55,145 nt of DNA from Rhodocyclaceae bacterium (GTDB taxonomy: Bacteria > Pseudomonadota > Gammaproteobacteria > Burkholderiales > Usitatibacteraceae): assembly GCA_020247395.1 (NCBI GenBank), contig JADCJC010000005.1:1-55145 (forward strand), read 5' to 3'. The translations under genes were made by a program, and so were the position numbers. This document shows, piece by piece, positions 1-55,145 of this stretch (position 1 is its first letter; every line of letters begins with the position of its first letter). The notes beneath the pieces were generated by a model. That model saw only the letters and a program-made list of their open reading frames with translations, had not been told where the DNA came from and ran no database searches.

Positions 1-715
1 ATTTGCCGCCTTTTGTGATGCCAATCCAGGCCGCACTGTCGTCGTCTACGCCAATACTGGTGCCGCAGTGAAGGCGCGTGCCGACTGGATGGTGACATCC
101 TCGATTGGCCTTCGAATCGTCGAACACCTGCATCGGCAGGGCAAGAAGATTCTATGGGCACCCGATCGCCATCTTGGCAGATACATTCAAGCGCAGACCG
201 GTGCCGACATGTTGTTGTGGCAAGGCTCTTGTGTCGTCCATGATGAATTCAAGACCGCTGAGTTGATCGATCTAAGGCGCCAGTATCCCGACGCAAAAGT
301 TCTGGTCCATCCAGAGTCGCCAGCAGGCGTGATAGCAGCGGCTGACTTTGTCGGCTCGACCACTCAGATCATCAAAGCCGCGCAGACAATTGATGCCACT
401 GAGTTCATTGTTGCAACCGACAAGGGAATTTTTCACAAAATGCGCGCAGCGGCACCTGGCAAGTTGTTTATCGAGGCACCCACCGCAGGTAATTCTGCGA
501 CCTGCAAGTCGTGCGCGCATTGTCCGTGGATGGCGATGAATGGACTGGCAAATCTCGCGACGGCCTTAGAATCGGGTATTGGCGAGATTCACGTCGATCC
601 AGTCGTCGGCAAACGCGCGAAACGCGCCATCGACCGCATGCTCAATTTCGCCGCCGACCTCGATTTAACCATTGTTAACAATCCGGGGGCTAGAGATGGC
701 ATTGGCCCGGCGTGA
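1..715 (+). CDS. nadA: quinolinate synthase NadA, 3' part
   Basis: The 5' end lies outside the window; the reading frame is open from base 2 and ends at TGA 713-715. NadA is the [4Fe-4S] enzyme that condenses iminoaspartate with dihydroxyacetone phosphate to quinolinate in NAD biosynthesis. Visible family signatures are [19 protein letters not shown] near the left edge, the cluster-cysteine region GSCVVHDEF, and the C-terminal [13 protein letters not shown], whose CxxCxxC contains the third cluster ligand. The helix-rich tail after it has the usual length, so the C-terminus looks complete. An ATG at 68 is internal, because strongly conserved NadA sequence continues upstream of it. No nadB or nadC is visible next to it. 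Confidence 0.95.
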
Positions 716-880
716 TTTATCGTTTTTGTGGGCAATCACGCGTGGATTGCGAGAACGAAGTCCGATAAACTAAAGGGCATTTCGCGCCGGTATCGTAGCC
801 CGCGCAAGAGACGTCGGCAAAAACATCAATCGCACCGACAGCGGGTGGCTCATGCACCCACAGGGTGGGACTCGGACAAG

Positions 881-1414
881 ATGGCGAACGAAGCACCGCA
901 AGACCAAGACGCAACCCTGACTAAGTCAGAGATTTCAGTCGAGCCGGGATTACTCGTTGAACTGACCCGAGCGCTACTACCATACCTCGGGCCGTATTCC
1001 ATTACAACGGTTAAACGCGTAGCGCGCACAACCAGCAGTCCAACCGAGCTGATTCGCCAGGTCGCCGGTTACGTCGACGATGTTGCCAAGAGAGAATTAT
1101 TCATGAAAGCAGCCGCGCGAATTTTGGCCGAGTATACCACTCCGGAAGTCGAAGAAGTGACGTCAGCACCGCCCAGCCCGGCTGGGGGACGCCCACCATC
1201 GCCGATGACACCTGAGCTTATTCAGCGCGGAGAAGCAGCGCTTGCGTCGATCATCGGGCCATTGGCGGGAGTATTGGTCAGCCGGTACGCATCTGCCTCG
1301 GAAAATTCTCGTGAATTCTTTGAGCAGCTAGCGACTCATCTACGTACGCCTCAAGAGCGCGACAGCTTTTTTATGAGTGTGCGCTCCGGTAACGGAACGT
1401 GGCGGCCGGAATGA
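881..1414 (+). CDS. small protein with two tandem ~60-residue repeats
   Basis: Encodes 177 residues; the frame is open further upstream (ATG at 728), but the 51 extra residues are basic and low in complexity, so MANEAPQ at 881 is preferred. Two regions share one pattern: residues about 23-82 (LLPYLGPY...VKRVA...S..EL...VA.....R..F) and 108-168 (LASIIGPL...VSRYA...S.EFF..LA.....R..F), separated by a Pro-rich linker. I recall similar repeats C-terminal to bacterial serine/threonine kinases and sensor proteins, but no catalytic domain is present. It lies 64 bp upstream of a DUF3365/HAMP membrane protein and may act with it. Molecular function is not recognised. Confidence 0.65.
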   Translation: MANEAPQDQDATLTKSEISVEPGLLVELTRALLPYLGPYSITTVKRVARTTSSPTELIRQVAGYVDDVAKRELFMKAAARILAEYTTPEVEEVTSAPPSPAGGRPPSPMTPELIQRGEAALASIIGPLAGVLVSRYASASENSREFFEQLATHLRTPQERDSFFMSVRSGNGTWRPE

Positions 1415-1478
1415 TTCATCGGCGCGGCAAATTACCCTTATCTACAATAGTCTGCTAGATCATTCACAGGTACAAGCG

Positions 1479-2165
1479 ATGGGCCTTAGGTTGAAATTTA
1501 ACATAGTTCTCGTCGCTGTTTTTATCTCGGGCTTCACCACCGTCGGCGCCGTCGCCCACCGCTATTTGCAGAAACAAGCAGTCGAGGACGCAAAACGTGC
1601 CGCCACGCTTGTGCTCGACGCGAGTGGGCTGGCAAGTATCGATTCACGCATCGCAACTGCGCTGGGTTCGCGCATTATCGAGATGAGGGTTCGCGAATTC
1701 AACGAGGCGGAAACCCAGTCCGGTCTGGAGGCAGACGTAGTGCAAAAGCTAAGCGCGGTGAAGGCTCGGCAAACACAAATAACTGAGGTTTTCAAAACGC
1801 CGACCGGATATCAAAAACTGGTGGTGGCGCGAGTCGTGCAAATCGCGGATGGAAGCTCGCGCATCCGTTCAGCCACAATCGACTTCAACGATGTAACCGC
1901 GACCGCAGAACTAGCCCTAACTACGTTGATGAGTTCATTGGGTGCTGTGTTTTTCGCTGTTTTTCTTGTTTTGAACCTTATGCTTGATCGTATCATCGTA
2001 CGACCGCTTGCAGAGATGTCTAGACGGGTGGACGCCGTCTCTATTGGCAACTTCTCTGTTCCCGAATTCGTCCCTGCCTCCAAAGATGAAATCAGCGTAC
2101 TTGGTATAGCGTTCAACCGCCTGCGGCGCAGCACAGAAGAGGCAATTAAGCTGCTCAAGGGGTGA
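1479..2165 (+). CDS. DUF3365/Tll0287-like sensor with HAMP domain
   Basis: Encodes 228 residues. An N-terminal membrane anchor (residues about 6-26) is followed by a roughly 120-residue extracytoplasmic domain resembling DUF3365 (Tll0287-like), a second membrane segment (about 150-172), and a HAMP linker with the typical IIVRPLAEMSRRVDAVSIGNF start and KDEISVLGIAFNRLRRS end. No kinase, cyclase or methyl-accepting domain follows: the protein stops right after HAMP, so any output must come from a partner. The upstream repeat protein is the obvious candidate. The ATG at 1479 is chosen because it starts just before the hydrophobic anchor; the frame extends upstream to 1377 without similarity. Ligand unknown; a heme or other small molecule is possible by analogy with Tll0287. 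Confidence 0.7.
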   Translation: MGLRLKFNIVLVAVFISGFTTVGAVAHRYLQKQAVEDAKRAATLVLDASGLASIDSRIATALGSRIIEMRVREFNEAETQSGLEADVVQKLSAVKARQTQITEVFKTPTGYQKLVVARVVQIADGSSRIRSATIDFNDVTATAELALTTLMSSLGAVFFAVFLVLNLMLDRIIVRPLAEMSRRVDAVSIGNFSVPEFVPASKDEISVLGIAFNRLRRSTEEAIKLLKG

Positions 2166-2194
2166 AAACGGGTTGATAAGCCCCCGTGTCGCGC

Positions 2195-3325
2195 TCAGAT
2201 TCTGAAGACCGCGCTGCTTCGGTAACGCGCTTGTAGATGGCGCAATCCCACCAGAATCGCCGCACTAGCAGGTAAGGCGAGCAAGATACCGAAGAATCCG
2301 AATACTTGGCCAAACGCCAGCAGAGCGAAAATCACGGCGACCGGATGCAGGCCGATTCGCTCGCCGACAAACTTTGGGGTTACAAAAAAACTCTCCACAA
2401 TCTGCCCGGCACCGAATACGGCCCACACCATGACCACGCCAAGTAACGCGTCGTACTGAATCACCGCAGCCACCGTGCCGAGCAACATACCCATTCCGAC
2501 GCCAAGATAGGGAACAAAAACAAGCAGGCCGGTAATCAAGCCAACCGGCAAAGCGAACTTGAGTCCCACTGCCCACAGGCCGATGACATAAAAAGCCGAC
2601 ATTACGAGCATGACTAGCAACTGACCGCGCAAGAACTCAGATAACACGGCATCAATTTCCGAGGCAATGTTGGTGACGGTGGCATGGATGCGACGCGGCA
2701 CTATGTCGTCTACACTTGCCACCAACAAAGGCCAGTCGCGCAAAACATAAAAGAACACAATGGGAATGAGCGCGAGGTTTACCAGAACGCTAACAATGGC
2801 CAGCCCACCAGTTCCAACAGTTGCAAAAACACGTCTGGCGATACCTCCGCTATCCGACAGATTTTCCTGCATAAACTGGCGGAAGCTGGCGGAATCGAGC
2901 GCTATTTCAATGCCGAGACGCTCACTCAGCCAAGGCACGATCGTCGACTTCAGGTGATCCAGAAAACTCGGGATGAGTGAGGTGAGCTGCGCGATTTCTT
3001 TGTAGAACAACGGCAGCACGATTATCAGTAGCATCGCGACCATTATCAACAATAGTAGGACCGCGAGCAGCGTCCCGCTACCGCGCGACACCTTGCGAGC
3101 CTCGAGCCAGTTCACCAAAGGGTTGAAAATGTAGGCAAGGATGATTGCGGCTAAAAACGGTGCCAAGATGGGCGACAGGACCCAAAGCAGTGCGCCGAAC
3201 ATGAGCAGTGCCGCCCCCAGAAGCCCGGAGTGCCAGTCAATCCAGCGTGGCATGCGAGGCAGCGATTTCTGCCGAAGTCGTGAAATGAAGGCGGGCTGCG
3301 GTCGTTGCGGAGGAGAATTGCGCAT
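2195..3325 (-). CDS. AI-2E family transporter (PerM/YdiK-like permease)
   Basis: Encodes 376 residues with about eight hydrophobic segments in the AI-2E/UPF0118 arrangement: two or three N-terminal helices (LLGAALLMFGALLWVLSPIL), a long amphipathic extracytoplasmic stretch, and a C-terminal block with the family-typical VPYLGVGMGMLLGTV and HPVAVIFALLAFGQVFGFFG. Family members export small molecules or act as Na+/H+ antiporters; the substrate cannot be assigned here. It is divergent from purM with 155 bp between the starts, an arrangement I associate with betaproteobacteria. The start ATG at 3325 precedes a short basic N-terminus suited to the inside-positive rule. Confidence 0.88.
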   Translation of the reverse strand: MRNSPPQRPQPAFISRLRQKSLPRMPRWIDWHSGLLGAALLMFGALLWVLSPILAPFLAAIILAYIFNPLVNWLEARKVSRGSGTLLAVLLLLIMVAMLLIIVLPLFYKEIAQLTSLIPSFLDHLKSTIVPWLSERLGIEIALDSASFRQFMQENLSDSGGIARRVFATVGTGGLAIVSVLVNLALIPIVFFYVLRDWPLLVASVDDIVPRRIHATVTNIASEIDAVLSEFLRGQLLVMLVMSAFYVIGLWAVGLKFALPVGLITGLLVFVPYLGVGMGMLLGTVAAVIQYDALLGVVMVWAVFGAGQIVESFFVTPKFVGERIGLHPVAVIFALLAFGQVFGFFGILLALPASAAILVGLRHLQARYRSSAVFRI

Positions 3326-3480
3326 ATCCGTTAAAATCTAAAGGTTGAGCCCCTGCATTGTAGTTGACTGCATGGCATTGCTCACCATTTTGTGCGCACC
3401 GCATCCGCCATCTTTCCTAACCGGCACTAGCCAGCTGTCGTCCTCGCTGATACCCGCCAATCGCTAAGCTCATCTGTCAA

Positions 3481-4521
3481 ATGTCAACAAACTCCCTCTC
3501 TCCGCTTACCTATAAAGACGCTGGCGTTGATATCGATGCCGGGGATCAATTGGTCGAGAACATCAAACCATTTGCAAAGCGCACCATGCGCCCCGAAGTA
3601 CTCGGCGGGATCGGCGGTTTTGGTGCACTTGTTGAAGTTTCAAAACAGTACAAAAACCCCGTCATGGTATCAGGTACCGACGGGGTGGGCACCAAGCTCA
3701 AACTCGCATTTCAGTTAAACAAACACGATACCGTCGGCCAAGATTTGGTCGCGATGAGCGTGAACGACATTCTGGTACAGGGGGCCGAACCGATATTCTT
3801 CCTCGACTATTTCGCCTGTGGCAAGTTAGACGTCGCCGTCGCTACGGATGTGGTTCGGGGTATTGCCCACGGCTGTGAGTTGGCTGGCTGCGCACTGATC
3901 GGCGGCGAGACAGCCGAAATGCCCTCAATGTATCCAGCTGGCGAGTACGATCTGGCAGGATTTGCGGTCGGCCTGGTGGAAAAGGAAGCCATCATCAGCG
4001 GACGCAGTATCTGCCCCGGCGACGTGGTACTCGGCTTGCAGTCGTCTGGCGCACATGCCAATGGTTATTCGCTAATCCGAAAAATTATCGAGCGATCGGG
4101 AGTCGACCTACATCACCCCGACAATCACCAGTTGGCGTTAGACCTGCTAGCGCCCACGCGCATCTACGTGAAGCCCCTCCTCGCCCTCGTCAGATCGGGA
4201 ATAGTGAAAGGGATGGCGCACATCACAGGCGGCGGCCTGACCGAGAACATCCCGCGCGTCCTACCACAGAGCGTGACGGCGGAACTCAAACGCGGCTCTT
4301 GGGAGGCCCCGACAATTTTTGCCTGGTTGCAGAAAATCGGTAATGTTGATGACGCTGAGATGGCCCGTACTTTTAACTGCGGCATCGGCATGGTCGTCGT
4401 GGTAGCGGAAGCGGACGCGGACCGCGCGAAGTCCCAACTTGAGGCCTCAGGTGAACGAGTGTATCGCGTGGGTGAGATTCGCGCGCGCGCGGACGGTGAT
4501 CCGCAGACTTTGGTTAGGTAG
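3481..4521 (+). CDS. purM: phosphoribosylformylglycinamidine cyclo-ligase
   Basis: PurM (AIR synthetase) closes the imidazole ring of 5-aminoimidazole ribonucleotide using ATP in step five of purine synthesis. The 346-residue length is standard. Signatures are [15 protein letters not shown] at the N-terminus, [11 protein letters not shown], the nucleotide-binding [12 protein letters not shown], the [11 protein letters not shown] loop, and [15 protein letters not shown] near the C-terminus. The start at 3481 matches the conserved N-terminus, though no strong Shine-Dalgarno is visible just upstream. purN follows after 92 bp, so two consecutive purine steps are co-located. Confidence 0.97.
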
Positions 4522-4613
4522 GGCTATAAATCAGAAAACCCTCGTATTTACGGGAGTTTTCGAGCAAATATGGCTGAAACAAGCCAACTGGCAAGGACTT
4601 TCGGAAAATTCAT

Positions 4614-5294
4614 ATGCTTTCAGTCGTCATTCTGATTTCCGGACGTGGTACCAACATGGAGGCAATCCTCAACGCCAAACTGCCGCTGAAGGTATCGGCA
4701 GTCATCTCCAACAAGGCAGGTGCTGCGGGACTGCAAATTGCGCGCAATGCGGGAATTGCGACTCGTGTTGTCGACCACTTGGCTTACTCCTCGCGCGAAG
4801 CGTTCGACAATGCGCTACTGGAGACCATTAGCGAGTTTTCTCCGGACCTCGTGGTTTTGGCCGGTTTTATGAGGGTTTTGACGGCACAGTTCATTGATCA
4901 ACTAAACGGGCGGATCATAAACATCCATCCCTCGTTGCTCCCTTCATTTCCTGGACTCCACACCCATCAACGGGCAATTGCGGCCGGAGTCAAGATTCAC
5001 GGGGCAACCGTCCATGTCGTGACAGCACAGCTCGACCATGGTCCGATCATTGCCCAGGCCGCCGTGCCAGTGCTCGCCGACGACGATCCCGATACCCTGG
5101 CAACACGTGTTCTTTCGCAGGAACACATCTTGTACCCGGACGTACTGCGGCGCTTTGCCACTGGCGAACTGGCCATAACCAGGCAAGCCGACCCACGCGT
5201 CCTCCAACAGGCACTTCGGCACGTTAAGGAAAGCCCCCACGGGGATCCCACATTGACAAACGGGAACGCCAGTCTGCGTGCCCCTTGGAACTAA
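4614..5294 (+). CDS. purN: phosphoribosylglycinamide formyltransferase
   Basis: PurN transfers a formyl group from 10-formyltetrahydrofolate to glycinamide ribonucleotide, the third purine step. The 226-residue protein begins with ISGRGTNMEAI, the phosphate-binding loop, and carries IINIHPSLLPSFPG with the catalytic Asn/His, followed by GATVHVVTAQLDHGPIIAQ containing the catalytic Asp. The C-terminal 25 residues go beyond the common family end and look unconserved. It follows purM, and its TAA stop (5292-5294) is directly followed by the ATG of a DUF3108 gene at 5295, implying translational coupling. Confidence 0.96.
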   Translation: MLSVVILISGRGTNMEAILNAKLPLKVSAVISNKAGAAGLQIARNAGIATRVVDHLAYSSREAFDNALLETISEFSPDLVVLAGFMRVLTAQFIDQLNGRIINIHPSLLPSFPGLHTHQRAIAAGVKIHGATVHVVTAQLDHGPIIAQAAVPVLADDDPDTLATRVLSQEHILYPDVLRRFATGELAITRQADPRVLQQALRHVKESPHGDPTLTNGNASLRAPWN

Positions 5295-6089
5295 ATGACG
5301 CAATTCAATTTTCGCTACTCGTTAAACCGTTGGTTGTCGAACCCACTCGGACTCAGCGGTTATGCGCCGCTGCTGTGTGTCGCTGCGTTCCTCATCGTCG
5401 GCCCCGCTGTCGCTGCCAAGGCGGGTTCAACCCTACCTAAATCGGTGAGGACAACTTACAAAATCTATCGAGGCGGTGTCTTGCTGGGCAATGTTGAAGA
5501 ACGATTTGAACGTGATGGCGACCGCTACAAAATTACCTCGGCCACTCGCACCGAGGGGCCGATCAGTTTGTTGATACGGGAAGAAATCTCGGTGACTTCA
5601 GAGGGTCGAATTGCCGCGAGTCGACTGGTGCCGAGTATCTTTTCCACTAGCAGAAAATCCGACAGCAGCAAGTCGTTTACTGCGTACTTCAACTGGGAAA
5701 AAGGTGAACTGGTGCGTGAACATGACAGGCCGGACTTCGGGGGAGGCGTCGAAAGGGAAGTTTTTGCGCTGCCGACCGGCACACAAGATCGGCTCTCCGC
5801 GATGTACCAATTTATGGTGGCCACACCGAGCGGGCCTACTGTATCGGCACTAATGACGCAAGGCAAACACACCGAGCGCTATCGGTACGCGAAACAGGGC
5901 GAACCGAGTATTGCCACTCCGGCCGGACAGTTCGCAACGGTTTACTACGTGCGTGAAGCAGCACCGGGCGAGTCCAAGGCGGAACTTTGGTTGGCCAAAG
6001 AACACAATTACATCCCTGTGCGAGTTGTTTTTAAGGATCCGAAGGGAAGTTCGTTCGAGCAACGTTTGGTCGAACTCGTCATTCGATAA
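5295..6089 (+). CDS. DUF3108 domain-containing exported protein
   Basis: Encodes 264 residues. A hydrophobic segment at about residues 22-41 (YAPLLCVAAFLIVGPAVAA) serves as signal peptide or anchor. The rest matches the beta-rich DUF3108 layout: TTYKIYRGGVLLGNVEERFERDGDRYKI, then alternating strands, ending with AELWLAKEHNYIPVRVVF, the family-typical closing motif. Function of the family is unknown; members are periplasmic in Gram-negatives. The start codon abuts the purN stop, so it is almost certainly cotranscribed with purMN. A second DUF3108 gene follows after 27 bp. Confidence 0.85.
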   Translation: MTQFNFRYSLNRWLSNPLGLSGYAPLLCVAAFLIVGPAVAAKAGSTLPKSVRTTYKIYRGGVLLGNVEERFERDGDRYKITSATRTEGPISLLIREEISVTSEGRIAASRLVPSIFSTSRKSDSSKSFTAYFNWEKGELVREHDRPDFGGGVEREVFALPTGTQDRLSAMYQFMVATPSGPTVSALMTQGKHTERYRYAKQGEPSIATPAGQFATVYYVREAAPGESKAELWLAKEHNYIPVRVVFKDPKGSSFEQRLVELVIR

Positions 6090-6116
6090 GGCATATCTAC
6101 TAAGCCGTACCGCCTG

Positions 6117-7334
6117 ATGGATAAGTTGATCAATTCCGGCCTGCGTCGGGCGCAATGGAGCAGCTCGCTCAACCAGCCGTCTGCGCTGGTGATTGCGTTG
6201 GCTGCCTCGATGGCTCTTCACGTCGTCATCTATTGGATAACCCCGCGCTTCGCCACCACGTTTGCACCCGCCAAGCCGGTGCTATACGATGCAACTTTGG
6301 TGCCGCTTGAGTCAGTGCCGACCGTCCCAAAGGTCAACGAAACGCGGTTAGTCAATGGCAAGCGCACTGCCGCAAGATCAGGTGCCCAGACACCAGCGCG
6401 ACCTAGACCGACGACCGATAAATCTGAGGCGGGCTTTGCCCCACCGGCGAACGCAATGGCAGTTGCGGCGGCAACGACCGACCCCGTTGAAGCACCAACC
6501 AGTGCAGCAGAGAGCGGCCCAGGATCAAGCAACCCCCCAACCAGCGTCGACCAATCAGTCGCACCGCAGTCCGGCGAGCCATCAACCGGTAGCGAGACCC
6601 CAAGCCAAAGCACCCCGGCCTCCGTCGATCGTTCCGCGTCATCAGCAGTAACACCGGCCCCTGCTCGGCGCGCACCGGCATTTGCCGAGCGCATCTCCAT
6701 CGAATACAAGTTGATCACCGCCATAACGGACGGCGTTGCCAGCTTTCGCTGGACCCGGCGCGGCGCCGAGTATGAAATCGAATCCAGTATTCAAGCAACC
6801 GGATTTCTGGTGAGCGCGTTTGCCGGCGTGATTCATCAGCAGAGCCGTGGAACCATTACCGAAGATGGTTTACGACCGACGCAATTCTCGATTCGCCGAG
6901 GCGAGGGTACGGCCGAACTCGCCGAGTTTCGACGTGCCACCAACTCGTTGGCAATGAAGCGCAACGGCGAAATACGCTCGGTGCCGCTAACCCGCGATAT
7001 GCAGGACATGCAGAGCTTCTTGTTTCAGCTCGCCTACGACGCGCCATACATGGCTGAGAGCGGTGACAAATTGGATGTCCTCGTTACAAACGCGAGGAAG
7101 GTCTATCGTTATCAGTTTCGCAAACTAGGCACCGAGACCCTAGACACCCGTCTGGGACCAATCGAGACGGTCAGGCTGGTATCTGAAGCGGCAAATCCGG
7201 AAGATCAGTACGAGGTTTGGCTGGCACCTAGCTACTTCTACCTGCCTATGAAGTTGAAATACTACTTGGGTCGGTTTCAGGCCGAACAGATGATCACCCG
7301 CGTCGGTGTTTCCGGGGAAGTTACGGCCAGGTAA
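6117..7334 (+). CDS. DUF3108 protein with Pro/Ala/Ser-rich linker
   Basis: Encodes 405 residues in three parts: an N-terminal membrane anchor at about residues 24-42 (LVIALAASMALHVVIYWIT), a Pro/Ala/Ser/Thr-rich stretch (about 75-185) like the TonB periplasmic spanner, and a C-terminal DUF3108 domain (ISIEYKLITAITDGVASFRW ... DQYEVWLAPSYFYLPMKLKYY). It is a paralogue of the upstream gene with a longer reach from the membrane. The ATG at 6117 sits 27 bp after its neighbour. The pair is retained between purN and the RsmB-like gene, a common betaproteobacterial order; the biochemical role is unknown. Confidence 0.82.
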   Translation: MDKLINSGLRRAQWSSSLNQPSALVIALAASMALHVVIYWITPRFATTFAPAKPVLYDATLVPLESVPTVPKVNETRLVNGKRTAARSGAQTPARPRPTTDKSEAGFAPPANAMAVAAATTDPVEAPTSAAESGPGSSNPPTSVDQSVAPQSGEPSTGSETPSQSTPASVDRSASSAVTPAPARRAPAFAERISIEYKLITAITDGVASFRWTRRGAEYEIESSIQATGFLVSAFAGVIHQQSRGTITEDGLRPTQFSIRRGEGTAELAEFRRATNSLAMKRNGEIRSVPLTRDMQDMQSFLFQLAYDAPYMAESGDKLDVLVTNARKVYRYQFRKLGTETLDTRLGPIETVRLVSEAANPEDQYEVWLAPSYFYLPMKLKYYLGRFQAEQMITRVGVSGEVTAR

Positions 7335-7367
7335 CCCTTTGCAATCGGTAAACTGTGAGGCAGAGGC

Positions 7368-7396
7368 TTGGAATAACGGCGCGCGTCTGCGATAAT
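7368..7396 (+). promoter_or_regulatory. predicted sigma-70 promoter for the RsmB-like gene
   Basis: TTGGAA at 7368-7373, a 17-bp spacer, then GATAAT at 7391-7396. The -10 matches consensus at five of six bases and the -35 at four. It lies about 100 bp before the chosen start at 7497, which separates the methyltransferase from the purine/DUF3108 transcript. Assigned by sequence match only. Confidence 0.5.
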
Positions 7397-7496
7397 GGCG
7401 CATCGCAGTCGCGGGTGTAGGAAATCACGCAGTCCGGCATTAGCTTCAGCCCCGGGCGCATCAGAAAATCAACATCGCCCCCGAGAAATTGTCCCC

Positions 7497-8762
7497 ATGC
7501 CGTTGACCCTAGCTCTGTACCACGCCCTCGTTGACGCACTGACGGTTATCCTGCCGTTGACGTCGCCCGCCGACATCGGGCTAAAGCGCTACTTCAAAGA
7601 GCACCCCAAACTTGGCCTGCGTGACCGTGCTTTCATTTCCGAGACGGTCTACAGCGTGCTACGCCACCGCCGTTTCATTGAACACGTAGTAACCGATGGC
7701 TCCCCCCGTCGTATGGCGCTCGTTGCGCTCACCCGCTTTATGGGTATCAGTGTGCGCGATTTGCACACTGTCCTGCGTGGCGGTGACGAAGCTTGGCTTG
7801 CGCAGCTTAAGGCCAAGCGGCTCGACAATCTCGCCATCGGCATCGAAGCGGAGCTGCCCGACTGGTTGATAAAACGTTTGCGCGACGCCGGAATGACTGA
7901 CGCGAAGATCGTTGATTTTGGCCATTCCATGATGAATCCAGCGCCGCTCGACCTGCGTGTAAACAGTACCAAGGCCAAGCGTGACGCCGTGCTCAAGCAA
8001 CTGCAACAGGAAGGTCTTAAGGCCACGGCCACGCCGCATTCACCAATCGGCATCCGCCTCGAGGAAAAGCCCTCCCTAACCAAACATCCGGCATTCATTG
8101 AAGGTTTCATCGAGGTACAAGATGAGGGCTCACAGATTCTGGGGCTTATTGTTGAGGCCAAGCGCGGCGAGATGGTGGTGGATTTTTGCGCAGGCGCTGG
8201 GGGCAAGTCGCTGCTCATTGCCGCGCAGATGGCTTCAGCCGGCCGGGTCTATGCCTTCGACGTCTCAGAAAAGCGTTTGACCAATCTAGCCCCGAGGTTG
8301 AAGCGTTCTGGCCTATCGAACATCACGCCGCAGCGCATCGCAAGTGAAAAGGACCCCAAAATCAAGCGCCTTGCGGGCAAGATTGATCGTGTTCTGGTCG
8401 ACGCCCCATGCACCGGTTTTGGCACCTTGCGTCGCAACCCTGATCTTAAGTTTCGCCAAACCGACGAAGCTATCGCCGAGCTGAACGTCAAACAGGCCTC
8501 AATCCTCAACGCCGCTGCCAAGCTGGTTGCTCAAGGTGGCCGTTTGGTCTACGCAACCTGTAGCGTGCTACAGGAAGAAAACGAGAAGATTGTGGAAGCA
8601 TTTCTCGCCAAACACAGCGAGTTCGAGGTGGTACCCATCACCCAAGTCTTGAAACGTCTCAAGATCGATATCAAGCAGACAGATGAATATCTTCGCCTCT
8701 CGCCAAAGCTGCACAATACCGATGGGTTCTTCGCCGCCATAATGCAGCGCGCTGCAAAATAG
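7497..8762 (+). CDS. RsmB/NOP-family class I SAM-dependent rRNA methyltransferase
   Basis: Encodes 421 residues. An N-terminal NusB-like helical region (GLRDRAFISETVYSVLRHRR) precedes a SAM-dependent fold with motif I VVDFCAGAGGKSLLIA, the motif IV cysteine in VDAPCTGFGTLRRNPDLK and the motif VI cysteine in YATCSVLQEENE. These two cysteines are the catalytic and resolving pair of m5C RNA methyltransferases, so a 16S rRNA C5-methyltransferase activity is expected. The frame is open back to 7395, but MPLTLALYHAL at 7497 fits the family N-terminus and the earlier ATG overlaps a promoter. Whether it is RsmB itself (m5C967) cannot be settled by eye. Confidence 0.88.
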   Translation: MPLTLALYHALVDALTVILPLTSPADIGLKRYFKEHPKLGLRDRAFISETVYSVLRHRRFIEHVVTDGSPRRMALVALTRFMGISVRDLHTVLRGGDEAWLAQLKAKRLDNLAIGIEAELPDWLIKRLRDAGMTDAKIVDFGHSMMNPAPLDLRVNSTKAKRDAVLKQLQQEGLKATATPHSPIGIRLEEKPSLTKHPAFIEGFIEVQDEGSQILGLIVEAKRGEMVVDFCAGAGGKSLLIAAQMASAGRVYAFDVSEKRLTNLAPRLKRSGLSNITPQRIASEKDPKIKRLAGKIDRVLVDAPCTGFGTLRRNPDLKFRQTDEAIAELNVKQASILNAAAKLVAQGGRLVYATCSVLQEENEKIVEAFLAKHSEFEVVPITQVLKRLKIDIKQTDEYLRLSPKLHNTDGFFAAIMQRAAK

Positions 8763-8776
8763 ATCGACCGTCCTCA

Positions 8777-10045
8777 ATGGTTGGCGTAGACCCAATCGGT
8801 ATTCTTCAGTACGTTACCTCGGCCCAGGGCCTGCTACAACTCCTACTTATCGCATCGGCGGCCTTGCTGGTGTGGCTCCTGTCGCGATTGTTTCGGCAGA
8901 AACTCCCCGGCGGCCTTCAGCCTGAGTTGACCAAGATGGGCTCAGGTAGCGCCTACCGTATGCTTGCCCCGATACTCCTGTTAGCGCTGATTTGGCTGGG
9001 TCGATTCGCGCTCGCGAAACTGCAACCGGTTCCGCTATTGAACATCAGCATTCCCCTGATTGCTGCATTTGCCGTAATCAGACTTGCCGTGTATCTGCTT
9101 CAGCATGTGATGGCGCCGTCAGCACTGCCGAAGTCGTTCGAACGCTTTATGGTGATACTCATCACGGGCACATTTGCACTTTACATCACCGGGGCGCTCG
9201 CCGAGATGGCTTCCGCGCTGGAGGATGTGGTGTTTCCCGTCGGTGGCAATAAGGTAACCCTTCGGCTCATCGTTGAAGCGGGTCTATCCGCCGCGGTCAC
9301 GATCTTTATCGCGCTTGGGGTCTCCGGCCTGATTGAAGCGCGCGTTATGAAAGCCGAAGCGCTTGACGTCAGCTCGCGGGTAGTCATTACCAAACTGACG
9401 CGGGCTATTGCACTCACCCTCTCGTTGTTGATTGCGTTGCCACTGGTCGGCTTCGACCTGACGATGCTGTCAGTGTTTGGCGGCGCACTCGGGGTGGGAC
9501 TGGGATTTGGCCTGCAAAAGATCGCTAGCAACTACATATCCGGTTTCATCATACTGCTGGATCGCTCGCTGCGTTTGGGGGATTTAGTCACGATCGATAA
9601 CCGCCACGGCGTAATCGACGCAATCAAGTCACGCTACACGGTCATTCGCGGGCTCGACGGCGCTGAGGCAATTGTCCCGAACGATACCCTCATTACCAGT
9701 ACTGTCATTAATCACACGTATACCAACAGCGTGACCCTCGTCAAGATTGGCGTGACGGTTGATTACCAATCCGACCTCGCATTTGTACGCTCACTTCTGC
9801 TCGAAATTGCCTCTAAACACCCAAGGGTTCTGAAAGATCGGAAACGCGCCGTTTTGGTCAAGGCATTAGGCGAAAACGGTATCGAAATCGAACTTAACGT
9901 CTGGATAAATGACGCAGATCAGGGCCAAGGCTCGTTGAGATCCGATCTTTTGACCGAAATCTGGCTGGCTTTCCGGAACCACAATGTTTCCGTGCCATTC
10001 CCGCAGCGGCAGACTAGGGTCAAAACAGAATCACAGCAGCTGTGA
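8777..10045 (+). CDS. MscS-family mechanosensitive ion channel
   Basis: Encodes 422 residues with at least five N-terminal membrane helices, then the MscS core: a Gly/Ala-rich pore helix (MLSVFGGALGVGLGFGLQKI), the SNYISGFIILLDRSLRLGDLVTI start of the beta domain, and GLDGAEAIVPNDTLITSTV followed by an alpha-beta cytoplasmic region. MscS channels open under membrane tension and relieve osmotic downshock. It starts 14 bp after the methyltransferase stop, so the two are probably cotranscribed. No nucleotide-binding or other accessory domain is visible at the C-terminus. Confidence 0.9.
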   Translation: MVGVDPIGILQYVTSAQGLLQLLLIASAALLVWLLSRLFRQKLPGGLQPELTKMGSGSAYRMLAPILLLALIWLGRFALAKLQPVPLLNISIPLIAAFAVIRLAVYLLQHVMAPSALPKSFERFMVILITGTFALYITGALAEMASALEDVVFPVGGNKVTLRLIVEAGLSAAVTIFIALGVSGLIEARVMKAEALDVSSRVVITKLTRAIALTLSLLIALPLVGFDLTMLSVFGGALGVGLGFGLQKIASNYISGFIILLDRSLRLGDLVTIDNRHGVIDAIKSRYTVIRGLDGAEAIVPNDTLITSTVINHTYTNSVTLVKIGVTVDYQSDLAFVRSLLLEIASKHPRVLKDRKRAVLVKALGENGIEIELNVWINDADQGQGSLRSDLLTEIWLAFRNHNVSVPFPQRQTRVKTESQQL

Positions 10046-10112
10046 CTGGCATCAATTCAAAGCAGAAAAATTCCCAGTCGCGTAAACTATGGTCTTCTGC
10101 AAGGAGACTAAT

Positions 10113-11309
10113 TTGGATACATCAATTCTTAACGGCATGATCGACCTACCGTGGTGGGGCTATCTGGTGTTCGGCGTCATCATCACCCATATCACGATTG
10201 CCGCCGTTACGATCTTCCTTCACCGCGCTCAAGCGCACCGTGGGTTGGATTTGCACTCGATTCCGTCGCACTTCTTCCGATTTTGGTTATGGCTGACAAC
10301 CGGCATGGTGACCAAGGAATGGGTTGCGATTCACCGCAAGCACCACGCCAAGTGTGAAACCATTGATGATCCGCATTCACCGATGGTTTACGGCATCCAG
10401 AAAGTGCTCACCGAAGGCGCTGAATTGTATCGTGCTGAATCGCGCAATCAAGAAACCTTGGATAAGTACAGCCACGGCGTTCCTGACGACTGGATCGAAC
10501 GCAATGTTTATTCAAGATATTCGTGGCAGGGTGTTGGTTTGATGCTGGTGATTAACCTCGTGCTGTTCGGCCCTATCGGCGCGACCATTTGGGCCGTACA
10601 AATGATGTGGATTCCGTTTCATGCTGCGGGGATCATTAACGGCATCGGACACTACTGGGGTTATCGCCACTACACGGTAAACGACACCAGCACCAACATC
10701 ACGCCAATCGCCTTCTGGATTGGTGGCGAGGAGCTGCATAATAATCATCATGCATTCCCGACGTCAGCTCGCTTCTCAATGAAATGGTATGAGTTTGACC
10801 TGGGATGGCTCTATATCCGTATGCTTGAAGCCGTCGGCTTTGCCAAGGTCAAAAAAGTTGCGCCCCAAGCCAAGTTCAACTGGGAAAAGGTTTCGTGTGA
10901 TGTTGAGACACTGCAAGCCGTGATCTCTCACCGCTTTGAGATCACGACAAAATACGCACACACGTTACGTGCGACCTGCAAGTCTGAAATCGCGCGCCTT
11001 CATGCTGAAGGTTCGGCGTTTAACGGCATGCGACTACGCGGTGCGTGGTCGAATTTTCGTGTTTGGATGCAGTCGGACTCAACACAACTAACAGCCGAAC
11101 ACCGCGCGACGCTCGACCGCGCCCTGCAGCAAAGTGCTACCCTTGAAAAAGTTTATGCGTTCAAGAAGGAACTTGCCGGTTTGTGGAATCGCTCCACTGC
11201 CTCAAAAGAGGAGTTGGTGGTTCGTTTGGAAGATTGGTGCAAACGCGCCGAGGCCTCTGGTATCGAGGCGCTTCAGCAGTTTTCACGTCGCATTCGCGCC
11301 TACGCATAG
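10113..11309 (+). CDS. membrane fatty acid desaturase (TTG start)
   Basis: Membrane di-iron desaturase introducing a double bond into a fatty acyl chain. The three histidine boxes are present: HRAQAHR after the first helix, HRKHHAK, and ELHNNHHAFPTSARF. Four hydrophobic segments surround them and a charged helical tail of about 130 residues follows, giving 398 residues. A TTG start at 10113 is chosen because AAGGAG (10101-10106) lies six bases upstream; the in-frame ATG at 10089 has no Shine-Dalgarno and would place the AAGGAG inside the gene. A strong terminator follows at 11331. Confidence 0.88.
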   Translation: MDTSILNGMIDLPWWGYLVFGVIITHITIAAVTIFLHRAQAHRGLDLHSIPSHFFRFWLWLTTGMVTKEWVAIHRKHHAKCETIDDPHSPMVYGIQKVLTEGAELYRAESRNQETLDKYSHGVPDDWIERNVYSRYSWQGVGLMLVINLVLFGPIGATIWAVQMMWIPFHAAGIINGIGHYWGYRHYTVNDTSTNITPIAFWIGGEELHNNHHAFPTSARFSMKWYEFDLGWLYIRMLEAVGFAKVKKVAPQAKFNWEKVSCDVETLQAVISHRFEITTKYAHTLRATCKSEIARLHAEGSAFNGMRLRGAWSNFRVWMQSDSTQLTAEHRATLDRALQQSATLEKVYAFKKELAGLWNRSTASKEELVVRLEDWCKRAEASGIEALQQFSRRIRAYA

Positions 11310-11330
11310 GCCGCAAATTGCTCAACCAAT

Positions 11331-11357
11331 AAAAAACCCGCCTTCGGCGGGTTTTTT
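11331..11357. terminator. bidirectional rho-independent terminator
   Basis: Twelve-base arms AAAAAACCCGCC and GGCGGGTTTTTT with a TTC loop. The A-run on one side and T-run on the other make it work in both directions, between the desaturase (+) and rpmG (-), which converge here. Confidence 0.92.
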
Positions 11358-11381
11358 GTTTTTTAACCTAATGCGGGCAAA

Positions 11382-11549
11382 CTACTTAAGCTTTGTCTCT
11401 TTGTAGGAAACGTGTTTACGCGCCTTCGGATCGTATTTCATCATCTCCAGCTTTTCTGGTGTCGTACGTTTGTTCTTGCTGGTTGTGTAGAAATGTCCAG
11501 TGCCGGCGCTGGACTCCAATTTGATTTTTTCGCGTCCGCCTTTAGCCAT
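11382..11549 (-). CDS. rpmG: 50S ribosomal protein L33
   Basis: Encodes 55 residues beginning [20 protein letters not shown] and ending in the basic [14 protein letters not shown], the zinc-free (Cys-less) form of L33. AAGGAG lies just upstream of the ATG at 11549. It is the last gene of rpmB-rpmG, starting 11 bp after the rpmB stop and ending before the bidirectional terminator. Confidence 0.96.
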
Positions 11550-11560
11550 GGTCGCTCTCC

Positions 11561-11797
11561 TTAAACTTCAACGCCGCTGGCGCGCAGATCGGCTAAAACA
11601 GCATCGATGCCATTCTTGTCAATCGTGCGCAAACCTGCAGTGGTCAGACGCAGACGCACCCAACGGTTTTCCGACTCCACCCAAAAACGACGGTACTGCA
11701 AATTTGGCAAAAACCGACGCTTGGTCTTGTTGTTCGCATGGGAAACATTGTTGCCCACCATTGGGGCTTTTCCCGTCACTTGGCATACGCGTGCCAT
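11561..11797 (-). CDS. rpmB: 50S ribosomal protein L28
   Basis: Encodes 78 residues: [20 protein letters not shown], then [19 protein letters not shown], the standard L28 sequence and length. Only the first of the possible zinc cysteines is seen, as in most proteobacterial L28. It lies in the widespread order radC-rpmB-rpmG, with its own strong promoter upstream in the 169-bp gap after radC. Confidence 0.97.
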
Positions 11798-11909
11798 AGG
11801 ACACCTCTTTCAAACTGTGCTGCGGTTAGAAACGCGGATCGAAGCTACCGATTCCATTTATTTTGTTGACTATCCACTAACGCCATAAGGTTGGCGAGTG
11901 AAGCCTAAA

Positions 11910-11938
11910 ATTATAACAAAACCAGATACTTAGCGCAA
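11910..11938 (-). promoter_or_regulatory. predicted sigma-70 promoter for rpmB-rpmG
   Basis: On the minus strand TTGCGC (11938-11933), a 17-bp spacer and a perfect TATAAT (11915-11910). Transcription would start about 105 bp before the rpmB ATG. Confidence 0.75.
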
Positions 11939-11966
11939 CCGCGGGAAACGACCGGAAGGCACCGGC

Positions 11967-12647
11967 TTAGGCCACCCACAATCCTTGCTCCGCGAACGAC
12001 AGCGATGCCCCCGGCGCAACAATAAAGTGGTCAAGCACACGCACGTCGATTAACGAAAGCGCTTCTGCTAACGTTTTAGTAAGGGCTCGATCTGCTTGGC
12101 TTGGGCTCGCCTCGCCCGAGGGGTGATTGTGCGCGAGAATCACCGAGGCCGCATTGTGAGCCAGTGCTCGCTTGACGATTTCTCTCGGATACACCGATGT
12201 TTGCGTGAGTGTCCCCCGAAACAATTCATCCACCGCGATTACCCGGTTCTGCGCAGTCAGGAAAACCGCGACAAAAACTTCATGGGGCAATCTCGCCAGC
12301 GTCATGCGTAGATAGTCTCGAACGGCGCGTGGATTGGAGAGCGCGTCGGCGAGTTTGATCTCTTCATGCAGCGCACGTTTCGCCATTTCTAGGACCGCCT
12401 GCAACTGGACAAACTTAGCCTCACCCATGCCATTGACTGCGGTCAGCTGCTCGCGAGATGCACTAAACAAGCCGTGCAACGAACCAAACTTGCCGACAAG
12501 ATCTCGGGCAAGATCAACGGCGCTCTTGCCTTTGGTTCCGACTCGCAGAAAAATAGCCAGCAACTCGGCGTCCGACAATGCCGCTGCGCCCTTGGCGATG
12601 AGCCGCTCACGCGGTCGTTCGGCCTCCGGCCAGTTAGTGATTGACAC
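11967..12647 (-). CDS. radC: RadC family JAB1/MPN-domain protein
   Basis: Encodes 226 residues from a GTG start at 12647, which is preceded by GGAGGGGG; the frame runs on upstream to 12794 but only the GTG form has the usual RadC length and N-terminus ([15 protein letters not shown]). A helix-hairpin-helix region ([20 protein letters not shown] ... [20 protein letters not shown]) precedes the MPN+ metalloprotease-like domain with [14 protein letters not shown], the JAMM-type His-x-His...Asp zinc motif. Its role is unclear; the old DNA-repair assignment is doubtful. It lies directly before rpmB-rpmG. Confidence 0.93.
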
Positions 12648-13175
12648 GCAATACCCCCTCCGTGATTGCATAAAACTCGTTGTTAACATGCAACGCATCA
12701 ATCTGCACTTCTGCCTACTCAGACAGCGGCGGTCGTGAATGTGTCGGCTGGCAGTGAGAACCCTCGGGCGATAACTCTCAAGCGTTACTCTCAAGTGTTT
12801 AATCTCAGGAATTTACGTGGCAGCGGCAATCGCGCCTCTCGTTGCCGTAAACGGACCTCACATCGCGTGAATTAGACGCTTTTAACAACTTATAATGACA
12901 TATATAGGCCAGATATCTAAACGCATCCCCCCTACCAAGCTGAAATCGTAGATAGGCCATCTTCACCACGACAAAGCAATACGTCAGCGCCGAACGCGAC
13001 CCACTTGCGGGGTTCCGGCAATGCTGATCAGCCTAACAGCATCACAGAGCCGACTCCATCATTCAGCCATCGCATACGAATAACAGTGTCTAACTGCGCT
13101 TAAAATTGATCCAAATTTAGGTAAAAGTAGACATCCACTTAACAAACAGTCGAAACCCCTCCCGTTTAGGCCACC
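12648..13175. other. gene-poor spacer between radC and dut
   Basis: No convincing coding sequence in 528 bp. It holds the radC Shine-Dalgarno at its left edge, two tandem near-identical 13-mers (ACTCTCAAGCGTT at 12774-12786 and ACTCTCAAGTGTT at 12787-12799) and a perfect TATAAT at 12891-12896 without a good -35. In many betaproteobacteria I would expect coaBC between radC and dut; it is not here. A small RNA driven by the TATAAT is possible but unsupported. Confidence 0.5.
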
Positions 13176-13631
13176 ATGTCCCTGCCAAAGATTGATGTCC
13201 GCATCGTAGACCCCAGACTCGCAACGCAGCTACCAACCTACGCAACCCGGGGCTCTGCTGGCCTAGACCTCCGCGCCTGCATCGAAGCACCGATGACACT
13301 CAAGCCGGGGGAATCCAATCTGGTTGCCTCTGGCATGGCCATTCATATAGCCGATGCAGGCTACGCCGCACTGATCTTGCCGCGTTCGGGCTTGGGCCAC
13401 AAACACGGCATCGTGCTCGGCAATTTGGTGGGGTTGATCGATTCTGACTACCAAGGACAAATTTTTGTATCCGTCTGGAATCGCGGGCAAGCTGAATTCA
13501 CCATTCAGCCGATGGAGCGGATCGCGCAAATGATCATTGTTCCGGTGGCACAGGTCGAATTTAATGTTGTTGATGCCTTTGATGCATCGGAGCGCGGCGC
13601 AGGCGGCTTCGGCAGCACCGGCAAGAAGTAG
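13176..13631 (+). CDS. dut: dUTP diphosphatase
   Basis: Dut hydrolyses dUTP to dUMP, preventing uracil incorporation and supplying thymidylate synthesis. The 151-residue length is standard for the trimeric type. All five motifs are visible: GSAGLDLRA (motif 1), [11 protein letters not shown] (2), [15 protein letters not shown] with the catalytic Asp (3), [10 protein letters not shown] (4), and the C-terminal [11 protein letters not shown] (5). It stands alone after the long radC spacer and 64 bp before the DUF192 gene. Confidence 0.97.
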
Positions 13632-13695
13632 CGTCGGCAGAGATCCGCCGTCCGCCGTTAGGGTAATTTGGCATCAACCTCTTTAGGCCAATCCA

Positions 13696-14178
13696 ATGAA
13701 TACGCAACCGACCACATTTGCCGCGTTTCTTCTGGGCGCGTCGCTCCTAGCGGCACCGCTTTCGTCGCAGGCACAACCAGCCGATGGCAAGCCACAAACC
13801 GGTCTACCCAAGATTACGCTCACCACCGGCGGGCAGACCATATCGGCAGACGTCGCGGCGACCGAAGAATCACGGCAGAAGGGGTTGATGTTCCGTACCA
13901 AGATGGCCAAGAACGAGGGCATGCTGTTCGTCTTTACACAGCTCGGTTATCACGCAATGTGGATGCGCAACACCCCCATCAACCTCTCGGTTGCGTACAT
14001 GGATGACCAAGGCAAAATTCTCTCGATTCACGAGATGGAAGCCTTCAACGAAACCTCGCATCAAGCCGCCGGCCCTGCGCGTTACGCGCTGGAAATGAAC
14101 GCGGCGTGGTTTTCACAACACAAGGTGAAGGTCGGGGACCGTATCGGCGGATTGGAAAAGGCACCCAAGCCGAAGTAA
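13696..14178 (+). CDS. exported DUF192 domain protein
   Basis: Encodes 160 residues. A signal peptide (residues about 1-27, ending SSQAQP) is followed by one DUF192 domain with the typical ESRQKGLMFRTKMAKNEGMLF, HAMWMRNTPINLSVAYMD and PARYALEMNAAWF segments. DUF192 proteins are small periplasmic or exported beta-barrel-like proteins of unknown function. It lies downstream of dut in the same direction. Confidence 0.9.
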   Translation: MNTQPTTFAAFLLGASLLAAPLSSQAQPADGKPQTGLPKITLTTGGQTISADVAATEESRQKGLMFRTKMAKNEGMLFVFTQLGYHAMWMRNTPINLSVAYMDDQGKILSIHEMEAFNETSHQAAGPARYALEMNAAWFSQHKVKVGDRIGGLEKAPKPK

Positions 14179-14361
14179 CCGACTAGCTACAGCGGTTGGC
14201 ACTTAAGGCCAAAAGCCGGGCTTTACAACCACTTTCCGATTTCATTGTTGGTTCTGCCGGATCAAAAGAAGAACAATTCAACTCCGACGCTTGCTGGCCG
14301 CTTCGACGGAAACCTTAAGTTTGTCATATCTGTATCTTAATGCGGTAACTTTGCAGAAGTT

Positions 14362-14829
14362 GTGAATTTCAAAATGGTCTCTTCGACATTTTCAAACAAG
14401 TTAGACGTCAGATTGCAGGAATCGAAGCTGTTGAGAGATCGAATTTCCCTATTCTTCTTCTATCTCGGTGTTGGGCTTCTTTTCAGTCACGAGCTAGACG
14501 CTGTCGTTCAGTCAGAGTGGCGTCTCTTGTATTACCTTCGAGACCTGCCTGACGACGGGGCCATGCAGGTCTTCATTTGGCTGCATGTGCCACTGTTTGG
14601 TTTGATCGCTTGGTTGACGCATCACGGCGAGTCCGGTGTTCGCCTTTGGTCAAGAGGTGTTTTATCAATTTTCCTGATTGTGCATGCTGGCCTGCACTTT
14701 CGACTTTCGACGAGTCCACTCTATACCTTTGACTCAGCCCTATCAGTTGTTCTCATCTACGGCGCGGCGCTTGCGGGCCTCACGTACCTTGTTTGCATAA
14801 AATGGCCGACTAGCCCCAATGACGCCTAA
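14362..14829 (+). CDS. small four-helix membrane protein (DUF6713-like)
   Basis: Encodes 155 residues from a GTG at 14362, or 151 from the ATG at 14374; neither has a strong Shine-Dalgarno. Four hydrophobic segments are visible, the first holding FYLGVGLLFSHELDAVVQSEW and the second MQVFIWLHVPLFGLIAWLTH. The HELDA...EW motif followed by a run ending in HVPLF resembles the DUF6713 family as I recall it. Function unknown. Conserved His/Glu/Asp residues near the membrane could matter for activity. It sits in the 723-bp interval between the DUF192 gene and addA and converges on addA. Confidence 0.65.
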   Translation: MNFKMVSSTFSNKLDVRLQESKLLRDRISLFFFYLGVGLLFSHELDAVVQSEWRLLYYLRDLPDDGAMQVFIWLHVPLFGLIAWLTHHGESGVRLWSRGVLSIFLIVHAGLHFRLSTSPLYTFDSALSVVLIYGAALAGLTYLVCIKWPTSPNDA

Positions 14830-14901
14830 CAGTTCATCACTCAAGCGTTAGCCTGCCGCTTTCGGGCAACTGCGAAGTCCGCGCCGGGTCACCTACGGCG
14901 C

Positions 14902-17900
14902 TTACTCGCCCCGCCAACTCCACTCTCGCCAGCCACCCATCATCGGGAAATACAACCCCAGCCGAATTTGATTTTGTTCTGGCGACAGCGCATGAACCAA
15001 CGTCGCATAGGCTTCCAGTTGCGCGGAGTAACGCCGTTGTTCGTTGTCTAGAAACGCTTCAACATCGGCACCTTCGTGGCTACCGGTCTTGAAGTCGATG
15101 ATCCAGCGCACGCCGTCGGCATCAACAAAAGTCCGGTCCAACGCCACATTTGTAAGCTTGCCGTCAACTAGGCCCGTGAGTCGCCATTCTGACCGCGCGC
15201 CGCGGTGTGCCGTAAGCGTCCAGCGTCCGCGTGGGTCAGCGAGTGTTTTGTTCAACGCCGCTTCAATACGATCACATGCCGCGTTCACCTCATTGTTGCC
15301 CACACCCAAACGCGTGAGCTCTTTCTGAAACAACGGACGCGATGCGTCTATACGTTTCGCGTCCCACGTCTCCAAGCCGTCCGACGCGATGCGTTGCAAG
15401 AACGTGTGCGCAGCTGTGCCGACGTGGCGGGCGATATCCGTCGCCCATTCAAAGTCAATCTGCGGGCTTGATGCTTCGGCTGGTTTGCCATCGCCAACCG
15501 CATTCGTACCGACCGATAACATCGCCGAGACCATCAGCGGCAGTGGAAAATCGATGGCCAGACGAGCCGGACCAGTCACTTCAGCACGTGGAACGTGGGG
15601 CGTTTTTTCTGCCGCTGTCGCTACCAGACTGCTGTCATCCAACACACCGGCCGACGTCAGCGAGCCGACTGAAGGCAAATGTTTTTCGCCTAGAGCAGGC
15701 CAGAGCGAGCCGAGCAGGCTCGCCGCTTTCGGCGCGACGACTTCCGGCATGCCGTCGTTACGCTTGATTGCCAGTGTGGCCAAAAAATGTAAGCGCCGCT
15801 CGGCTCGCGTGGCCGCAACATAAAGCAGGCGAATGTCTTCGTGCTGCTGCTTCGCTTGATCGAGTTTGGTGATGTATTGGTAAATGGCGTCGGCGGCATC
15901 ATCCGCCCCTGTCTCACGGATCGGCGCAAGCAAGAGTTCGTGGCCGTCAGTATCAACATCGGCTTGCTCTGCCCATACCAACAATTTCTTGTCGTCTCGC
16001 CGCGGGAGGCGATCCAAGCCGGGAACGATCACGGTATCAAACTCCAGTCCCTTGGCTTTGTGGATAGTCATGATCTCTATCGGCGGTGCTGTGCTGGCGC
16101 GGTTTGCGTCATCGGCGTTGTTGATATCACAGCCCACGCCACCGCCTCCAGAATACAACCGATCTATCTGTGCTTGCAGCGCAACGAGGCTGACGATCTG
16201 CGCGCCGCCGCTTTGTTCCCGTGCCTCTGTCTCTAGCAAATCCAGAAAGGTCATAGCGTCGTCGAGATCGCTCGTTGCATCCAGACAAGCCGGGCCCGAT
16301 AAGGCCAACCAGCATTGCTCGACTGCATCGCGAAGAGGCATGCGGCGACGCATTTGCAAAGCTGTATGCAAAACGTCGCGCAATTTCTCAACTCGCAGAC
16401 GGCCATCTCCGGAAAGTCGTTCAAGCCGCGCGGCGTCATTGATCATTTCCCAAATGGTTCGCTGGTCCGGCGTTAATGCACCGTCGACCGGCAGAACACT
16501 CGCCGTCAGTGCGGCAAGGTCGTTTAACGTCAACCCGCACCATGGTGCACGCAGGATGGCCAGCCACGCGATGCGATCAGCCACGTGCAATAGCGCGCGG
16601 GTAAGAGCGAACAAATCCTGCACCACCGGCCGGTCCTTGAGCGGATCAATATCAACGGCATGAAAAACGATACCTGCCGCTTTCAACGCCGGCACGATCT
16701 CGCCCAGGTGGCGGCGGTTACGAGTGAGAAGTGCAATACTTGCGTTCGGTTTATCGAGCCGCGTTTGTCGGACAATAGCAACCACCTTCGCGGCCTCAAT
16801 CTCGCCGGGGCTCGCTGTCGCTTGCCGCTCCGCGTCGCTCTTGTTGCCCTGATCAACTAGCGTCCAGTGCATGCTGACTGCATCTTCTGCGGGTCGCCCA
16901 TCGTTGCCAAACGCAACACATCGCGCATAGGGCACTAGGCCCGTTGCGGCGTCTTCCGCACCCGGCATTAACTGACTAAAGGTGTTGTTCACCCACGCCA
17001 CCACCCCGGGCACCGAGCGGAAATTCACTGATAGTGTCAGCGGCGTCAGTGACACCCCTCCCAGGCCCACGCGGCGTGCACGCAGGAACAAACCCACCTC
17101 CGCCTCGCGGAAGCGGTAGATTGATTGCATCGGGTCACCGACTACAAACAACGTGCGCCCATCATCCGGGCTCCAACCACGGGTGAGTTTTTCCAGCAAT
17201 TCAAATTGTGCAAACGAGGTGTCTTGAAACTCATCTACCAGCAAATGGCGGATGCGAAAGTCGAGCGCCAGTGCCAGATCGGTTGGCTCGTCGTCCGACC
17301 CCAAGGCGCGCGACGCCGCTTGCGCAATTTCGGTGAAGTCACACTCGCCCTCCGCAGCGAACACATCCCACAGTTGGGCGGTGGCGTGGGGCAACAGACG
17401 AACAATCGCGCCCAATACCTGCCACTCCGCATCAGTGTATTTGCCAGGCGGCAGCGCACGCAACGCGTCCAACCTGTTTGCCAGAACGACGCCTCGTGCA
17501 TCATCGGCCGCCATCGATTCCAACAGCGCGCCGATGCGCGTCTTCATCGCATCCAGCAGCGCCTTTTCTCGCTTGATTTTGCTGGTCGGAAAGCCAATAT
17601 TCTTGTTCACACCACTCGCTTTGCGCCACGTACCGTCTTTGGTCAGGAGCAAATCGGCAATCGCCAGCCATGCTGGCAGCGACTCCAACGCACCGCTTGG
17701 AAAAGAGTCGAGGTTTGCACAACGCGAAAGTGCATTATCGACGGACTCTTTGAGTAGGTTTTGCCCGGAAAAGCGCACCAGTTCTAGGGTTTCGCTTCTC
17801 TCAATTGCCGGATACAAGGCGGCGACTTCTGCCACCGCATGCTTCCGCACTCGTGAAAGCGCCGCTTCCAGGGCTTCGCGCTGATGCATTTTTGGCAGGT

Positions 17901-18516
17901 TACGCAACCAATGGTCACGTCCGCGCAACATATCAGCGATCAGGGCCTCCACCACACCAAGGTTGTTGTCGAGATGCGTCAACAGTGTGGCGATGTCGTC
18001 GGCGACGGGATCGTCGTCGTTTATCTGCGAGATTAACTGACGTGCCGCGCGGCGGTACAAGACACTCGCATCGTCGACGCTTTCCGGCTGCGCGCCAAAG
18101 CGCGACATCATCGGCATCTGTCGTGTCAGTGAGGTGTTCAGTGAATCGATGGTCTGGATACGCAGGCGCGCCGAATTTGCCAACAGCTGCCAGTTCCGCT
18201 CAGCGTCGCGTGCCAACACTTGTGTCGCGAGCGCGCGGGTTGGTGCATCGCCGACCACCGCGTCACCGTCAGCTTCACTGACACCCGCAAACGCACTCAA
18301 CACCCGCGCACGCATCTCCGCCGCCGCTTTGCGAGTGAAGGTAATGGCGATCACCTCTTCCGGCTCATCCACGGTCACCAACAGCGCCAGATAACGCTGA
18401 ATCAGCAGCCGCGTTTTGCCCGACCCGGCGGGTGCGCGGACGATAAAGGATCGACCAACATCAAGTGCTCGGAGGCGCTCATCCTGGTCAATCACAACCT
18501 TGGCCACGCTACTCAT
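14902..18516 (-). CDS. addA: double-strand break repair helicase-nuclease AddA
   Basis: Encodes 1204 residues. Superfamily 1 (UvrD-like) helicase motifs are visible: Walker A APAGSGKTRLLIQRY near the N-terminus, ITFTRKAAAEMR, the Walker B LVDEFQDTSFAQFELL, VGDPMQSIYRFREAEV, and TIHKAKGLEFDTVIVPG. A RecB-family nuclease domain closes the protein with WIIDFKTG. AddA works with AddB to process double-strand ends for RecA loading, replacing RecBCD. The ATG at 18516 is chosen because it overlaps the addB stop by eight bases (ATGAGTAG); the frame extends 12 residues upstream without similarity. Confidence 0.93.
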   Translation of the reverse strand: MSSVAKVVIDQDERLRALDVGRSFIVRAPAGSGKTRLLIQRYLALLVTVDEPEEVIAITFTRKAAAEMRARVLSAFAGVSEADGDAVVGDAPTRALATQVLARDAERNWQLLANSARLRIQTIDSLNTSLTRQMPMMSRFGAQPESVDDASVLYRRAARQLISQINDDDPVADDIATLLTHLDNNLGVVEALIADMLRGRDHWLRNLPKMHQREALEAALSRVRKHAVAEVAALYPAIERSETLELVRFSGQNLLKESVDNALSRCANLDSFPSGALESLPAWLAIADLLLTKDGTWRKASGVNKNIGFPTSKIKREKALLDAMKTRIGALLESMAADDARGVVLANRLDALRALPPGKYTDAEWQVLGAIVRLLPHATAQLWDVFAAEGECDFTEIAQAASRALGSDDEPTDLALALDFRIRHLLVDEFQDTSFAQFELLEKLTRGWSPDDGRTLFVVGDPMQSIYRFREAEVGLFLRARRVGLGGVSLTPLTLSVNFRSVPGVVAWVNNTFSQLMPGAEDAATGLVPYARCVAFGNDGRPAEDAVSMHWTLVDQGNKSDAERQATASPGEIEAAKVVAIVRQTRLDKPNASIALLTRNRRHLGEIVPALKAAGIVFHAVDIDPLKDRPVVQDLFALTRALLHVADRIAWLAILRAPWCGLTLNDLAALTASVLPVDGALTPDQRTIWEMINDAARLERLSGDGRLRVEKLRDVLHTALQMRRRMPLRDAVEQCWLALSGPACLDATSDLDDAMTFLDLLETEAREQSGGAQIVSLVALQAQIDRLYSGGGGVGCDINNADDANRASTAPPIEIMTIHKAKGLEFDTVIVPGLDRLPRRDDKKLLVWAEQADVDTDGHELLLAPIRETGADDAADAIYQYITKLDQAKQQHEDIRLLYVAATRAERRLHFLATLAIKRNDGMPEVVAPKAASLLGSLWPALGEKHLPSVGSLTSAGVLDDSSLVATAAEKTPHVPRAEVTGPARLAIDFPLPLMVSAMLSVGTNAVGDGKPAEASSPQIDFEWATDIARHVGTAAHTFLQRIASDGLETWDAKRIDASRPLFQKELTRLGVGNNEVNAACDRIEAALNKTLADPRGRWTLTAHRGARSEWRLTGLVDGKLTNVALDRTFVDADGVRWIIDFKTGSHEGADVEAFLDNEQRRYSAQLEAYATLVHALSPEQNQIRLGLYFPMMGGWREWSWRGE

Positions 18517-21469
18517 CGTCGGCCGTGGCGGTGTCGTCGATTTCAGTCGCAACGCCGACGAATTCCGCTACCCGGCAAATGCTCTGCAGATCACACTGCG
18601 CGCAGGTGAGTCCAGCGTTTTTTGGGTCAACGGCAGCAACGCCGTTTACAAACTGCCTCGCCAGGTTGTCCAGTGCGGCTTGCCATTCTTGGCACAATAC
18701 GCCCCACGACTCGTAGCCTCGCTGCTGCATGCCGCGCTTTTGTTCGATCGGCGTCACGTTGGGCAACACATTTTCCGTTGCAGAAACACCTTCAAAGCCA
18801 AACGTCTTGCCGCGTTTGAGCAGGGCGAATGCCAGTGCTGAAATTTGCTGTTCGGCAGTGTGAAGATAAAGCGGCAGCTGTGGTTCATCGGGACGTTCGC
18901 CAATCCAGCTCTTGACCTGTGCAACGCCGGTTTTGTAGTCAATCAATGCGTAGGTGCCGTCTCGCAAACGATCGAGACGATCGAGTTGCAGCCGCATCAA
19001 CAGTCCAGCAACCTCCACCCTGCGCGCATCTTCACACGCCGCCACGTCAAACGGCAGTCGTTCACGTTCAACCGCCAGCCATGCGCTCACCACTGCGCAT
19101 AGCCTTGCGCGCTCAATGGCGGCAAACCGACCGACCAACATTTCGGCACCGTCAGCGTACGCCTCGGCAATCGCCTGATGCACGGCACCGCTGATGAGCG
19201 TGCTGGCGGCGTCTGCGCCCAATGCAAGCAACGTTTCTTGGGACTTTAGTTTCGACCAGACGATGCTTAGTACCCGATGCAGCAACGTGCCACGGGCGGC
19301 GGCATCAAGACCGACCGCAGGATCTGACAATGGTTTGGCGGACAAACGATGCCGCGCAAACGCGCGGAATGGGCACGCCGCTTGGTCTCGAATAATGCTC
19401 GATCCACCAGAGACGGTGGTCGGCGTCGGCAAGGGCGGCAACACCGTATCTGGAATCGCCGGGCGGGGATACATTGCATTGATCGCCAGTAGCGCCTCGG
19501 CATAGTTGGCCATCAGCGGGCGCGCAGATTGCAATTCAACGTGACTGATCAGAGCACTTGCTGACCGCGCCTGCTGGTTGCCACTGCCGCCACCATCGTT
19601 GCGCGGAAACATTGCATGGCTAACAGTCAGCTCGCGGGCACTATGCAGCCATCCGTGCGTGATGCGTTTATCGATTGCGAGCGACGCTGCCGCAGAAGCC
19701 TCGGTCACACCTGCCCGCCGCTGTAGTACTGCAGGAATAAAGGGATTCGGACGCGCCGCAAGTGGCCACGCATCGTCGCTTAGGCCGGTCACCCAAATGG
19801 CGTCAAACGGGTCAAACGATTGGCCGGCGGATTCCAATACACCCAGCACCTGTATCGGCGCTTGTTTGCCTTCAGCCGATTCGGGCTGAAAGACGGTATC
19901 GCCAACAATGCGCCGCAACTGGACAAGTGCCTCGTCGGCGCGCATGCGAATTTGCACGTTTTCCAACGCCGCCAACATGTCGAGAGCGTCACGCAGTTTT
20001 GCCAGAATCTGAAAGTCAGTCGATCCTAATGCGCGCTCGCCGGGAAAGCCCCAAGCGCCTAGCACCGCGGTGAAGTGGCGGCTCCAATCGTGCGGTGAAC
20101 GCCTGACGGCTCCCGCGACTTTTTTGGTGGTCGGCGTGGCATTCTCAGCCGTAATCGCGACAACCTTATCGAGGATTTCCATCCACCCCGGACATTGCCG
20201 CGCGACGTCCGCCAATCGATCACACGCGTTTAGCTTGACACGCTTTTGCAGGGTAAACAGGCTGACTTCTGCCGCAAGTGTGTCGCGCAACTGCCGGTCA
20301 AGTTTGGCACGCGCCGTCATTTCGCGCTCGGCTGCCCCGATGAACGGGGAACGCAGCAATGCGCTGAGTCTTGCAAATGGCAGTGGCTGCCCTTGCGAAA
20401 ACGCGATCAACTCAAGCGCGTCATTAACCAGCCCGTATTCATTCAAGGGCAAACCGAGGGACAGATTGAACAACGTTGATGCGCTCAGCCTATCATCGCC
20501 TGATGTCATTCGTGCTCGCGCCATCGGGTCCAGAGCGTCCGTCAATGCACGCCATACACGGCTGCGTTTGTGTTGCAAGTCCGGGACGACGATGGCGATG
20601 CGCGTGCGCTCGGATACGCTCTCAGAGCCGCCATTAGCCTCAAGCCGGGTTCGCGCCCACGCGGTGCAGGCGCGTAGCTCGTCATCCTCGGTGACAAACA
20701 CGAAACGCTTGGTATTGGCAACAGCCGTAGAAGCGCCAGCCGCAACAGCGGTGGCGGCATTACCTCCGGCATGACTTCCATTAAACAGTGGTCGAACCGC
20801 AATGCCGCTCGCCGAACACGCCTGAAAGAACGTTTCGACCTGCGGTGTAATGATGTCAAAGCCCGCAGTCAGTAAATTGGTCGGTAACGCGCCGTTTGCC
20901 AATTGATCGCGCACCGCTGTGCTGACCGGCATCGACGCAAGTGTATTGGCCAGTACGTCTGGCAACACGACGTGATCAATAACGCCCATTTCACGGCACA
21001 GTTGCTGATAACGCAACGCCCATGCAAAGAATATGCGCCCGTCTTCATGCAACGGATAAGTACGCATCGACTCCAATATCCGCCATTGATTTGCCACCGA
21101 CCACGCGACCGCCGCTTGCTCCGCCGTTCGCGGCACCGACAGCAGCGCGGTGCTGGCGTCAGATTTTCGAATGACCTGTTCCCACAACAAATGGCTCTGC
21201 GGGGCTTCGATAAGTCTCGGTGTGTTCGCCAGACTCGCGGCCGCCGGATCTGCGCACAAACCGATGACATGATAAGTACGGGCAAAAAACGTTGCCAGCG
21301 GCAGAATATCGGGTGCCGCCCACGCACGACGACCGGCTTGTTGCTGGGCGGTGTCATAGCTGCGCTTGAGCGCAACTGCAAGACGCCGATTAGGCGTTAC
21401 CACCGTCGCCCCCTCGGCGGCGAGGCTTTCAAGTATCGCTGGCGGGAGGTGCGTCGCGTTATTTCTCAA
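18509..21469 (-). CDS. addB: double-strand break repair protein AddB (PD-(D/E)XK nuclease)
   Basis: Encodes 986 residues. The N-terminus [17 protein letters not shown] is family-typical. Near the C-terminus [15 protein letters not shown] gives the first iron-sulfur cysteine, LIDYKTG the PD-(D/E)XK nuclease core, and [14 protein letters not shown] the other three cysteines of the [4Fe-4S]-stabilised nuclease. Subunit partner of AddA. The longest frame starts with TTG at 21469, overlapping the fdxA stop by 11 bp; a GTG at the VVTPNRR position with GAGGGG before it is an alternative start. The gene is in an operon fdxA-addB-addA. Confidence 0.92.
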
Positions 21470-21782
21470 TCAAATGGGCTTTTTCTTTCACCTTTGCCCA
21501 CTCATCGGCATCAGGCGGGCCTGGTTTGCGTTGCACGATGGGCTTCCACCCCTTCGCCAACTCAGCGTTGAGTGCAATAAAGCTTTGCTGTGTCTTGGGT
21601 ACATCGTCCTCGGCAAAAATGGCCTCAACCGGACATTCGGCGACACACAGCGTGCAATCGATACACTCGTCTGGATCGATGACCAGCATGTTCGGACCTT
21701 CACGAAAACAATCGACCGGACAAACGTCCACGCAGTCGGTGTATTTGCATTTAATACAGGATTCGGTTACGACGTATGCCAT
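21459..21782 (-). CDS. fdxA: 7Fe ferredoxin FdxA
   Basis: Encodes 107 residues of the [3Fe-4S][4Fe-4S] ferredoxin type: [18 protein letters not shown] then [15 protein letters not shown], followed by the long C-terminal helix common to proteobacterial FdxA. It donates low-potential electrons to unspecified partners. It is the promoter-proximal gene of the addBA operon and its stop overlaps the addB start. Since AddB itself carries an iron-sulfur cluster the link may be more than positional, but that is inference. Confidence 0.95.
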
Positions 21783-22007
21783 AGTGCGTTTTCGGTGGGT
21801 GATAACAGATTAGTAGTTCTCGGATTTTTGCGGAAAGCCGACAATTCGACGGCTATTGCAGCACTTGTAATGTTAACAGAGCGCCCCCAACTCCCGTAAG
21901 GCACGGCGGTCAGTTAGCCGGTAGGTAATCTGCTCGCATGGCATAATCGCGCCTTTCCCATTTGTCCGGTGACGTCGCCGGCCTGCAAAACAGATTGTGA
22001 GGATTTC

Positions 22008-22334
22008 ATGAGTACCGCCATTGTTCACGTCAGCGACACAACCTTTGACGCAGAAGTTTTGCAAAGCGCCACCCCCGTGCTGGTGGACTACTGGGCAGAG
22101 TGGTGCGGCCCATGCAAGATGATCGCCCCAATTCTGGACGACCTCGCGCGTGATTACGCTGGGAAACTCAAGGTGGCAAAACTGAATATCGACGAAAATC
22201 AGGGCACTCCGCCAAAGTACGGGATTCGCGGCATTCCCACCCTGATGTTGTTCAAGAATGGCAATGTCGAGGCGACCAAGGTTGGTGCCCTGTCGAAAAC
22301 ACAGCTTTCTGCATTTATTGACGCAAATATCTAG
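22008..22334 (+). CDS. trxA: thioredoxin 1
   Basis: Encodes 108 residues with the redox-active [13 protein letters not shown], the cis-proline [11 protein letters not shown] and the [14 protein letters not shown] tail. It reduces protein disulfides, ribonucleotide reductase and other targets in the cytoplasm. GAGGA lies six bases before the ATG at 22008; a GTG 13 codons upstream is rejected. A possible -10, CATAAT, lies at 21942-21947. It is followed by a terminator and then rho, the usual trxA-rho order. Confidence 0.97.
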
Positions 22335-22343
22335 ATTCACCCT

Positions 22344-22380
22344 CCGGGCAAGCGAAAAAGCTTGCTCGGAAGTGCTTTTT
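22344..22380 (+). terminator. terminator after trxA
   Basis: Ten-base arms CCGGGCAAGC (22344-22353) and GCTTGCTCGG (22360-22369), with one G-T wobble and a GAAAAA loop, followed six bases later by CTTTTT. It overlaps the predicted rho promoter. Confidence 0.7.
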
Positions 22381-22389
22381 AGTTATACT
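22362..22389 (+). promoter_or_regulatory. predicted rho promoter and 250-nt leader
   Basis: TTGCTC (22362-22367), a 16-bp spacer and TATACT (22384-22389). The 22335-22639 interval has no gene. Transcription from here gives a leader of about 240 nt, long enough for the Rho-dependent autoregulation known for enterobacterial rho, but no leader peptide was recognised. Confidence 0.45.
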
Positions 22390-22639
22390 TATGCCCTAGT
22401 GTGCGTGCCCTCCTGCTGACGTCCGTCCGCAGATGCGTTGGTATTCCTTCTGAAGTAAATCCCCACAAGAGTCGTAAGCTGACTGGATCACGGTAAGCCG
22501 TGACGTCAAGAAGGATTGTCCGATCACTCGCCTTCCGCAGCCGCTTATTCGATCTCGGTCGAATTTCGGTCGGCAAGTTCACAGCAGTTATACGGGGCGC
22601 TTCAACCACTTTGTTCCAACGCCACACGGTAAATCCGCC

Positions 22640-23899
22640 ATGCAACTATCCGAAATGAAACTCAAACATGTCTCCGAACTTGTGGAGATGGCCGCCGCCG
22701 CCGAGCTCGAAGGAGCCAACCGACTGCGCAAACAGGAATTGATTTTTGCGCTGCTCAAGCACCAGGCAAAAAAGGGCGAGGCAATTTTTGGCGACGGTAC
22801 CCTTGAGGTTCTGCAAGACGGTTTTGGTTTTCTGCGATCCCCAGACATATCCTACTTGGCCGGACCCGACGACATTTACGTCAGCCCCTCACAGATCCGC
22901 CGCTTCAACCTTCACACCGGCGACACGATTGAAGGCGAAATCCGCACGCCGAAAGAAGGTGAACGATATTTTGCATTGGTCAAAGTAGACAAGGTCAACG
23001 GCGAGCCGCCGGAAGCGGGCAAGAACAAGATCCTGTTTGAGAACCTGACTGCACTCTTCCCGAACAAGCCCTTCACACTCGAACGCGACATCAAGTCAGA
23101 CGAAAACATCACGGGCCGCGTTATCGACATCATCGCGCCAATCGGCAAAGGTCAGCGCGGTCTGCTGGTCGCCTCGCCCAAGTCCGGCAAGACGGTCATG
23201 CTGCAACACATCGCCCAGGCGATCACCAGCAACCACCCTGAAGTTATCCTGATTGTGCTGCTGATTGACGAACGTCCGGAGGAAGTCACCGAGATGCAGC
23301 GCACCGTCAAAGGCGAAGTGGTTTCGTCAACTTTTGATGAACCCGCCACCCGCCACGTTCAAGTCGCAGAGATGGTGATTGAGAAAGCGAAACGCTTGGT
23401 TGAGCACAAGAAAGACGTTGTCATCTTGCTCGACTCGATCACGCGTCTGGCGCGTGCCTACAACACGGTCGTGCCGGCATCCGGCAAAGTATTGACTGGC
23501 GGTGTGGACGCCAACGCACTGCAACGGCCGAAACGCTTCTTTGGCGCGGCGCGCAACATTGAAGAAGGCGGTTCGCTAACCATCATCGCCACTGCGCTGA
23601 TCGACACGGGCTCACGCATGGACGACGTCATTTACGAAGAATTTAAGGGTACCGGCAACATGGAGGTCCACCTCGACCGCCGCGCCGCGGAGAAGCGCGT
23701 CTATCCCGCGCTAAACGTCAATCGCTCGGGTACGCGCAAGGAAGAGCTCCTCATCAAGCCGGAAATCCTCCAGCGCGTTTGGGTTCTGCGCAAGATGATG
23801 TTTGCGATGGATGAGTTGGAAGCGACCGAGTTTTTGATCGACAAACTCAAGGCAACCAAGAACAACGCGGAGTTCTTTGACTCGATGAAAAAATCGTAG
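22640..23899 (+). CDS. rho: transcription termination factor Rho
   Basis: Encodes 419 residues, the compact proteobacterial form. The N-terminal SAP-like helix [18 protein letters not shown] precedes a cold-shock RNA-binding domain ([21 protein letters not shown]), then the RecA-type ATPase with Walker [16 protein letters not shown], Walker B region [17 protein letters not shown] and the Q/R-loop segment TGGVDANAL. Hexameric RNA translocase that ends untranslated transcripts. No insertion domain is present. rpmE, often next to rho, does not follow. Confidence 0.98.
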
Positions 23900-24052
23900 C
23901 CTACCCGTGCCGAACTGCCGTTTCGCACAGCGCGCCGCATCCCCGCCAAGGGGTCCAGCACACCCTGACTCCTATCGTACCCCAAACGAGGTATAGCCCG
24001 TCTCCAGCTCGTCGGCAGTACAATCAGATATCTGTTGACCGAGCCTGCGCTA

Positions 24053-24727
24053 ATGCCCCGAGTATTGATTGTTGAGGACGATGTCGCCTTCCGCGACCGC
24101 TATGGTGCCATCCTCGCGAATGATCCGGCATTTGAAGTCGTTGCCAGCGTGGGCACTGCCGCGGAAGGTCTTGCCATGTTGGACTTGCGCAAGCCGGATG
24201 TTCTGCTCGTCGATCTCGGCCTACCGGATCTCTCCGGCATCGACGTCATTCGGCATGCCAGCCGAACGTTACCCGCCTGTGAAAGTATGGTGGTCACCGT
24301 GTTTGGCGACGAGGAACATGTGCTTGCCTCGATCGAGGCAGGGGCATCTGGCTATCTACTCAAGGACGCATCAGAGGACAACTTTCTGTCTGGCATTCGC
24401 GAGCTGATGGCGGGCGGCTCGCCAATATCACCGATCATCGCCCGGCGTTTGCTCAAGCGCTTCCAGCCGGAGATCACGCCCGAGCCGGTGCCGCTGCCAG
24501 CCGCACCGAGAACTGAAAGAAGTGATGTTTCCCTTTCCGCCCGAGAGCGCGAAATCCTGCTGCTAGCCTCGAAGGGTTACAACTATCCGGAGATGGGTAG
24601 ACTCATGGGCATCTCTCCCCACACTGTCACCAGTCATGTCAAAAAAATCTATCGCAAGCTTGCGGTGCATTCGCGAGGAGAGGCGGTGTTTGAAGCACAC
24701 CTCTTGGGCCTCATCCGCTCAATGTAG
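24053..24727 (+). CDS. NarL/LuxR-family response regulator
   Basis: Encodes 224 residues. The receiver domain shows the acidic pair in VLIVEDDVAF, the phosphoacceptor Asp in VLLVDLGLPDLSGID and the conserved Lys in YLLKDASEDNF. A linker of about 40 residues leads to a LuxR-type helix-turn-helix, LSAREREILLLASKGYNYPE ... ISPHTVTSHVKKIYRKL. It should bind DNA once phosphorylated by the histidine kinase encoded immediately downstream. The ATG at 24053 is preferred over a TTG at 24035. A TACAAT -10 candidate lies at 24019-24024. Target genes unknown. Confidence 0.9.
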   Translation: MPRVLIVEDDVAFRDRYGAILANDPAFEVVASVGTAAEGLAMLDLRKPDVLLVDLGLPDLSGIDVIRHASRTLPACESMVVTVFGDEEHVLASIEAGASGYLLKDASEDNFLSGIRELMAGGSPISPIIARRLLKRFQPEITPEPVPLPAAPRTERSDVSLSAREREILLLASKGYNYPEMGRLMGISPHTVTSHVKKIYRKLAVHSRGEAVFEAHLLGLIRSM

Positions 24728-24763
24728 CGGTTGCCAAGTAGTCGCTGCGGCCGCGTTGGCCTC

Positions 24764-26701
24764 ATGATTAAACCCCTCAGCCACTTGTTCGGCGGTTTGT
24801 TGGTTTTGATGGCCGGCAATGTATTTGCTCAGGCCACAGCGTCCAACAGCGGCGATCACCAATCCAGTCAGTTCGCGCCGTTTCAGATTTTTGATCGTGC
24901 TGAATTTGTCCAGTCGGCCTCATGGTTGCCGCCCGACAGCGATGCAAACTGGGTGCCAGTCGAATTGCCCGATAGCTGGCAGATACAAAACCGACCGCGT
25001 GACAAGATCGGCTGGTATCGCCTGCGATTCACGCACAACGGCACCGCCCACTCAGGAAGCGACTCCGGCCAGCAAGCGATATACATTTCTCGAATCACCA
25101 ACAACATTGAAGTCTTCCTCAACGGTTCCTCGTTTGCCACCAGCGGTCGATTGGGGCCGCAACCGGAGGAGTCATGGAACCTAGCGCAATACCATTTTGT
25201 GCCCTTCTCATTGATGCGGGACGGGTCGAACGAACTGCTGATTCGTCTTCATCCCGACGGTTATGCCCGTGCCGGACTATCCAAGGTCTATCTGGGCGAT
25301 AGCGCTGACTTACGCGAAATCTATAACCGCAGATACTTCATTCAAACCAAGGCACCGCAGTTAATCACAGGTGTGCTGGTGGTGATGTCAATATTCTCAT
25401 TGACCGTTTGGCTTCGACGTCGCAATGAAACCATGTTACTTCTGTTTGGCCTCATGGCGGCCGTCGCCGTGGTGCGTCTATTCCACCACTACTTCCGCGA
25501 CACTCCGTTGTGGCTTGCCGCAATGGCGGTACCTGCGGTGCTGTGGTTGACGGTTCTCCAAACAAGTTTTGTCCTCCATTACTGCAACCGCTCGCAGCCG
25601 CGTCTTGAGCGGGGTTTGGTCATCTATGCCCTTGGTGGCTCGGCCATGTTGCTAGTGGCCGCAGTGACCGACCTTTTTTCTGAAGCTACCCAAGTCATTT
25701 ACGCCAGCTTGGCGATTCTGACCCCGATACTCGCGGCAATCATCATCTATCAATTGAGTCGCGAGCCCTCTCGCGGCAACATCCTGATGATGGTCGCGAT
25801 GCTACTTAATGCGGCGTTTGGTATCCATGATTTTCTCAACTACCAAGAACTGCTGGGCTATGACCGTCTTTATCTCTTGCCACTCGGATTGCCATTACTA
25901 CTGCTAGCAGTCGCCGCCCTACTGGCCCGTCGCTTCGTCGAGACTCTAAATGACTACGAGACCCTCAACACCAGCCTTTCGGTGCGCATTGCCGGACGCG
26001 AACGTGAGCTTGCCGCAAGCTTTGCGCGTGAACGAGAGCTGGATCAGCAACGCGCGGCCGCAGATGAGCGGCAGAAGCTGATGCGCGACATGCACGACGG
26101 CCTCGGTTCGCATCTCATGTCGACCTTGGCGCTACTAAAGCGCGGTTCGCTGCAACAATCGGAAGTTGAATCGCTGCTAGCTGATTGTATTGATGAGCTC
26201 AAATTAACCATCGACTCCCTTGAGCCAGTGGAACGCGATCTTGCCGTCGTCCTCGGCAATCTGCGTTATCGCCTCGAACCCCGACTTAACGCAGCAGGTA
26301 TCTCGCTAGATTGGGCGGTGACGGACCTGCCGCCACTCGACTACCTTGATCCGGAGAATGTGAGAAGCGTGCTGCGCATCGTACAAGAGGCATTCACCAA
26401 TACACTCAAACACGCAAATGCCTCGCGCATCACTTTATCAACTGGCACCAATCGCGCCGCCAATCGGGTGTGGGTAAGGGTCACCGACGACGGGCAACAT
26501 TTTGATATGGAGAAAGCCAAGGGCGGGCGCGGCCTTGCCAACATGAACAGTCGCGCGGCGCGCATGCAGGGCGAAATCGAAGTGGTAGCACTAAAAGGCG
26601 GCGGAACCTGCGTCAGTCTGTTCTTGCCGATCCAAAAGAAAAAGCCGCCGACTGACGGGGTTTTTCAGCGACTTTCACCTGAAAATGCCCGTCAATCCTA
26701 G
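24764..26701 (+). CDS. 7TM sensor histidine kinase (HisKA_3 type)
   Basis: Encodes 645 residues. A signal peptide (MIKPLSHLFGGLLVLMAGNVFA) precedes a periplasmic jelly-roll-like domain with WYRLRFTHNG, seven membrane helices (7TMR-DISM arrangement, about residues 205-390), a coiled coil, the NarX/DegS-type dimerisation box RQKLMRDMHDGLGSHLMS with the phosphoaccepting His, and an HATPase_c domain with VQEAFTNTLKHANASRI and GGRGLANM. Cognate partner of the upstream NarL-type regulator. The last 15 residues (DGVFQRLSPENARQS) and the stop are encoded by the left arm of a repeat element, so the native C-terminus was probably altered. Confidence 0.9.
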   Translation: MIKPLSHLFGGLLVLMAGNVFAQATASNSGDHQSSQFAPFQIFDRAEFVQSASWLPPDSDANWVPVELPDSWQIQNRPRDKIGWYRLRFTHNGTAHSGSDSGQQAIYISRITNNIEVFLNGSSFATSGRLGPQPEESWNLAQYHFVPFSLMRDGSNELLIRLHPDGYARAGLSKVYLGDSADLREIYNRRYFIQTKAPQLITGVLVVMSIFSLTVWLRRRNETMLLLFGLMAAVAVVRLFHHYFRDTPLWLAAMAVPAVLWLTVLQTSFVLHYCNRSQPRLERGLVIYALGGSAMLLVAAVTDLFSEATQVIYASLAILTPILAAIIIYQLSREPSRGNILMMVAMLLNAAFGIHDFLNYQELLGYDRLYLLPLGLPLLLLAVAALLARRFVETLNDYETLNTSLSVRIAGRERELAASFARERELDQQRAAADERQKLMRDMHDGLGSHLMSTLALLKRGSLQQSEVESLLADCIDELKLTIDSLEPVERDLAVVLGNLRYRLEPRLNAAGISLDWAVTDLPPLDYLDPENVRSVLRIVQEAFTNTLKHANASRITLSTGTNRAANRVWVRVTDDGQHFDMEKAKGGRGLANMNSRAARMQGEIEVVALKGGGTCVSLFLPIQKKKPPTDGVFQRLSPENARQS

Positions 26702-26953
26702 ACTTCACGATCTTGGGAATTTCTATTGATCCGGCAACTAAATATGGAAAACCATTTCGGCCATCCCCGTTCCCGCGTAGGCGGGAACCCAATTTTATTT
26801 AACGCAGCAGATTCCGATATTAGGCTCCCGCCTTCGCGGGAGCGGGGTCTTCTTAATTATTCATATTTGATTGCCGGATCAATAGAAGTTCCCAAGTAGA
26901 AAACCCTAGGAATGGCGGGCATTTTCAAGCGTAAACATCTGAAAACGCCCGCC
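26654..26953. repeat. composite inverted repeat, two head-to-head arms of ~140 bp
   Basis: Left arm 26654-26795 and right arm about 26815-26953 are inverted copies. Matching pieces are the outer palindromes (26654-26693 and 26914-26953), CTTGGGAA...CTATTGATCCGGCAA segments (26712-26747 and 26862-26896, three mismatches), and inner REP-like hairpins GTTCCCGC/GCGGGAAC (26769-26788) and GCTCCCGC/GCGGGAGC (26824-26843). It lies between convergent genes (kinase and aldehyde dehydrogenase), and its left end is within the kinase coding sequence. No transposase gene is included. It could act as a bidirectional terminator. Confidence 0.85.
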
Positions 26954-26971
26954 AAATGGCGAGTTCGAGAA

Positions 26972-28405
26972 CTACATCCTAGGCTCGGGGATTGGCGGAA
27001 ACCACCACGGGTTATGTTGCTCTGTCACGTTCTCAATCAGCATGCGTTTACGCCGGAAGCGGTTGATGGAGCTGTCTCCCATACGTGATGGACCGAGACC
27101 GGAGTTTTTGAATGCCTGTTTTTCGCCATCGTGAACAATCGCGGTCAGCGCCGCGTCGTTGATGCTGATTGCGCCACCATCCATTTTCTTGGCAACCTCG
27201 ATGGCGCGCTCACGCGGGCCAAACACCGCACCAGACAACCCGAATTCGGTGCCGTTGGCTAGCGCGATTGCTTCCTCCGCGTTTGCGACCGACATTACCG
27301 GCAGCACAGGGCCGAAGGTTTCTTCGGTCATGATTTTCATGTCGGCTTTGACATCAACCAACACCACCGGTTTGCACCAGAGCCCACCGCCGTGTGATTC
27401 AACGTTACCGCCGGCCAGCGCTTTGGCACCGCGCGCATAGGCGTCGTCGAGCTGCGCACGGATGGTTTCCGCCTGGCGTTCGGCGATGAGAGGGCCGACA
27501 ACGCCATCATCCAAACTCGGGTAGGCGAGTTTCAGTGCATTGCATTCCGCAGCCAGTGCGGAGATGAATTGTTGGTAGACCGTTGCCTCAACAAATACCC
27601 GCTCCACCGACAAGCAGGATTGCCCGGCATTGGCGTTACCGCCCCATGCCACCGAACGTGCGGCGCGTTTGATGTCTGCACCTGCCAGCACGATCACGGC
27701 ATCTTTGCCGCCGAGTTCAAGGAAACACGCGACCAAACGCTCCGCACAATGGCGTGCAATGATACGGCCAGTCGCAACACTGCCGGTAAAACAAACCGCA
27801 TCCGCGTTGTCAATCATTGCCGCACCGGTTGCTGGGCCGCCCTGCACGAAGCTCAGCACATTGGCAAGTTCGGGCACGCTGTCGATGGCGCGTTGCAGTG
27901 GTTCGACAAATCGAGGCGTCACTTCCGACGGTTTAACCATCACCGGACAACCCGCTGCGAGCGCAGGGATAGTGTCAATCAGGGCGAGCAGTAAAGGAAA
28001 GTTCCACGGGCTGATCACCGCGACCAACCCCACCGGCACACTCGCTGCGGTCAGCGTCATCGGTTTGACGACACTATCGCGGGTGGCTGGCTCAGCGAGA
28101 AGGGCTGGAGCACGCGCGGCCCAGCGCAAGATGTTGCCGATCGCCGAATCAACTTCCAACTCGGATTCGCGCTTGCGGCCGGTATCCACTATCAACGCAT
28201 CGACCAGCGCCGGACGTTCGGCTTTGACGGCTGCGGCCAATCGAAATAGCACGGCGCAGCGGTCAGCCGATGGCATCGCTGACCAGGCGAGGCTATTCGC
28301 CCGTAGCTTGGTCGCGCGCGCGGTAATTTCAGCGGGGGTGACAATCGGAAACTGGTAGTCGTACCGTCCGTTGCGCGGATTGCGTACCCGAAACATCTCG
28401 GTCAT
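26972..28405 (-). CDS. NAD(P)-dependent aldehyde dehydrogenase
   Basis: Encodes 477 residues of the aldehyde dehydrogenase superfamily: SPWNFPLLLALIDTIPALAAGC with the cofactor-binding Asn, FTGSVATGRIIA, the general-base Glu in FLELGGKDAVIV, the catalytic Cys in NAGQSCLSVERVFVE, and EETFGPVLPV. The overall sequence, including the C-terminal FKNSGLGPSRMGDSSINRF, resembles coniferyl- and aryl-aldehyde dehydrogenases, but the substrate is not proven. It is the last gene of a four-gene minus-strand operon and its ATG overlaps the nitrilase stop by four bases (ATGA). The operon's promoter carries the TTGTCCGGACAA site. Confidence 0.9.
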   Translation of the reverse strand: MTEMFRVRNPRNGRYDYQFPIVTPAEITARATKLRANSLAWSAMPSADRCAVLFRLAAAVKAERPALVDALIVDTGRKRESELEVDSAIGNILRWAARAPALLAEPATRDSVVKPMTLTAASVPVGLVAVISPWNFPLLLALIDTIPALAAGCPVMVKPSEVTPRFVEPLQRAIDSVPELANVLSFVQGGPATGAAMIDNADAVCFTGSVATGRIIARHCAERLVACFLELGGKDAVIVLAGADIKRAARSVAWGGNANAGQSCLSVERVFVEATVYQQFISALAAECNALKLAYPSLDDGVVGPLIAERQAETIRAQLDDAYARGAKALAGGNVESHGGGLWCKPVVLVDVKADMKIMTEETFGPVLPVMSVANAEEAIALANGTEFGLSGAVFGPRERAIEVAKKMDGGAISINDAALTAIVHDGEKQAFKNSGLGPSRMGDSSINRFRRKRMLIENVTEQHNPWWFPPIPEPRM

Positions 28406-29445
28406 TTTGCGGTAGCCCTATGTTGAATGGCGGCGATGCCGCGCTCGATGGCCGCACGAAAACCTGCACGCGAAGGTTTGTCATTTGCCAGCACGTTCGG
28501 CGGATAGACGCTCATTTGATAGGTAGAGGCGAACGGTTCGAGCCGCAAACGTGCCAGATAGTTATCCATGCCAACACGCCCACGCACATGGCGAATGGTA
28601 GCAGGGTCAATCTGGGTGAGGGCGACCATCGATTCTCCATAGCCGGCTTCCGCCAAAATGCGGCCTTCATAATCGATCACCATCGAGCCGCTGTCGGTTG
28701 ACGCCATCGGGATGTCGATACTGGTGATTCCCGCGCTGTTGGCCGACACCACATAGGCCAGGTTCTCCACCGCGCGTGCCCGCTTGGCAATGCCTTTCTT
28801 GGTCGCTTGTGGGCTGCCAGTCTCGGAGGAGGAGTGTAAAAATATTTCGGCACCGCGTAGCGCCAATGCGCGCGCAACTTCGGGGAACAAAATTTCTTCA
28901 GAGGCGACGCAGGCGAGCTTGCCAATGGGGGTGTCCGCGACCGGGAAGGCGGCCTCCACACCATAGAGTTCAACAAACTTGTCCCAGACATCATGCGGTG
29001 TCGCCGTGTACATCGAAATCAGACGGCGGTAACGAAGAATTAACTCGCCTTGATCGTTGATGATAAAACTCACTTGAAACGACAGATCCGAAAACTTGGG
29101 GTCGATCTCGTAAACATTGCCCGAGAGATAGACGCTATTCCTCTTGGCGACTTCGCCCAAGGCTTTGTACTCGGGCCCGTCTTGCAGCAGGCACGCGCGG
29201 GCGGCCCACGTCGGCAAATCGGGTCCGGTTGGAAAACTTGTCAGAAAATACTCTGGCAACACCACCAGTTTCAAATCGTCGCCGGAAAACATTTTTGAGG
29301 CGGCGATCTGCCTGTCGATACGCTCGATGGATCGCATCATCTGTGCACGACACGCAGCGGCGTCGCTGATGCTGTTGACTGCGTCGCAACGTGTTTGTAG
29401 CGCCAGCGCGCGGTACGGTCCGTAGGGGTTGGGTCGGGGTGGCAT
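28402..29445 (-). CDS. nitrilase-superfamily carbon-nitrogen hydrolase
   Basis: Encodes 347 residues. The catalytic Glu is in LVVLPEYFLTSFP and the nucleophile Cys in IGKLACVASEEILFPEVARALA. The usual lysine segment reads LRYRRLISMYT, so the catalytic Lys position appears to hold Arg unless the alignment shifts. Family members hydrolyse amides, nitriles or N-carbamyl groups; this one may act on an amide of the unknown pathway substrate or be specialised. Its ATG shares one base with the upstream DUF1330 stop (TGATG), and its stop overlaps the dehydrogenase start, giving tight translational coupling. Confidence 0.85.
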   Translation of the reverse strand: MPPRPNPYGPYRALALQTRCDAVNSISDAAACRAQMMRSIERIDRQIAASKMFSGDDLKLVVLPEYFLTSFPTGPDLPTWAARACLLQDGPEYKALGEVAKRNSVYLSGNVYEIDPKFSDLSFQVSFIINDQGELILRYRRLISMYTATPHDVWDKFVELYGVEAAFPVADTPIGKLACVASEEILFPEVARALALRGAEIFLHSSSETGSPQATKKGIAKRARAVENLAYVVSANSAGITSIDIPMASTDSGSMVIDYEGRILAEAGYGESMVALTQIDPATIRHVRGRVGMDNYLARLRLEPFASTYQMSVYPPNVLANDKPSRAGFRAAIERGIAAIQHRATAK

Positions 29446-29774
29446 CAGTCGGCCTGTGAGGTTGTGTTGGGTTGAGATGTGGTGTTACCAAAACCATCAA
29501 GCAGAATTACCTGTGCGTCACAAATGCCTTCGCGCAGTTTGCGGATCTCGGCATATTCTGCCGAATGCCAGTAGGCGAGTGCGGCATCTTTGTCAGGCCA
29601 CTCAGAGATGACTCTTTTGCCCGCCGTCGGCTGCCCCTCCAGCACATCGCCTTCAGGGCCCAGCACCAGATATTTGCCACCCATGCGTGCAACCAGCGCC
29701 GCGTTTGCTGACCCGTAGGCGGCAAATCGCTTGGCGTCGTGAATGACTGCGGTGACAAGGATGTAGGCTGGCAT
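29445..29774 (-). CDS. DUF1330 domain-containing protein
   Basis: Encodes 109 residues from MPAYILVTAVIHDAKRFAAY at 29774; the frame continues upstream to 29915 with unrelated residues and into the crotonase region, so the shorter form is taken. It has the ferredoxin-like (dimeric alpha-beta barrel) layout of DUF1330, including GGKYLVLG and VISEWPDKDAALAYWHSAEY. Members often accompany catabolic genes but their activity is unknown. It lies 19 bp after the crotonase stop and overlaps the nitrilase start by one base. Confidence 0.85.
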   Translation of the reverse strand: MPAYILVTAVIHDAKRFAAYGSANAALVARMGGKYLVLGPEGDVLEGQPTAGKRVISEWPDKDAALAYWHSAEYAEIRKLREGICDAQVILLDGFGNTTSQPNTTSQAD

Positions 29775-29793
29775 GAGTGGGCCGAATCGATGA

Positions 29794-30570
29794 TCAGAAT
29801 TTGGGTATGCGTTTCTCAATAAAGGCGGCCGCACCTTCGGCGAAGTCAGTACCGCTGAAGGCGTCGGTGAATAGCTGTCTGGTCTCGGCGTCGTCATTCG
29901 TTTGTCCCGCTCCAATCTTTAAGAGGGATTGCTTGATCCCGCGTGCGCTATACGAGGACAGCGAGGTAATTCTAGACAGCATGGTTGCCAGGGCCGTTGG
30001 CAGCAACGCGGGCTCGATACATTCGGTGACCATGCCCCATGTCAAAGCAGTGGCCGCATCAACCTCCTTGGCGAGCAGCAAAATCTCACGGGCTCGCGCC
30101 GCACCGACCAACTCAACGACCCGCAGGCAGTCAACCAACCGATATGTCAGGCCGAGTTTCGATGGTGTGATGGCGAACTTGGCGTCGGGTGTGCACAACC
30201 TGAAGTCGGAAGCCGCAGCGAGTGCAGCACCGCCGCCATAACACGCGCCGCGGATGACGGCGATGGTTGGTTGTGGCAGTGCGGCGAAGGCATCAAGCGC
30301 GAGCGCAATGGTGGCTTGGTTATGCGCCATCCAAGTGCTGTCGCTGATGTGTTCTCGTAACTCGAAAATATCGGCACCAGCGCTGAAGTGCGCGCCATCG
30401 CCTTGCAGTACCACTGCGCGAATATCGCCGTTGGCCGCAATCGCTGCAGATGTCTCAGCCAGAGCGCGCCAGGCTGCGGTGTCCAGCGCATTGCGCTTTG
30501 TCGGCCGCGCGATGGTGACCGTTGCCACAGAATCGGCAATATTCAGCAGAAGGGAGGGGCCGTCGGTCAT
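29794..30570 (-). CDS. crotonase-superfamily protein (enoyl-CoA hydratase/isomerase-like)
   Basis: Encodes 258 residues from MTDGPSLLLNIADSVATVTI at 30570. The oxyanion-hole segment FSAGADIFELREH and CYGGGAALAAASDFRLCTPDAKFAI are typical of the crotonase fold. Both glutamates used by classical enoyl-CoA hydratases seem replaced: GGGAALA has Ala where Glu is usual, and the later PE.LG reads TPSKLGL. A reaction other than simple hydration (isomerase, lyase or hydrolase type) is therefore likely. First gene of the operon with DUF1330, nitrilase and aldehyde dehydrogenase, and divergent from the alpha/beta hydrolase gene across the operator at 30599. Confidence 0.87.
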   Translation of the reverse strand: MTDGPSLLLNIADSVATVTIARPTKRNALDTAAWRALAETSAAIAANGDIRAVVLQGDGAHFSAGADIFELREHISDSTWMAHNQATIALALDAFAALPQPTIAVIRGACYGGGAALAAASDFRLCTPDAKFAITPSKLGLTYRLVDCLRVVELVGAARAREILLLAKEVDAATALTWGMVTECIEPALLPTALATMLSRITSLSSYSARGIKQSLLKIGAGQTNDDAETRQLFTDAFSGTDFAEGAAAFIEKRIPKF

Positions 30571-30589
30571 ACCTGTTTGTTTTTCGAGG

Positions 30590-30618
30590 GTGACAAAGTT
30601 GTCCGGACAAATTATATT
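30590..30618 (+). promoter_or_regulatory. divergent promoter region with operator in the spacer
   Basis: Plus strand: GTGACA (30590-30595), a 17-bp spacer and TATATT (30613-30618), for the hydrolase gene at 30655. Minus strand: a perfect TATAAT at 30616-30611 for the crotonase operon, with no good -35. The TTGTCCGGACAA site (30599-30610) fills the plus-strand spacer and sits directly downstream of the minus-strand -10, so one bound protein could shut both. Confidence 0.65.
30599..30610. promoter_or_regulatory. operator site 1, TTGTCCGGACAA
   Basis: Perfect 12-bp palindrome, one of five identical copies in the window, all intergenic. It lies between the crotonase operon (-) and the alpha/beta hydrolase gene (+). 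Confidence 0.8.
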
Positions 30619-30654
30619 CGTGATCCATCTCCCGTGCTTTCCGGAGCAATCAAC

Positions 30655-31476
30655 ATGAAACGACTGTTTATCGAAACAAGCAAGGGGCAACTTCACGCGC
30701 GATTCCACGCGGGCGATTCCGCTTACGCCGCCTTGCCACCGTTGGTGATGTTGCATGCCGCACCGGGAAGCGCGCTGATGTTGGCCAACTTGCAGCTGCG
30801 CTTCAAGCAGCGAACGCTTGCCATTGACCTTCCCGGTATGGGCGACTCCGACTCGCTGCCGATGGCCGCAGACAACGCGGAGCCGACGATTGGCGACTTC
30901 ACGGGCATGATCGAGGAGGCAGTTTCAAAGACGTTTAAAGAGCCCATTGACGTCTACGGCACGTTGTCGGGGGTGCGGGTGGCGCTTGAGATCGCCAATC
31001 GGCAGTCCGTCCGCGTTAGGCGCGTGGTGTTGGACGGCATTGGCATCCCCAAACCTGAACAACTCGATGAACTACTTGCCGACTACGCCCCTGAGTTTGT
31101 GCCGGATATCAACGGTAACCACTTGATGAATACGTTCCAGCTTTGTCGTGACCAATATTTGTTCTACCCGTGGTACGCGCGTGATGCGGATCATCGACGT
31201 CCGACTGGATTGCCCAGTGCCACCGCATTACACACCAAGGTAATGGAAAGTTTGAAGTCTGCGGCGGCATTTCGGCCGCTGATTCGCGCGGCGTTTCGTT
31301 ACAATTGTGCCACCGCATTGGCGGCACTAAAGCAACCCGCACTCATCACGGCAGACGGATCTGCCGTGCGTGCCGACCTACCTGTTCTTGAGTTCCCGCC
31401 CGCTGAGCCACTCACCTGTCCGCCGGATTTGCTCGATAAACGTGCGGCGCGGATCTCGGCGTTTTTAGACAGTTAG
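30655..31476 (+). CDS. alpha/beta-hydrolase-like protein lacking a nucleophile Ser
   Basis: Encodes 273 residues, ATG at 30655 with GGAG eight bases upstream. The fold is shown by PPLVMLHAAPGSALML (oxyanion region), LAIDLPGMGDSD, and the elbow DVYGTLSGVRVALEIA. The elbow reads G-T-L-S-G, so the position of the usual G-x-S-x-G serine is Leu. The lid region QYLFYPW is shared with both halves of the fusion protein at 37164 (HLFFPW, ALFWPW), marking the three as relatives. Under operator site 1. Function not assignable; it may be a non-hydrolytic or unusual hydrolase. Its stop overlaps the convergent copper-oxygenase gene stop by four bases. Confidence 0.78.
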   Translation: MKRLFIETSKGQLHARFHAGDSAYAALPPLVMLHAAPGSALMLANLQLRFKQRTLAIDLPGMGDSDSLPMAADNAEPTIGDFTGMIEEAVSKTFKEPIDVYGTLSGVRVALEIANRQSVRVRRVVLDGIGIPKPEQLDELLADYAPEFVPDINGNHLMNTFQLCRDQYLFYPWYARDADHRRPTGLPSATALHTKVMESLKSAAAFRPLIRAAFRYNCATALAALKQPALITADGSAVRADLPVLEFPPAEPLTCPPDLLDKRAARISAFLDS

Positions 31477-33881
31477 TAGTAATAACCGAAGATGATGCCC
31501 ATCTCATCTTCACTCGTCAGGCCAAAGCTGACAGTACGATCAGTGGTGTTGTTGTAAGTGATTTCGGACATGAGGCCCTCGCCGGGTGCCAGTATGATCG
31601 GTTGGATGAACGTAATGATCGCCGGGTGCGCCCAATCGGTGTTTTCATAAACGATTTGGCCGTCGCGTGCGCCACCGGCAATACGAATCACGAACTTCTC
31701 ACCGAGCGCATGCATGTGCGAGGTCAACATCAATATTCGTGTGGTTGCCGAAAACGTAAACGTTTTCCGGTGCGTGGTGCGCTGGCCGGGCGCTAGTGGA
31801 ATAGTGGTATTGCTCAGATTGAGTGTGCGGGCCACTTGTGTGACCTGTGAGGCATCAACTGTGTGAAGATTGGCGAAGGCTTCGCCGGTAATGTTGCTGG
31901 CACCTTTGTTTACGTAGTGAGCGTTCAAGTCCAGTCGTGCATTCGCCGGTAATAGCAGTGCGATACCCGGCGGGAAGCTGTAGTCGCTCTCCGGCGTCAT
32001 GGCACCGGCAAAATAGGTGTGATACCCCATCGGTAAGGCGTTGACGAAATTCAGATTACCGTCCGGGTTGCGAATATCGCGCACCACATTTACCGGCGGG
32101 ATGATGGCGCTCGGTATGTTGCTCTGAAAAGTGTAGAGCTGGAAGTGATGACTGTTCGCACGCATACGTGTCTCGATGCGTGAGACGTAGATTGGTGCAG
32201 AATTTTCGATGTCACGCAAGACAAATAATTCGCGCTCAAAGTTGGGCTGGACGGAAAACGGCTCAATAGTAAGTTGATAGCCTTTCGTGGGCGGTGGCAG
32301 TGGGACAAACGGCGCGTATGCTGGCAGAGTGCGGTCATCTAGTAGTTTTGCATCGATGTTGTCGCCGGATTCCGGTGCCCCCGCTTCAATCCACCGTTTG
32401 ATGAACTCGAGTTGCCCGACAGTGAGCGAGGTCGATCCAAGCGGCATCGGGCTGCCAAAGTGTTGTGGCTTGGTGGGGTCCCACAGCAGTAGTTTTTGGT
32501 ACAACAAGCTGTTCTCCAGATTACGTGGAGCCACTTGTTTCATGCCGTGCATCACCGCCATGCTGTTTTTTACCGAGGCGTTGCGCAGATTGCGGTAGGC
32601 AACCGCCTCGTCGAGCACTAGGCCGGACTGTATCGCAAAGGCATTGCCCGCTGTGTGACAGCTGTTACAGTTCGGCGCGAACACCTTCTGCTGCATGCGT
32701 GCAAAACTGGATGGTGCGGGGGCAACCGGTGCGGTCACGCCGTGGAACACACCAAAGTTGTTTGCGACCGACGGTGCCGTTCCGGCATTACTGATCAAGG
32801 TCGGGATGGCAATATTGCGGTTCATTTGCCAAAGGCTCAGAATCCCGTCAGGGCGTAGCCAAACCACGTCAAACACCCCGTCGCCGTTGTAGTCGCCAGT
32901 GGCATAGAGTTGCCAAGTCGCATCCGTCGTTGGCAGGGTGGTGGTCGCGCTTGGCAGGGTCGTGGTGGTGGTAGTACAAGAGGCGTTTACATCGTCCGGG
33001 TTGCCGGTGAACGGCGGTAGCGTGATGCCCGCAGCACTCAGTGAGATGAGCGCGGTCTGCCCGGTGGACGGGTTACGCATCAAGATGTCACCGCGACCAT
33101 TGCCGCTGAAGTCGGCGAAGGCCTGTGCAGCAAACCCGGCGGGAATGCTGCCTGCCGAGTAGTTGGCGCATGTTCTGCCCGGCGTTGCCATCAACACACG
33201 GATCGAGTTGTCGGGGCTGACATACACCATATCCGCCATGCCGTCGCCATTCAAGTCAGCTGCGCCAAGCAGCTTCCATGACAGAGGCGCACCGCCGCGC
33301 TTGCGAACCGTGGGTGGGCCACTGGCGTTGGTAAACCAAATGTAGGAAACACCGGTATCTCCCGGTCGAGCGGGGTCAAACCCGAGATATCGCCACACCA
33401 AATCGCCGCGACCATCTCCGTCTAAATCGCCGACCGCCTGTACATCCCAAGTCTGTTTGACCGGGCGAATGAATGCGGCGTTAGCGCTTTCAAAGTTCAA
33501 CCAGCTGGTGACGTCTCCCGACTCGCCCTGTGCCATATCCTGAAACAGCAAGTCGGATTTACCATTGCCATCGAGATCCGTTACGCCCACCAAACGGAAA
33601 TTGCTGCCAGGATCCACCAACGCTGAAAATTGGAATTGGCCATTCACCAATCGGCCTGCGATCAATTGCGGGGTGCCTGCAACCGAGTTAGAACGTGCCA
33701 ACAACACACTTTTGTTGCTGCCATCGATATCGATTCCGCCACGCTTTGACAGCGGCACACCAACATTCGCGTGCAGCAGAAGAGGAACCGCCAGTGCGCC
33801 GACCAAGAGAATTGCCCGTGCGGCACGATGTGCGGCGGATGACAGATAGGGTTTAGTGAGAAATGAATGCTGTTGAAACAT
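31473..33881 (-). CDS. secreted FG-GAP / cytochrome c / PHM-like copper monooxygenase fusion
   Basis: Encodes 802 residues from MFQQHSFLTKPYLSS at 33881 (AGG upstream; the frame extends to 33953). A signal peptide (to about residue 38) precedes five FG-GAP/VCBS-like calcium motifs (DLDGNGKSD, DLDGDGRGD, DLNGDGMAD, DFSGNGRGD, DYNGDGVFD), a Thr/Pro linker, and one c-type heme motif CNSCH near residue 405. The C-terminal part resembles type II copper ascorbate-dependent monooxygenases: SHHFQLY (about 577), NAHY (about 655), SHMHALG (about 722) and DEMGIIFGYYY (about 795) would supply the two copper sites. An extracytoplasmic oxygenase is inferred. No operator copy lies upstream. Confidence 0.8.
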   Translation of the reverse strand: MFQQHSFLTKPYLSSAAHRAARAILLVGALAVPLLLHANVGVPLSKRGGIDIDGSNKSVLLARSNSVAGTPQLIAGRLVNGQFQFSALVDPGSNFRLVGVTDLDGNGKSDLLFQDMAQGESGDVTSWLNFESANAAFIRPVKQTWDVQAVGDLDGDGRGDLVWRYLGFDPARPGDTGVSYIWFTNASGPPTVRKRGGAPLSWKLLGAADLNGDGMADMVYVSPDNSIRVLMATPGRTCANYSAGSIPAGFAAQAFADFSGNGRGDILMRNPSTGQTALISLSAAGITLPPFTGNPDDVNASCTTTTTTLPSATTTLPTTDATWQLYATGDYNGDGVFDVVWLRPDGILSLWQMNRNIAIPTLISNAGTAPSVANNFGVFHGVTAPVAPAPSSFARMQQKVFAPNCNSCHTAGNAFAIQSGLVLDEAVAYRNLRNASVKNSMAVMHGMKQVAPRNLENSLLYQKLLLWDPTKPQHFGSPMPLGSTSLTVGQLEFIKRWIEAGAPESGDNIDAKLLDDRTLPAYAPFVPLPPPTKGYQLTIEPFSVQPNFERELFVLRDIENSAPIYVSRIETRMRANSHHFQLYTFQSNIPSAIIPPVNVVRDIRNPDGNLNFVNALPMGYHTYFAGAMTPESDYSFPPGIALLLPANARLDLNAHYVNKGASNITGEAFANLHTVDASQVTQVARTLNLSNTTIPLAPGQRTTHRKTFTFSATTRILMLTSHMHALGEKFVIRIAGGARDGQIVYENTDWAHPAIITFIQPIILAPGEGLMSEITYNNTTDRTVSFGLTSEDEMGIIFGYYY

Positions 33882-33960
33882 AGGTGCCTGATCGACCGTT
33901 GATACAAGGTTATCTGAAATGCCGCTTGCACTCAATTCTGGCCAAAAAAACAAGCGCTCA

Positions 33961-33996
33961 AAGAAAAACGCCGTGCTGGCTTAGGCCAGCACGGCG
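33961..33996 (-). terminator. terminator of the TonB receptor gene
   Basis: Perfect 12-bp stem, CGCCGTGCTGGC (33969-33980) and GCCAGCACGGCG (33985-33996), loop TTAG. On the minus strand it is followed by TTTTTCTTT, so it ends transcription from the receptor gene before the copper-oxygenase gene. Confidence 0.9.
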
Positions 33997-34071
33997 AGTC
34001 CACTCTTCGTACTAGGTGGTCCGTGGCAGGTATTAGAAGGCGCCTAGTTATTTGGGTGTACGCAAGTTAGA

Positions 34072-36255
34072 TTATTTGAAGCGATAACGCAAATCGACAC
34101 CATAGGTCCGCGGCACGTTCAGATACGCGTCGGCCATACCGATACCGGCGATATCGAATGCGCCGGTGTAGTAGATCTTGTTACCCAGATTTTTGCCCCA
34201 CAGCGCCACTGACCACTTGCCGCCTTTAACATCATAGCCGACACGCGCATCGACCAATGAATAGGCTTGTGTCTTAATGAGTTCGGACACTGCAAGGTTC
34301 TGGTAGTGGTCGCCAACGCGTTTCATACCGGCATTCAGGTTGATTGTGCCGTTGGCGGTTTTGATGCGGTAGTTGGTGCCGAGCCCCCACTGTTGCTTCG
34401 GCGCTTGCTTGAGTGCTTTGCCGGCAAACGTGGCGGCGTTGGCCGCACTGAAGTCTTGATACTTGCTATCGAGTGTTCCCAAGTGTCCGCTGATTTGCCA
34501 GTCCGGCGTAATCTGCGCCACCGTCTCCAGTTCGACACCCTTAATCAGGGCGCTTGCCGCATTGGTCAGGTTCGACACGCCGTTGGCGTCAAAGGCCGTC
34601 AGTTGCAAGTCCTTGTAGTCATTGCGGAAGTAGTTGATGTTGAATCGAACTTTGCCGTCGGCCAAGGTGGTCTTGAAGCCGATTTCGTAGGACTTGACGG
34701 TTTCCGGCTTCAGCGTGGTGAATTGCGCGACGGTACCTGCGCGACCATTAAAGCCACCGCTCTTGAAGCCGGTGGATGCCGATGCATATGCGAGGATTTC
34801 TTTGCTCAGCTGCGCGTCTAGTCCTAGCTTCCAGTCGGTATTGGTCCAAGTGTTTGACTTTGCAACTCGGAATGCTTCGGTACCGTTGGTACGAATCGAT
34901 ATGATCGAAAAATCTTTTGATTCACGGCTTGAGCGCATACCCGCCGTCAGTTTGAAAACAGGGCTCAAACGATAATCCGCCTGGCCGTAAAGGGCAGAGG
35001 CCTTGACGGTTTGTGCCAGCAGATTGGTGGCACCCGGTGCAAAAATATCCTGTCGGGTCGGCTGGTCGTTCTGCTCTTTGAAGGCAAACAAACCGGCTGT
35101 CCAAGACAGTGCGCCTTTGCCGGTTGAAATCAGTTGCGATTCAAGACTATTCTGGCTCTGCCGCTGATCCTGGAACAAATGGAAGCGGGTCTGCGCCGTC
35201 CCATCGAGATCGATTGCCAGCGCGTTGTCCATCTTGCGATAGGCATAAATATTGCGCCACTCGACCGATTCAAAATCAGTCGACGTCACCACCGAAAAAC
35301 CGTTTTGGTCGAGGTCGTTGCGACCCGCACCCGGTGGCAAGTTAGTTTCGATGGTTAACAGGTTGCCGTCGGCGTTATTGATGGGCCGATTGAAACGTGC
35401 GGCTGCTGCAGCGTCGATGACGCTACTTGCGTACTGGGGGCCGCTACGCTGTCTCAAGATATCTCCCGCCACGGTCACCCGCGTGCTGCCCATGTTGAAA
35501 CCGATGCTTCCGCGGGCACCGTAGATCTGTTCGTCATTCACCATGCCGCCGTTGGTGATGTCTTTGAGGTATCCGTCACGCGCTTTGGACATCACGCCGA
35601 AAGTGGCATCGACCCCTTCCGACAGCTTGGTGCTAACCGATGCACGCACATCCAATCGATGGAAGTTGCCAACGCGGCCCTCGACGTCGAACTTCTCAGC
35701 GCCGGTGGGCTTCGCTGTTACGTACCGAATTGCACCGCCCGGCGCGTTGCGACCGTACAGCGTGCCCTGCGGCCCCCGCAGAACTTCGATGCGGGTGACA
35801 TCAAACATATCAAGCAGCGCACCCGTCATGCGCGGCATATATACGTCGTCGATGTAAATGGCGACCGACGGGTCGGCGGAGAACAACGATTCGTCGGTAC
35901 CAACACCGCGCATAAAGATCTTTGCCGCCGATGAGGTACCGGTGGCGGGTTCCACCACGATGTTGGGGACTTCAAACTTCATGTCGTCCAGACGGCGAAT
36001 CTGCTTTTGCTCCAAGTCTTTGGCCGACAGGGTCGTAATCGCAACTGGAACCTTTTGCAACTCCTCCTCGCGCCGCTGCGCGGTCACGACGATGTTTTCG
36101 AGTTTGTCGTCCGCTTTCGCCTCTGCCTTGGCGGCGGCGCTTTGTGCCGTTGCGGAGTCGATCACCAGCGCGGAAACCGCCAGTGCGACTGCAACGTGCA
36201 TCACGCTAAATTTGCCAAGGCTGGTTTGGCCTGGTTGATTCAATGATTGGTTCAT
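34072..36255 (-). CDS. TonB-dependent outer membrane receptor
   Basis: Encodes 727 residues. A signal peptide (VALAVSALVIDSATAQ) precedes a TonB-box-like region ENIVVTAQRREEELQKVPVA, a plug domain (FMRGVGTDESLFSADPSVA, RIEVLRGPQGTLYGRNAPGG) and a 22-strand barrel ending in GVDLRYRFK with terminal aromatic-rich residues. Energised uptake of a specific molecule across the outer membrane; the sequence type is common for hydrophobic or aromatic compounds, but the ligand is unknown. Expression is predicted from the minus-strand promoter at 36454-36482 with operator site 3, so uptake is co-regulated with the catabolic operons. Confidence 0.93.
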   Translation of the reverse strand: MNQSLNQPGQTSLGKFSVMHVAVALAVSALVIDSATAQSAAAKAEAKADDKLENIVVTAQRREEELQKVPVAITTLSAKDLEQKQIRRLDDMKFEVPNIVVEPATGTSSAAKIFMRGVGTDESLFSADPSVAIYIDDVYMPRMTGALLDMFDVTRIEVLRGPQGTLYGRNAPGGAIRYVTAKPTGAEKFDVEGRVGNFHRLDVRASVSTKLSEGVDATFGVMSKARDGYLKDITNGGMVNDEQIYGARGSIGFNMGSTRVTVAGDILRQRSGPQYASSVIDAAAAARFNRPINNADGNLLTIETNLPPGAGRNDLDQNGFSVVTSTDFESVEWRNIYAYRKMDNALAIDLDGTAQTRFHLFQDQRQSQNSLESQLISTGKGALSWTAGLFAFKEQNDQPTRQDIFAPGATNLLAQTVKASALYGQADYRLSPVFKLTAGMRSSRESKDFSIISIRTNGTEAFRVAKSNTWTNTDWKLGLDAQLSKEILAYASASTGFKSGGFNGRAGTVAQFTTLKPETVKSYEIGFKTTLADGKVRFNINYFRNDYKDLQLTAFDANGVSNLTNAASALIKGVELETVAQITPDWQISGHLGTLDSKYQDFSAANAATFAGKALKQAPKQQWGLGTNYRIKTANGTINLNAGMKRVGDHYQNLAVSELIKTQAYSLVDARVGYDVKGGKWSVALWGKNLGNKIYYTGAFDIAGIGMADAYLNVPRTYGVDLRYRFK

Positions 36256-36398
36256 GAGGAACTCCGGTTGTCTAGTTTGTGAGTTGTGGCTTGTGGTTGG
36301 TGTCTTGTGTAGAGGCTAGGGCTGTAGCGTGACCAAGTCAGGTGAACAAAGTCAGATGTCGCCACGATATCGTTCCGGGGGCGGTACTGAAACTTCAC

Positions 36399-36427
36399 TT
36401 GTTTTTTGTTGCAGGACAGACTAAATT
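36399..36427 (+). promoter_or_regulatory. predicted promoter for the lipocalin-like gene
   Basis: TTGTTT (36399-36404), 17-bp spacer, TAAATT (36422-36427), followed immediately by operator site 2. It would start transcription about 170 bp before the ATG at 36603. The 36256-36602 gap holds only this divergent promoter pair and the two operators. Confidence 0.55.
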
Positions 36428-36463
36428 TGTCCGGACAAATAGTTGTCCGGACAAATTTAGTCT
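36418..36463. promoter_or_regulatory. operator sites 2 and 3 in a 46-bp perfect palindrome
   Basis: Two TTGTCCGGACAA copies at 36427-36438 and 36443-36454, 16 bp centre to centre. Flanking bases mirror as well: 21-base arms (36418-36438 and 36443-36463) pair without mismatch around a 4-base ATAG spacer. Each arm holds an outward-facing TAAATT -10, so the palindrome is a pair of divergent operator-promoter units. Confidence 0.85.
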
Positions 36464-36482
36464 CATCGACTTACGCTGTCAA
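36454..36482 (-). promoter_or_regulatory. predicted promoter for the TonB receptor
   Basis: On the minus strand a perfect TTGACA (36482-36477), 17-bp spacer and TAAATT (36459-36454). Operator site 3 begins at the end of the -10 and covers the start point, a classic repression layout. The receptor leader would be about 190 nt. Confidence 0.7.
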
Positions 36483-36602
36483 GACAATGACGTGAAACAG
36501 CCGGGAACCCTCGCAACTCGTTGGATTTCTACAACGCTACTGCGCAAAACGTAAAAGTGGCTGTAATCCGTCTTGAAACTGTTGACTAAAACAGGGTACG
36601 TA

Positions 36603-37052
36603 ATGAATTTAATCAAACAGTCCATGCCGTTTTTGCTCAGGCATAACGGCGTCTGGGAAGGCACCTACCACCTGGTAGATTCGCAGGGCAAAACGCTTGA
36701 CCGGCATCACTCCCGCATTGAAGTGCGATTTCCGGAAACAGGCCCGCACCAATACTCCCAGAAGAATCATTTTTGGTGGGATGATGGACGCGAGACGCGC
36801 GGCGAATATCCGGGGGTGTGCCGCGGTGGTGTGTTGTATTGGGATAACGAATTGATTCGCGGCAAGGCCTGGTCGGTGGATGAGTTATCCACCGTGCTGA
36901 CATGGCAGCGCCACGATACACCGGATACATATTTGTACGAACTCATTGTTATCAACCAAACCAACCAGCAGCGCAGCCGCACTTGGCATTGGTTTCGTAA
37001 CGGGGTGATCCATCAGCGTACGCTGATTGAAGAAACTAAGATTTCGGATTGA
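36603..37052 (+). CDS. small lipocalin-like protein (DUF3598-like)
   Basis: Encodes 149 residues from the ATG at 36603 (AGGG upstream; a TTG at 36573 is the alternative). The pattern LLRHNGVWEGTYHLVDSQGK, then alternating short strands rich in Trp and Tyr (HFWWDDGRETRGEY, TWHWFRNGVIHQRTLIEE), suggests a calycin/lipocalin-type beta barrel and recalls DUF3598, an assignment I am not sure of. No signal peptide. It may bind a hydrophobic pathway intermediate. It lies between the receptor promoter and the fusion-hydrolase operon, under operator site 2. Confidence 0.6.
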   Translation: MNLIKQSMPFLLRHNGVWEGTYHLVDSQGKTLDRHHSRIEVRFPETGPHQYSQKNHFWWDDGRETRGEYPGVCRGGVLYWDNELIRGKAWSVDELSTVLTWQRHDTPDTYLYELIVINQTNQQRSRTWHWFRNGVIHQRTLIEETKISD

Positions 37053-37065
37053 CCAACGCTGGCGA

Positions 37066-37094
37066 TTGTGCGATCTGAGCTTTGCCGCTAGAAT
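37066..37094 (+). promoter_or_regulatory. predicted promoter of the fusion-hydrolase operon
   Basis: TTGTGC (37066-37071), 17-bp spacer, TAGAAT (37089-37094). Operator site 4 begins five bases after the -10 and covers the expected start point. The ATG follows at 37164. Confidence 0.55.
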
Positions 37095-37099
37095 ACAAG

Positions 37100-37111
37100 T
37101 TGTCCGGACAA
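37100..37111. promoter_or_regulatory. operator site 4, TTGTCCGGACAA
   Basis: Identical to the other four sites, positioned over the predicted transcription start of the hydrolase-oxidase-VOC operon. Confidence 0.8.
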
Positions 37112-37163
37112 ATTACGTAACGCGGTTTGTTCCTTCCGGGCGCTGCAACCGGACTCGTCGCGC

Positions 37164-38870
37164 ATGTCGATATCTACCCCCGCTGTTTCCACGCACCCGA
37201 TATCAGCCCAGTTTGTCGATGTTGCCGGGCGGCGGGTGTTGCTGCGATTTGCCGGAAGTGGGCCCGCAGTGTTGTTGCTGCACCAGTCACCGCAAAATTC
37301 GCGTGCGTTGATTACTTGGATTGAGCGCCTGTCGGCGCACTATTCGGTGTTCGCGCCAGATACGCCGGGCTTTGGCTACTCCGATCCATTGCCGCTCGCT
37401 CAGCCGACCATCCCGGACTATGCCGCCGCCCTGAATGGGTTGCTGGATGCGCTTGGTATCGAGAGAGTCATCGTAAACGGCGTTCATACCGGCGCGGTGA
37501 CCGCGCTACGATTTGCCCTCGACTTTCCGGCGCGTGTGGCGGGATTGATCTGTGATGGCTACGCGCGATTCAACGCCGAAGAACGTCAGCTCCTGCTGAA
37601 TGGTTATCTGCCGCCGTTCGAGCCGCAATGGGACGGCAGCCACCTATTGTGGTTGTGGGCGCGCCTGCGCGAGCAGCACCTGTTTTTCCCGTGGAATACC
37701 GCGACCAAGACCGCGCGTATGGCCTATCCGGCACCGTCAACAGAGCGGCTCAGCGGTGATGTACTCGACATCTTGGACGCCGGGGACGGTTATCGTGCCG
37801 GCTACCGCGCGCCTTTCTTGTACGACGACGCGACGGCCGCATCGAGGCTGACGGTTGAGACGCGCATCTTCTACCGGGCCGAGGATGTGCTCGCCACGCA
37901 TTTGCCGCGTCTACAAGGATTGCCGACAAACGTGGCGGCTGAAATTGTCAACGGCGGGCCAGCGGCGCTGATCGAACGCACTGATGCATTTATCGCCTCC
38001 CACGCCGCTAATGCAAGCCGCCTTGATGCGGGTGCTGCGGTGTTGGGTGCGGTTTCAACTCGGCGGCGAGTGTATGGCACGACTCATGGGTCGATGTGCA
38101 CGCTGATCGCCGCGAATGGAGGCGATCTTGCGAATTCGTTGGTTGTGGTGCATCTGAACGAGATTGGCACCCCGGCCAGGATTCCGGTTGAGGTACCACA
38201 CGGGACACCGGTGATTGCGCCAGAGTTACCTGGGCACGGCGCGTCGCAAGCTTGGTCGGCGGCTAACCTCACGCTGGGCGCGGTCGCACAGTCAGTATTG
38301 CAGATTTTGCAGGCGCTCGGTGTGAGGCGTTACTGCGTGAGCAGCGAGGGCGCGGCCGGCGCAATTGCAGCCGCGCTGGTACGGGTGTCAGTCGAAAATA
38401 ATGCCGGGCCGCGGTGCGAGCAACTGCGACTGCACAATCCGATGCTGCTCAACGAGGCGGAGCGTGCGCAGTTTGTTTCACAGTTGCCAGACCTGACGCC
38501 TAACGCGACTGGCGCGCATCTGCTCGCCGCGTGGAACTGGGCACGGATGAAGGCGCTGTTCTGGCCATGGCAGCAGCCCACCGTCGCCGCCGTGCGCAGG
38601 GTGGATGCGCCGGCACCCGTGCGCCTGCATGCCGAAGTGGTGGAAATTCTCCGCGTCGGCGCTTTGTTCGCGCCACTTTGGCGGGCGGCATTGGCCGATC
38701 AGGTTTACTCGGCGCTGGCCGAATACGATGGTCGCATCACGATCCAATGTGACGATGAGCCGGAGCGGGTGCGTATCGTCGATGCATTGGCAAACACACT
38801 CGGCCTTGTTGAGGCGACATTGTCGGCAAGCGAGCAGTCAACCGGAGTCAAAACATGGCGGAAACTCTAA
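37164..38870 (+). CDS. tandem alpha/beta-hydrolase fusion without nucleophile Ser
   Basis: Encodes 568 residues in two homologous halves. The first (about 15-285) shows VLLLHQSPQNSRALI, FAPDTPGFGYSD and the elbow VNGVHTGAVTAL, where His replaces the nucleophile Ser; I recall G-x-HTG elbows in an uncharacterised hydrolase group. The second (about 300-565) is a diverged copy with VVVHLNEIGTPARI, IAPELPGHGAS and CVSSEGAAGAIAA, again with no G-x-S-x-G. Lid motifs HLFFPW and ALFWPW match QYLFYPW of the protein at 30655. No signal peptide. No clear Shine-Dalgarno precedes the ATG. The stop overlaps the oxidase start by 16 bp. Confidence 0.78.
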   Translation: MSISTPAVSTHPISAQFVDVAGRRVLLRFAGSGPAVLLLHQSPQNSRALITWIERLSAHYSVFAPDTPGFGYSDPLPLAQPTIPDYAAALNGLLDALGIERVIVNGVHTGAVTALRFALDFPARVAGLICDGYARFNAEERQLLLNGYLPPFEPQWDGSHLLWLWARLREQHLFFPWNTATKTARMAYPAPSTERLSGDVLDILDAGDGYRAGYRAPFLYDDATAASRLTVETRIFYRAEDVLATHLPRLQGLPTNVAAEIVNGGPAALIERTDAFIASHAANASRLDAGAAVLGAVSTRRRVYGTTHGSMCTLIAANGGDLANSLVVVHLNEIGTPARIPVEVPHGTPVIAPELPGHGASQAWSAANLTLGAVAQSVLQILQALGVRRYCVSSEGAAGAIAAALVRVSVENNAGPRCEQLRLHNPMLLNEAERAQFVSQLPDLTPNATGAHLLAAWNWARMKALFWPWQQPTVAAVRRVDAPAPVRLHAEVVEILRVGALFAPLWRAALADQVYSALAEYDGRITIQCDDEPERVRIVDALANTLGLVEATLSASEQSTGVKTWRKL

Positions 38871-40450
38871 ACGAATACGCGACACAGGCTAGCAGGCCTG
38901 CGGCCAGACCAGCGTGGTTCACGGCACTACAGGTAGCGCTCGGTGCCGGGGCGGTGGCGGCCGACGAAGCAACGCTCGATTTCTACGCACAAGATGTTTT
39001 CAGCCGAGGCGAGGCCCTTTCGGCGGTGGTGTCACCGGGTACCGTGGATGAGTTGCAGATCGCGGTGAAGACACTCGCTGCGGTAGACGTGGCGATGGTG
39101 CCGCGTGGCGGTGGGCTGAGTTATACCGATGGTTACCTGGCGAGGCGCAAGGGCTCGGCGTTGATTGATTTGACGCGCATGGACAAATTGGTCGAGCTCA
39201 ACACCGTTGATCGTTATGTCACCGTCGAGACCGGTATGTATTGGGCGACGCTAAACGATTTGCTAAAACCGCATGGCTTGCGTACCCCGTATTGGGGTCC
39301 GTTATCGGGGTTGCGTTCAACCATTGGCGGTGCGCTGTCGCAGTGCAGCGTGTTTTTAGGTTCTGGTGAACATGGCAGTGTTGGCGATAGTGTGTTGTCG
39401 CTTGATGTGGTGTTGGCCGACGGTTCTGTTCTGACCACGGGTAGCGCGGCGGCCGGCGCTGGTACCAAGCCGTTCATTCGTTATTTCGGTCCGGACATGA
39501 CCGGTCTGTTTGTTGGGGATGCAGGCGCACTTGGTATCAAGGCGAGGGCGACCCTCAAACTGATTCCGCGCGAGGTTGAAATCGATTTTGTCTCGGCGGT
39601 GTTTGATGATCCGACGGCAATGATCGAAGCGATGTCCGAAATTTCGCGTAATGATATTGCCGCCGAGTGTTTTTCCTTTGATCCAATTTTGTTGGAGCAA
39701 CGTAAGAAGCGCATGAGTCTGCTGGCCGACGCGAAAACATTGCTCAACGTCGTCAAACAGTCGGGCGTGATGGCCGGCATGGGGCTGGTGAAGTCGGGGC
39801 GCGACTTTGTTGGCGAGGGCAAATACTCGGCACACGTTGCCATCGAAGGCAAAACCCCCGGTGAGGTGGCTCAGAAAGTAGAGACAGCGAAAAAGATTTT
39901 TGCTGTGAAGGGGCAGGCGACCGAGAACTCATTTCCCAAGGCACTGCGTGCGCTGCCGTTTGTTGCGCCAAATTCAATGCTTGGTCCAGCAGGTGAGCGC
40001 TGGGTGCCCGTACATGCGATCTTTCCGCACAGTACTGCGCAACATGCATTTGCCGAGATACAGGCTTTTTTTGCCAGCAAGCAGGCGATACTCGACGCAC
40101 ATCAGATTCGTATTGGTTATCTGTGTACGACGGTTGCACAGCAAGGCTACTTAATCGAGCCGGTTTTCTATTGGAACGACTCTCACACGGCCTACCACAA
40201 ACGTGTGGTGGAAGCCGAGTACCTGAAGGTGTGTGGTGAGCCTGCGGCAAACCCAAGTGCTACGGCGGCAGTAGGCGCATTAAAGGCCGAAACTGCGCGC
40301 CTGATGAGGGCTTTGGGGGGCACCCACTTTCAGATTGGCAAGTTTTATACCTATCGCGACGGCCGCAATGCGGCTGCGCTAGCGCTGTTTGATGCCATCA
40401 AGCAACAGCTTGACCCCAAAAACGTCATGAATCCAGGAGTGTTGACATGA
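38855..40450 (+). CDS. FAD-linked oxidase (VAO/PCMH family)
   Basis: Encodes 531 residues. The PCMH-type FAD-binding domain is shown by AVVSPGTVDELQIAV, VPRGGGLSYTDGYL, YVTVETGMYWATLNDLLKPH, GLRSTIGGALSQ and VGDAGALGIKARATLKL; the C-terminal oxidase domain ends with the family hallmark LDPKNVMNPGVL. Relatives include D-lactate dehydrogenase, vanillyl-alcohol oxidase and 4-cresol dehydrogenase, so oxidation of a hydroxyl or benzylic carbon is plausible; the substrate is unknown. It overlaps the fusion hydrolase by 16 bp and the next gene by 4 bp (ATGA). Confidence 0.88.
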   Translation: MAETLNEYATQASRPAARPAWFTALQVALGAGAVAADEATLDFYAQDVFSRGEALSAVVSPGTVDELQIAVKTLAAVDVAMVPRGGGLSYTDGYLARRKGSALIDLTRMDKLVELNTVDRYVTVETGMYWATLNDLLKPHGLRTPYWGPLSGLRSTIGGALSQCSVFLGSGEHGSVGDSVLSLDVVLADGSVLTTGSAAAGAGTKPFIRYFGPDMTGLFVGDAGALGIKARATLKLIPREVEIDFVSAVFDDPTAMIEAMSEISRNDIAAECFSFDPILLEQRKKRMSLLADAKTLLNVVKQSGVMAGMGLVKSGRDFVGEGKYSAHVAIEGKTPGEVAQKVETAKKIFAVKGQATENSFPKALRALPFVAPNSMLGPAGERWVPVHAIFPHSTAQHAFAEIQAFFASKQAILDAHQIRIGYLCTTVAQQGYLIEPVFYWNDSHTAYHKRVVEAEYLKVCGEPAANPSATAAVGALKAETARLMRALGGTHFQIGKFYTYRDGRNAAALALFDAIKQQLDPKNVMNPGVLT

Positions 40451-41328
40451 ATGCACCCAGGCTCTTGCACGGCACCGTGTGTGTGCCGTCGCTCGACAAT
40501 GCGTTAAGCCTCTATCGCGATCTCTTTGAGCAGGCGGTGGTGCACACCGCGAGTGTTGGCAAATCGGAAGCGGCGGCGTGGCAAGCCCCGGCGCTGGCGG
40601 GTGCTAGGAGTGTGGTCATGCAGCCGCCGAGCGGTTCGCCGGTCTATCTGCGGCTCATCGAGCAGGCCGATCCGGCGGGATATCAACCGGGGACACATTT
40701 CGGCTGGGCCGCGCTGGAGTTGTCCGTGAGAGATGCTGACGCGATGTACGCTCGATTAATCGCCGCGGGGACGCCAATCATCGCTGCACCGAAAGCGTTG
40801 TCGTTTACCGATATGTTGTATCCGATGCAAGCGCGCGGGCCGGGCGGCGAAGCCATTTACTTGAATGAAGTTCGTGGTGATCTGCCCTCAAGCGACCTGC
40901 CGATGGCCAAGTGCTGGGTTGACCGGTTGTTTATCGCAGTGATGGGCTGCCGAGATATGAAAGCCTCGCTTGAGTTTTATCACGCTCTGCTTGGAACAAC
41001 CACCGGCGGTGAATGGGAGATGCCCTACAGCGTGATCAATATCGCATTTGGTTTGGATGCCTCCACCGCACACAAACTCGCAACCATTTCCGACCGGCGC
41101 ACGGTGCTGTTCGAGGTCGATCAATACCCCGTCAAGGCCACGCCGAGGCCTGAGGCAAGTGGCGGTCTGCCACAGGGGGTCGCGATCATCGGCGTGAAGG
41201 TTGATGCCTTGCCCACTGGTGCAAGCTGGGTTGTTCCGCCCTCAGTGCGCACGGAGCCGCCGTACTTCGGCGCGACGGTGGGTGTGGTGCACGGACCAGA
41301 TGGCGAGTTGACCGAATTGGTCTGTTGA
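40447..41328 (+). CDS. VOC superfamily protein with two glyoxalase-like domains
   Basis: Encodes 293 residues. Two beta-alpha-beta-beta-beta halves can be read, starting at LLHGTVCVPSLDNALSLYRD and at DRLFIAVMGCRDMKASLEFYH; each ends in a possible metal-ligand Glu (GGEAIYLNEV and DGELTELV). The fold hosts glyoxalases, extradiol dioxygenases and epimerases; this one is not assignable further. Starts within the oxidase stop (ATGA), so the three genes form a coupled operon. A weak hairpin at 41331-41350 follows the stop. Confidence 0.8.
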   Translation: MNAPRLLHGTVCVPSLDNALSLYRDLFEQAVVHTASVGKSEAAAWQAPALAGARSVVMQPPSGSPVYLRLIEQADPAGYQPGTHFGWAALELSVRDADAMYARLIAAGTPIIAAPKALSFTDMLYPMQARGPGGEAIYLNEVRGDLPSSDLPMAKCWVDRLFIAVMGCRDMKASLEFYHALLGTTTGGEWEMPYSVINIAFGLDASTAHKLATISDRRTVLFEVDQYPVKATPRPEASGGLPQGVAIIGVKVDALPTGASWVVPPSVRTEPPYFGATVGVVHGPDGELTELVC

Positions 41329-41362
41329 GCGCTGTCGTTTAGGCGACGGCAATTTGCTCCGT

Positions 41363-41391
41363 TTGACGGCGATGAATTGTGCGCTTAAAAT
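41363..41391 (+). promoter_or_regulatory. predicted promoter of the HapK-SDR-CoA operon
   Basis: TTGACG (41363-41368), 17-bp spacer, TAAAAT (41386-41391): the best-looking promoter in the catabolic region. Operator site 5 abuts the -10. Confidence 0.75.
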
Positions 41392-41403
41392 TTGTCCGGA
41401 CAA
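41392..41403. promoter_or_regulatory. operator site 5, TTGTCCGGACAA
   Basis: Identical to the other four copies, starting at the base after the -10 and spanning the transcription start for the gene at 41431. Confidence 0.82.
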
Positions 41404-41430
41404 CTTTGCAAGCTCAACTTGGAGATCGTT

Positions 41431-41739
41431 ATGGCAACCATCCTCGTCCTGTTCAATTTGAAACCCGGAACTGATGTCGCAGCTTATGAGGCGTGGGCAA
41501 AGTCCAGCGACATTCCGCTCGTCCGCACTCTAGGCTCCGTGTCCGGCTTCGAAGTCCTGAGGACCAAAATGCTGTTGGGGTCCGATGCCAAGCCGCCGTA
41601 CCAGTATGCGGAAGTGATCACAGTCCCCGATTTGGACGCGTTCTTCAAGGACGTGGGAACCGATGCGGTACAAGCGGGTGCAAAGCAGTTTCAAGGTTTT
41701 GCCGACAGCCCGATGTTTATCGTTTGCGACAACTTGTAG
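41431..41739 (+). CDS. REDY/HapK-like small protein
   Basis: Encodes 102 residues, ATG at 41431 with GGAG six bases upstream. MATILVLFNLKPGTDVAAYEAW and the later YAEVITVPDLDAFFKDVGTD with FQGFADSPMFIV match my memory of the REDY/HapK family (dimeric ferredoxin-like fold; HapK comes from prodigiosin-type gene clusters). Enzymatic role unknown. First gene behind operator site 5; 183 bp separate it from the SDR gene without an obvious terminator. Confidence 0.75.
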   Translation: MATILVLFNLKPGTDVAAYEAWAKSSDIPLVRTLGSVSGFEVLRTKMLLGSDAKPPYQYAEVITVPDLDAFFKDVGTDAVQAGAKQFQGFADSPMFIVCDNL

Positions 41740-41922
41740 GCGAAGTCTTGCTGCGATCAACCGCGCTGGGTTGGCGATAGACTCGAATTGCTCATGTATG
41801 AGGCTATACATTCCGCTGTTCTCATCAGTTTCCTCCGCGCCTTGCCATCGCTCGCGACGGACTTTATTCGTTCCCTTACTGCCCAACAACTCCCGATAGA
41901 GATATAGGATAACCAAAGAGAA

Positions 41923-42795
41923 ATGGCTCAATACACTGAACTCAAAGGTAAGGTCGCTCTCGTCACGGGCGCAGGCCGCCGCAAGGGGCTTGGTGAAGCG
42001 ATTGCCCGCCGGCTAGCGACTGAAGGCTGCAAAGTGGTGGTAACCGACATCGGTCATGCCAAGGGCGAACAAATGCCGGAGGCTGCCGTCGGCATACTGT
42101 CTGAGATGGAGCAGGTGGCCGCAGACATTCACGCTGCAGCGGCAGCCTCCGGTAATGGCGGCGCGTGTACTGCGCTGGCGCTTGACGTGCTCGAAGAGTC
42201 GCAAGTTAAAGCAGCGATTGAGACAACGGTGGCGCGCTACGCCGGCCTCGACATTTTGGTGAACAACGCCGGTATCGGTTATTTGATGAAGCCGATTGTG
42301 GAAATGTCCATTGAAGAGTGGGACGCCGTGCTTGGCGTTAACCTGCGCGGCGCGTTCCTGTGTACTAAATATGCCGCGACCCAGATGATCAAGCAAAACG
42401 AAAGCGGCAGGGCGGGTGGCCGCATCGTCAACATCGCCTCGCAAGCGGCGAAGTCGGGCTTTCCATTTGCCTCCGCCTACTGCTCATCCAAACACGGCAT
42501 GACCGGACTCACACGTGTGACGGCGATCGAAATGGGCAAGTATGGCATCACCGCCAATGCGATCTGCCCGAACCATGTCACCACGGGGTTGGGTGCTTGG
42601 CAGAACGAATATTTTTCTGAGGCGCTTGGTCTGACCATGGAGCAGTACATGAATGCCATGAAGTCGCGCATTCCGTTGGGACGTCCGGGATTACCGACGG
42701 ACACGGCGGCGGCGTGTGCGTGGTTATGCAGCGATGAGGCGCGATATGTGACCGGAGAATCTCTAAACGTCTCGGGCGGTGAGGAGTATCACTAG
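41923..42795 (+). CDS. SDR-family NAD(P)-dependent oxidoreductase
   Basis: Encodes 290 residues. Classical short-chain dehydrogenase motifs: ALVTGAGRRKGLGEAIARR (cofactor), ILVNNAGIG, catalytic Ser in RIVNIASQAAKSG, and YCSSKHGMTGL with Tyr and Lys. The insert after the second strand (GHAKGEQMPEAAVGILSEME) is longer than usual. Probably oxidises or reduces a hydroxyl or ketone of a pathway intermediate. AGAG precedes the ATG. Confidence 0.92.
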   Translation: MAQYTELKGKVALVTGAGRRKGLGEAIARRLATEGCKVVVTDIGHAKGEQMPEAAVGILSEMEQVAADIHAAAAASGNGGACTALALDVLEESQVKAAIETTVARYAGLDILVNNAGIGYLMKPIVEMSIEEWDAVLGVNLRGAFLCTKYAATQMIKQNESGRAGGRIVNIASQAAKSGFPFASAYCSSKHGMTGLTRVTAIEMGKYGITANAICPNHVTTGLGAWQNEYFSEALGLTMEQYMNAMKSRIPLGRPGLPTDTAAACAWLCSDEARYVTGESLNVSGGEEYH

Positions 42796-42948
42796 TGGTG
42801 CCGCCGCAAACCTGCCGCGCACGCCGGGGTGGCGGTTGCGGTGCTCGGTGCACAACGCAGACTCGTCCGCGCCTAGCCGCCAGCTGAGCGCGCCCGTAGC
42901 AGTTTTCGACTGACACAATTCGCGATAGCGACTACAGAAACCAAACAA

Positions 42949-43848
42949 GTGACAACAAAGAAAACACCAACCGTTACATCTCCAAGCTGGACCTGGCCCA
43001 ACAAGGCCAAGGTCGCGTTGTCTGTCGTGGTCAACGTGGAAGAGGGCTCTGAATATTCGCTCGGTGACGGCGACAAGATCACTGAGCCATTGGATGAACT
43101 CGGCGTCTCGCTGAAAAAGCCAATCCGCAACTACGGCAACGAATCAAACTACCGTTACGGCATTCTCGAAGGTCACGCCCGTGTGGCCGCACTGCTAGAC
43201 AAGTACAAGGTGGCGGCGACGTATACTGCGGCGGCCGTGGCGCTTGAGCGTGCCCCGGAAATCGCCGACTACATCAAAGCCCGAAAACACGAGACGTGCT
43301 GCCACGGTTATCGCTGGGTGCACCAGTTTTCGTTTGATGAGGCGCGCGAACGCGAATTCATCAAGAAGGGTTTGGACAGCATCGAAATGTCGACCGGTGT
43401 GCGTCCGCAGGGCTGGCTGTCGCGGTACTTGCATACTGAAAATACCCGCCGCCTGTTGCAAGAAGCCGGCTGCCTGTACCACATGGACGACTATTCCCGC
43501 GACACGCCGTTCTGGGGGGATGTTGCCGGTAGCGAGAAAAAGATGATCATCTTGCCCTACCAGCTTGACACTAATGACATGAAGATGTGGCTGGCTCCGG
43601 GCTACCTGCCGTCGCATTGGCTGGAGTACGCGGTCGACACGCTTGATCAGATGTGTAAAGAGGCGAGTGGCAAGACACGCACGACGCCAATCATGATGTC
43701 GTTCGGCTTGCATCTGCGCATCATTGGCCGCCCGGGACGGATCGGCTATCTGGAAAAATTTCTGAAGTACGCCGCGCAGAAGCAGGGTGTGCTGTTTGCG
43801 CGTCGTCTTGACATCGCAAGACACTTTGCGGCGAACGTGAAAGCCTAG
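42949..43848 (+). CDS. polysaccharide deacetylase / PuuE-like allantoinase family protein
   Basis: Encodes 299 residues from a GTG at 42949. The NodB-like fold is seen in KVALSVVVNVEEGSEYSLGD, KVAATYTAAAVALE, ETCCHGYRWVHQFSFDEARE and GWLSRYLHTENTRRLLQEAG. The first metal-ligand Asp of true deacetylases is replaced (NVEEGSE), as I recall for metal-independent PuuE allantoinase relatives. An amidohydrolase acting on a cyclic or linear amide is the closest guess. The TAG stop lies two bases before the next ATG. Confidence 0.82.
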   Translation: MTTKKTPTVTSPSWTWPNKAKVALSVVVNVEEGSEYSLGDGDKITEPLDELGVSLKKPIRNYGNESNYRYGILEGHARVAALLDKYKVAATYTAAAVALERAPEIADYIKARKHETCCHGYRWVHQFSFDEAREREFIKKGLDSIEMSTGVRPQGWLSRYLHTENTRRLLQEAGCLYHMDDYSRDTPFWGDVAGSEKKMIILPYQLDTNDMKMWLAPGYLPSHWLEYAVDTLDQMCKEASGKTRTTPIMMSFGLHLRIIGRPGRIGYLEKFLKYAAQKQGVLFARRLDIARHFAANVKA

Positions 43849-43850
43849 TT

Positions 43851-44720
43851 ATGTTGCCCAATCCGCGTCGCTGTTTGCTATTTGTACCAGGCTCTCGACC
43901 AGATCGATTCGACAAAGCGCTCGCCTCCGATGCCGATCAAGTTTGTATTGATCTCGAGGACGCAGTACCGCTTGCTGATAAGGCAACGGCTCGCCGAGCG
44001 ACGCTCGACTTTATTGCCGCCGCGGGCCCGTTACGAAGCGAGCTTGGTTTACGCATCAATAACGCAATGACGGAGCTTGGTCGCGCAGATCTAGTGGCGA
44101 TCTCATCTGGCGGTTTTCGGCCAGCATTTGTCATGCTGCCAAAAGTGGAAAGTGCCGATGAAATTTTCGCCGTCTTGGCGGTCCTGAACCACGCGGAAAT
44201 TCCGTTGATCGCGCAGCTTGAGTCGCCACATGCGGTGTTTGAAGCTCGTGCGATTGCAAACGCGACAAGGCAGTTGCAGGCCCTGATGTTCGGCGGTTTT
44301 GATTACGCAGTCGCCGCGCGCATCAAGCCCGGTTACGACGGCTGGTTGTGGGCGCGCGGCATGATTGCCGCAGCCGCCGCAGAGGCCGAAATTGGCGCAA
44401 TTGATGTGCCCAGTTTAGAAATTAAGGATGTACCTGAGGTGGCGCTGGATACACAACGTGTGATGGACTTGGGCTTCACTGGCAAGTCAGCGATTCATCC
44501 CGCGCAAGTTGATGTCATCCAGCGAGCATTTTTGCCGACGTCACACGAATTAGCACATGCGGAAAAAGTCGTGGCTGCGATGAAGGCGGCAGATGGTGCC
44601 GCGATCGCAGTCGATGGCAAGTTGGTTGATCGGCCAATCGAGCTCGCCGCGATTCGTGTGATGGATCTTGCAAAACTTGGGTTACGCGATACAGATGCCA
44701 ATCTGGCGAAAGTCGCCTAG
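43851..44720 (+). CDS. HpcH/HpaI/CitE-family CoA-ester lyase
   Basis: Encodes 289 residues: RRCLLFVPGSRPDRFDKAL, the metal-binding VCIDLEDAVPLADK, LMFGGFDYAVA and KSAIHPAQVDVIQ are CitE-like. Such enzymes cleave malyl-, citramalyl- or related hydroxyacyl-CoA thioesters into two fragments. Located directly before a MaoC hydratase and an acyl-CoA dehydrogenase, an order also seen in itaconate/citramalyl-CoA and mycobacterial Rv2498c-Rv2500c clusters. The actual CoA ester is unknown. Confidence 0.88.
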   Translation: MLPNPRRCLLFVPGSRPDRFDKALASDADQVCIDLEDAVPLADKATARRATLDFIAAAGPLRSELGLRINNAMTELGRADLVAISSGGFRPAFVMLPKVESADEIFAVLAVLNHAEIPLIAQLESPHAVFEARAIANATRQLQALMFGGFDYAVAARIKPGYDGWLWARGMIAAAAAEAEIGAIDVPSLEIKDVPEVALDTQRVMDLGFTGKSAIHPAQVDVIQRAFLPTSHELAHAEKVVAAMKAADGAAIAVDGKLVDRPIELAAIRVMDLAKLGLRDTDANLAKVA

Positions 44721-44737
44721 AAAAAAACGGGGAAGTT

Positions 44738-45256
44738 ATGGTACAAAACGTCAAACAAGTCGGACCAAATCGATATCGCGAACACTTCGGGCGGTATTTT
44801 GAAGATTTCCATGTGGGCGACATTTATGAACATCGACCGGGTCGGACAATTACGGAAACCGACAACGTCTGGTTTACGCTGCTGACGATGAATACCCATC
44901 CGATGCACTTTGATCCTGAATATGCAAAGGCGTCCGAGTTCGGTAAATGTATCGTTTGCTCACCCCTGACGGTGGCGCTCATGGTTGGCATGAGTGTGAC
45001 TGACGTCAGTCAAAAAGCGATCGCCAACCTCGGCTGGACGGATATCAAGATGACCCATCCATTGTTTGCTGGCGACACGCTGTATGCCGAGTCCGAGGTG
45101 CTTGATAAACGCGAATCAAAATCCCGCCCAGGAGCGGGTATTGTGAGTGTTCGTACCGATGGCTACAACCAGGACAAGAAACTGGTTTGCACTTTTAATC
45201 GTACGATGTTGATCGCGAAGCAAGGGTACAGCGTCGAAGACAAGGTTAACTATTAG
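44738..45256 (+). CDS. MaoC-family hydratase
   Basis: Encodes 172 residues, hotdog fold. The hydratase motif reads TMNTHPMHFDPEYAKASEFGK, with Asn in place of the usual Asp; GWTDIKMTHPLFAGDTLYAESEVLDKR closes the domain. It resembles mesaconyl/itaconyl-CoA hydratase-like members. GGGGA precedes the ATG. Hydration of an enoyl-CoA between the dehydrogenase and lyase steps is inferred. Confidence 0.87.
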   Translation: MVQNVKQVGPNRYREHFGRYFEDFHVGDIYEHRPGRTITETDNVWFTLLTMNTHPMHFDPEYAKASEFGKCIVCSPLTVALMVGMSVTDVSQKAIANLGWTDIKMTHPLFAGDTLYAESEVLDKRESKSRPGAGIVSVRTDGYNQDKKLVCTFNRTMLIAKQGYSVEDKVNY

Positions 45257-45284
45257 TTTTTTTGCTTTGCCAAAGTTGAATAGC

Positions 45285-45324
45285 GGCGGGCACTTTCAAG
45301 CATTCTTGCCCGAAAAAGCGCACC
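45285..45324. repeat. degenerate copy of the 40-bp palindromic repeat
   Basis: Starts GGCGGGCACTTTCAAGC, very close to the copy at 26914; the right arm is decayed (9 of 15 bases pair). It lies in the 99-bp gap between the MaoC and acyl-CoA dehydrogenase genes. Confidence 0.6.
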
Positions 45325-45355
45325 AATGCTTGTGTTTGAAGTTTGAGATAACGCC

Positions 45356-46528
45356 ATGAATGCAATGACAGAAACCAACAACTTCACGTCTGAAGATGAG
45401 CGAATGCTGCTCGACGCCATCGATAGCTGGGTCGAAAAATCGGTCAAGCCGATTGCCAAAGAGTACGACCATGAAGATAAGTATCCACACGCCTTGGTTG
45501 AGGAAATGAAAGAGCTTGGGCTGTTTGGCGCCACAATCGGCCAGCAGTACGGTGGCCTGGGTTTGCCAGCAAGTGTGTATGCCAAGATCGTCACCCGTGT
45601 CTCCTCAGTTTGGATGGCACCAACCGGTATCTTCAATTCACACCTCATCATGGCGGCGGCAATTGAACGCGCGGGCACCGAGGAGCAGAAGAAGAAGTAC
45701 CTACCGAGGATGGCCAGTGGCGAACTGCGTGGCGGGCTTGGCTTGACCGAGCCGGATTGCGGAACAGATTTACAGGCAATTCGCACCGTTGCCAAAAAAG
45801 ACGGTGATCACTACGTGGTCAACGGCAACAAGATTTGGATCACCAACTCTGGCAATGGTGGCGGCATTTTGTTGCTTGTCAAAACGGATCCGACCGCCGA
45901 GCCGCGCCACAAGGGGATGAGTATGCTGATCGCCGAGAAAGGCGACGGCTTCATCGTCTCCAACAAGATGAAAAAGCTTGGTTACCGATCCATCGATAGT
46001 TGTGAATTGGCGTTTCAGGACTACCGTGTGCATGAGAGTTGTTTGCTTGGCGGGGTTGAAGGTAAGGGCTTCCAGCATGCTGTTGGCGGGCTGGAACTAG
46101 GACGCATCAACATTGCGGCCCGTGGTGCAGGCATTGCCGAAGGTGCAACGCGTTTGGCCGTGCGTTATGCACAAGAGCGCAAAACATTCGGCAAACCAAT
46201 TTGCGAACACCAAGCCATCCAGTTAAAGCTGGGCGAGATGGCTACCCAAGTGGAAGCGGCAAAATTGTTGGTCGAGAGTGCGGCGCGTGCTTACGACAGC
46301 GGCCAGCGTTGTGACATGGAAGCCGGGATGGCGAAGTATTTCGCGTCGGAGGCGGGAGTGTTCTGCGCCTCAGAGGCGATGCGCATCTTTGGTGGCGCGA
46401 GTTATTCGGTGGAGTACGAGATTGAACGGTACTACCGGGACGCGATGCTGATGTGTATTGGGGAGGGCACCAACGAAATGCAGCGCATTATTATTGCCAA
46501 ACAGTTGGTCGCGCGGAATGCCGTTTAG
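45356..46528 (+). CDS. acyl-CoA dehydrogenase
   Basis: Encodes 390 residues of the flavin acyl-CoA dehydrogenase family: LGLTEPDCGTDLQAIRTVAKK, NKIWITNSG, RINIAARGAGIAEGATRLAVRY, and YYRDAMLMCIGEGTNEMQRI, which holds the catalytic-base Glu position of the short-chain group. Introduces the alpha-beta double bond into an acyl-CoA using an electron-transfer flavoprotein. A decayed repeat lies just upstream and a second repeat element begins four bases after its stop. Confidence 0.93.
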   Translation: MNAMTETNNFTSEDERMLLDAIDSWVEKSVKPIAKEYDHEDKYPHALVEEMKELGLFGATIGQQYGGLGLPASVYAKIVTRVSSVWMAPTGIFNSHLIMAAAIERAGTEEQKKKYLPRMASGELRGGLGLTEPDCGTDLQAIRTVAKKDGDHYVVNGNKIWITNSGNGGGILLLVKTDPTAEPRHKGMSMLIAEKGDGFIVSNKMKKLGYRSIDSCELAFQDYRVHESCLLGGVEGKGFQHAVGGLELGRINIAARGAGIAEGATRLAVRYAQERKTFGKPICEHQAIQLKLGEMATQVEAAKLLVESAARAYDSGQRCDMEAGMAKYFASEAGVFCASEAMRIFGGASYSVEYEIERYYRDAMLMCIGEGTNEMQRIIIAKQLVARNAV

Positions 46529-46531
46529 CAA

Positions 46532-46628
46532 TGTCGTACCGGCGCAGGCCGGTACCCAATCTTGTTTGCGCCCCGAGGCTGGCAAAACTTGGATCCCGCA
46601 CCGCCTCTGCGCGGCCTCCGGGATGACA
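46532..46628. repeat. REP-like bimodal repeat element inside the operon
   Basis: Outer ends TGTCGTACCGG and CCGGGATGACA are inverted (9 of 11). The left half folds as TACCGGC-GCAG-GCCGGTA (46537-46554). It fills the gap between the acyl-CoA dehydrogenase and the first CaiB gene and starts four bases after the former's stop. Confidence 0.7.
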
Positions 46629-46663
46629 AGTTTTGAATCCTGGGCCAAGCGATCGGCTGGGCG

Positions 46664-47878
46664 ATGGTCATGACACGGGAACGAACAGATTTGCCGCTTG
46701 CCGGCATCCGCATCGTTGCGGTTGAACAATACGGTGCCGGCCCTTACGGCTCGATGTACTTGGCCGATCTGGGTGCTGAAGTCATCAAGATTGAAAACCC
46801 GGCAACGGGTGGCGACGTCTCACGTGCGAATGGTCCTTTCTATTTGGGCGAGGGCGACTCGGAATTCTTCCAAACCTTCAACGCCAACAAAAAGTCCTTC
46901 GCGCTGGATCTGAAAGCGCCGGGTGGCCGCGCGGTGTTTGAAAAATTGGTAGCGAACAGCGACGCCGTCTTGAACAACCTGCGTGGTGATCAGCCGAAAA
47001 AACTTGGGCTCGATTACCTCACCCTGTCAAAAGTGAAGCCGTCTATTGTCTGCGCGCATCTTTCGGCATATGGACGTGACAATGACCGCACCGATTGGCC
47101 GGGCTACGATTACTTGATGCAAGCCGAAGCGGGCTTTTGCATGTTGACTGGTGAACCGGAAGGTCCACCTGCAAGGTTTGGTTTGTCGGTGGTCGATTTC
47201 ATGACCGGGATGACGCTGTCGATCGCATTACTCGCTGGTGTCGTCGGCGCATTGAAGAGCGGCAAAGGGCGCGACGTCGATGTATCGTTGTTTGACGTAG
47301 CGCTGCATCAGCTTAGTTATCCGGCTACCTGGTATCTGAATAACGGCCACGTTACCCAGCGCATGCCGCGTGGCGCGCATCCGGCGACGGTTCCGGCACA
47401 AATGTATCAAGCCAAAGATGGCTGGGTGTTCGTACTTTGTATGATCGACAAATTCTGGGTGGCGTTGTGTGAGGGCATCGGTAAACCAGAACTGGCGCGT
47501 GATCCACGCTTTGATTCGATTCCGAACCGTCGCAGCAACCGTGAAGCTCTCACGCCCATCCTTGATATGGAGTTTTTGAAACATACGCCCGACGAGTGGA
47601 TGCAAAAACTTGGTGGTGTGATTCCCATCGCGCCGATCTATGACATGGCGAAGGGGTTGGACAATCCCTACGTGGCGCGGGTCGGCATGATCCAGTCGCT
47701 TAATCATCCTGCAAATCCAGCGCTGCGCCGACTGGCGAATCCGATCAAGGTTGATGGTCAGCGCCTGCCGGCACAGCCGGCTAAGGCGCTGGGCGCAGAT
47801 ACCGAGGCGATCATGCGCGCGATCGGCTACAGCGACGGTGAAATTGCCGCGCTGCGTGCGGCAAAAGCTATCGCATAA
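46664..47878 (+). CDS. CaiB/BaiF family CoA-transferase 1
   Basis: Encodes 404 residues (402 if the ATG at 46670 is used). Class III CoA-transferase signatures: GIRIVAVEQYGAGPYGSMYLADLGAEVIKIE, NKKSFALDLKAPGG, and the catalytic Asp in GLSVVDFMTGM. It moves CoA from a donor such as succinyl-CoA to a carboxylic acid, activating the pathway acid. Separated from the dehydrogenase by a REP-like element; followed after 159 bp by a second CaiB gene. Confidence 0.9.
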   Translation: MVMTRERTDLPLAGIRIVAVEQYGAGPYGSMYLADLGAEVIKIENPATGGDVSRANGPFYLGEGDSEFFQTFNANKKSFALDLKAPGGRAVFEKLVANSDAVLNNLRGDQPKKLGLDYLTLSKVKPSIVCAHLSAYGRDNDRTDWPGYDYLMQAEAGFCMLTGEPEGPPARFGLSVVDFMTGMTLSIALLAGVVGALKSGKGRDVDVSLFDVALHQLSYPATWYLNNGHVTQRMPRGAHPATVPAQMYQAKDGWVFVLCMIDKFWVALCEGIGKPELARDPRFDSIPNRRSNREALTPILDMEFLKHTPDEWMQKLGGVIPIAPIYDMAKGLDNPYVARVGMIQSLNHPANPALRRLANPIKVDGQRLPAQPAKALGADTEAIMRAIGYSDGEIAALRAAKAIA

Positions 47879-48037
47879 CGCCTACCATCACTGAATGTTG
47901 AATGAACAACGTGGGTGAAACACCTTTGGCCATATCAAGCCGCAGCTGGCCAGGTGCGCCAGTCGGGTCATGGACTAACGATCGTCGTCTTATGAGGTCC
48001 GACCGCTCTCGTCAGGAAGAAAAGCGCTGAAATCAAA

Positions 48038-49156
48038 ATGAAACTCGAAGGCATCCGCGTCATCGATCTCTCCCTGTTTTTGCCCGGCCCACATCTGACG
48101 ATGTTGATGGCCGACCACGGGGCGGAGGTCATCAAGCTCGAGCCACCGGGCGAGGGTGAGCCGGTGCGGCATGTCGGTGCTTCACAAGCGGGGCACACGG
48201 TATGGTTCCGCAATACCCATCGCGGCAAGAAAAGCATCAGCCTCGACCTCAAAGAGCCTTTGCAGAAGGAAGCGCTACTCAAACTCATTGATACAGCCGA
48301 TGTGCTGGTCGAAGGATTTCGACCCGGCACGGTGGAGCGTCTCGGTATTGATTACGCCACGGTATCGAAGCGCAATCCGCGTATTGTCTACTGTAGTATT
48401 TCGGCATTTGGCCAGACTGGCCCCAAGCGTCTGAAACCGGCGCACGATCTGGCGATCCAGGCCGATAGCGGCCTAGTGAGTTTGAATCTTGGCCGCGACG
48501 GCAAGCCAACAAATCCGAATATGCCGGTTGCCGATATGGCGGGTTCGTTGATGGCGCTGTCGGGCATATTGATGGCACTGCTGCGTCGCGAAAAGACCGG
48601 CCAAGGTGATTACCTCGATATCTCGATGCAAGATTCACTATTGAGCTGGACGCCGAACGTCATGGGCATTCCGTTTAGCGAAAACAAAGCGCCGGAAGTG
48701 CAGCAGCAACGCAGTTTTGGTGGCGGAAGCTTTTACAATCTGTATGAGACGGCGGACCACAAGTGGCTGGCACTCGGCGGTAGTGAACACAAGTTTGTGA
48801 AGAACCTGCTTACCGCACTCGGTCGACCGGATTTGATTGCCGCTGGGTCAACTCCGCCTGGTTCCTCGCACGAGCCGGTGAAGCGGTTTCTACGCGATAC
48901 ATTTGCATCGAAATCCATCGCCGATTGGACGGTGTTTCTCGATGGTGTAGACGTATGTTGGTCGCCTGTGCGGGATCTTTATGAGGCAACACAGGAACCC
49001 CACCTTGCCGCACGTGGCACGATTCATATCGAAGCTGACGGCACAAAACACTTGAATAATCCGATCAAGTTCGCCAATGAACCCGCGCAGCCTAATTGGT
49101 GTTTGCCGAATGTCGGCGAGCATAATGAACACTACACGGGAAACAAATGGTCCTGA
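48038..49156 (+). CDS. CaiB/BaiF family CoA-transferase 2
   Basis: Encodes 372 residues: IRVIDLSLFLPGPHLTMLMADHGAEVIKLEPP, KKSISLDLKEP and the catalytic Asp in MPVADMAGSLMAL. Clearly diverged from the preceding CaiB gene, so the two probably serve different acids or the two directions of one CoA exchange. The 159-bp gap before it shows no recognised element. The exported VOC gene follows after 27 bp. Confidence 0.9.
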   Translation: MKLEGIRVIDLSLFLPGPHLTMLMADHGAEVIKLEPPGEGEPVRHVGASQAGHTVWFRNTHRGKKSISLDLKEPLQKEALLKLIDTADVLVEGFRPGTVERLGIDYATVSKRNPRIVYCSISAFGQTGPKRLKPAHDLAIQADSGLVSLNLGRDGKPTNPNMPVADMAGSLMALSGILMALLRREKTGQGDYLDISMQDSLLSWTPNVMGIPFSENKAPEVQQQRSFGGGSFYNLYETADHKWLALGGSEHKFVKNLLTALGRPDLIAAGSTPPGSSHEPVKRFLRDTFASKSIADWTVFLDGVDVCWSPVRDLYEATQEPHLAARGTIHIEADGTKHLNNPIKFANEPAQPNWCLPNVGEHNEHYTGNKWS

Positions 49157-49183
49157 CGAGGATTTGTTGACAAAGGAATTTCC

Positions 49184-49792
49184 ATGAAAAAAGTTTTGTT
49201 TGCTGCGCTCGCCCTGTTGGTAGCAACCACCGGCGTCACCCATTCCCAGCCCGTTCCCGACAATGAAAAAATTCCGGTGGATATACGCCGTACGACATTG
49301 GTGGTGCGTGACATCGAAAAATCGCTGCCGCTCTATCGGGACGCACTTGGACTCAAGGTGATTTATGACCAGCTCATCGGTGGCGGCAAAGATAAGGACG
49401 GCAAGGTTACGCCACCGACGATTCGCCTAGTGTTGTTACGCGCCAACGATCAGTTTATTGGTGCAATCGGGCTGATGCAGCGTCTGAATCAGCCGATGTT
49501 GCCACCGGTCGCCGAATTCAAACGGCCCAATGCGGGCGGCATGATCATGGTGATCAATGCCAAGGATCTCGACACGCGCTGGGAAAAGATCAAAGCGACA
49601 CCACACATCAAGATCGATACCGAGCCGTATCGGATTGAATATCCGGGCTCCAACAACACGGTGATCCCGGTGTTGTTCAGCAGTGTGTTTGATAACGATG
49701 GCAACTTCATCGAGATCAATAAGCTGCTGGGCGCGGCCGCCGGGGCAGCCACCACTTTGGCGCCAGCGGCAGCGGAGAAAAAGTCGCCTTAA
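49184..49792 (+). CDS. exported VOC (glyoxalase-like) protein
   Basis: Encodes 202 residues; signal peptide MKKVLFAALALLVATTGVTHS, then a VOC domain (IRRTTLVVRDIEKSLPLYRDALGL ... SVFDNDGNFIEINKLLG) and an Ala-rich tail. AAGGAA precedes the ATG. A periplasmic VOC protein is less common; it may bind or modify the substrate outside the cytoplasm. Its TAA stop shares bases with the TAA of the convergent VOC gene. Confidence 0.85.
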   Translation: MKKVLFAALALLVATTGVTHSQPVPDNEKIPVDIRRTTLVVRDIEKSLPLYRDALGLKVIYDQLIGGGKDKDGKVTPPTIRLVLLRANDQFIGAIGLMQRLNQPMLPPVAEFKRPNAGGMIMVINAKDLDTRWEKIKATPHIKIDTEPYRIEYPGSNNTVIPVLFSSVFDNDGNFIEINKLLGAAAGAATTLAPAAAEKKSP

Positions 49793-50343
49793 GCGGTTTG
49801 TGGCGGCCAGGTGAGCGGGTCGCCCGCTGCCCGCTGCCGGTAGGCGTCGCTGATCGGTCGTTCGATCAGGTTAACCGCCACCCCGTCGGGGTCGCGTAGC
49901 ACCAGTTCACGCCGCCCATTCAAAATCTGCAGCGGTGTCCCGATTCTGCCGCCGACGGCTGCCGATGCAGCGACCGACCGATCAAGATCATCGACATAGA
50001 ACACCAGAACCGCCTCGCCGAGCGCAAGCCCGCCTTCGCGAGGCGTGATAGCCGGTGTATCGGTCGGCATTTCAAACAACCCGACCATGCCATAGTCCAC
50101 CCCGGGGGCCTTGAGTACCACCGCGCGAATATGCGAGTCCGCCGGCACACCGATGACCGCCGCCGCTGTGGAGCCCTGCATGTCGCCCACAAAATACTCT
50201 TGGGTCAGCCCCAACACGGCCGCGTAGAAGGCACGGCTGCGTTCAAGGTTCCGCACCATGAGTGCCGCGCGAATCAGCGGCGACGCTGTTGAAGGCGGCG
50301 CTGTAGGCGCGGCAGTTGCGCGATTCGGTCGTTCGCTGGGCAT
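49789..50343 (-). CDS. VOC family protein
   Basis: Encodes 184 residues from MPSERPNRATAAP at 50343; the frame runs upstream to 50559 without similarity. One VOC domain: LIRAALMVRNLERSRAFYAAVLGL ... LVLRDPDGVAVNLIER. Convergent with the exported VOC gene, the stops overlapping in TTAA, and divergent from the S9 peptidase gene. Substrate unknown. Confidence 0.82.
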   Translation of the reverse strand: MPSERPNRATAAPTAPPSTASPLIRAALMVRNLERSRAFYAAVLGLTQEYFVGDMQGSTAAAVIGVPADSHIRAVVLKAPGVDYGMVGLFEMPTDTPAITPREGGLALGEAVLVFYVDDLDRSVAASAAVGGRIGTPLQILNGRRELVLRDPDGVAVNLIERPISDAYRQRAAGDPLTWPPQTA

Positions 50344-50522
50344 CGTAGGTCCGTGTTTTTTCAGTGTCTGGGCGCTGCTTATTGTAGAGGGCTTTGACTC
50401 TGGCATAAAGAAGAAGTCGTGCAGTCCCATCGCAAGCCCTGCAATAATGCGGCATGGCGGCGCTCTTGCAGGGGTAGTGCTTGACGGGCGAAGCGTACCA
50501 AATTCTTGAAAGGAAGTCAGTG

Positions 50523-52439
50523 ATGAAACCTTGGTTAAAAGTGTCGAGCATAGCGACATGGTTGTTTGCCTTTTCGGTTGCCGTGCCTTCTGCGGCTATC
50601 GCCGCAAAGGCGGAAAAAGCCGCGCCCGGCAAAACGGTGAAGCGATACACGATCGAGCAATTTATGGCGACCACGAGTTACGCAGGGGCCTCGTTTAGCA
50701 GCGATGAGAAGAGCATTCTTTTCAGCAGCAACGAGACGGGAATTTTCAACGCCTACAAAATTTCGACATCGGGTGGCGGGGCCGAAGCCAAAACCAAGTC
50801 TGCAACAGATTCGACGTATGCCGTAAGTTTTTTCCCCAATGATGATCGCATCCTGTTTACCCGCGACAATGGCGGCGACGAGAACAATCATCTGTTCGTA
50901 CGTGAACTTGATGGTACTGAGAAAGACTTGACGCCAGGTGCAAAACTCAAGGCTAACTTTGCAGGCTGGAGCGCCAACGATACGGCGTTTTATGTCACCA
51001 CCAACGAACGTGACGCGCGCTTTTTCGATTTGTATCGTTATGATGCTAAGACTTATGCCCGCACCATGATGTACAAAAATGAGCAGGCCTACCAGATCGC
51101 CGCGATCAGCCGCGACGAAAAGTGGATCGCGTTAGGCAAGACCAACACGACATCCGACAGTGATATTTACCTCTACGATGTGGCGAAAGCGGAAGCCAAG
51201 CTCATTACCGCACACACCGGCGTTGCATCGTTCTCAGCATCCACATTTGATCCTGCGTCGAAAAAGCTCTTCTTTACCAGCAATGCTGATGGCGAATTTA
51301 CCCAGCTCAAAACCTATGATCTCGCGACCGGCGTTGTCAAAGATCATACCAAGGCCGACTGGGATGTTAACGGCACCTATTTCTCGAAAGATGGCCGTTA
51401 CCGTGTCACCACCATCAACCAAGACGGTAGCACTGTTATTCGTGTCACCGAAGGCGCTGACGATAAGCCGGTTGCGCTACCAAAGTTACCCGGGGGTGAA
51501 ATTCGCGGCGTGACCTTCTCCAAGAGTGGCGCACGGATGGCCTTCTACCTAAATGGCGACCGTTCTCCGAGCAACTTGTTTGTCCACGATTTCAAAACGC
51601 GTTCAACCAAACAATTGACACAAAGCCTCGCTAAGGACATCAACCCGGCCGATTTGGTGGAGGCACAAGTGGTGCGGTTTAAGTCGTTTGACGGCATGGT
51701 GATCCCCAGCATCTACTACAAGCCGCATGGGGCGAGTGCAACCAACAAGGTGCCTGCGATTGTGTATGTACACGGCGGCCCCGGCGGACAAACACGACGG
51801 GGGTACAGCGCGCAGATTCAATACTTGGTGAACAACGGCTACGCGGTGTTGGGCATCAATAACCGCGGAAGCTCTGGTTATGGCAAGTCGTTCTTTGCTG
51901 CCGACGACAAAAAACACGGTCGTGAGCCACTGTGGGATTGCACGGAAGCAAAAACCTACCTGGCGAGTCTGGGCTACATCGACCCTGACCGTATCGGCAT
52001 CATGGGTGGCAGTTACGGCGGTTACATGACCGTTGCCGCATTGGCATTTCGTCCAGAGGTGTTCAAGGTTGGCGTGAATATTTTTGGTGTGACCAATTGG
52101 ATCCGTACCCTAGAGAGCATTCCGCCGTATTGGGAAGCGAGCCGCAAGGCGCTGTACCAAGAAATTGGTGACCCGGTGGCAGATCGCGAGTTCTTAATCG
52201 CGACATCGCCACTGTTCCACGCCAAAGAAATTCGTAAGCCGATGATGGTCATCCAGGGCGCTAACGACCCGCGTGTGATTAAGGCGGAGAGCGACGATAT
52301 CGTCGCTGCGGTGCAGAAGAATGGTGTGCCGGTCGAGTATGTCGTTTTTGCGGACGAAGGCCACGGCTTTTCGAAGAAGAAAAACTCGATGGAAGCGAAT
52401 CAGAAGATACTGGCGTTTCTCGATAAGTATTTGAAATAG
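50523..52439 (+). CDS. S9-family (prolyl oligopeptidase-type) peptidase
   Basis: Encodes 638 residues from the ATG at 50523 with AGGA eight bases upstream. Signal peptide (WLFAFSVAVPSAAIAA), a beta-propeller region (about 60-390), and a C-terminal alpha/beta-hydrolase domain with the nucleophile IGIMGGSYGGYMTVAA, the Asp of VIQGANDPRV and the His of ADEGHGF. A complete Ser-Asp-His triad, unlike the hydrolase-like proteins of the catabolic region. Likely periplasmic peptidase. Confidence 0.93.
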   Translation: MKPWLKVSSIATWLFAFSVAVPSAAIAAKAEKAAPGKTVKRYTIEQFMATTSYAGASFSSDEKSILFSSNETGIFNAYKISTSGGGAEAKTKSATDSTYAVSFFPNDDRILFTRDNGGDENNHLFVRELDGTEKDLTPGAKLKANFAGWSANDTAFYVTTNERDARFFDLYRYDAKTYARTMMYKNEQAYQIAAISRDEKWIALGKTNTTSDSDIYLYDVAKAEAKLITAHTGVASFSASTFDPASKKLFFTSNADGEFTQLKTYDLATGVVKDHTKADWDVNGTYFSKDGRYRVTTINQDGSTVIRVTEGADDKPVALPKLPGGEIRGVTFSKSGARMAFYLNGDRSPSNLFVHDFKTRSTKQLTQSLAKDINPADLVEAQVVRFKSFDGMVIPSIYYKPHGASATNKVPAIVYVHGGPGGQTRRGYSAQIQYLVNNGYAVLGINNRGSSGYGKSFFAADDKKHGREPLWDCTEAKTYLASLGYIDPDRIGIMGGSYGGYMTVAALAFRPEVFKVGVNIFGVTNWIRTLESIPPYWEASRKALYQEIGDPVADREFLIATSPLFHAKEIRKPMMVIQGANDPRVIKAESDDIVAAVQKNGVPVEYVVFADEGHGFSKKKNSMEANQKILAFLDKYLK

Positions 52440-52490
52440 CGTGGCAGCGATATATTTGCCGTCTGTTGCAGTGTAGAAACTCGCCGTTTG

Positions 52491-52528
52491 ACGGGCGTTT
52501 TCAGACGTTTATGTCTGTAAACGCCCGT
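52491..52528. repeat. dispersed palindromic repeat, intact copy
   Basis: Arms ACGGGCGTTTTCAGAC and GTCTGTAAACGCCCGT with one mismatch and a GTTTAT loop. Flanking CTCGCC.TTTG matches the reverse complement of the region right of the 26914 copy. Located 52 bp after the S9 peptidase stop; the rest of the 52440-52704 gap shows nothing recognised. Confidence 0.75.
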
Positions 52529-52704
52529 GGATATTGGTGTTTGTTGATTTGACATGATTCAGTTTGGCGCATTGAGAGCGGATCTGATGCGGGCTTTTCA
52601 TCCAAGGCGCGCTTCAATCGATCATTCAAACTCGACACTGGCCAGACGCCGACCGCTTGCCGCGCTCGGTCCACCGCAAGCTCTCCGTCGCAGGCACTAT
52701 CTGG

Positions 52705-53259
52705 CTAAGCCAGTTTGATTCGAAACCTTAGGCCGGGTTTGCCACCATACTGCGGCCCCTTGGTGAATGGTCCGACGAGAACGCCGCCATTGGCCTCGAT
52801 GACTTTTTGCGAGGCGATGTTTTCAAGGTTGGTCGTAATCTCAACATACGGCAGGCCAATTGATTTAGCCTCGGGCAGTATCTGTGCGAGCGCGAGCGTC
52901 GCGTATCCGAGCCGTTGTTTCCATGGCACCACGGTGTAACCAATGTGGCCGAGGCAATGTGGCGGCAATTCGGGCGTGCCATCCTGCCAGCGTAGGTTGA
53001 TACTGCCGCAGAATTCACCATCCCAAAGCCAGCGCCTAAAGCCAGGTAAGCGCTTGACGATCGAGCCGTCTGGCAGGGTGATGGGGGAACCTTTGGCTTC
53101 GCGATCCTCCATGCCTGCAAGAAAGCTTGCTGAATCGGCGCGAATAATGGCTAACTCTTCTTGCGCGGCTTCGGGGCGCAAGTTATCGGCAGACCAGCCG
53201 CGTTCAAGTGCGGCCACGTAACTGTCGAGATGATCGTTGGTAGGAAGTACGAGATGCAT
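52705..53259 (-). CDS. GNAT-family N-acetyltransferase
   Basis: Encodes 184 residues: LRWQDGTPELPPHCLGHIGYTVVPWKQRLGYATLALAQIL is the acetyl-CoA-binding core with RLGYATLAL in place of the common R-x-x-G-x-A loop, and IASQKVIEANGGVLVG is the usual last segment. Acetylates a small molecule or protein N-terminus; target unknown. Stands alone, divergent from the aldehyde dehydrogenase. Confidence 0.9.
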   Translation of the reverse strand: MHLVLPTNDHLDSYVAALERGWSADNLRPEAAQEELAIIRADSASFLAGMEDREAKGSPITLPDGSIVKRLPGFRRWLWDGEFCGSINLRWQDGTPELPPHCLGHIGYTVVPWKQRLGYATLALAQILPEAKSIGLPYVEITTNLENIASQKVIEANGGVLVGPFTKGPQYGGKPGLRFRIKLA

Positions 53260-53501
53260 AACGATGAATGACGGAAATGTGTTCAGATACTACGTGTTGC
53301 GCCATGTGGCGTGTTCAAATTAGCGCGATATATTTTCCGCCGAGCAAAGCACAACCGTCGCTGCACGTTTTCCCCTAGCAACCTCATCCGTTATTCTCGC
53401 CTTCCAAGGCTTTGATGAGATCATGTCCGTTGCTCGTCACGCCATTTTTGAATCCAGCATCAACCCTGCATTGAGATGTCATTTTTAGGGTAAGCTTCAA
53501 A

Positions 53502-53517
53502 TGGCGCGCGTCTAGCA
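53502..53517 (+). promoter_or_regulatory. possible sigma-54 promoter for the aldehyde dehydrogenase
   Basis: TGGCGCGCGTCTAGCA keeps the -24 GG and -12 GC at the right spacing and matches nine of eleven fixed positions of TGGCAC-N5-TTGCA. It is 64 bp before the ATG at 53581. The 53260-53580 gap holds nothing else recognised; upstream activator sites were not found. Confidence 0.45.
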
Positions 53518-53580
53518 AAGGATGTGACAGTGCGGACGCGTTAGGTTCCGACCTTCAACCAATTTTTGCAGGAGACATCC

Positions 53581-55104
53581 ATGACAGTTTACGCAGCTCC
53601 CGGTCAAGCCGGTGCCAAGATTCAATACAAAGCCCACTATGACAACTTCATCGGTGGTAAGTGGACCGCGCCTGTCAAAGGTCAATACTTTGACGTCATC
53701 ACACCAATCAGCGGCAAGGTGTACACAAAGGTGGCCCGTTCTGACTCTTCGGACATAGAGCTTGCACTTGATGCGGCCCACGCCGCTGCCGATAAGTGGG
53801 GTAAGACGGATGCGGCCACTCGCAGCAACATTCTCTTGAAAATCGCTGATCGCATTGAAGCCAACCTTGAACTCTTGGCATATGCTGAAACCATCGATAA
53901 CGGCAAGGCGATTCGCGAAACACTTAACGCCGACATTCCCCTGACTGTGGATCACTTCCGCTACTTTGCGGGCGCTTTGCGTGCCCAAGAGGGCGGCATC
54001 AGTGAAATTGACGAGAATACGATGGCGTATCACATCCACGAACCCCTGGGTGTGGTGGGTCAGATCATTCCTTGGAACTTCCCCATTTTGATGGCCGCAT
54101 GGAAACTGGCCCCCGCGTTGGGCGCTGGCAACTGCGTGGTGTTGAAGCCTGCGGAGTCAACACCGATCTCGATCTTGATCTTGGCCGAGCTGATTGCTGA
54201 CCTGCTTCCGCCGGGCGTGCTCAATATCGTCAACGGCTTTGGTCGTGAGGCTGGCATGCCGTTGGCCAATAGCAAGCGCATCGCCAAGATCGCCTTTACT
54301 GGGTCCACCAGCACTGGGCGCGTGATTGCACAGGCAGCAGCCAACAATCTGATTCCTGCAACGTTAGAGTTGGGCGGTAAGTCACCCAATATCTTCTTTG
54401 CCGACATCATGGACAAAGACGATGGATTCTTGGACAAAGCCATCGAGGGTCTGGTGCTGTTCGCCTTCAACCAAGGTGAGGTGTGTACTTGTCCATCACG
54501 AGCGTTGATCCAGGAAAGCATTTACGACAAGTTCATGGAACGCGTGTTGAAACGTGTCGCCGCGATCAAACATGCCAATCCCTTGGACACTGACAGCATG
54601 ATGGGCGCACAAGCGTCTAAAGAACAACTGACCAAGATCCTTTCTTACCTCGATTTGGGTAGGCAAGAAGGCGCCGAGGTATTGGCAGGTGGCTCACAAG
54701 CCCACCTGGGTGGCGATCTCGAAGGTGGCTACTATGTGCAACCCACCTTGTTCAAAGGTCATAACAAAATGCGCATCTTCCAAGAGGAGATCTTTGGCCC
54801 CGTGTTAGCCGTGACAACCTTCAAAGACGAAGCCGAGGCATTGGCAATCGCCAACGATACGCTGTACGGCTTGGGCGCTGGCGTTTGGAGTCGTAACGGT
54901 AATGTGGCCTACCGGATGGGCCGTGCCATCAAGGCTGGCCGCGTCTGGACCAACTGCTACCACGCCTACCCTGCTCACGCTGCCTTCGGTGGCTACAAAG
55001 AGTCAGGCATCGGTCGTGAAACCCACAAAATGATGCTCGACCACTACCAACAAACCAAAAACTTGCTGGTCAGCTACAGTGAGAGCAAGCTAGGATTCTT
55101 CTAA
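53581..55104 (+). CDS. aldehyde dehydrogenase (ExaC/AcoD type)
   Basis: Encodes 507 residues, ATG at 53581 with AGGAGA upstream. Motifs: [39 protein letters not shown], general-base Glu in [13 protein letters not shown], the cysteine pair in [12 protein letters not shown] and [10 protein letters not shown]. The double-Cys active site and N-terminus are typical of acetaldehyde/short-chain dehydrogenases in ethanol and acetoin use. Distinct from the aldehyde dehydrogenase at 26972. Followed by a hairpin at the window edge. Confidence 0.93.
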
Positions 55105-55127
55105 TCGGCGCTTGTATCAACATTCAG

Positions 55128-55145
55128 GGGCGAAGCAATTCGCCC
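55128..55145 (+). terminator. hairpin at the window end, probable terminator
   Basis: GGGCGAA and TTCGCCC arms with a GCAA loop, 24 bp after the dehydrogenase stop. The T-run that would confirm a terminator lies beyond the window. Confidence 0.5.

Follow-up and report, generated by a model that had tools for sequence, protein, structure and literature searches.

The question raised by this locus is which protein, if any, reads the palindrome TTGTCCGGACAA, five copies of which lie in the window (the whole 55,145-nucleotide stretch analyzed here, from a Rhodocyclaceae bacterium), and what the genes beside it accomplish together. Exact search places the copies at 30599, 36427, 36443, 37100 and 41392, the same five reported in the first-pass annotation, and its estimate that such a 12-mer should arise far less than once per 55 kb is borne out, as base composition predicts 0.003 copies in the window and 0.21 in the genome. 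Allowing up to two mismatches adds only two copies, at 17761 and 21712, each with two; the resulting total of seven is mildly unusual, being reached in 2 of 100 shuffles of the window, and it is the exact copies rather than this total that exceed chance. The 3.9-Mb genome of the bacterium holds ten exact copies and none of the reversed control, and all ten lie ahead of a gene (gene starts judged by eye), which is not the scatter through coding or unrelated regions that had been named as telling against a regulon. The window copies had also been described as strictly intergenic. This holds for all five with conserved starts, as the probable starts of the crotonase (30573) and HapK (41431) genes clear the sites, whereas the longest open reading frames of these two genes cover them.

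The 12-mer is the core of a longer element. Common flanks give an 18-bp form, AA[G/T]TTGTCCGGACAA[A/C]TT, and a search of the genome with this 18-mer returns nine exact matches and three with one mismatch; beyond these there are one match at two mismatches and eight at three, where the reversed control gives three. On this sequence basis the genome holds 12 predicted operators, followed by a gap down to chance level. They occupy ten positions when a twin in the window and the pair at the regulator gene are each counted once, and would control about 14 transcription units distributed over six contigs, one of them the window's. The regulon proposed earlier is therefore upheld, whereas its outline is revised, as the operator spans 18 bp and not 12, and its extent and number of units are larger than stated. 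Eight other copies one mismatch from the 12-mer (C44, C50, C56, C61, C66:33343, C90, C97 and C106) were rejected as operators by their flanks; those on C50, C56, C61, C90 and C97 lie inside predicted genes and those at C66:33343 and on C106 outside called genes. The C44 copy, at the 5' end of a reading frame with a guanylate-cyclase domain, may be an operator even though its flanks led to rejection.

The placement of the window operators relative to promoters is specific to each site. Operator 1 (30596-30613, AAGTTGTCCGGACAAATT) has its core inside the 17-bp spacer of a promoter-like GTGACA-17-TATATT (30590-30618, plus strand) ahead of alpha/beta hydrolase A (30655-31476, plus), from which an operon of crotonase (ECH), DUF1330, nitrilase-type C-N hydrolase and aldehyde dehydrogenase genes diverges (26972-30573, minus). 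Operators 2 and 3 form the twin, an inverted repeat with, by eye, perfect 21-base arms (36418-36438 and 36443-36463) and four bases between them. Its left half (36424-36441, AATTTGTCCGGACAAATA) overlaps the -10 of the TTGTTT-17-TAAATT promoter of a DUF3598-like gene (36573-37052, plus), whose product is below the Pfam cut-off while a paralogue beside the regulator gene passes it, and its right half (36440-36457, TAGTTGTCCGGACAAATT) overlaps, through the 36443 copy, the -10 of TTGACA-17-TAAATT (36454-36482, minus) of a TonB-dependent receptor gene (34072-36255, minus). Operator 4 (37097-37114, again AAGTTGTCCGGACAAATT) lies at the presumed transcription start of an operon of hydrolase B, a FAD_binding_4 oxidase and a VOC protein (37164-41328, plus), the 37100 copy beginning five bases past the -10 of TTGTGC-17-TAGAAT (37066-37094, plus); a PDB search with the VOC protein (40447-41328) gave no relative at an E-value of 0.01. 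The core of operator 5 (41389-41406, AATTTGTCCGGACAACTT), the 41392 copy, directly follows the -10 of TTGACG-17-TAAAAT (41363-41391, plus). Downstream, the genes at 41431-49792 (plus) appear to form a single operon encoding HapK, an SDR, a PuuE/imidase-like CE4 protein, a CitE/RipC-like lyase, MaoC, an acyl-CoA dehydrogenase, two CaiB-type CoA transferases and a VOC protein.

Promoters were scored with a home-made weight matrix, and 2000 placements drawn at random within the window served as the reference. By this measure those at 30599 (hydrolase-A side), 36443 (TonB side), 37100 and 41392 each exceed the 99th percentile and that at 36427 reaches the 97th, while in the crotonase direction at 30599 no good promoter is found (best 84th percentile). 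The earlier statement that every copy adjoins a credible sigma-70 promoter thus stands for four sites, is weaker for the fifth and fails for the crotonase direction. Between 28000 and 42000, promoter-like matches taken together are no more frequent than expected (7 found against 7.5); the 10-of-12 matches in this range number three, all at operators. Weak promoters (86th-97th percentile) belong to the alcohol dehydrogenase, LeuC-like, DUF1838, PrpD and GntR genes.

The gene for a candidate cognate protein lies on a different contig of this bacterium's genome (C66:20082-20801, equivalent to L016:6080-6802, minus strand). The protein combines an N-terminal GntR winged helix (PF00392, 68.5 bits against a cut-off of 27) with a C-terminal UTRA domain (PF07702, 52.1 bits against 23.8), and two sites, each one mismatch from the 12-mer, lie between its gene and a divergent MmgE/PrpD operon. 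Six places in the genome encode a GntR domain (one below the Pfam cut-off), and only this one has a site nearby. The genome scan suggested in the first-pass annotation has accordingly yielded a regulator with the site in its own promoter, and the hint at GntR/HutC taken from the GT-N4-AC spacing agrees with the subfamily of that gene. The earlier claim that the motif's regulator lies outside the window is likewise consistent with this, although the window does encode one DNA-binding protein, a LuxR-type response regulator (24035-24727), which nothing ties to the motif.

The excerpted text of PMC4494728 states that HutC sites mostly carry GT and AC 4 nt apart, as does TTGTCCGGACAA, and that genes of this subfamily often lie in divergons. 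The strict consensus GTMTAKAC differs in its centre, which is TA where GTCCGGAC has CG; as the same excerpts name exceptions and link the site centre to HTH position 39, a CG centre does not exclude the HutC subfamily. HutC, the histidine utilisation repressor, and PhnF share this subfamily and the GT-N4-AC palindrome with the regulator, yet its scores against their curated NCBIfam models (87.6 of 220 bits for HutC, 92.6 of 156.8 for PhnF) are below both cut-offs, so it is neither equivalog. NagR/YvoA and DasR, with the same winged helix and a UTRA-type partner, are among its best PDB relatives by sequence, yet at only about 50 bits. NagR differs further, according to the passages covered, in the bases of its dre sites and in having amino-sugar phosphates as effectors. 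HutC-type paralogues in two family genomes, G018 and G017 (L038 and L044; helix SRMTVNR), have TTGTCTAGACAA upstream.

Conservation of the sites points to the same regulator. Six of 28 family genomes carry an orthologue (53-100% identity, helix SRHTAREAL invariant), and in all six its divergon contains the site, once in G015 and G017 and twice in the others. The UKL13-2 orthologue (closed genome CP012157) is 85-86% identical. The search that gave the orthologues also returned weaker homologues at 14 loci, none of which has TGTCCGGACA within about 1.5 kb. The same six genomes hold an orthologue of the FAD oxidase and at least three 18-mer sites (at most one mismatch); as genomes of a genus are related, this co-occurrence represents one or few events, and the same applies to family f13, which is a single genus. 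When promoters of homologous clusters are compared, G013 keeps ten of ten operator positions before the orthologous gene and G010 nine of ten. G015 and G017, which have diverged further, retain the positions at the regulator, hydrolase-B and HapK operons, and G017 has only three 18-mer sites in total. A lack of conservation, named in the first-pass annotation as a ground for abandoning the regulon, is thus not what is seen. A lone exact copy in G016 was rejected as an operator, being inside a dihydroorotate dehydrogenase-like gene (named by eye) with GC-rich flanks. Although short identical copies could also stem from a methylation site, a repeat element or some other repeat without regulatory function, there is next to no chance that the palindrome is of this kind, given ten exact copies that are all ahead of genes, conserved flanks and co-inheritance with one regulator.

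In 10 of 11 f13 genomes, the single exact 12-mer precedes the extrapolated start of a HutC homologue (32-41% identity to the regulator) by 102-119 bp, with a crotonase-like divergon partner in nine of ten and a CaiB-like one in seven, the other stretches being cut or ending early. By sequence, this association is independent of the bacterium's own family. In G262, from f11, a copy is followed after about 47 bp by a MaoC-acyl-CoA dehydrogenase-CaiB-GntR operon, and the enzymes of this operon share 55-63% identity with those of the window. Among 48 exact copies outside the family and f13, only the one in G262 has a HutC homologue within 4 kb on each side (less at contig ends), and distant homologues with an SRHT helix (L035, L036, L037, L091 and L095) have no copy in 400 upstream bases. 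In G181 a HutC homologue was seen 4.4 kb from a copy, in the longer stretch taken there. Exact copies outside the two families resemble chance, as about 38 of 399 genomes contain the reversed control.

One genome counts against the assignment: G018 has AATTTGTCCGGACATATT before its ETF-quinone oxidoreductase gene and no regulator orthologue (best match 27%). As regulator genes can be targets of a different regulator, another transcription factor might bind the 12-mer and the HutC-type gene be merely one of its targets; this is highly improbable considering the site before the HutC-type gene in all six orthologues, ten of the eleven f13 genomes and the G262 operon, along with a spacing that matches HutC sites. 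The 18-bp form of TTGTCCGGACAA is therefore read, with a probability of roughly 0.9, as the operator of the one HutC-subfamily GntR regulator on the other contig.

A dimer of this regulator would bind the palindrome and block RNA polymerase at the promoter until the dimer is released by a pathway metabolite bound to the UTRA domain. Since the operators with the clearest placement are inside a promoter or immediately after one, repression relieved by a metabolite is the likely mechanism, its release step and metabolite being the more conjectural parts. NagR/YvoA and DasR, also catabolic repressors, have operators at promoters. The HutC-type protein could instead activate, or do either depending on the site, since in the bacterium's genome the best promoter match at the ETF-quinone oxidoreductase gene and at a C102 acyl-CoA dehydrogenase gene is downstream of the site; this is very unlikely, as wherever the promoter is clearest the site sits on the spacer, on the -10 end or on the presumed start, and the HutC proteins of solved structure, NagR and DasR, are called repressors in the sources as far as they were available. 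Under repression, release would switch on together genes for uptake (two TonB receptors and an MFS carrier), activation (a PaaK-like ligase and CoA transferases), C-N hydrolysis (an amidase, a nitrilase, an isochorismatase-fold amidase and PuuE-like CE4 enzymes), hydration (LeuCD-like and MaoC), C-C cleavage (CitE/RipC-like) and electron disposal (acyl-CoA dehydrogenases and ETF-quinone oxidoreductase).

With two TonB receptors, an MFS carrier, ETF-quinone oxidoreductase and imidase-like, amidase, LeuCD-like and CoA-lyase-like genes as members, the regulon appears to be a scattered, uncharacterised breakdown pathway for a complex compound, possibly ring-shaped and nitrogen-containing. Its substrate is plausibly catabolised via cyclic imides, and a cyclic imide or lactam is the best guess for an intermediate. 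The cyclic imide hydrolases HxnM and P. putida YZ-26 imidase are related to PDB 3qbu and PuuE, according to the part of PMC9304392 available, and two of the three CE4 proteins here, putative imidases, were compared, both matching 3qbu and PuuE. The allantoinase PuuE equivalog cut-off is not reached (217.5 of 424.6 bits), nor is that of RipC from the itaconate pathway (193.8 of 375 bits), and the CitE/RipC-like protein resembles RipC in its likely working only. The chances are even that cyclic imides are not involved and that the regulon serves ordinary catabolism of an aromatic, terpenoid or fatty-acid-like type, its amidases being incidental, as crotonase, acyl-CoA dehydrogenases and VOC proteins are common in such pathways, the alpha/beta hydrolases weakly resemble meta-cleavage hydrolases and PuuE-likeness does not fix a substrate. 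Weighing for the imide route are the co-regulation of PuuE-like CE4 genes with an N-carbamoylsarcosine-amidohydrolase-like protein, the amidase and a LeuCD-like hydratase, and the hydantoinase genes of a related sphingomonad cluster.

Plasmid clusters with the same gene set occur in Sphingomonas sp. JE1 (pJE1) and Novosphingobium sp. THN1 (pTHN), at identities of 52% for the methyltransferase, 54-55% for the SDR, 42-43% for HapK and 41-43% for the FAD oxidase, with 66% for the isochorismatase-fold amidase in THN1. The JE1 stretch examined has the hydantoinase A/B genes and no CE4 or LeuCD matches. The JE1 cluster further includes a GntR gene with a UTRA domain (38% across 96 residues); ten intergenic stretches examined contain no GT-N4-AC near-palindrome, and neither such a near-palindrome nor a 9-mer is shared by three of the cluster's intergenic stretches. 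The 41.5 kb examined in THN1 gave no GntR match, and the accessible portion of PMC6167471 no match for GntR, HapK or isochorismatase. Because of THN1, microcystin (mlr) degradation was considered and rejected, no mlr name being recognised among the regulated genes. Titles and abstract openings on the motif, pJE1, tomato-root Sphingobium, HapK clusters, tetrapyrrole maleimides and imidase/maleamate describe neither the regulon nor the pathway, and in full texts without supplements the 12-mer has a sole match, in an unrelated Drosophila paper.

A narrower proposal, that the regulon is dedicated to breakdown products of tetrapyrroles (chlorophyll or phycobilin), is unlikely. Under the HutC-type regulator, pyrrolic fragments would enter through TonB receptors, dialkylmaleimides would be opened by CE4 enzymes, and ammonia would be removed by the isochorismatase-fold amidase; hydration of dialkylmaleate would fall to the LeuCD-like enzyme, and cleavage to central metabolites to CoA transferase, MaoC and CitE-like enzymes. 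Relatives live with bloom cyanobacteria: UKL13-2 is from an Aphanizomenon co-culture (PMC5248499, in the part available), and Lake Taihu is the source of THN1, whose gene cluster is similar.

The kind of regulation, GntR/HutC, is known; the member is new and its pathway uncharacterised. An anonymous palindrome would become a defined regulator-operator pair for about 14 transcription units on six contigs, joining otherwise unlinked genes such as two TonB systems, ETF-quinone oxidoreductase, the LeuCD-like hydratase, DUF1838, DUF3598-like and HapK. The CG operator centre, where HutC sites usually have TA, presents a natural specificity swap. The regulon supplies a list of genes belonging to a single catabolic pathway, so far uncharacterised, in a group of bacteria with at least one member that lives alongside bloom cyanobacteria. 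The compound that releases the repressor would be a single handle on the pathway substrate.

A motif search of the window located the five copies of the 12-mer TTGTCCGGACAA claimed in the first-pass annotation, each ahead of a gene: at 30599 between the crotonase operon and the hydrolase A gene, at 36427 and 36443 as a twin between the DUF3598-like and TonB receptor genes, at 37100 before the hydrolase-B operon and at 41392 before the HapK operon; the rest of the window holds no match with fewer than two mismatches. Base composition predicts about 0.003 copies for the window and 0.21 for the whole genome (3,897,550 bases, 133 contigs), where 10 exact copies are present, and the motif read reversed, used as a chance baseline, has 0 copies in the same sequence. 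On other contigs, C47 has a copy ahead of an MDR alcohol dehydrogenase and its accompanying alpha/beta hydrolase, C58 one ahead of a DUF1838 gene, C66 one ahead of TonB2, a second TonB receptor, and C126 one ahead of an ETF-quinone oxidoreductase; the copy on C102 separates a LeuCD-like operon from an acyl-CoA dehydrogenase operon. Rather than being strewn through coding or unrelated DNA, all 10 exact copies precede genes, with starts judged by eye, as at several copies the longest ORF spans the site.

Judged from its flanks, the predicted operator is longer than 12 bases. Among 45 exact copies in loci fetched from seven genus members (44 plus a coding copy of the family genome G016), oriented to put G first where possible, 43 have A at the second position ahead of the core; the base directly before the core is G (36) or T (9), and the three bases that follow the core are A (40), T (43) and T (40). 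A degenerate 18-mer built on this pattern matches the genome at nine exact and three one-mismatch sites; the next matches are a single one with two mismatches and eight with three, a level at which its reversed control gives three. This gap down to control level sets the number of predicted operators at 12, and we infer a regulon of about 14 transcription units. FG-GAP repeat proteins adjoin regulated operons (window 31473-33953; L020:1382-5859), of which one matches Cu2_monoox_C just at the cut-off and one, with DUF1800, is next to a DUF1501 gene. The window also encodes a LuxR-type response regulator and, behind it, a 7TM-DISM histidine kinase (24035-26701), with no link to the motif.

A GntR gene outside the window (C66:20082-20801) has two sites of core ATGTCCGGACAA, both among the nine exact 18-mers, in the gap before a divergent MmgE/PrpD operon (PrpD, PrpD, PaaK-like, amidase, MFS). 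It is the only one of six GntR-domain places in the genome with a site nearby. The 240-residue product has a UTRA domain, the mark of the HutC subfamily, and is therefore assigned to it, in agreement with the earlier hint drawn from the GT-N4-AC spacing. Among PDB entries it is closest to a putative regulator (2ra5), DasR and YvoA/NagR, and it scores under the curated cut-offs of both HutC and PhnF. By sequence, we regard it with high confidence as the regulator of the sites; the regulon is judged real, and new, but of a regulatory kind already known.

Six of the 28 family genomes have an orthologue of the regulator (at least 53% identity), and each orthologue has one or two sites in its divergent promoter. 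The FAD oxidase of the hydrolase-B operon (E 1e-60) is present in those same six and no other, and they alone reach at least three 18-mer sites when one mismatch is allowed (12, 10, 12, 9, 6 and 3). One such site occurs in a seventh genome, G018, and the reversed control likewise gives one, in G011; the exact 12-mer occurs in the six and in G016, where it lies within coding sequence. The G018 site is operator-like and stands before an ETF-quinone oxidoreductase (L152:4040), and no regulator orthologue was found in that genome. With the twin and the regulator pair each counted once, the 12 operators make ten positions, and conservation before orthologous genes, on which the regulon claim had been staked, holds at 10/10 of them in G013 and 9/10 in G010, some of the latter with one mismatch; the tenth position of G010 has a site without an alcohol dehydrogenase match beside it. 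G015 and G017, which are more diverged, retain the sites at the regulator, hydrolase-B and HapK operons. G014 has short contigs, and its HapK position is out of view.

Across the order, the exact 12-mer is found in 59/399 genomes, mostly as a single copy, and the reversed control in about 38/399 by our own count, so that lone copies carry little weight by themselves. Outside the family, 59 places were fetched from 53/55 genomes. In the family f13, all 11 sampled genomes hold exactly one copy, with a HutC homologue 102-119 bp downstream in 10 (L103-L106, L108-L113), and the divergent partners include a crotonase-like gene (9/10) and a CaiB-like gene (7/10; the remaining stretches end early). 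This arrangement suggests a second, smaller regulon in the f13 clade, and counts as one independent event since these genomes are a single genus. Of the remaining 48 copies, taken with 4 kb of sequence on either side or less where a contig stopped, only one has a HutC homologue within that reach: the copy of G262, in family f11, where the 12-mer is about 47 bp upstream of a MaoC-acyl-CoA dehydrogenase-CaiB-GntR operon (L137:272-4015) whose enzymes are 55-63% identical to those of the window; G262 is a second independent event. In G181, a copy has TctC and LeuCD-like genes in its neighbourhood and a GntR homologue 4.4 kb off, visible in a longer fetched stretch.

Sites of HutC proteins mostly have GT and AC 4 nt apart, and position 39 of the HTH has been linked to the central bases, Met being commonest and leaning to A/T without significance (PMC4494728). 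By eye, all six orthologues have His there (SRHTAREAL), f13 has Tyr (SRYTVREAL) and G262 again has His, and the operator centre is CG in every case. Met paralogues (SRMTVNR) in G018 and G017 (L038, L044) have TTGTCTAGACAA upstream, which is like the operator but with a TA centre. Counting against a helix-centre link, none of the SRHT homologues in L035, L036, L037, L091 and L095 has a copy within the 400 upstream bases examined.

Ranked against 2000 random placements, promoter matches exceed the 99th percentile at 30599, where the operator fills the spacer, at 36443, where it overlaps the -10 end, and at 37100, 41392 and TonB2, where it follows the -10; these placements favour repression. At the twin site, the TonB-receptor and DUF3598-like promoters, by eye, face each other from outside, and both transcripts would therefore cross both operators. 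Weaker promoters (86th-97th percentile) belong to the alcohol dehydrogenase, LeuC-like, DUF1838, PrpD and GntR genes; for the ETF-quinone oxidoreductase and C102 acyl-CoA dehydrogenase the best match is downstream of the operator, and the scan gave no good match in the crotonase direction. The regulator would thus repress from operators in or just behind promoters, and a metabolite may release it, by analogy with the subfamily, as described for NagR.

The make-up of the regulon suggests uptake, CoA activation, C-N bond hydrolysis, hydration and C-C cleavage. The isochorismatase-fold protein is closest to 4l07/4l08, which we take to be maleamate amidase, and to N-carbamoylsarcosine amidohydrolase; the LeuC-like protein resembles isopropylmalate/citramalate isomerase, the CitE-like protein RipC and malyl-CoA lyases, and the PrpD-like protein IDS epimerase and cis-aconitate decarboxylase. 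A PDB comparison of two of the three CE4 proteins matched both to PuuE and 3qbu, to which PMC9304392 relates known cyclic imide hydrolases. Clusters with the same unusual gene set are carried by sphingomonad plasmids, among others THN1 (Lake Taihu; L090) and JE1 (L088), of which JE1 also has hydantoinase genes and a UTRA GntR gene of its own; the literature searches made returned no function for either cluster. A Variovorax sp. SRS16 plasmid (L089:14938-19212) encodes an FAD oxidase 39% identical to that of the window, with LeuCD-like genes and genes of the isocitrate lyase/PEP mutase type next to it. From the enzyme likenesses and the sphingomonad clusters, the odds are about even that the substrate passes through a cyclic imide or lactam; that it would be a tetrapyrrole product is improbable. 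The pathway so governed is the more interesting part of the finding.
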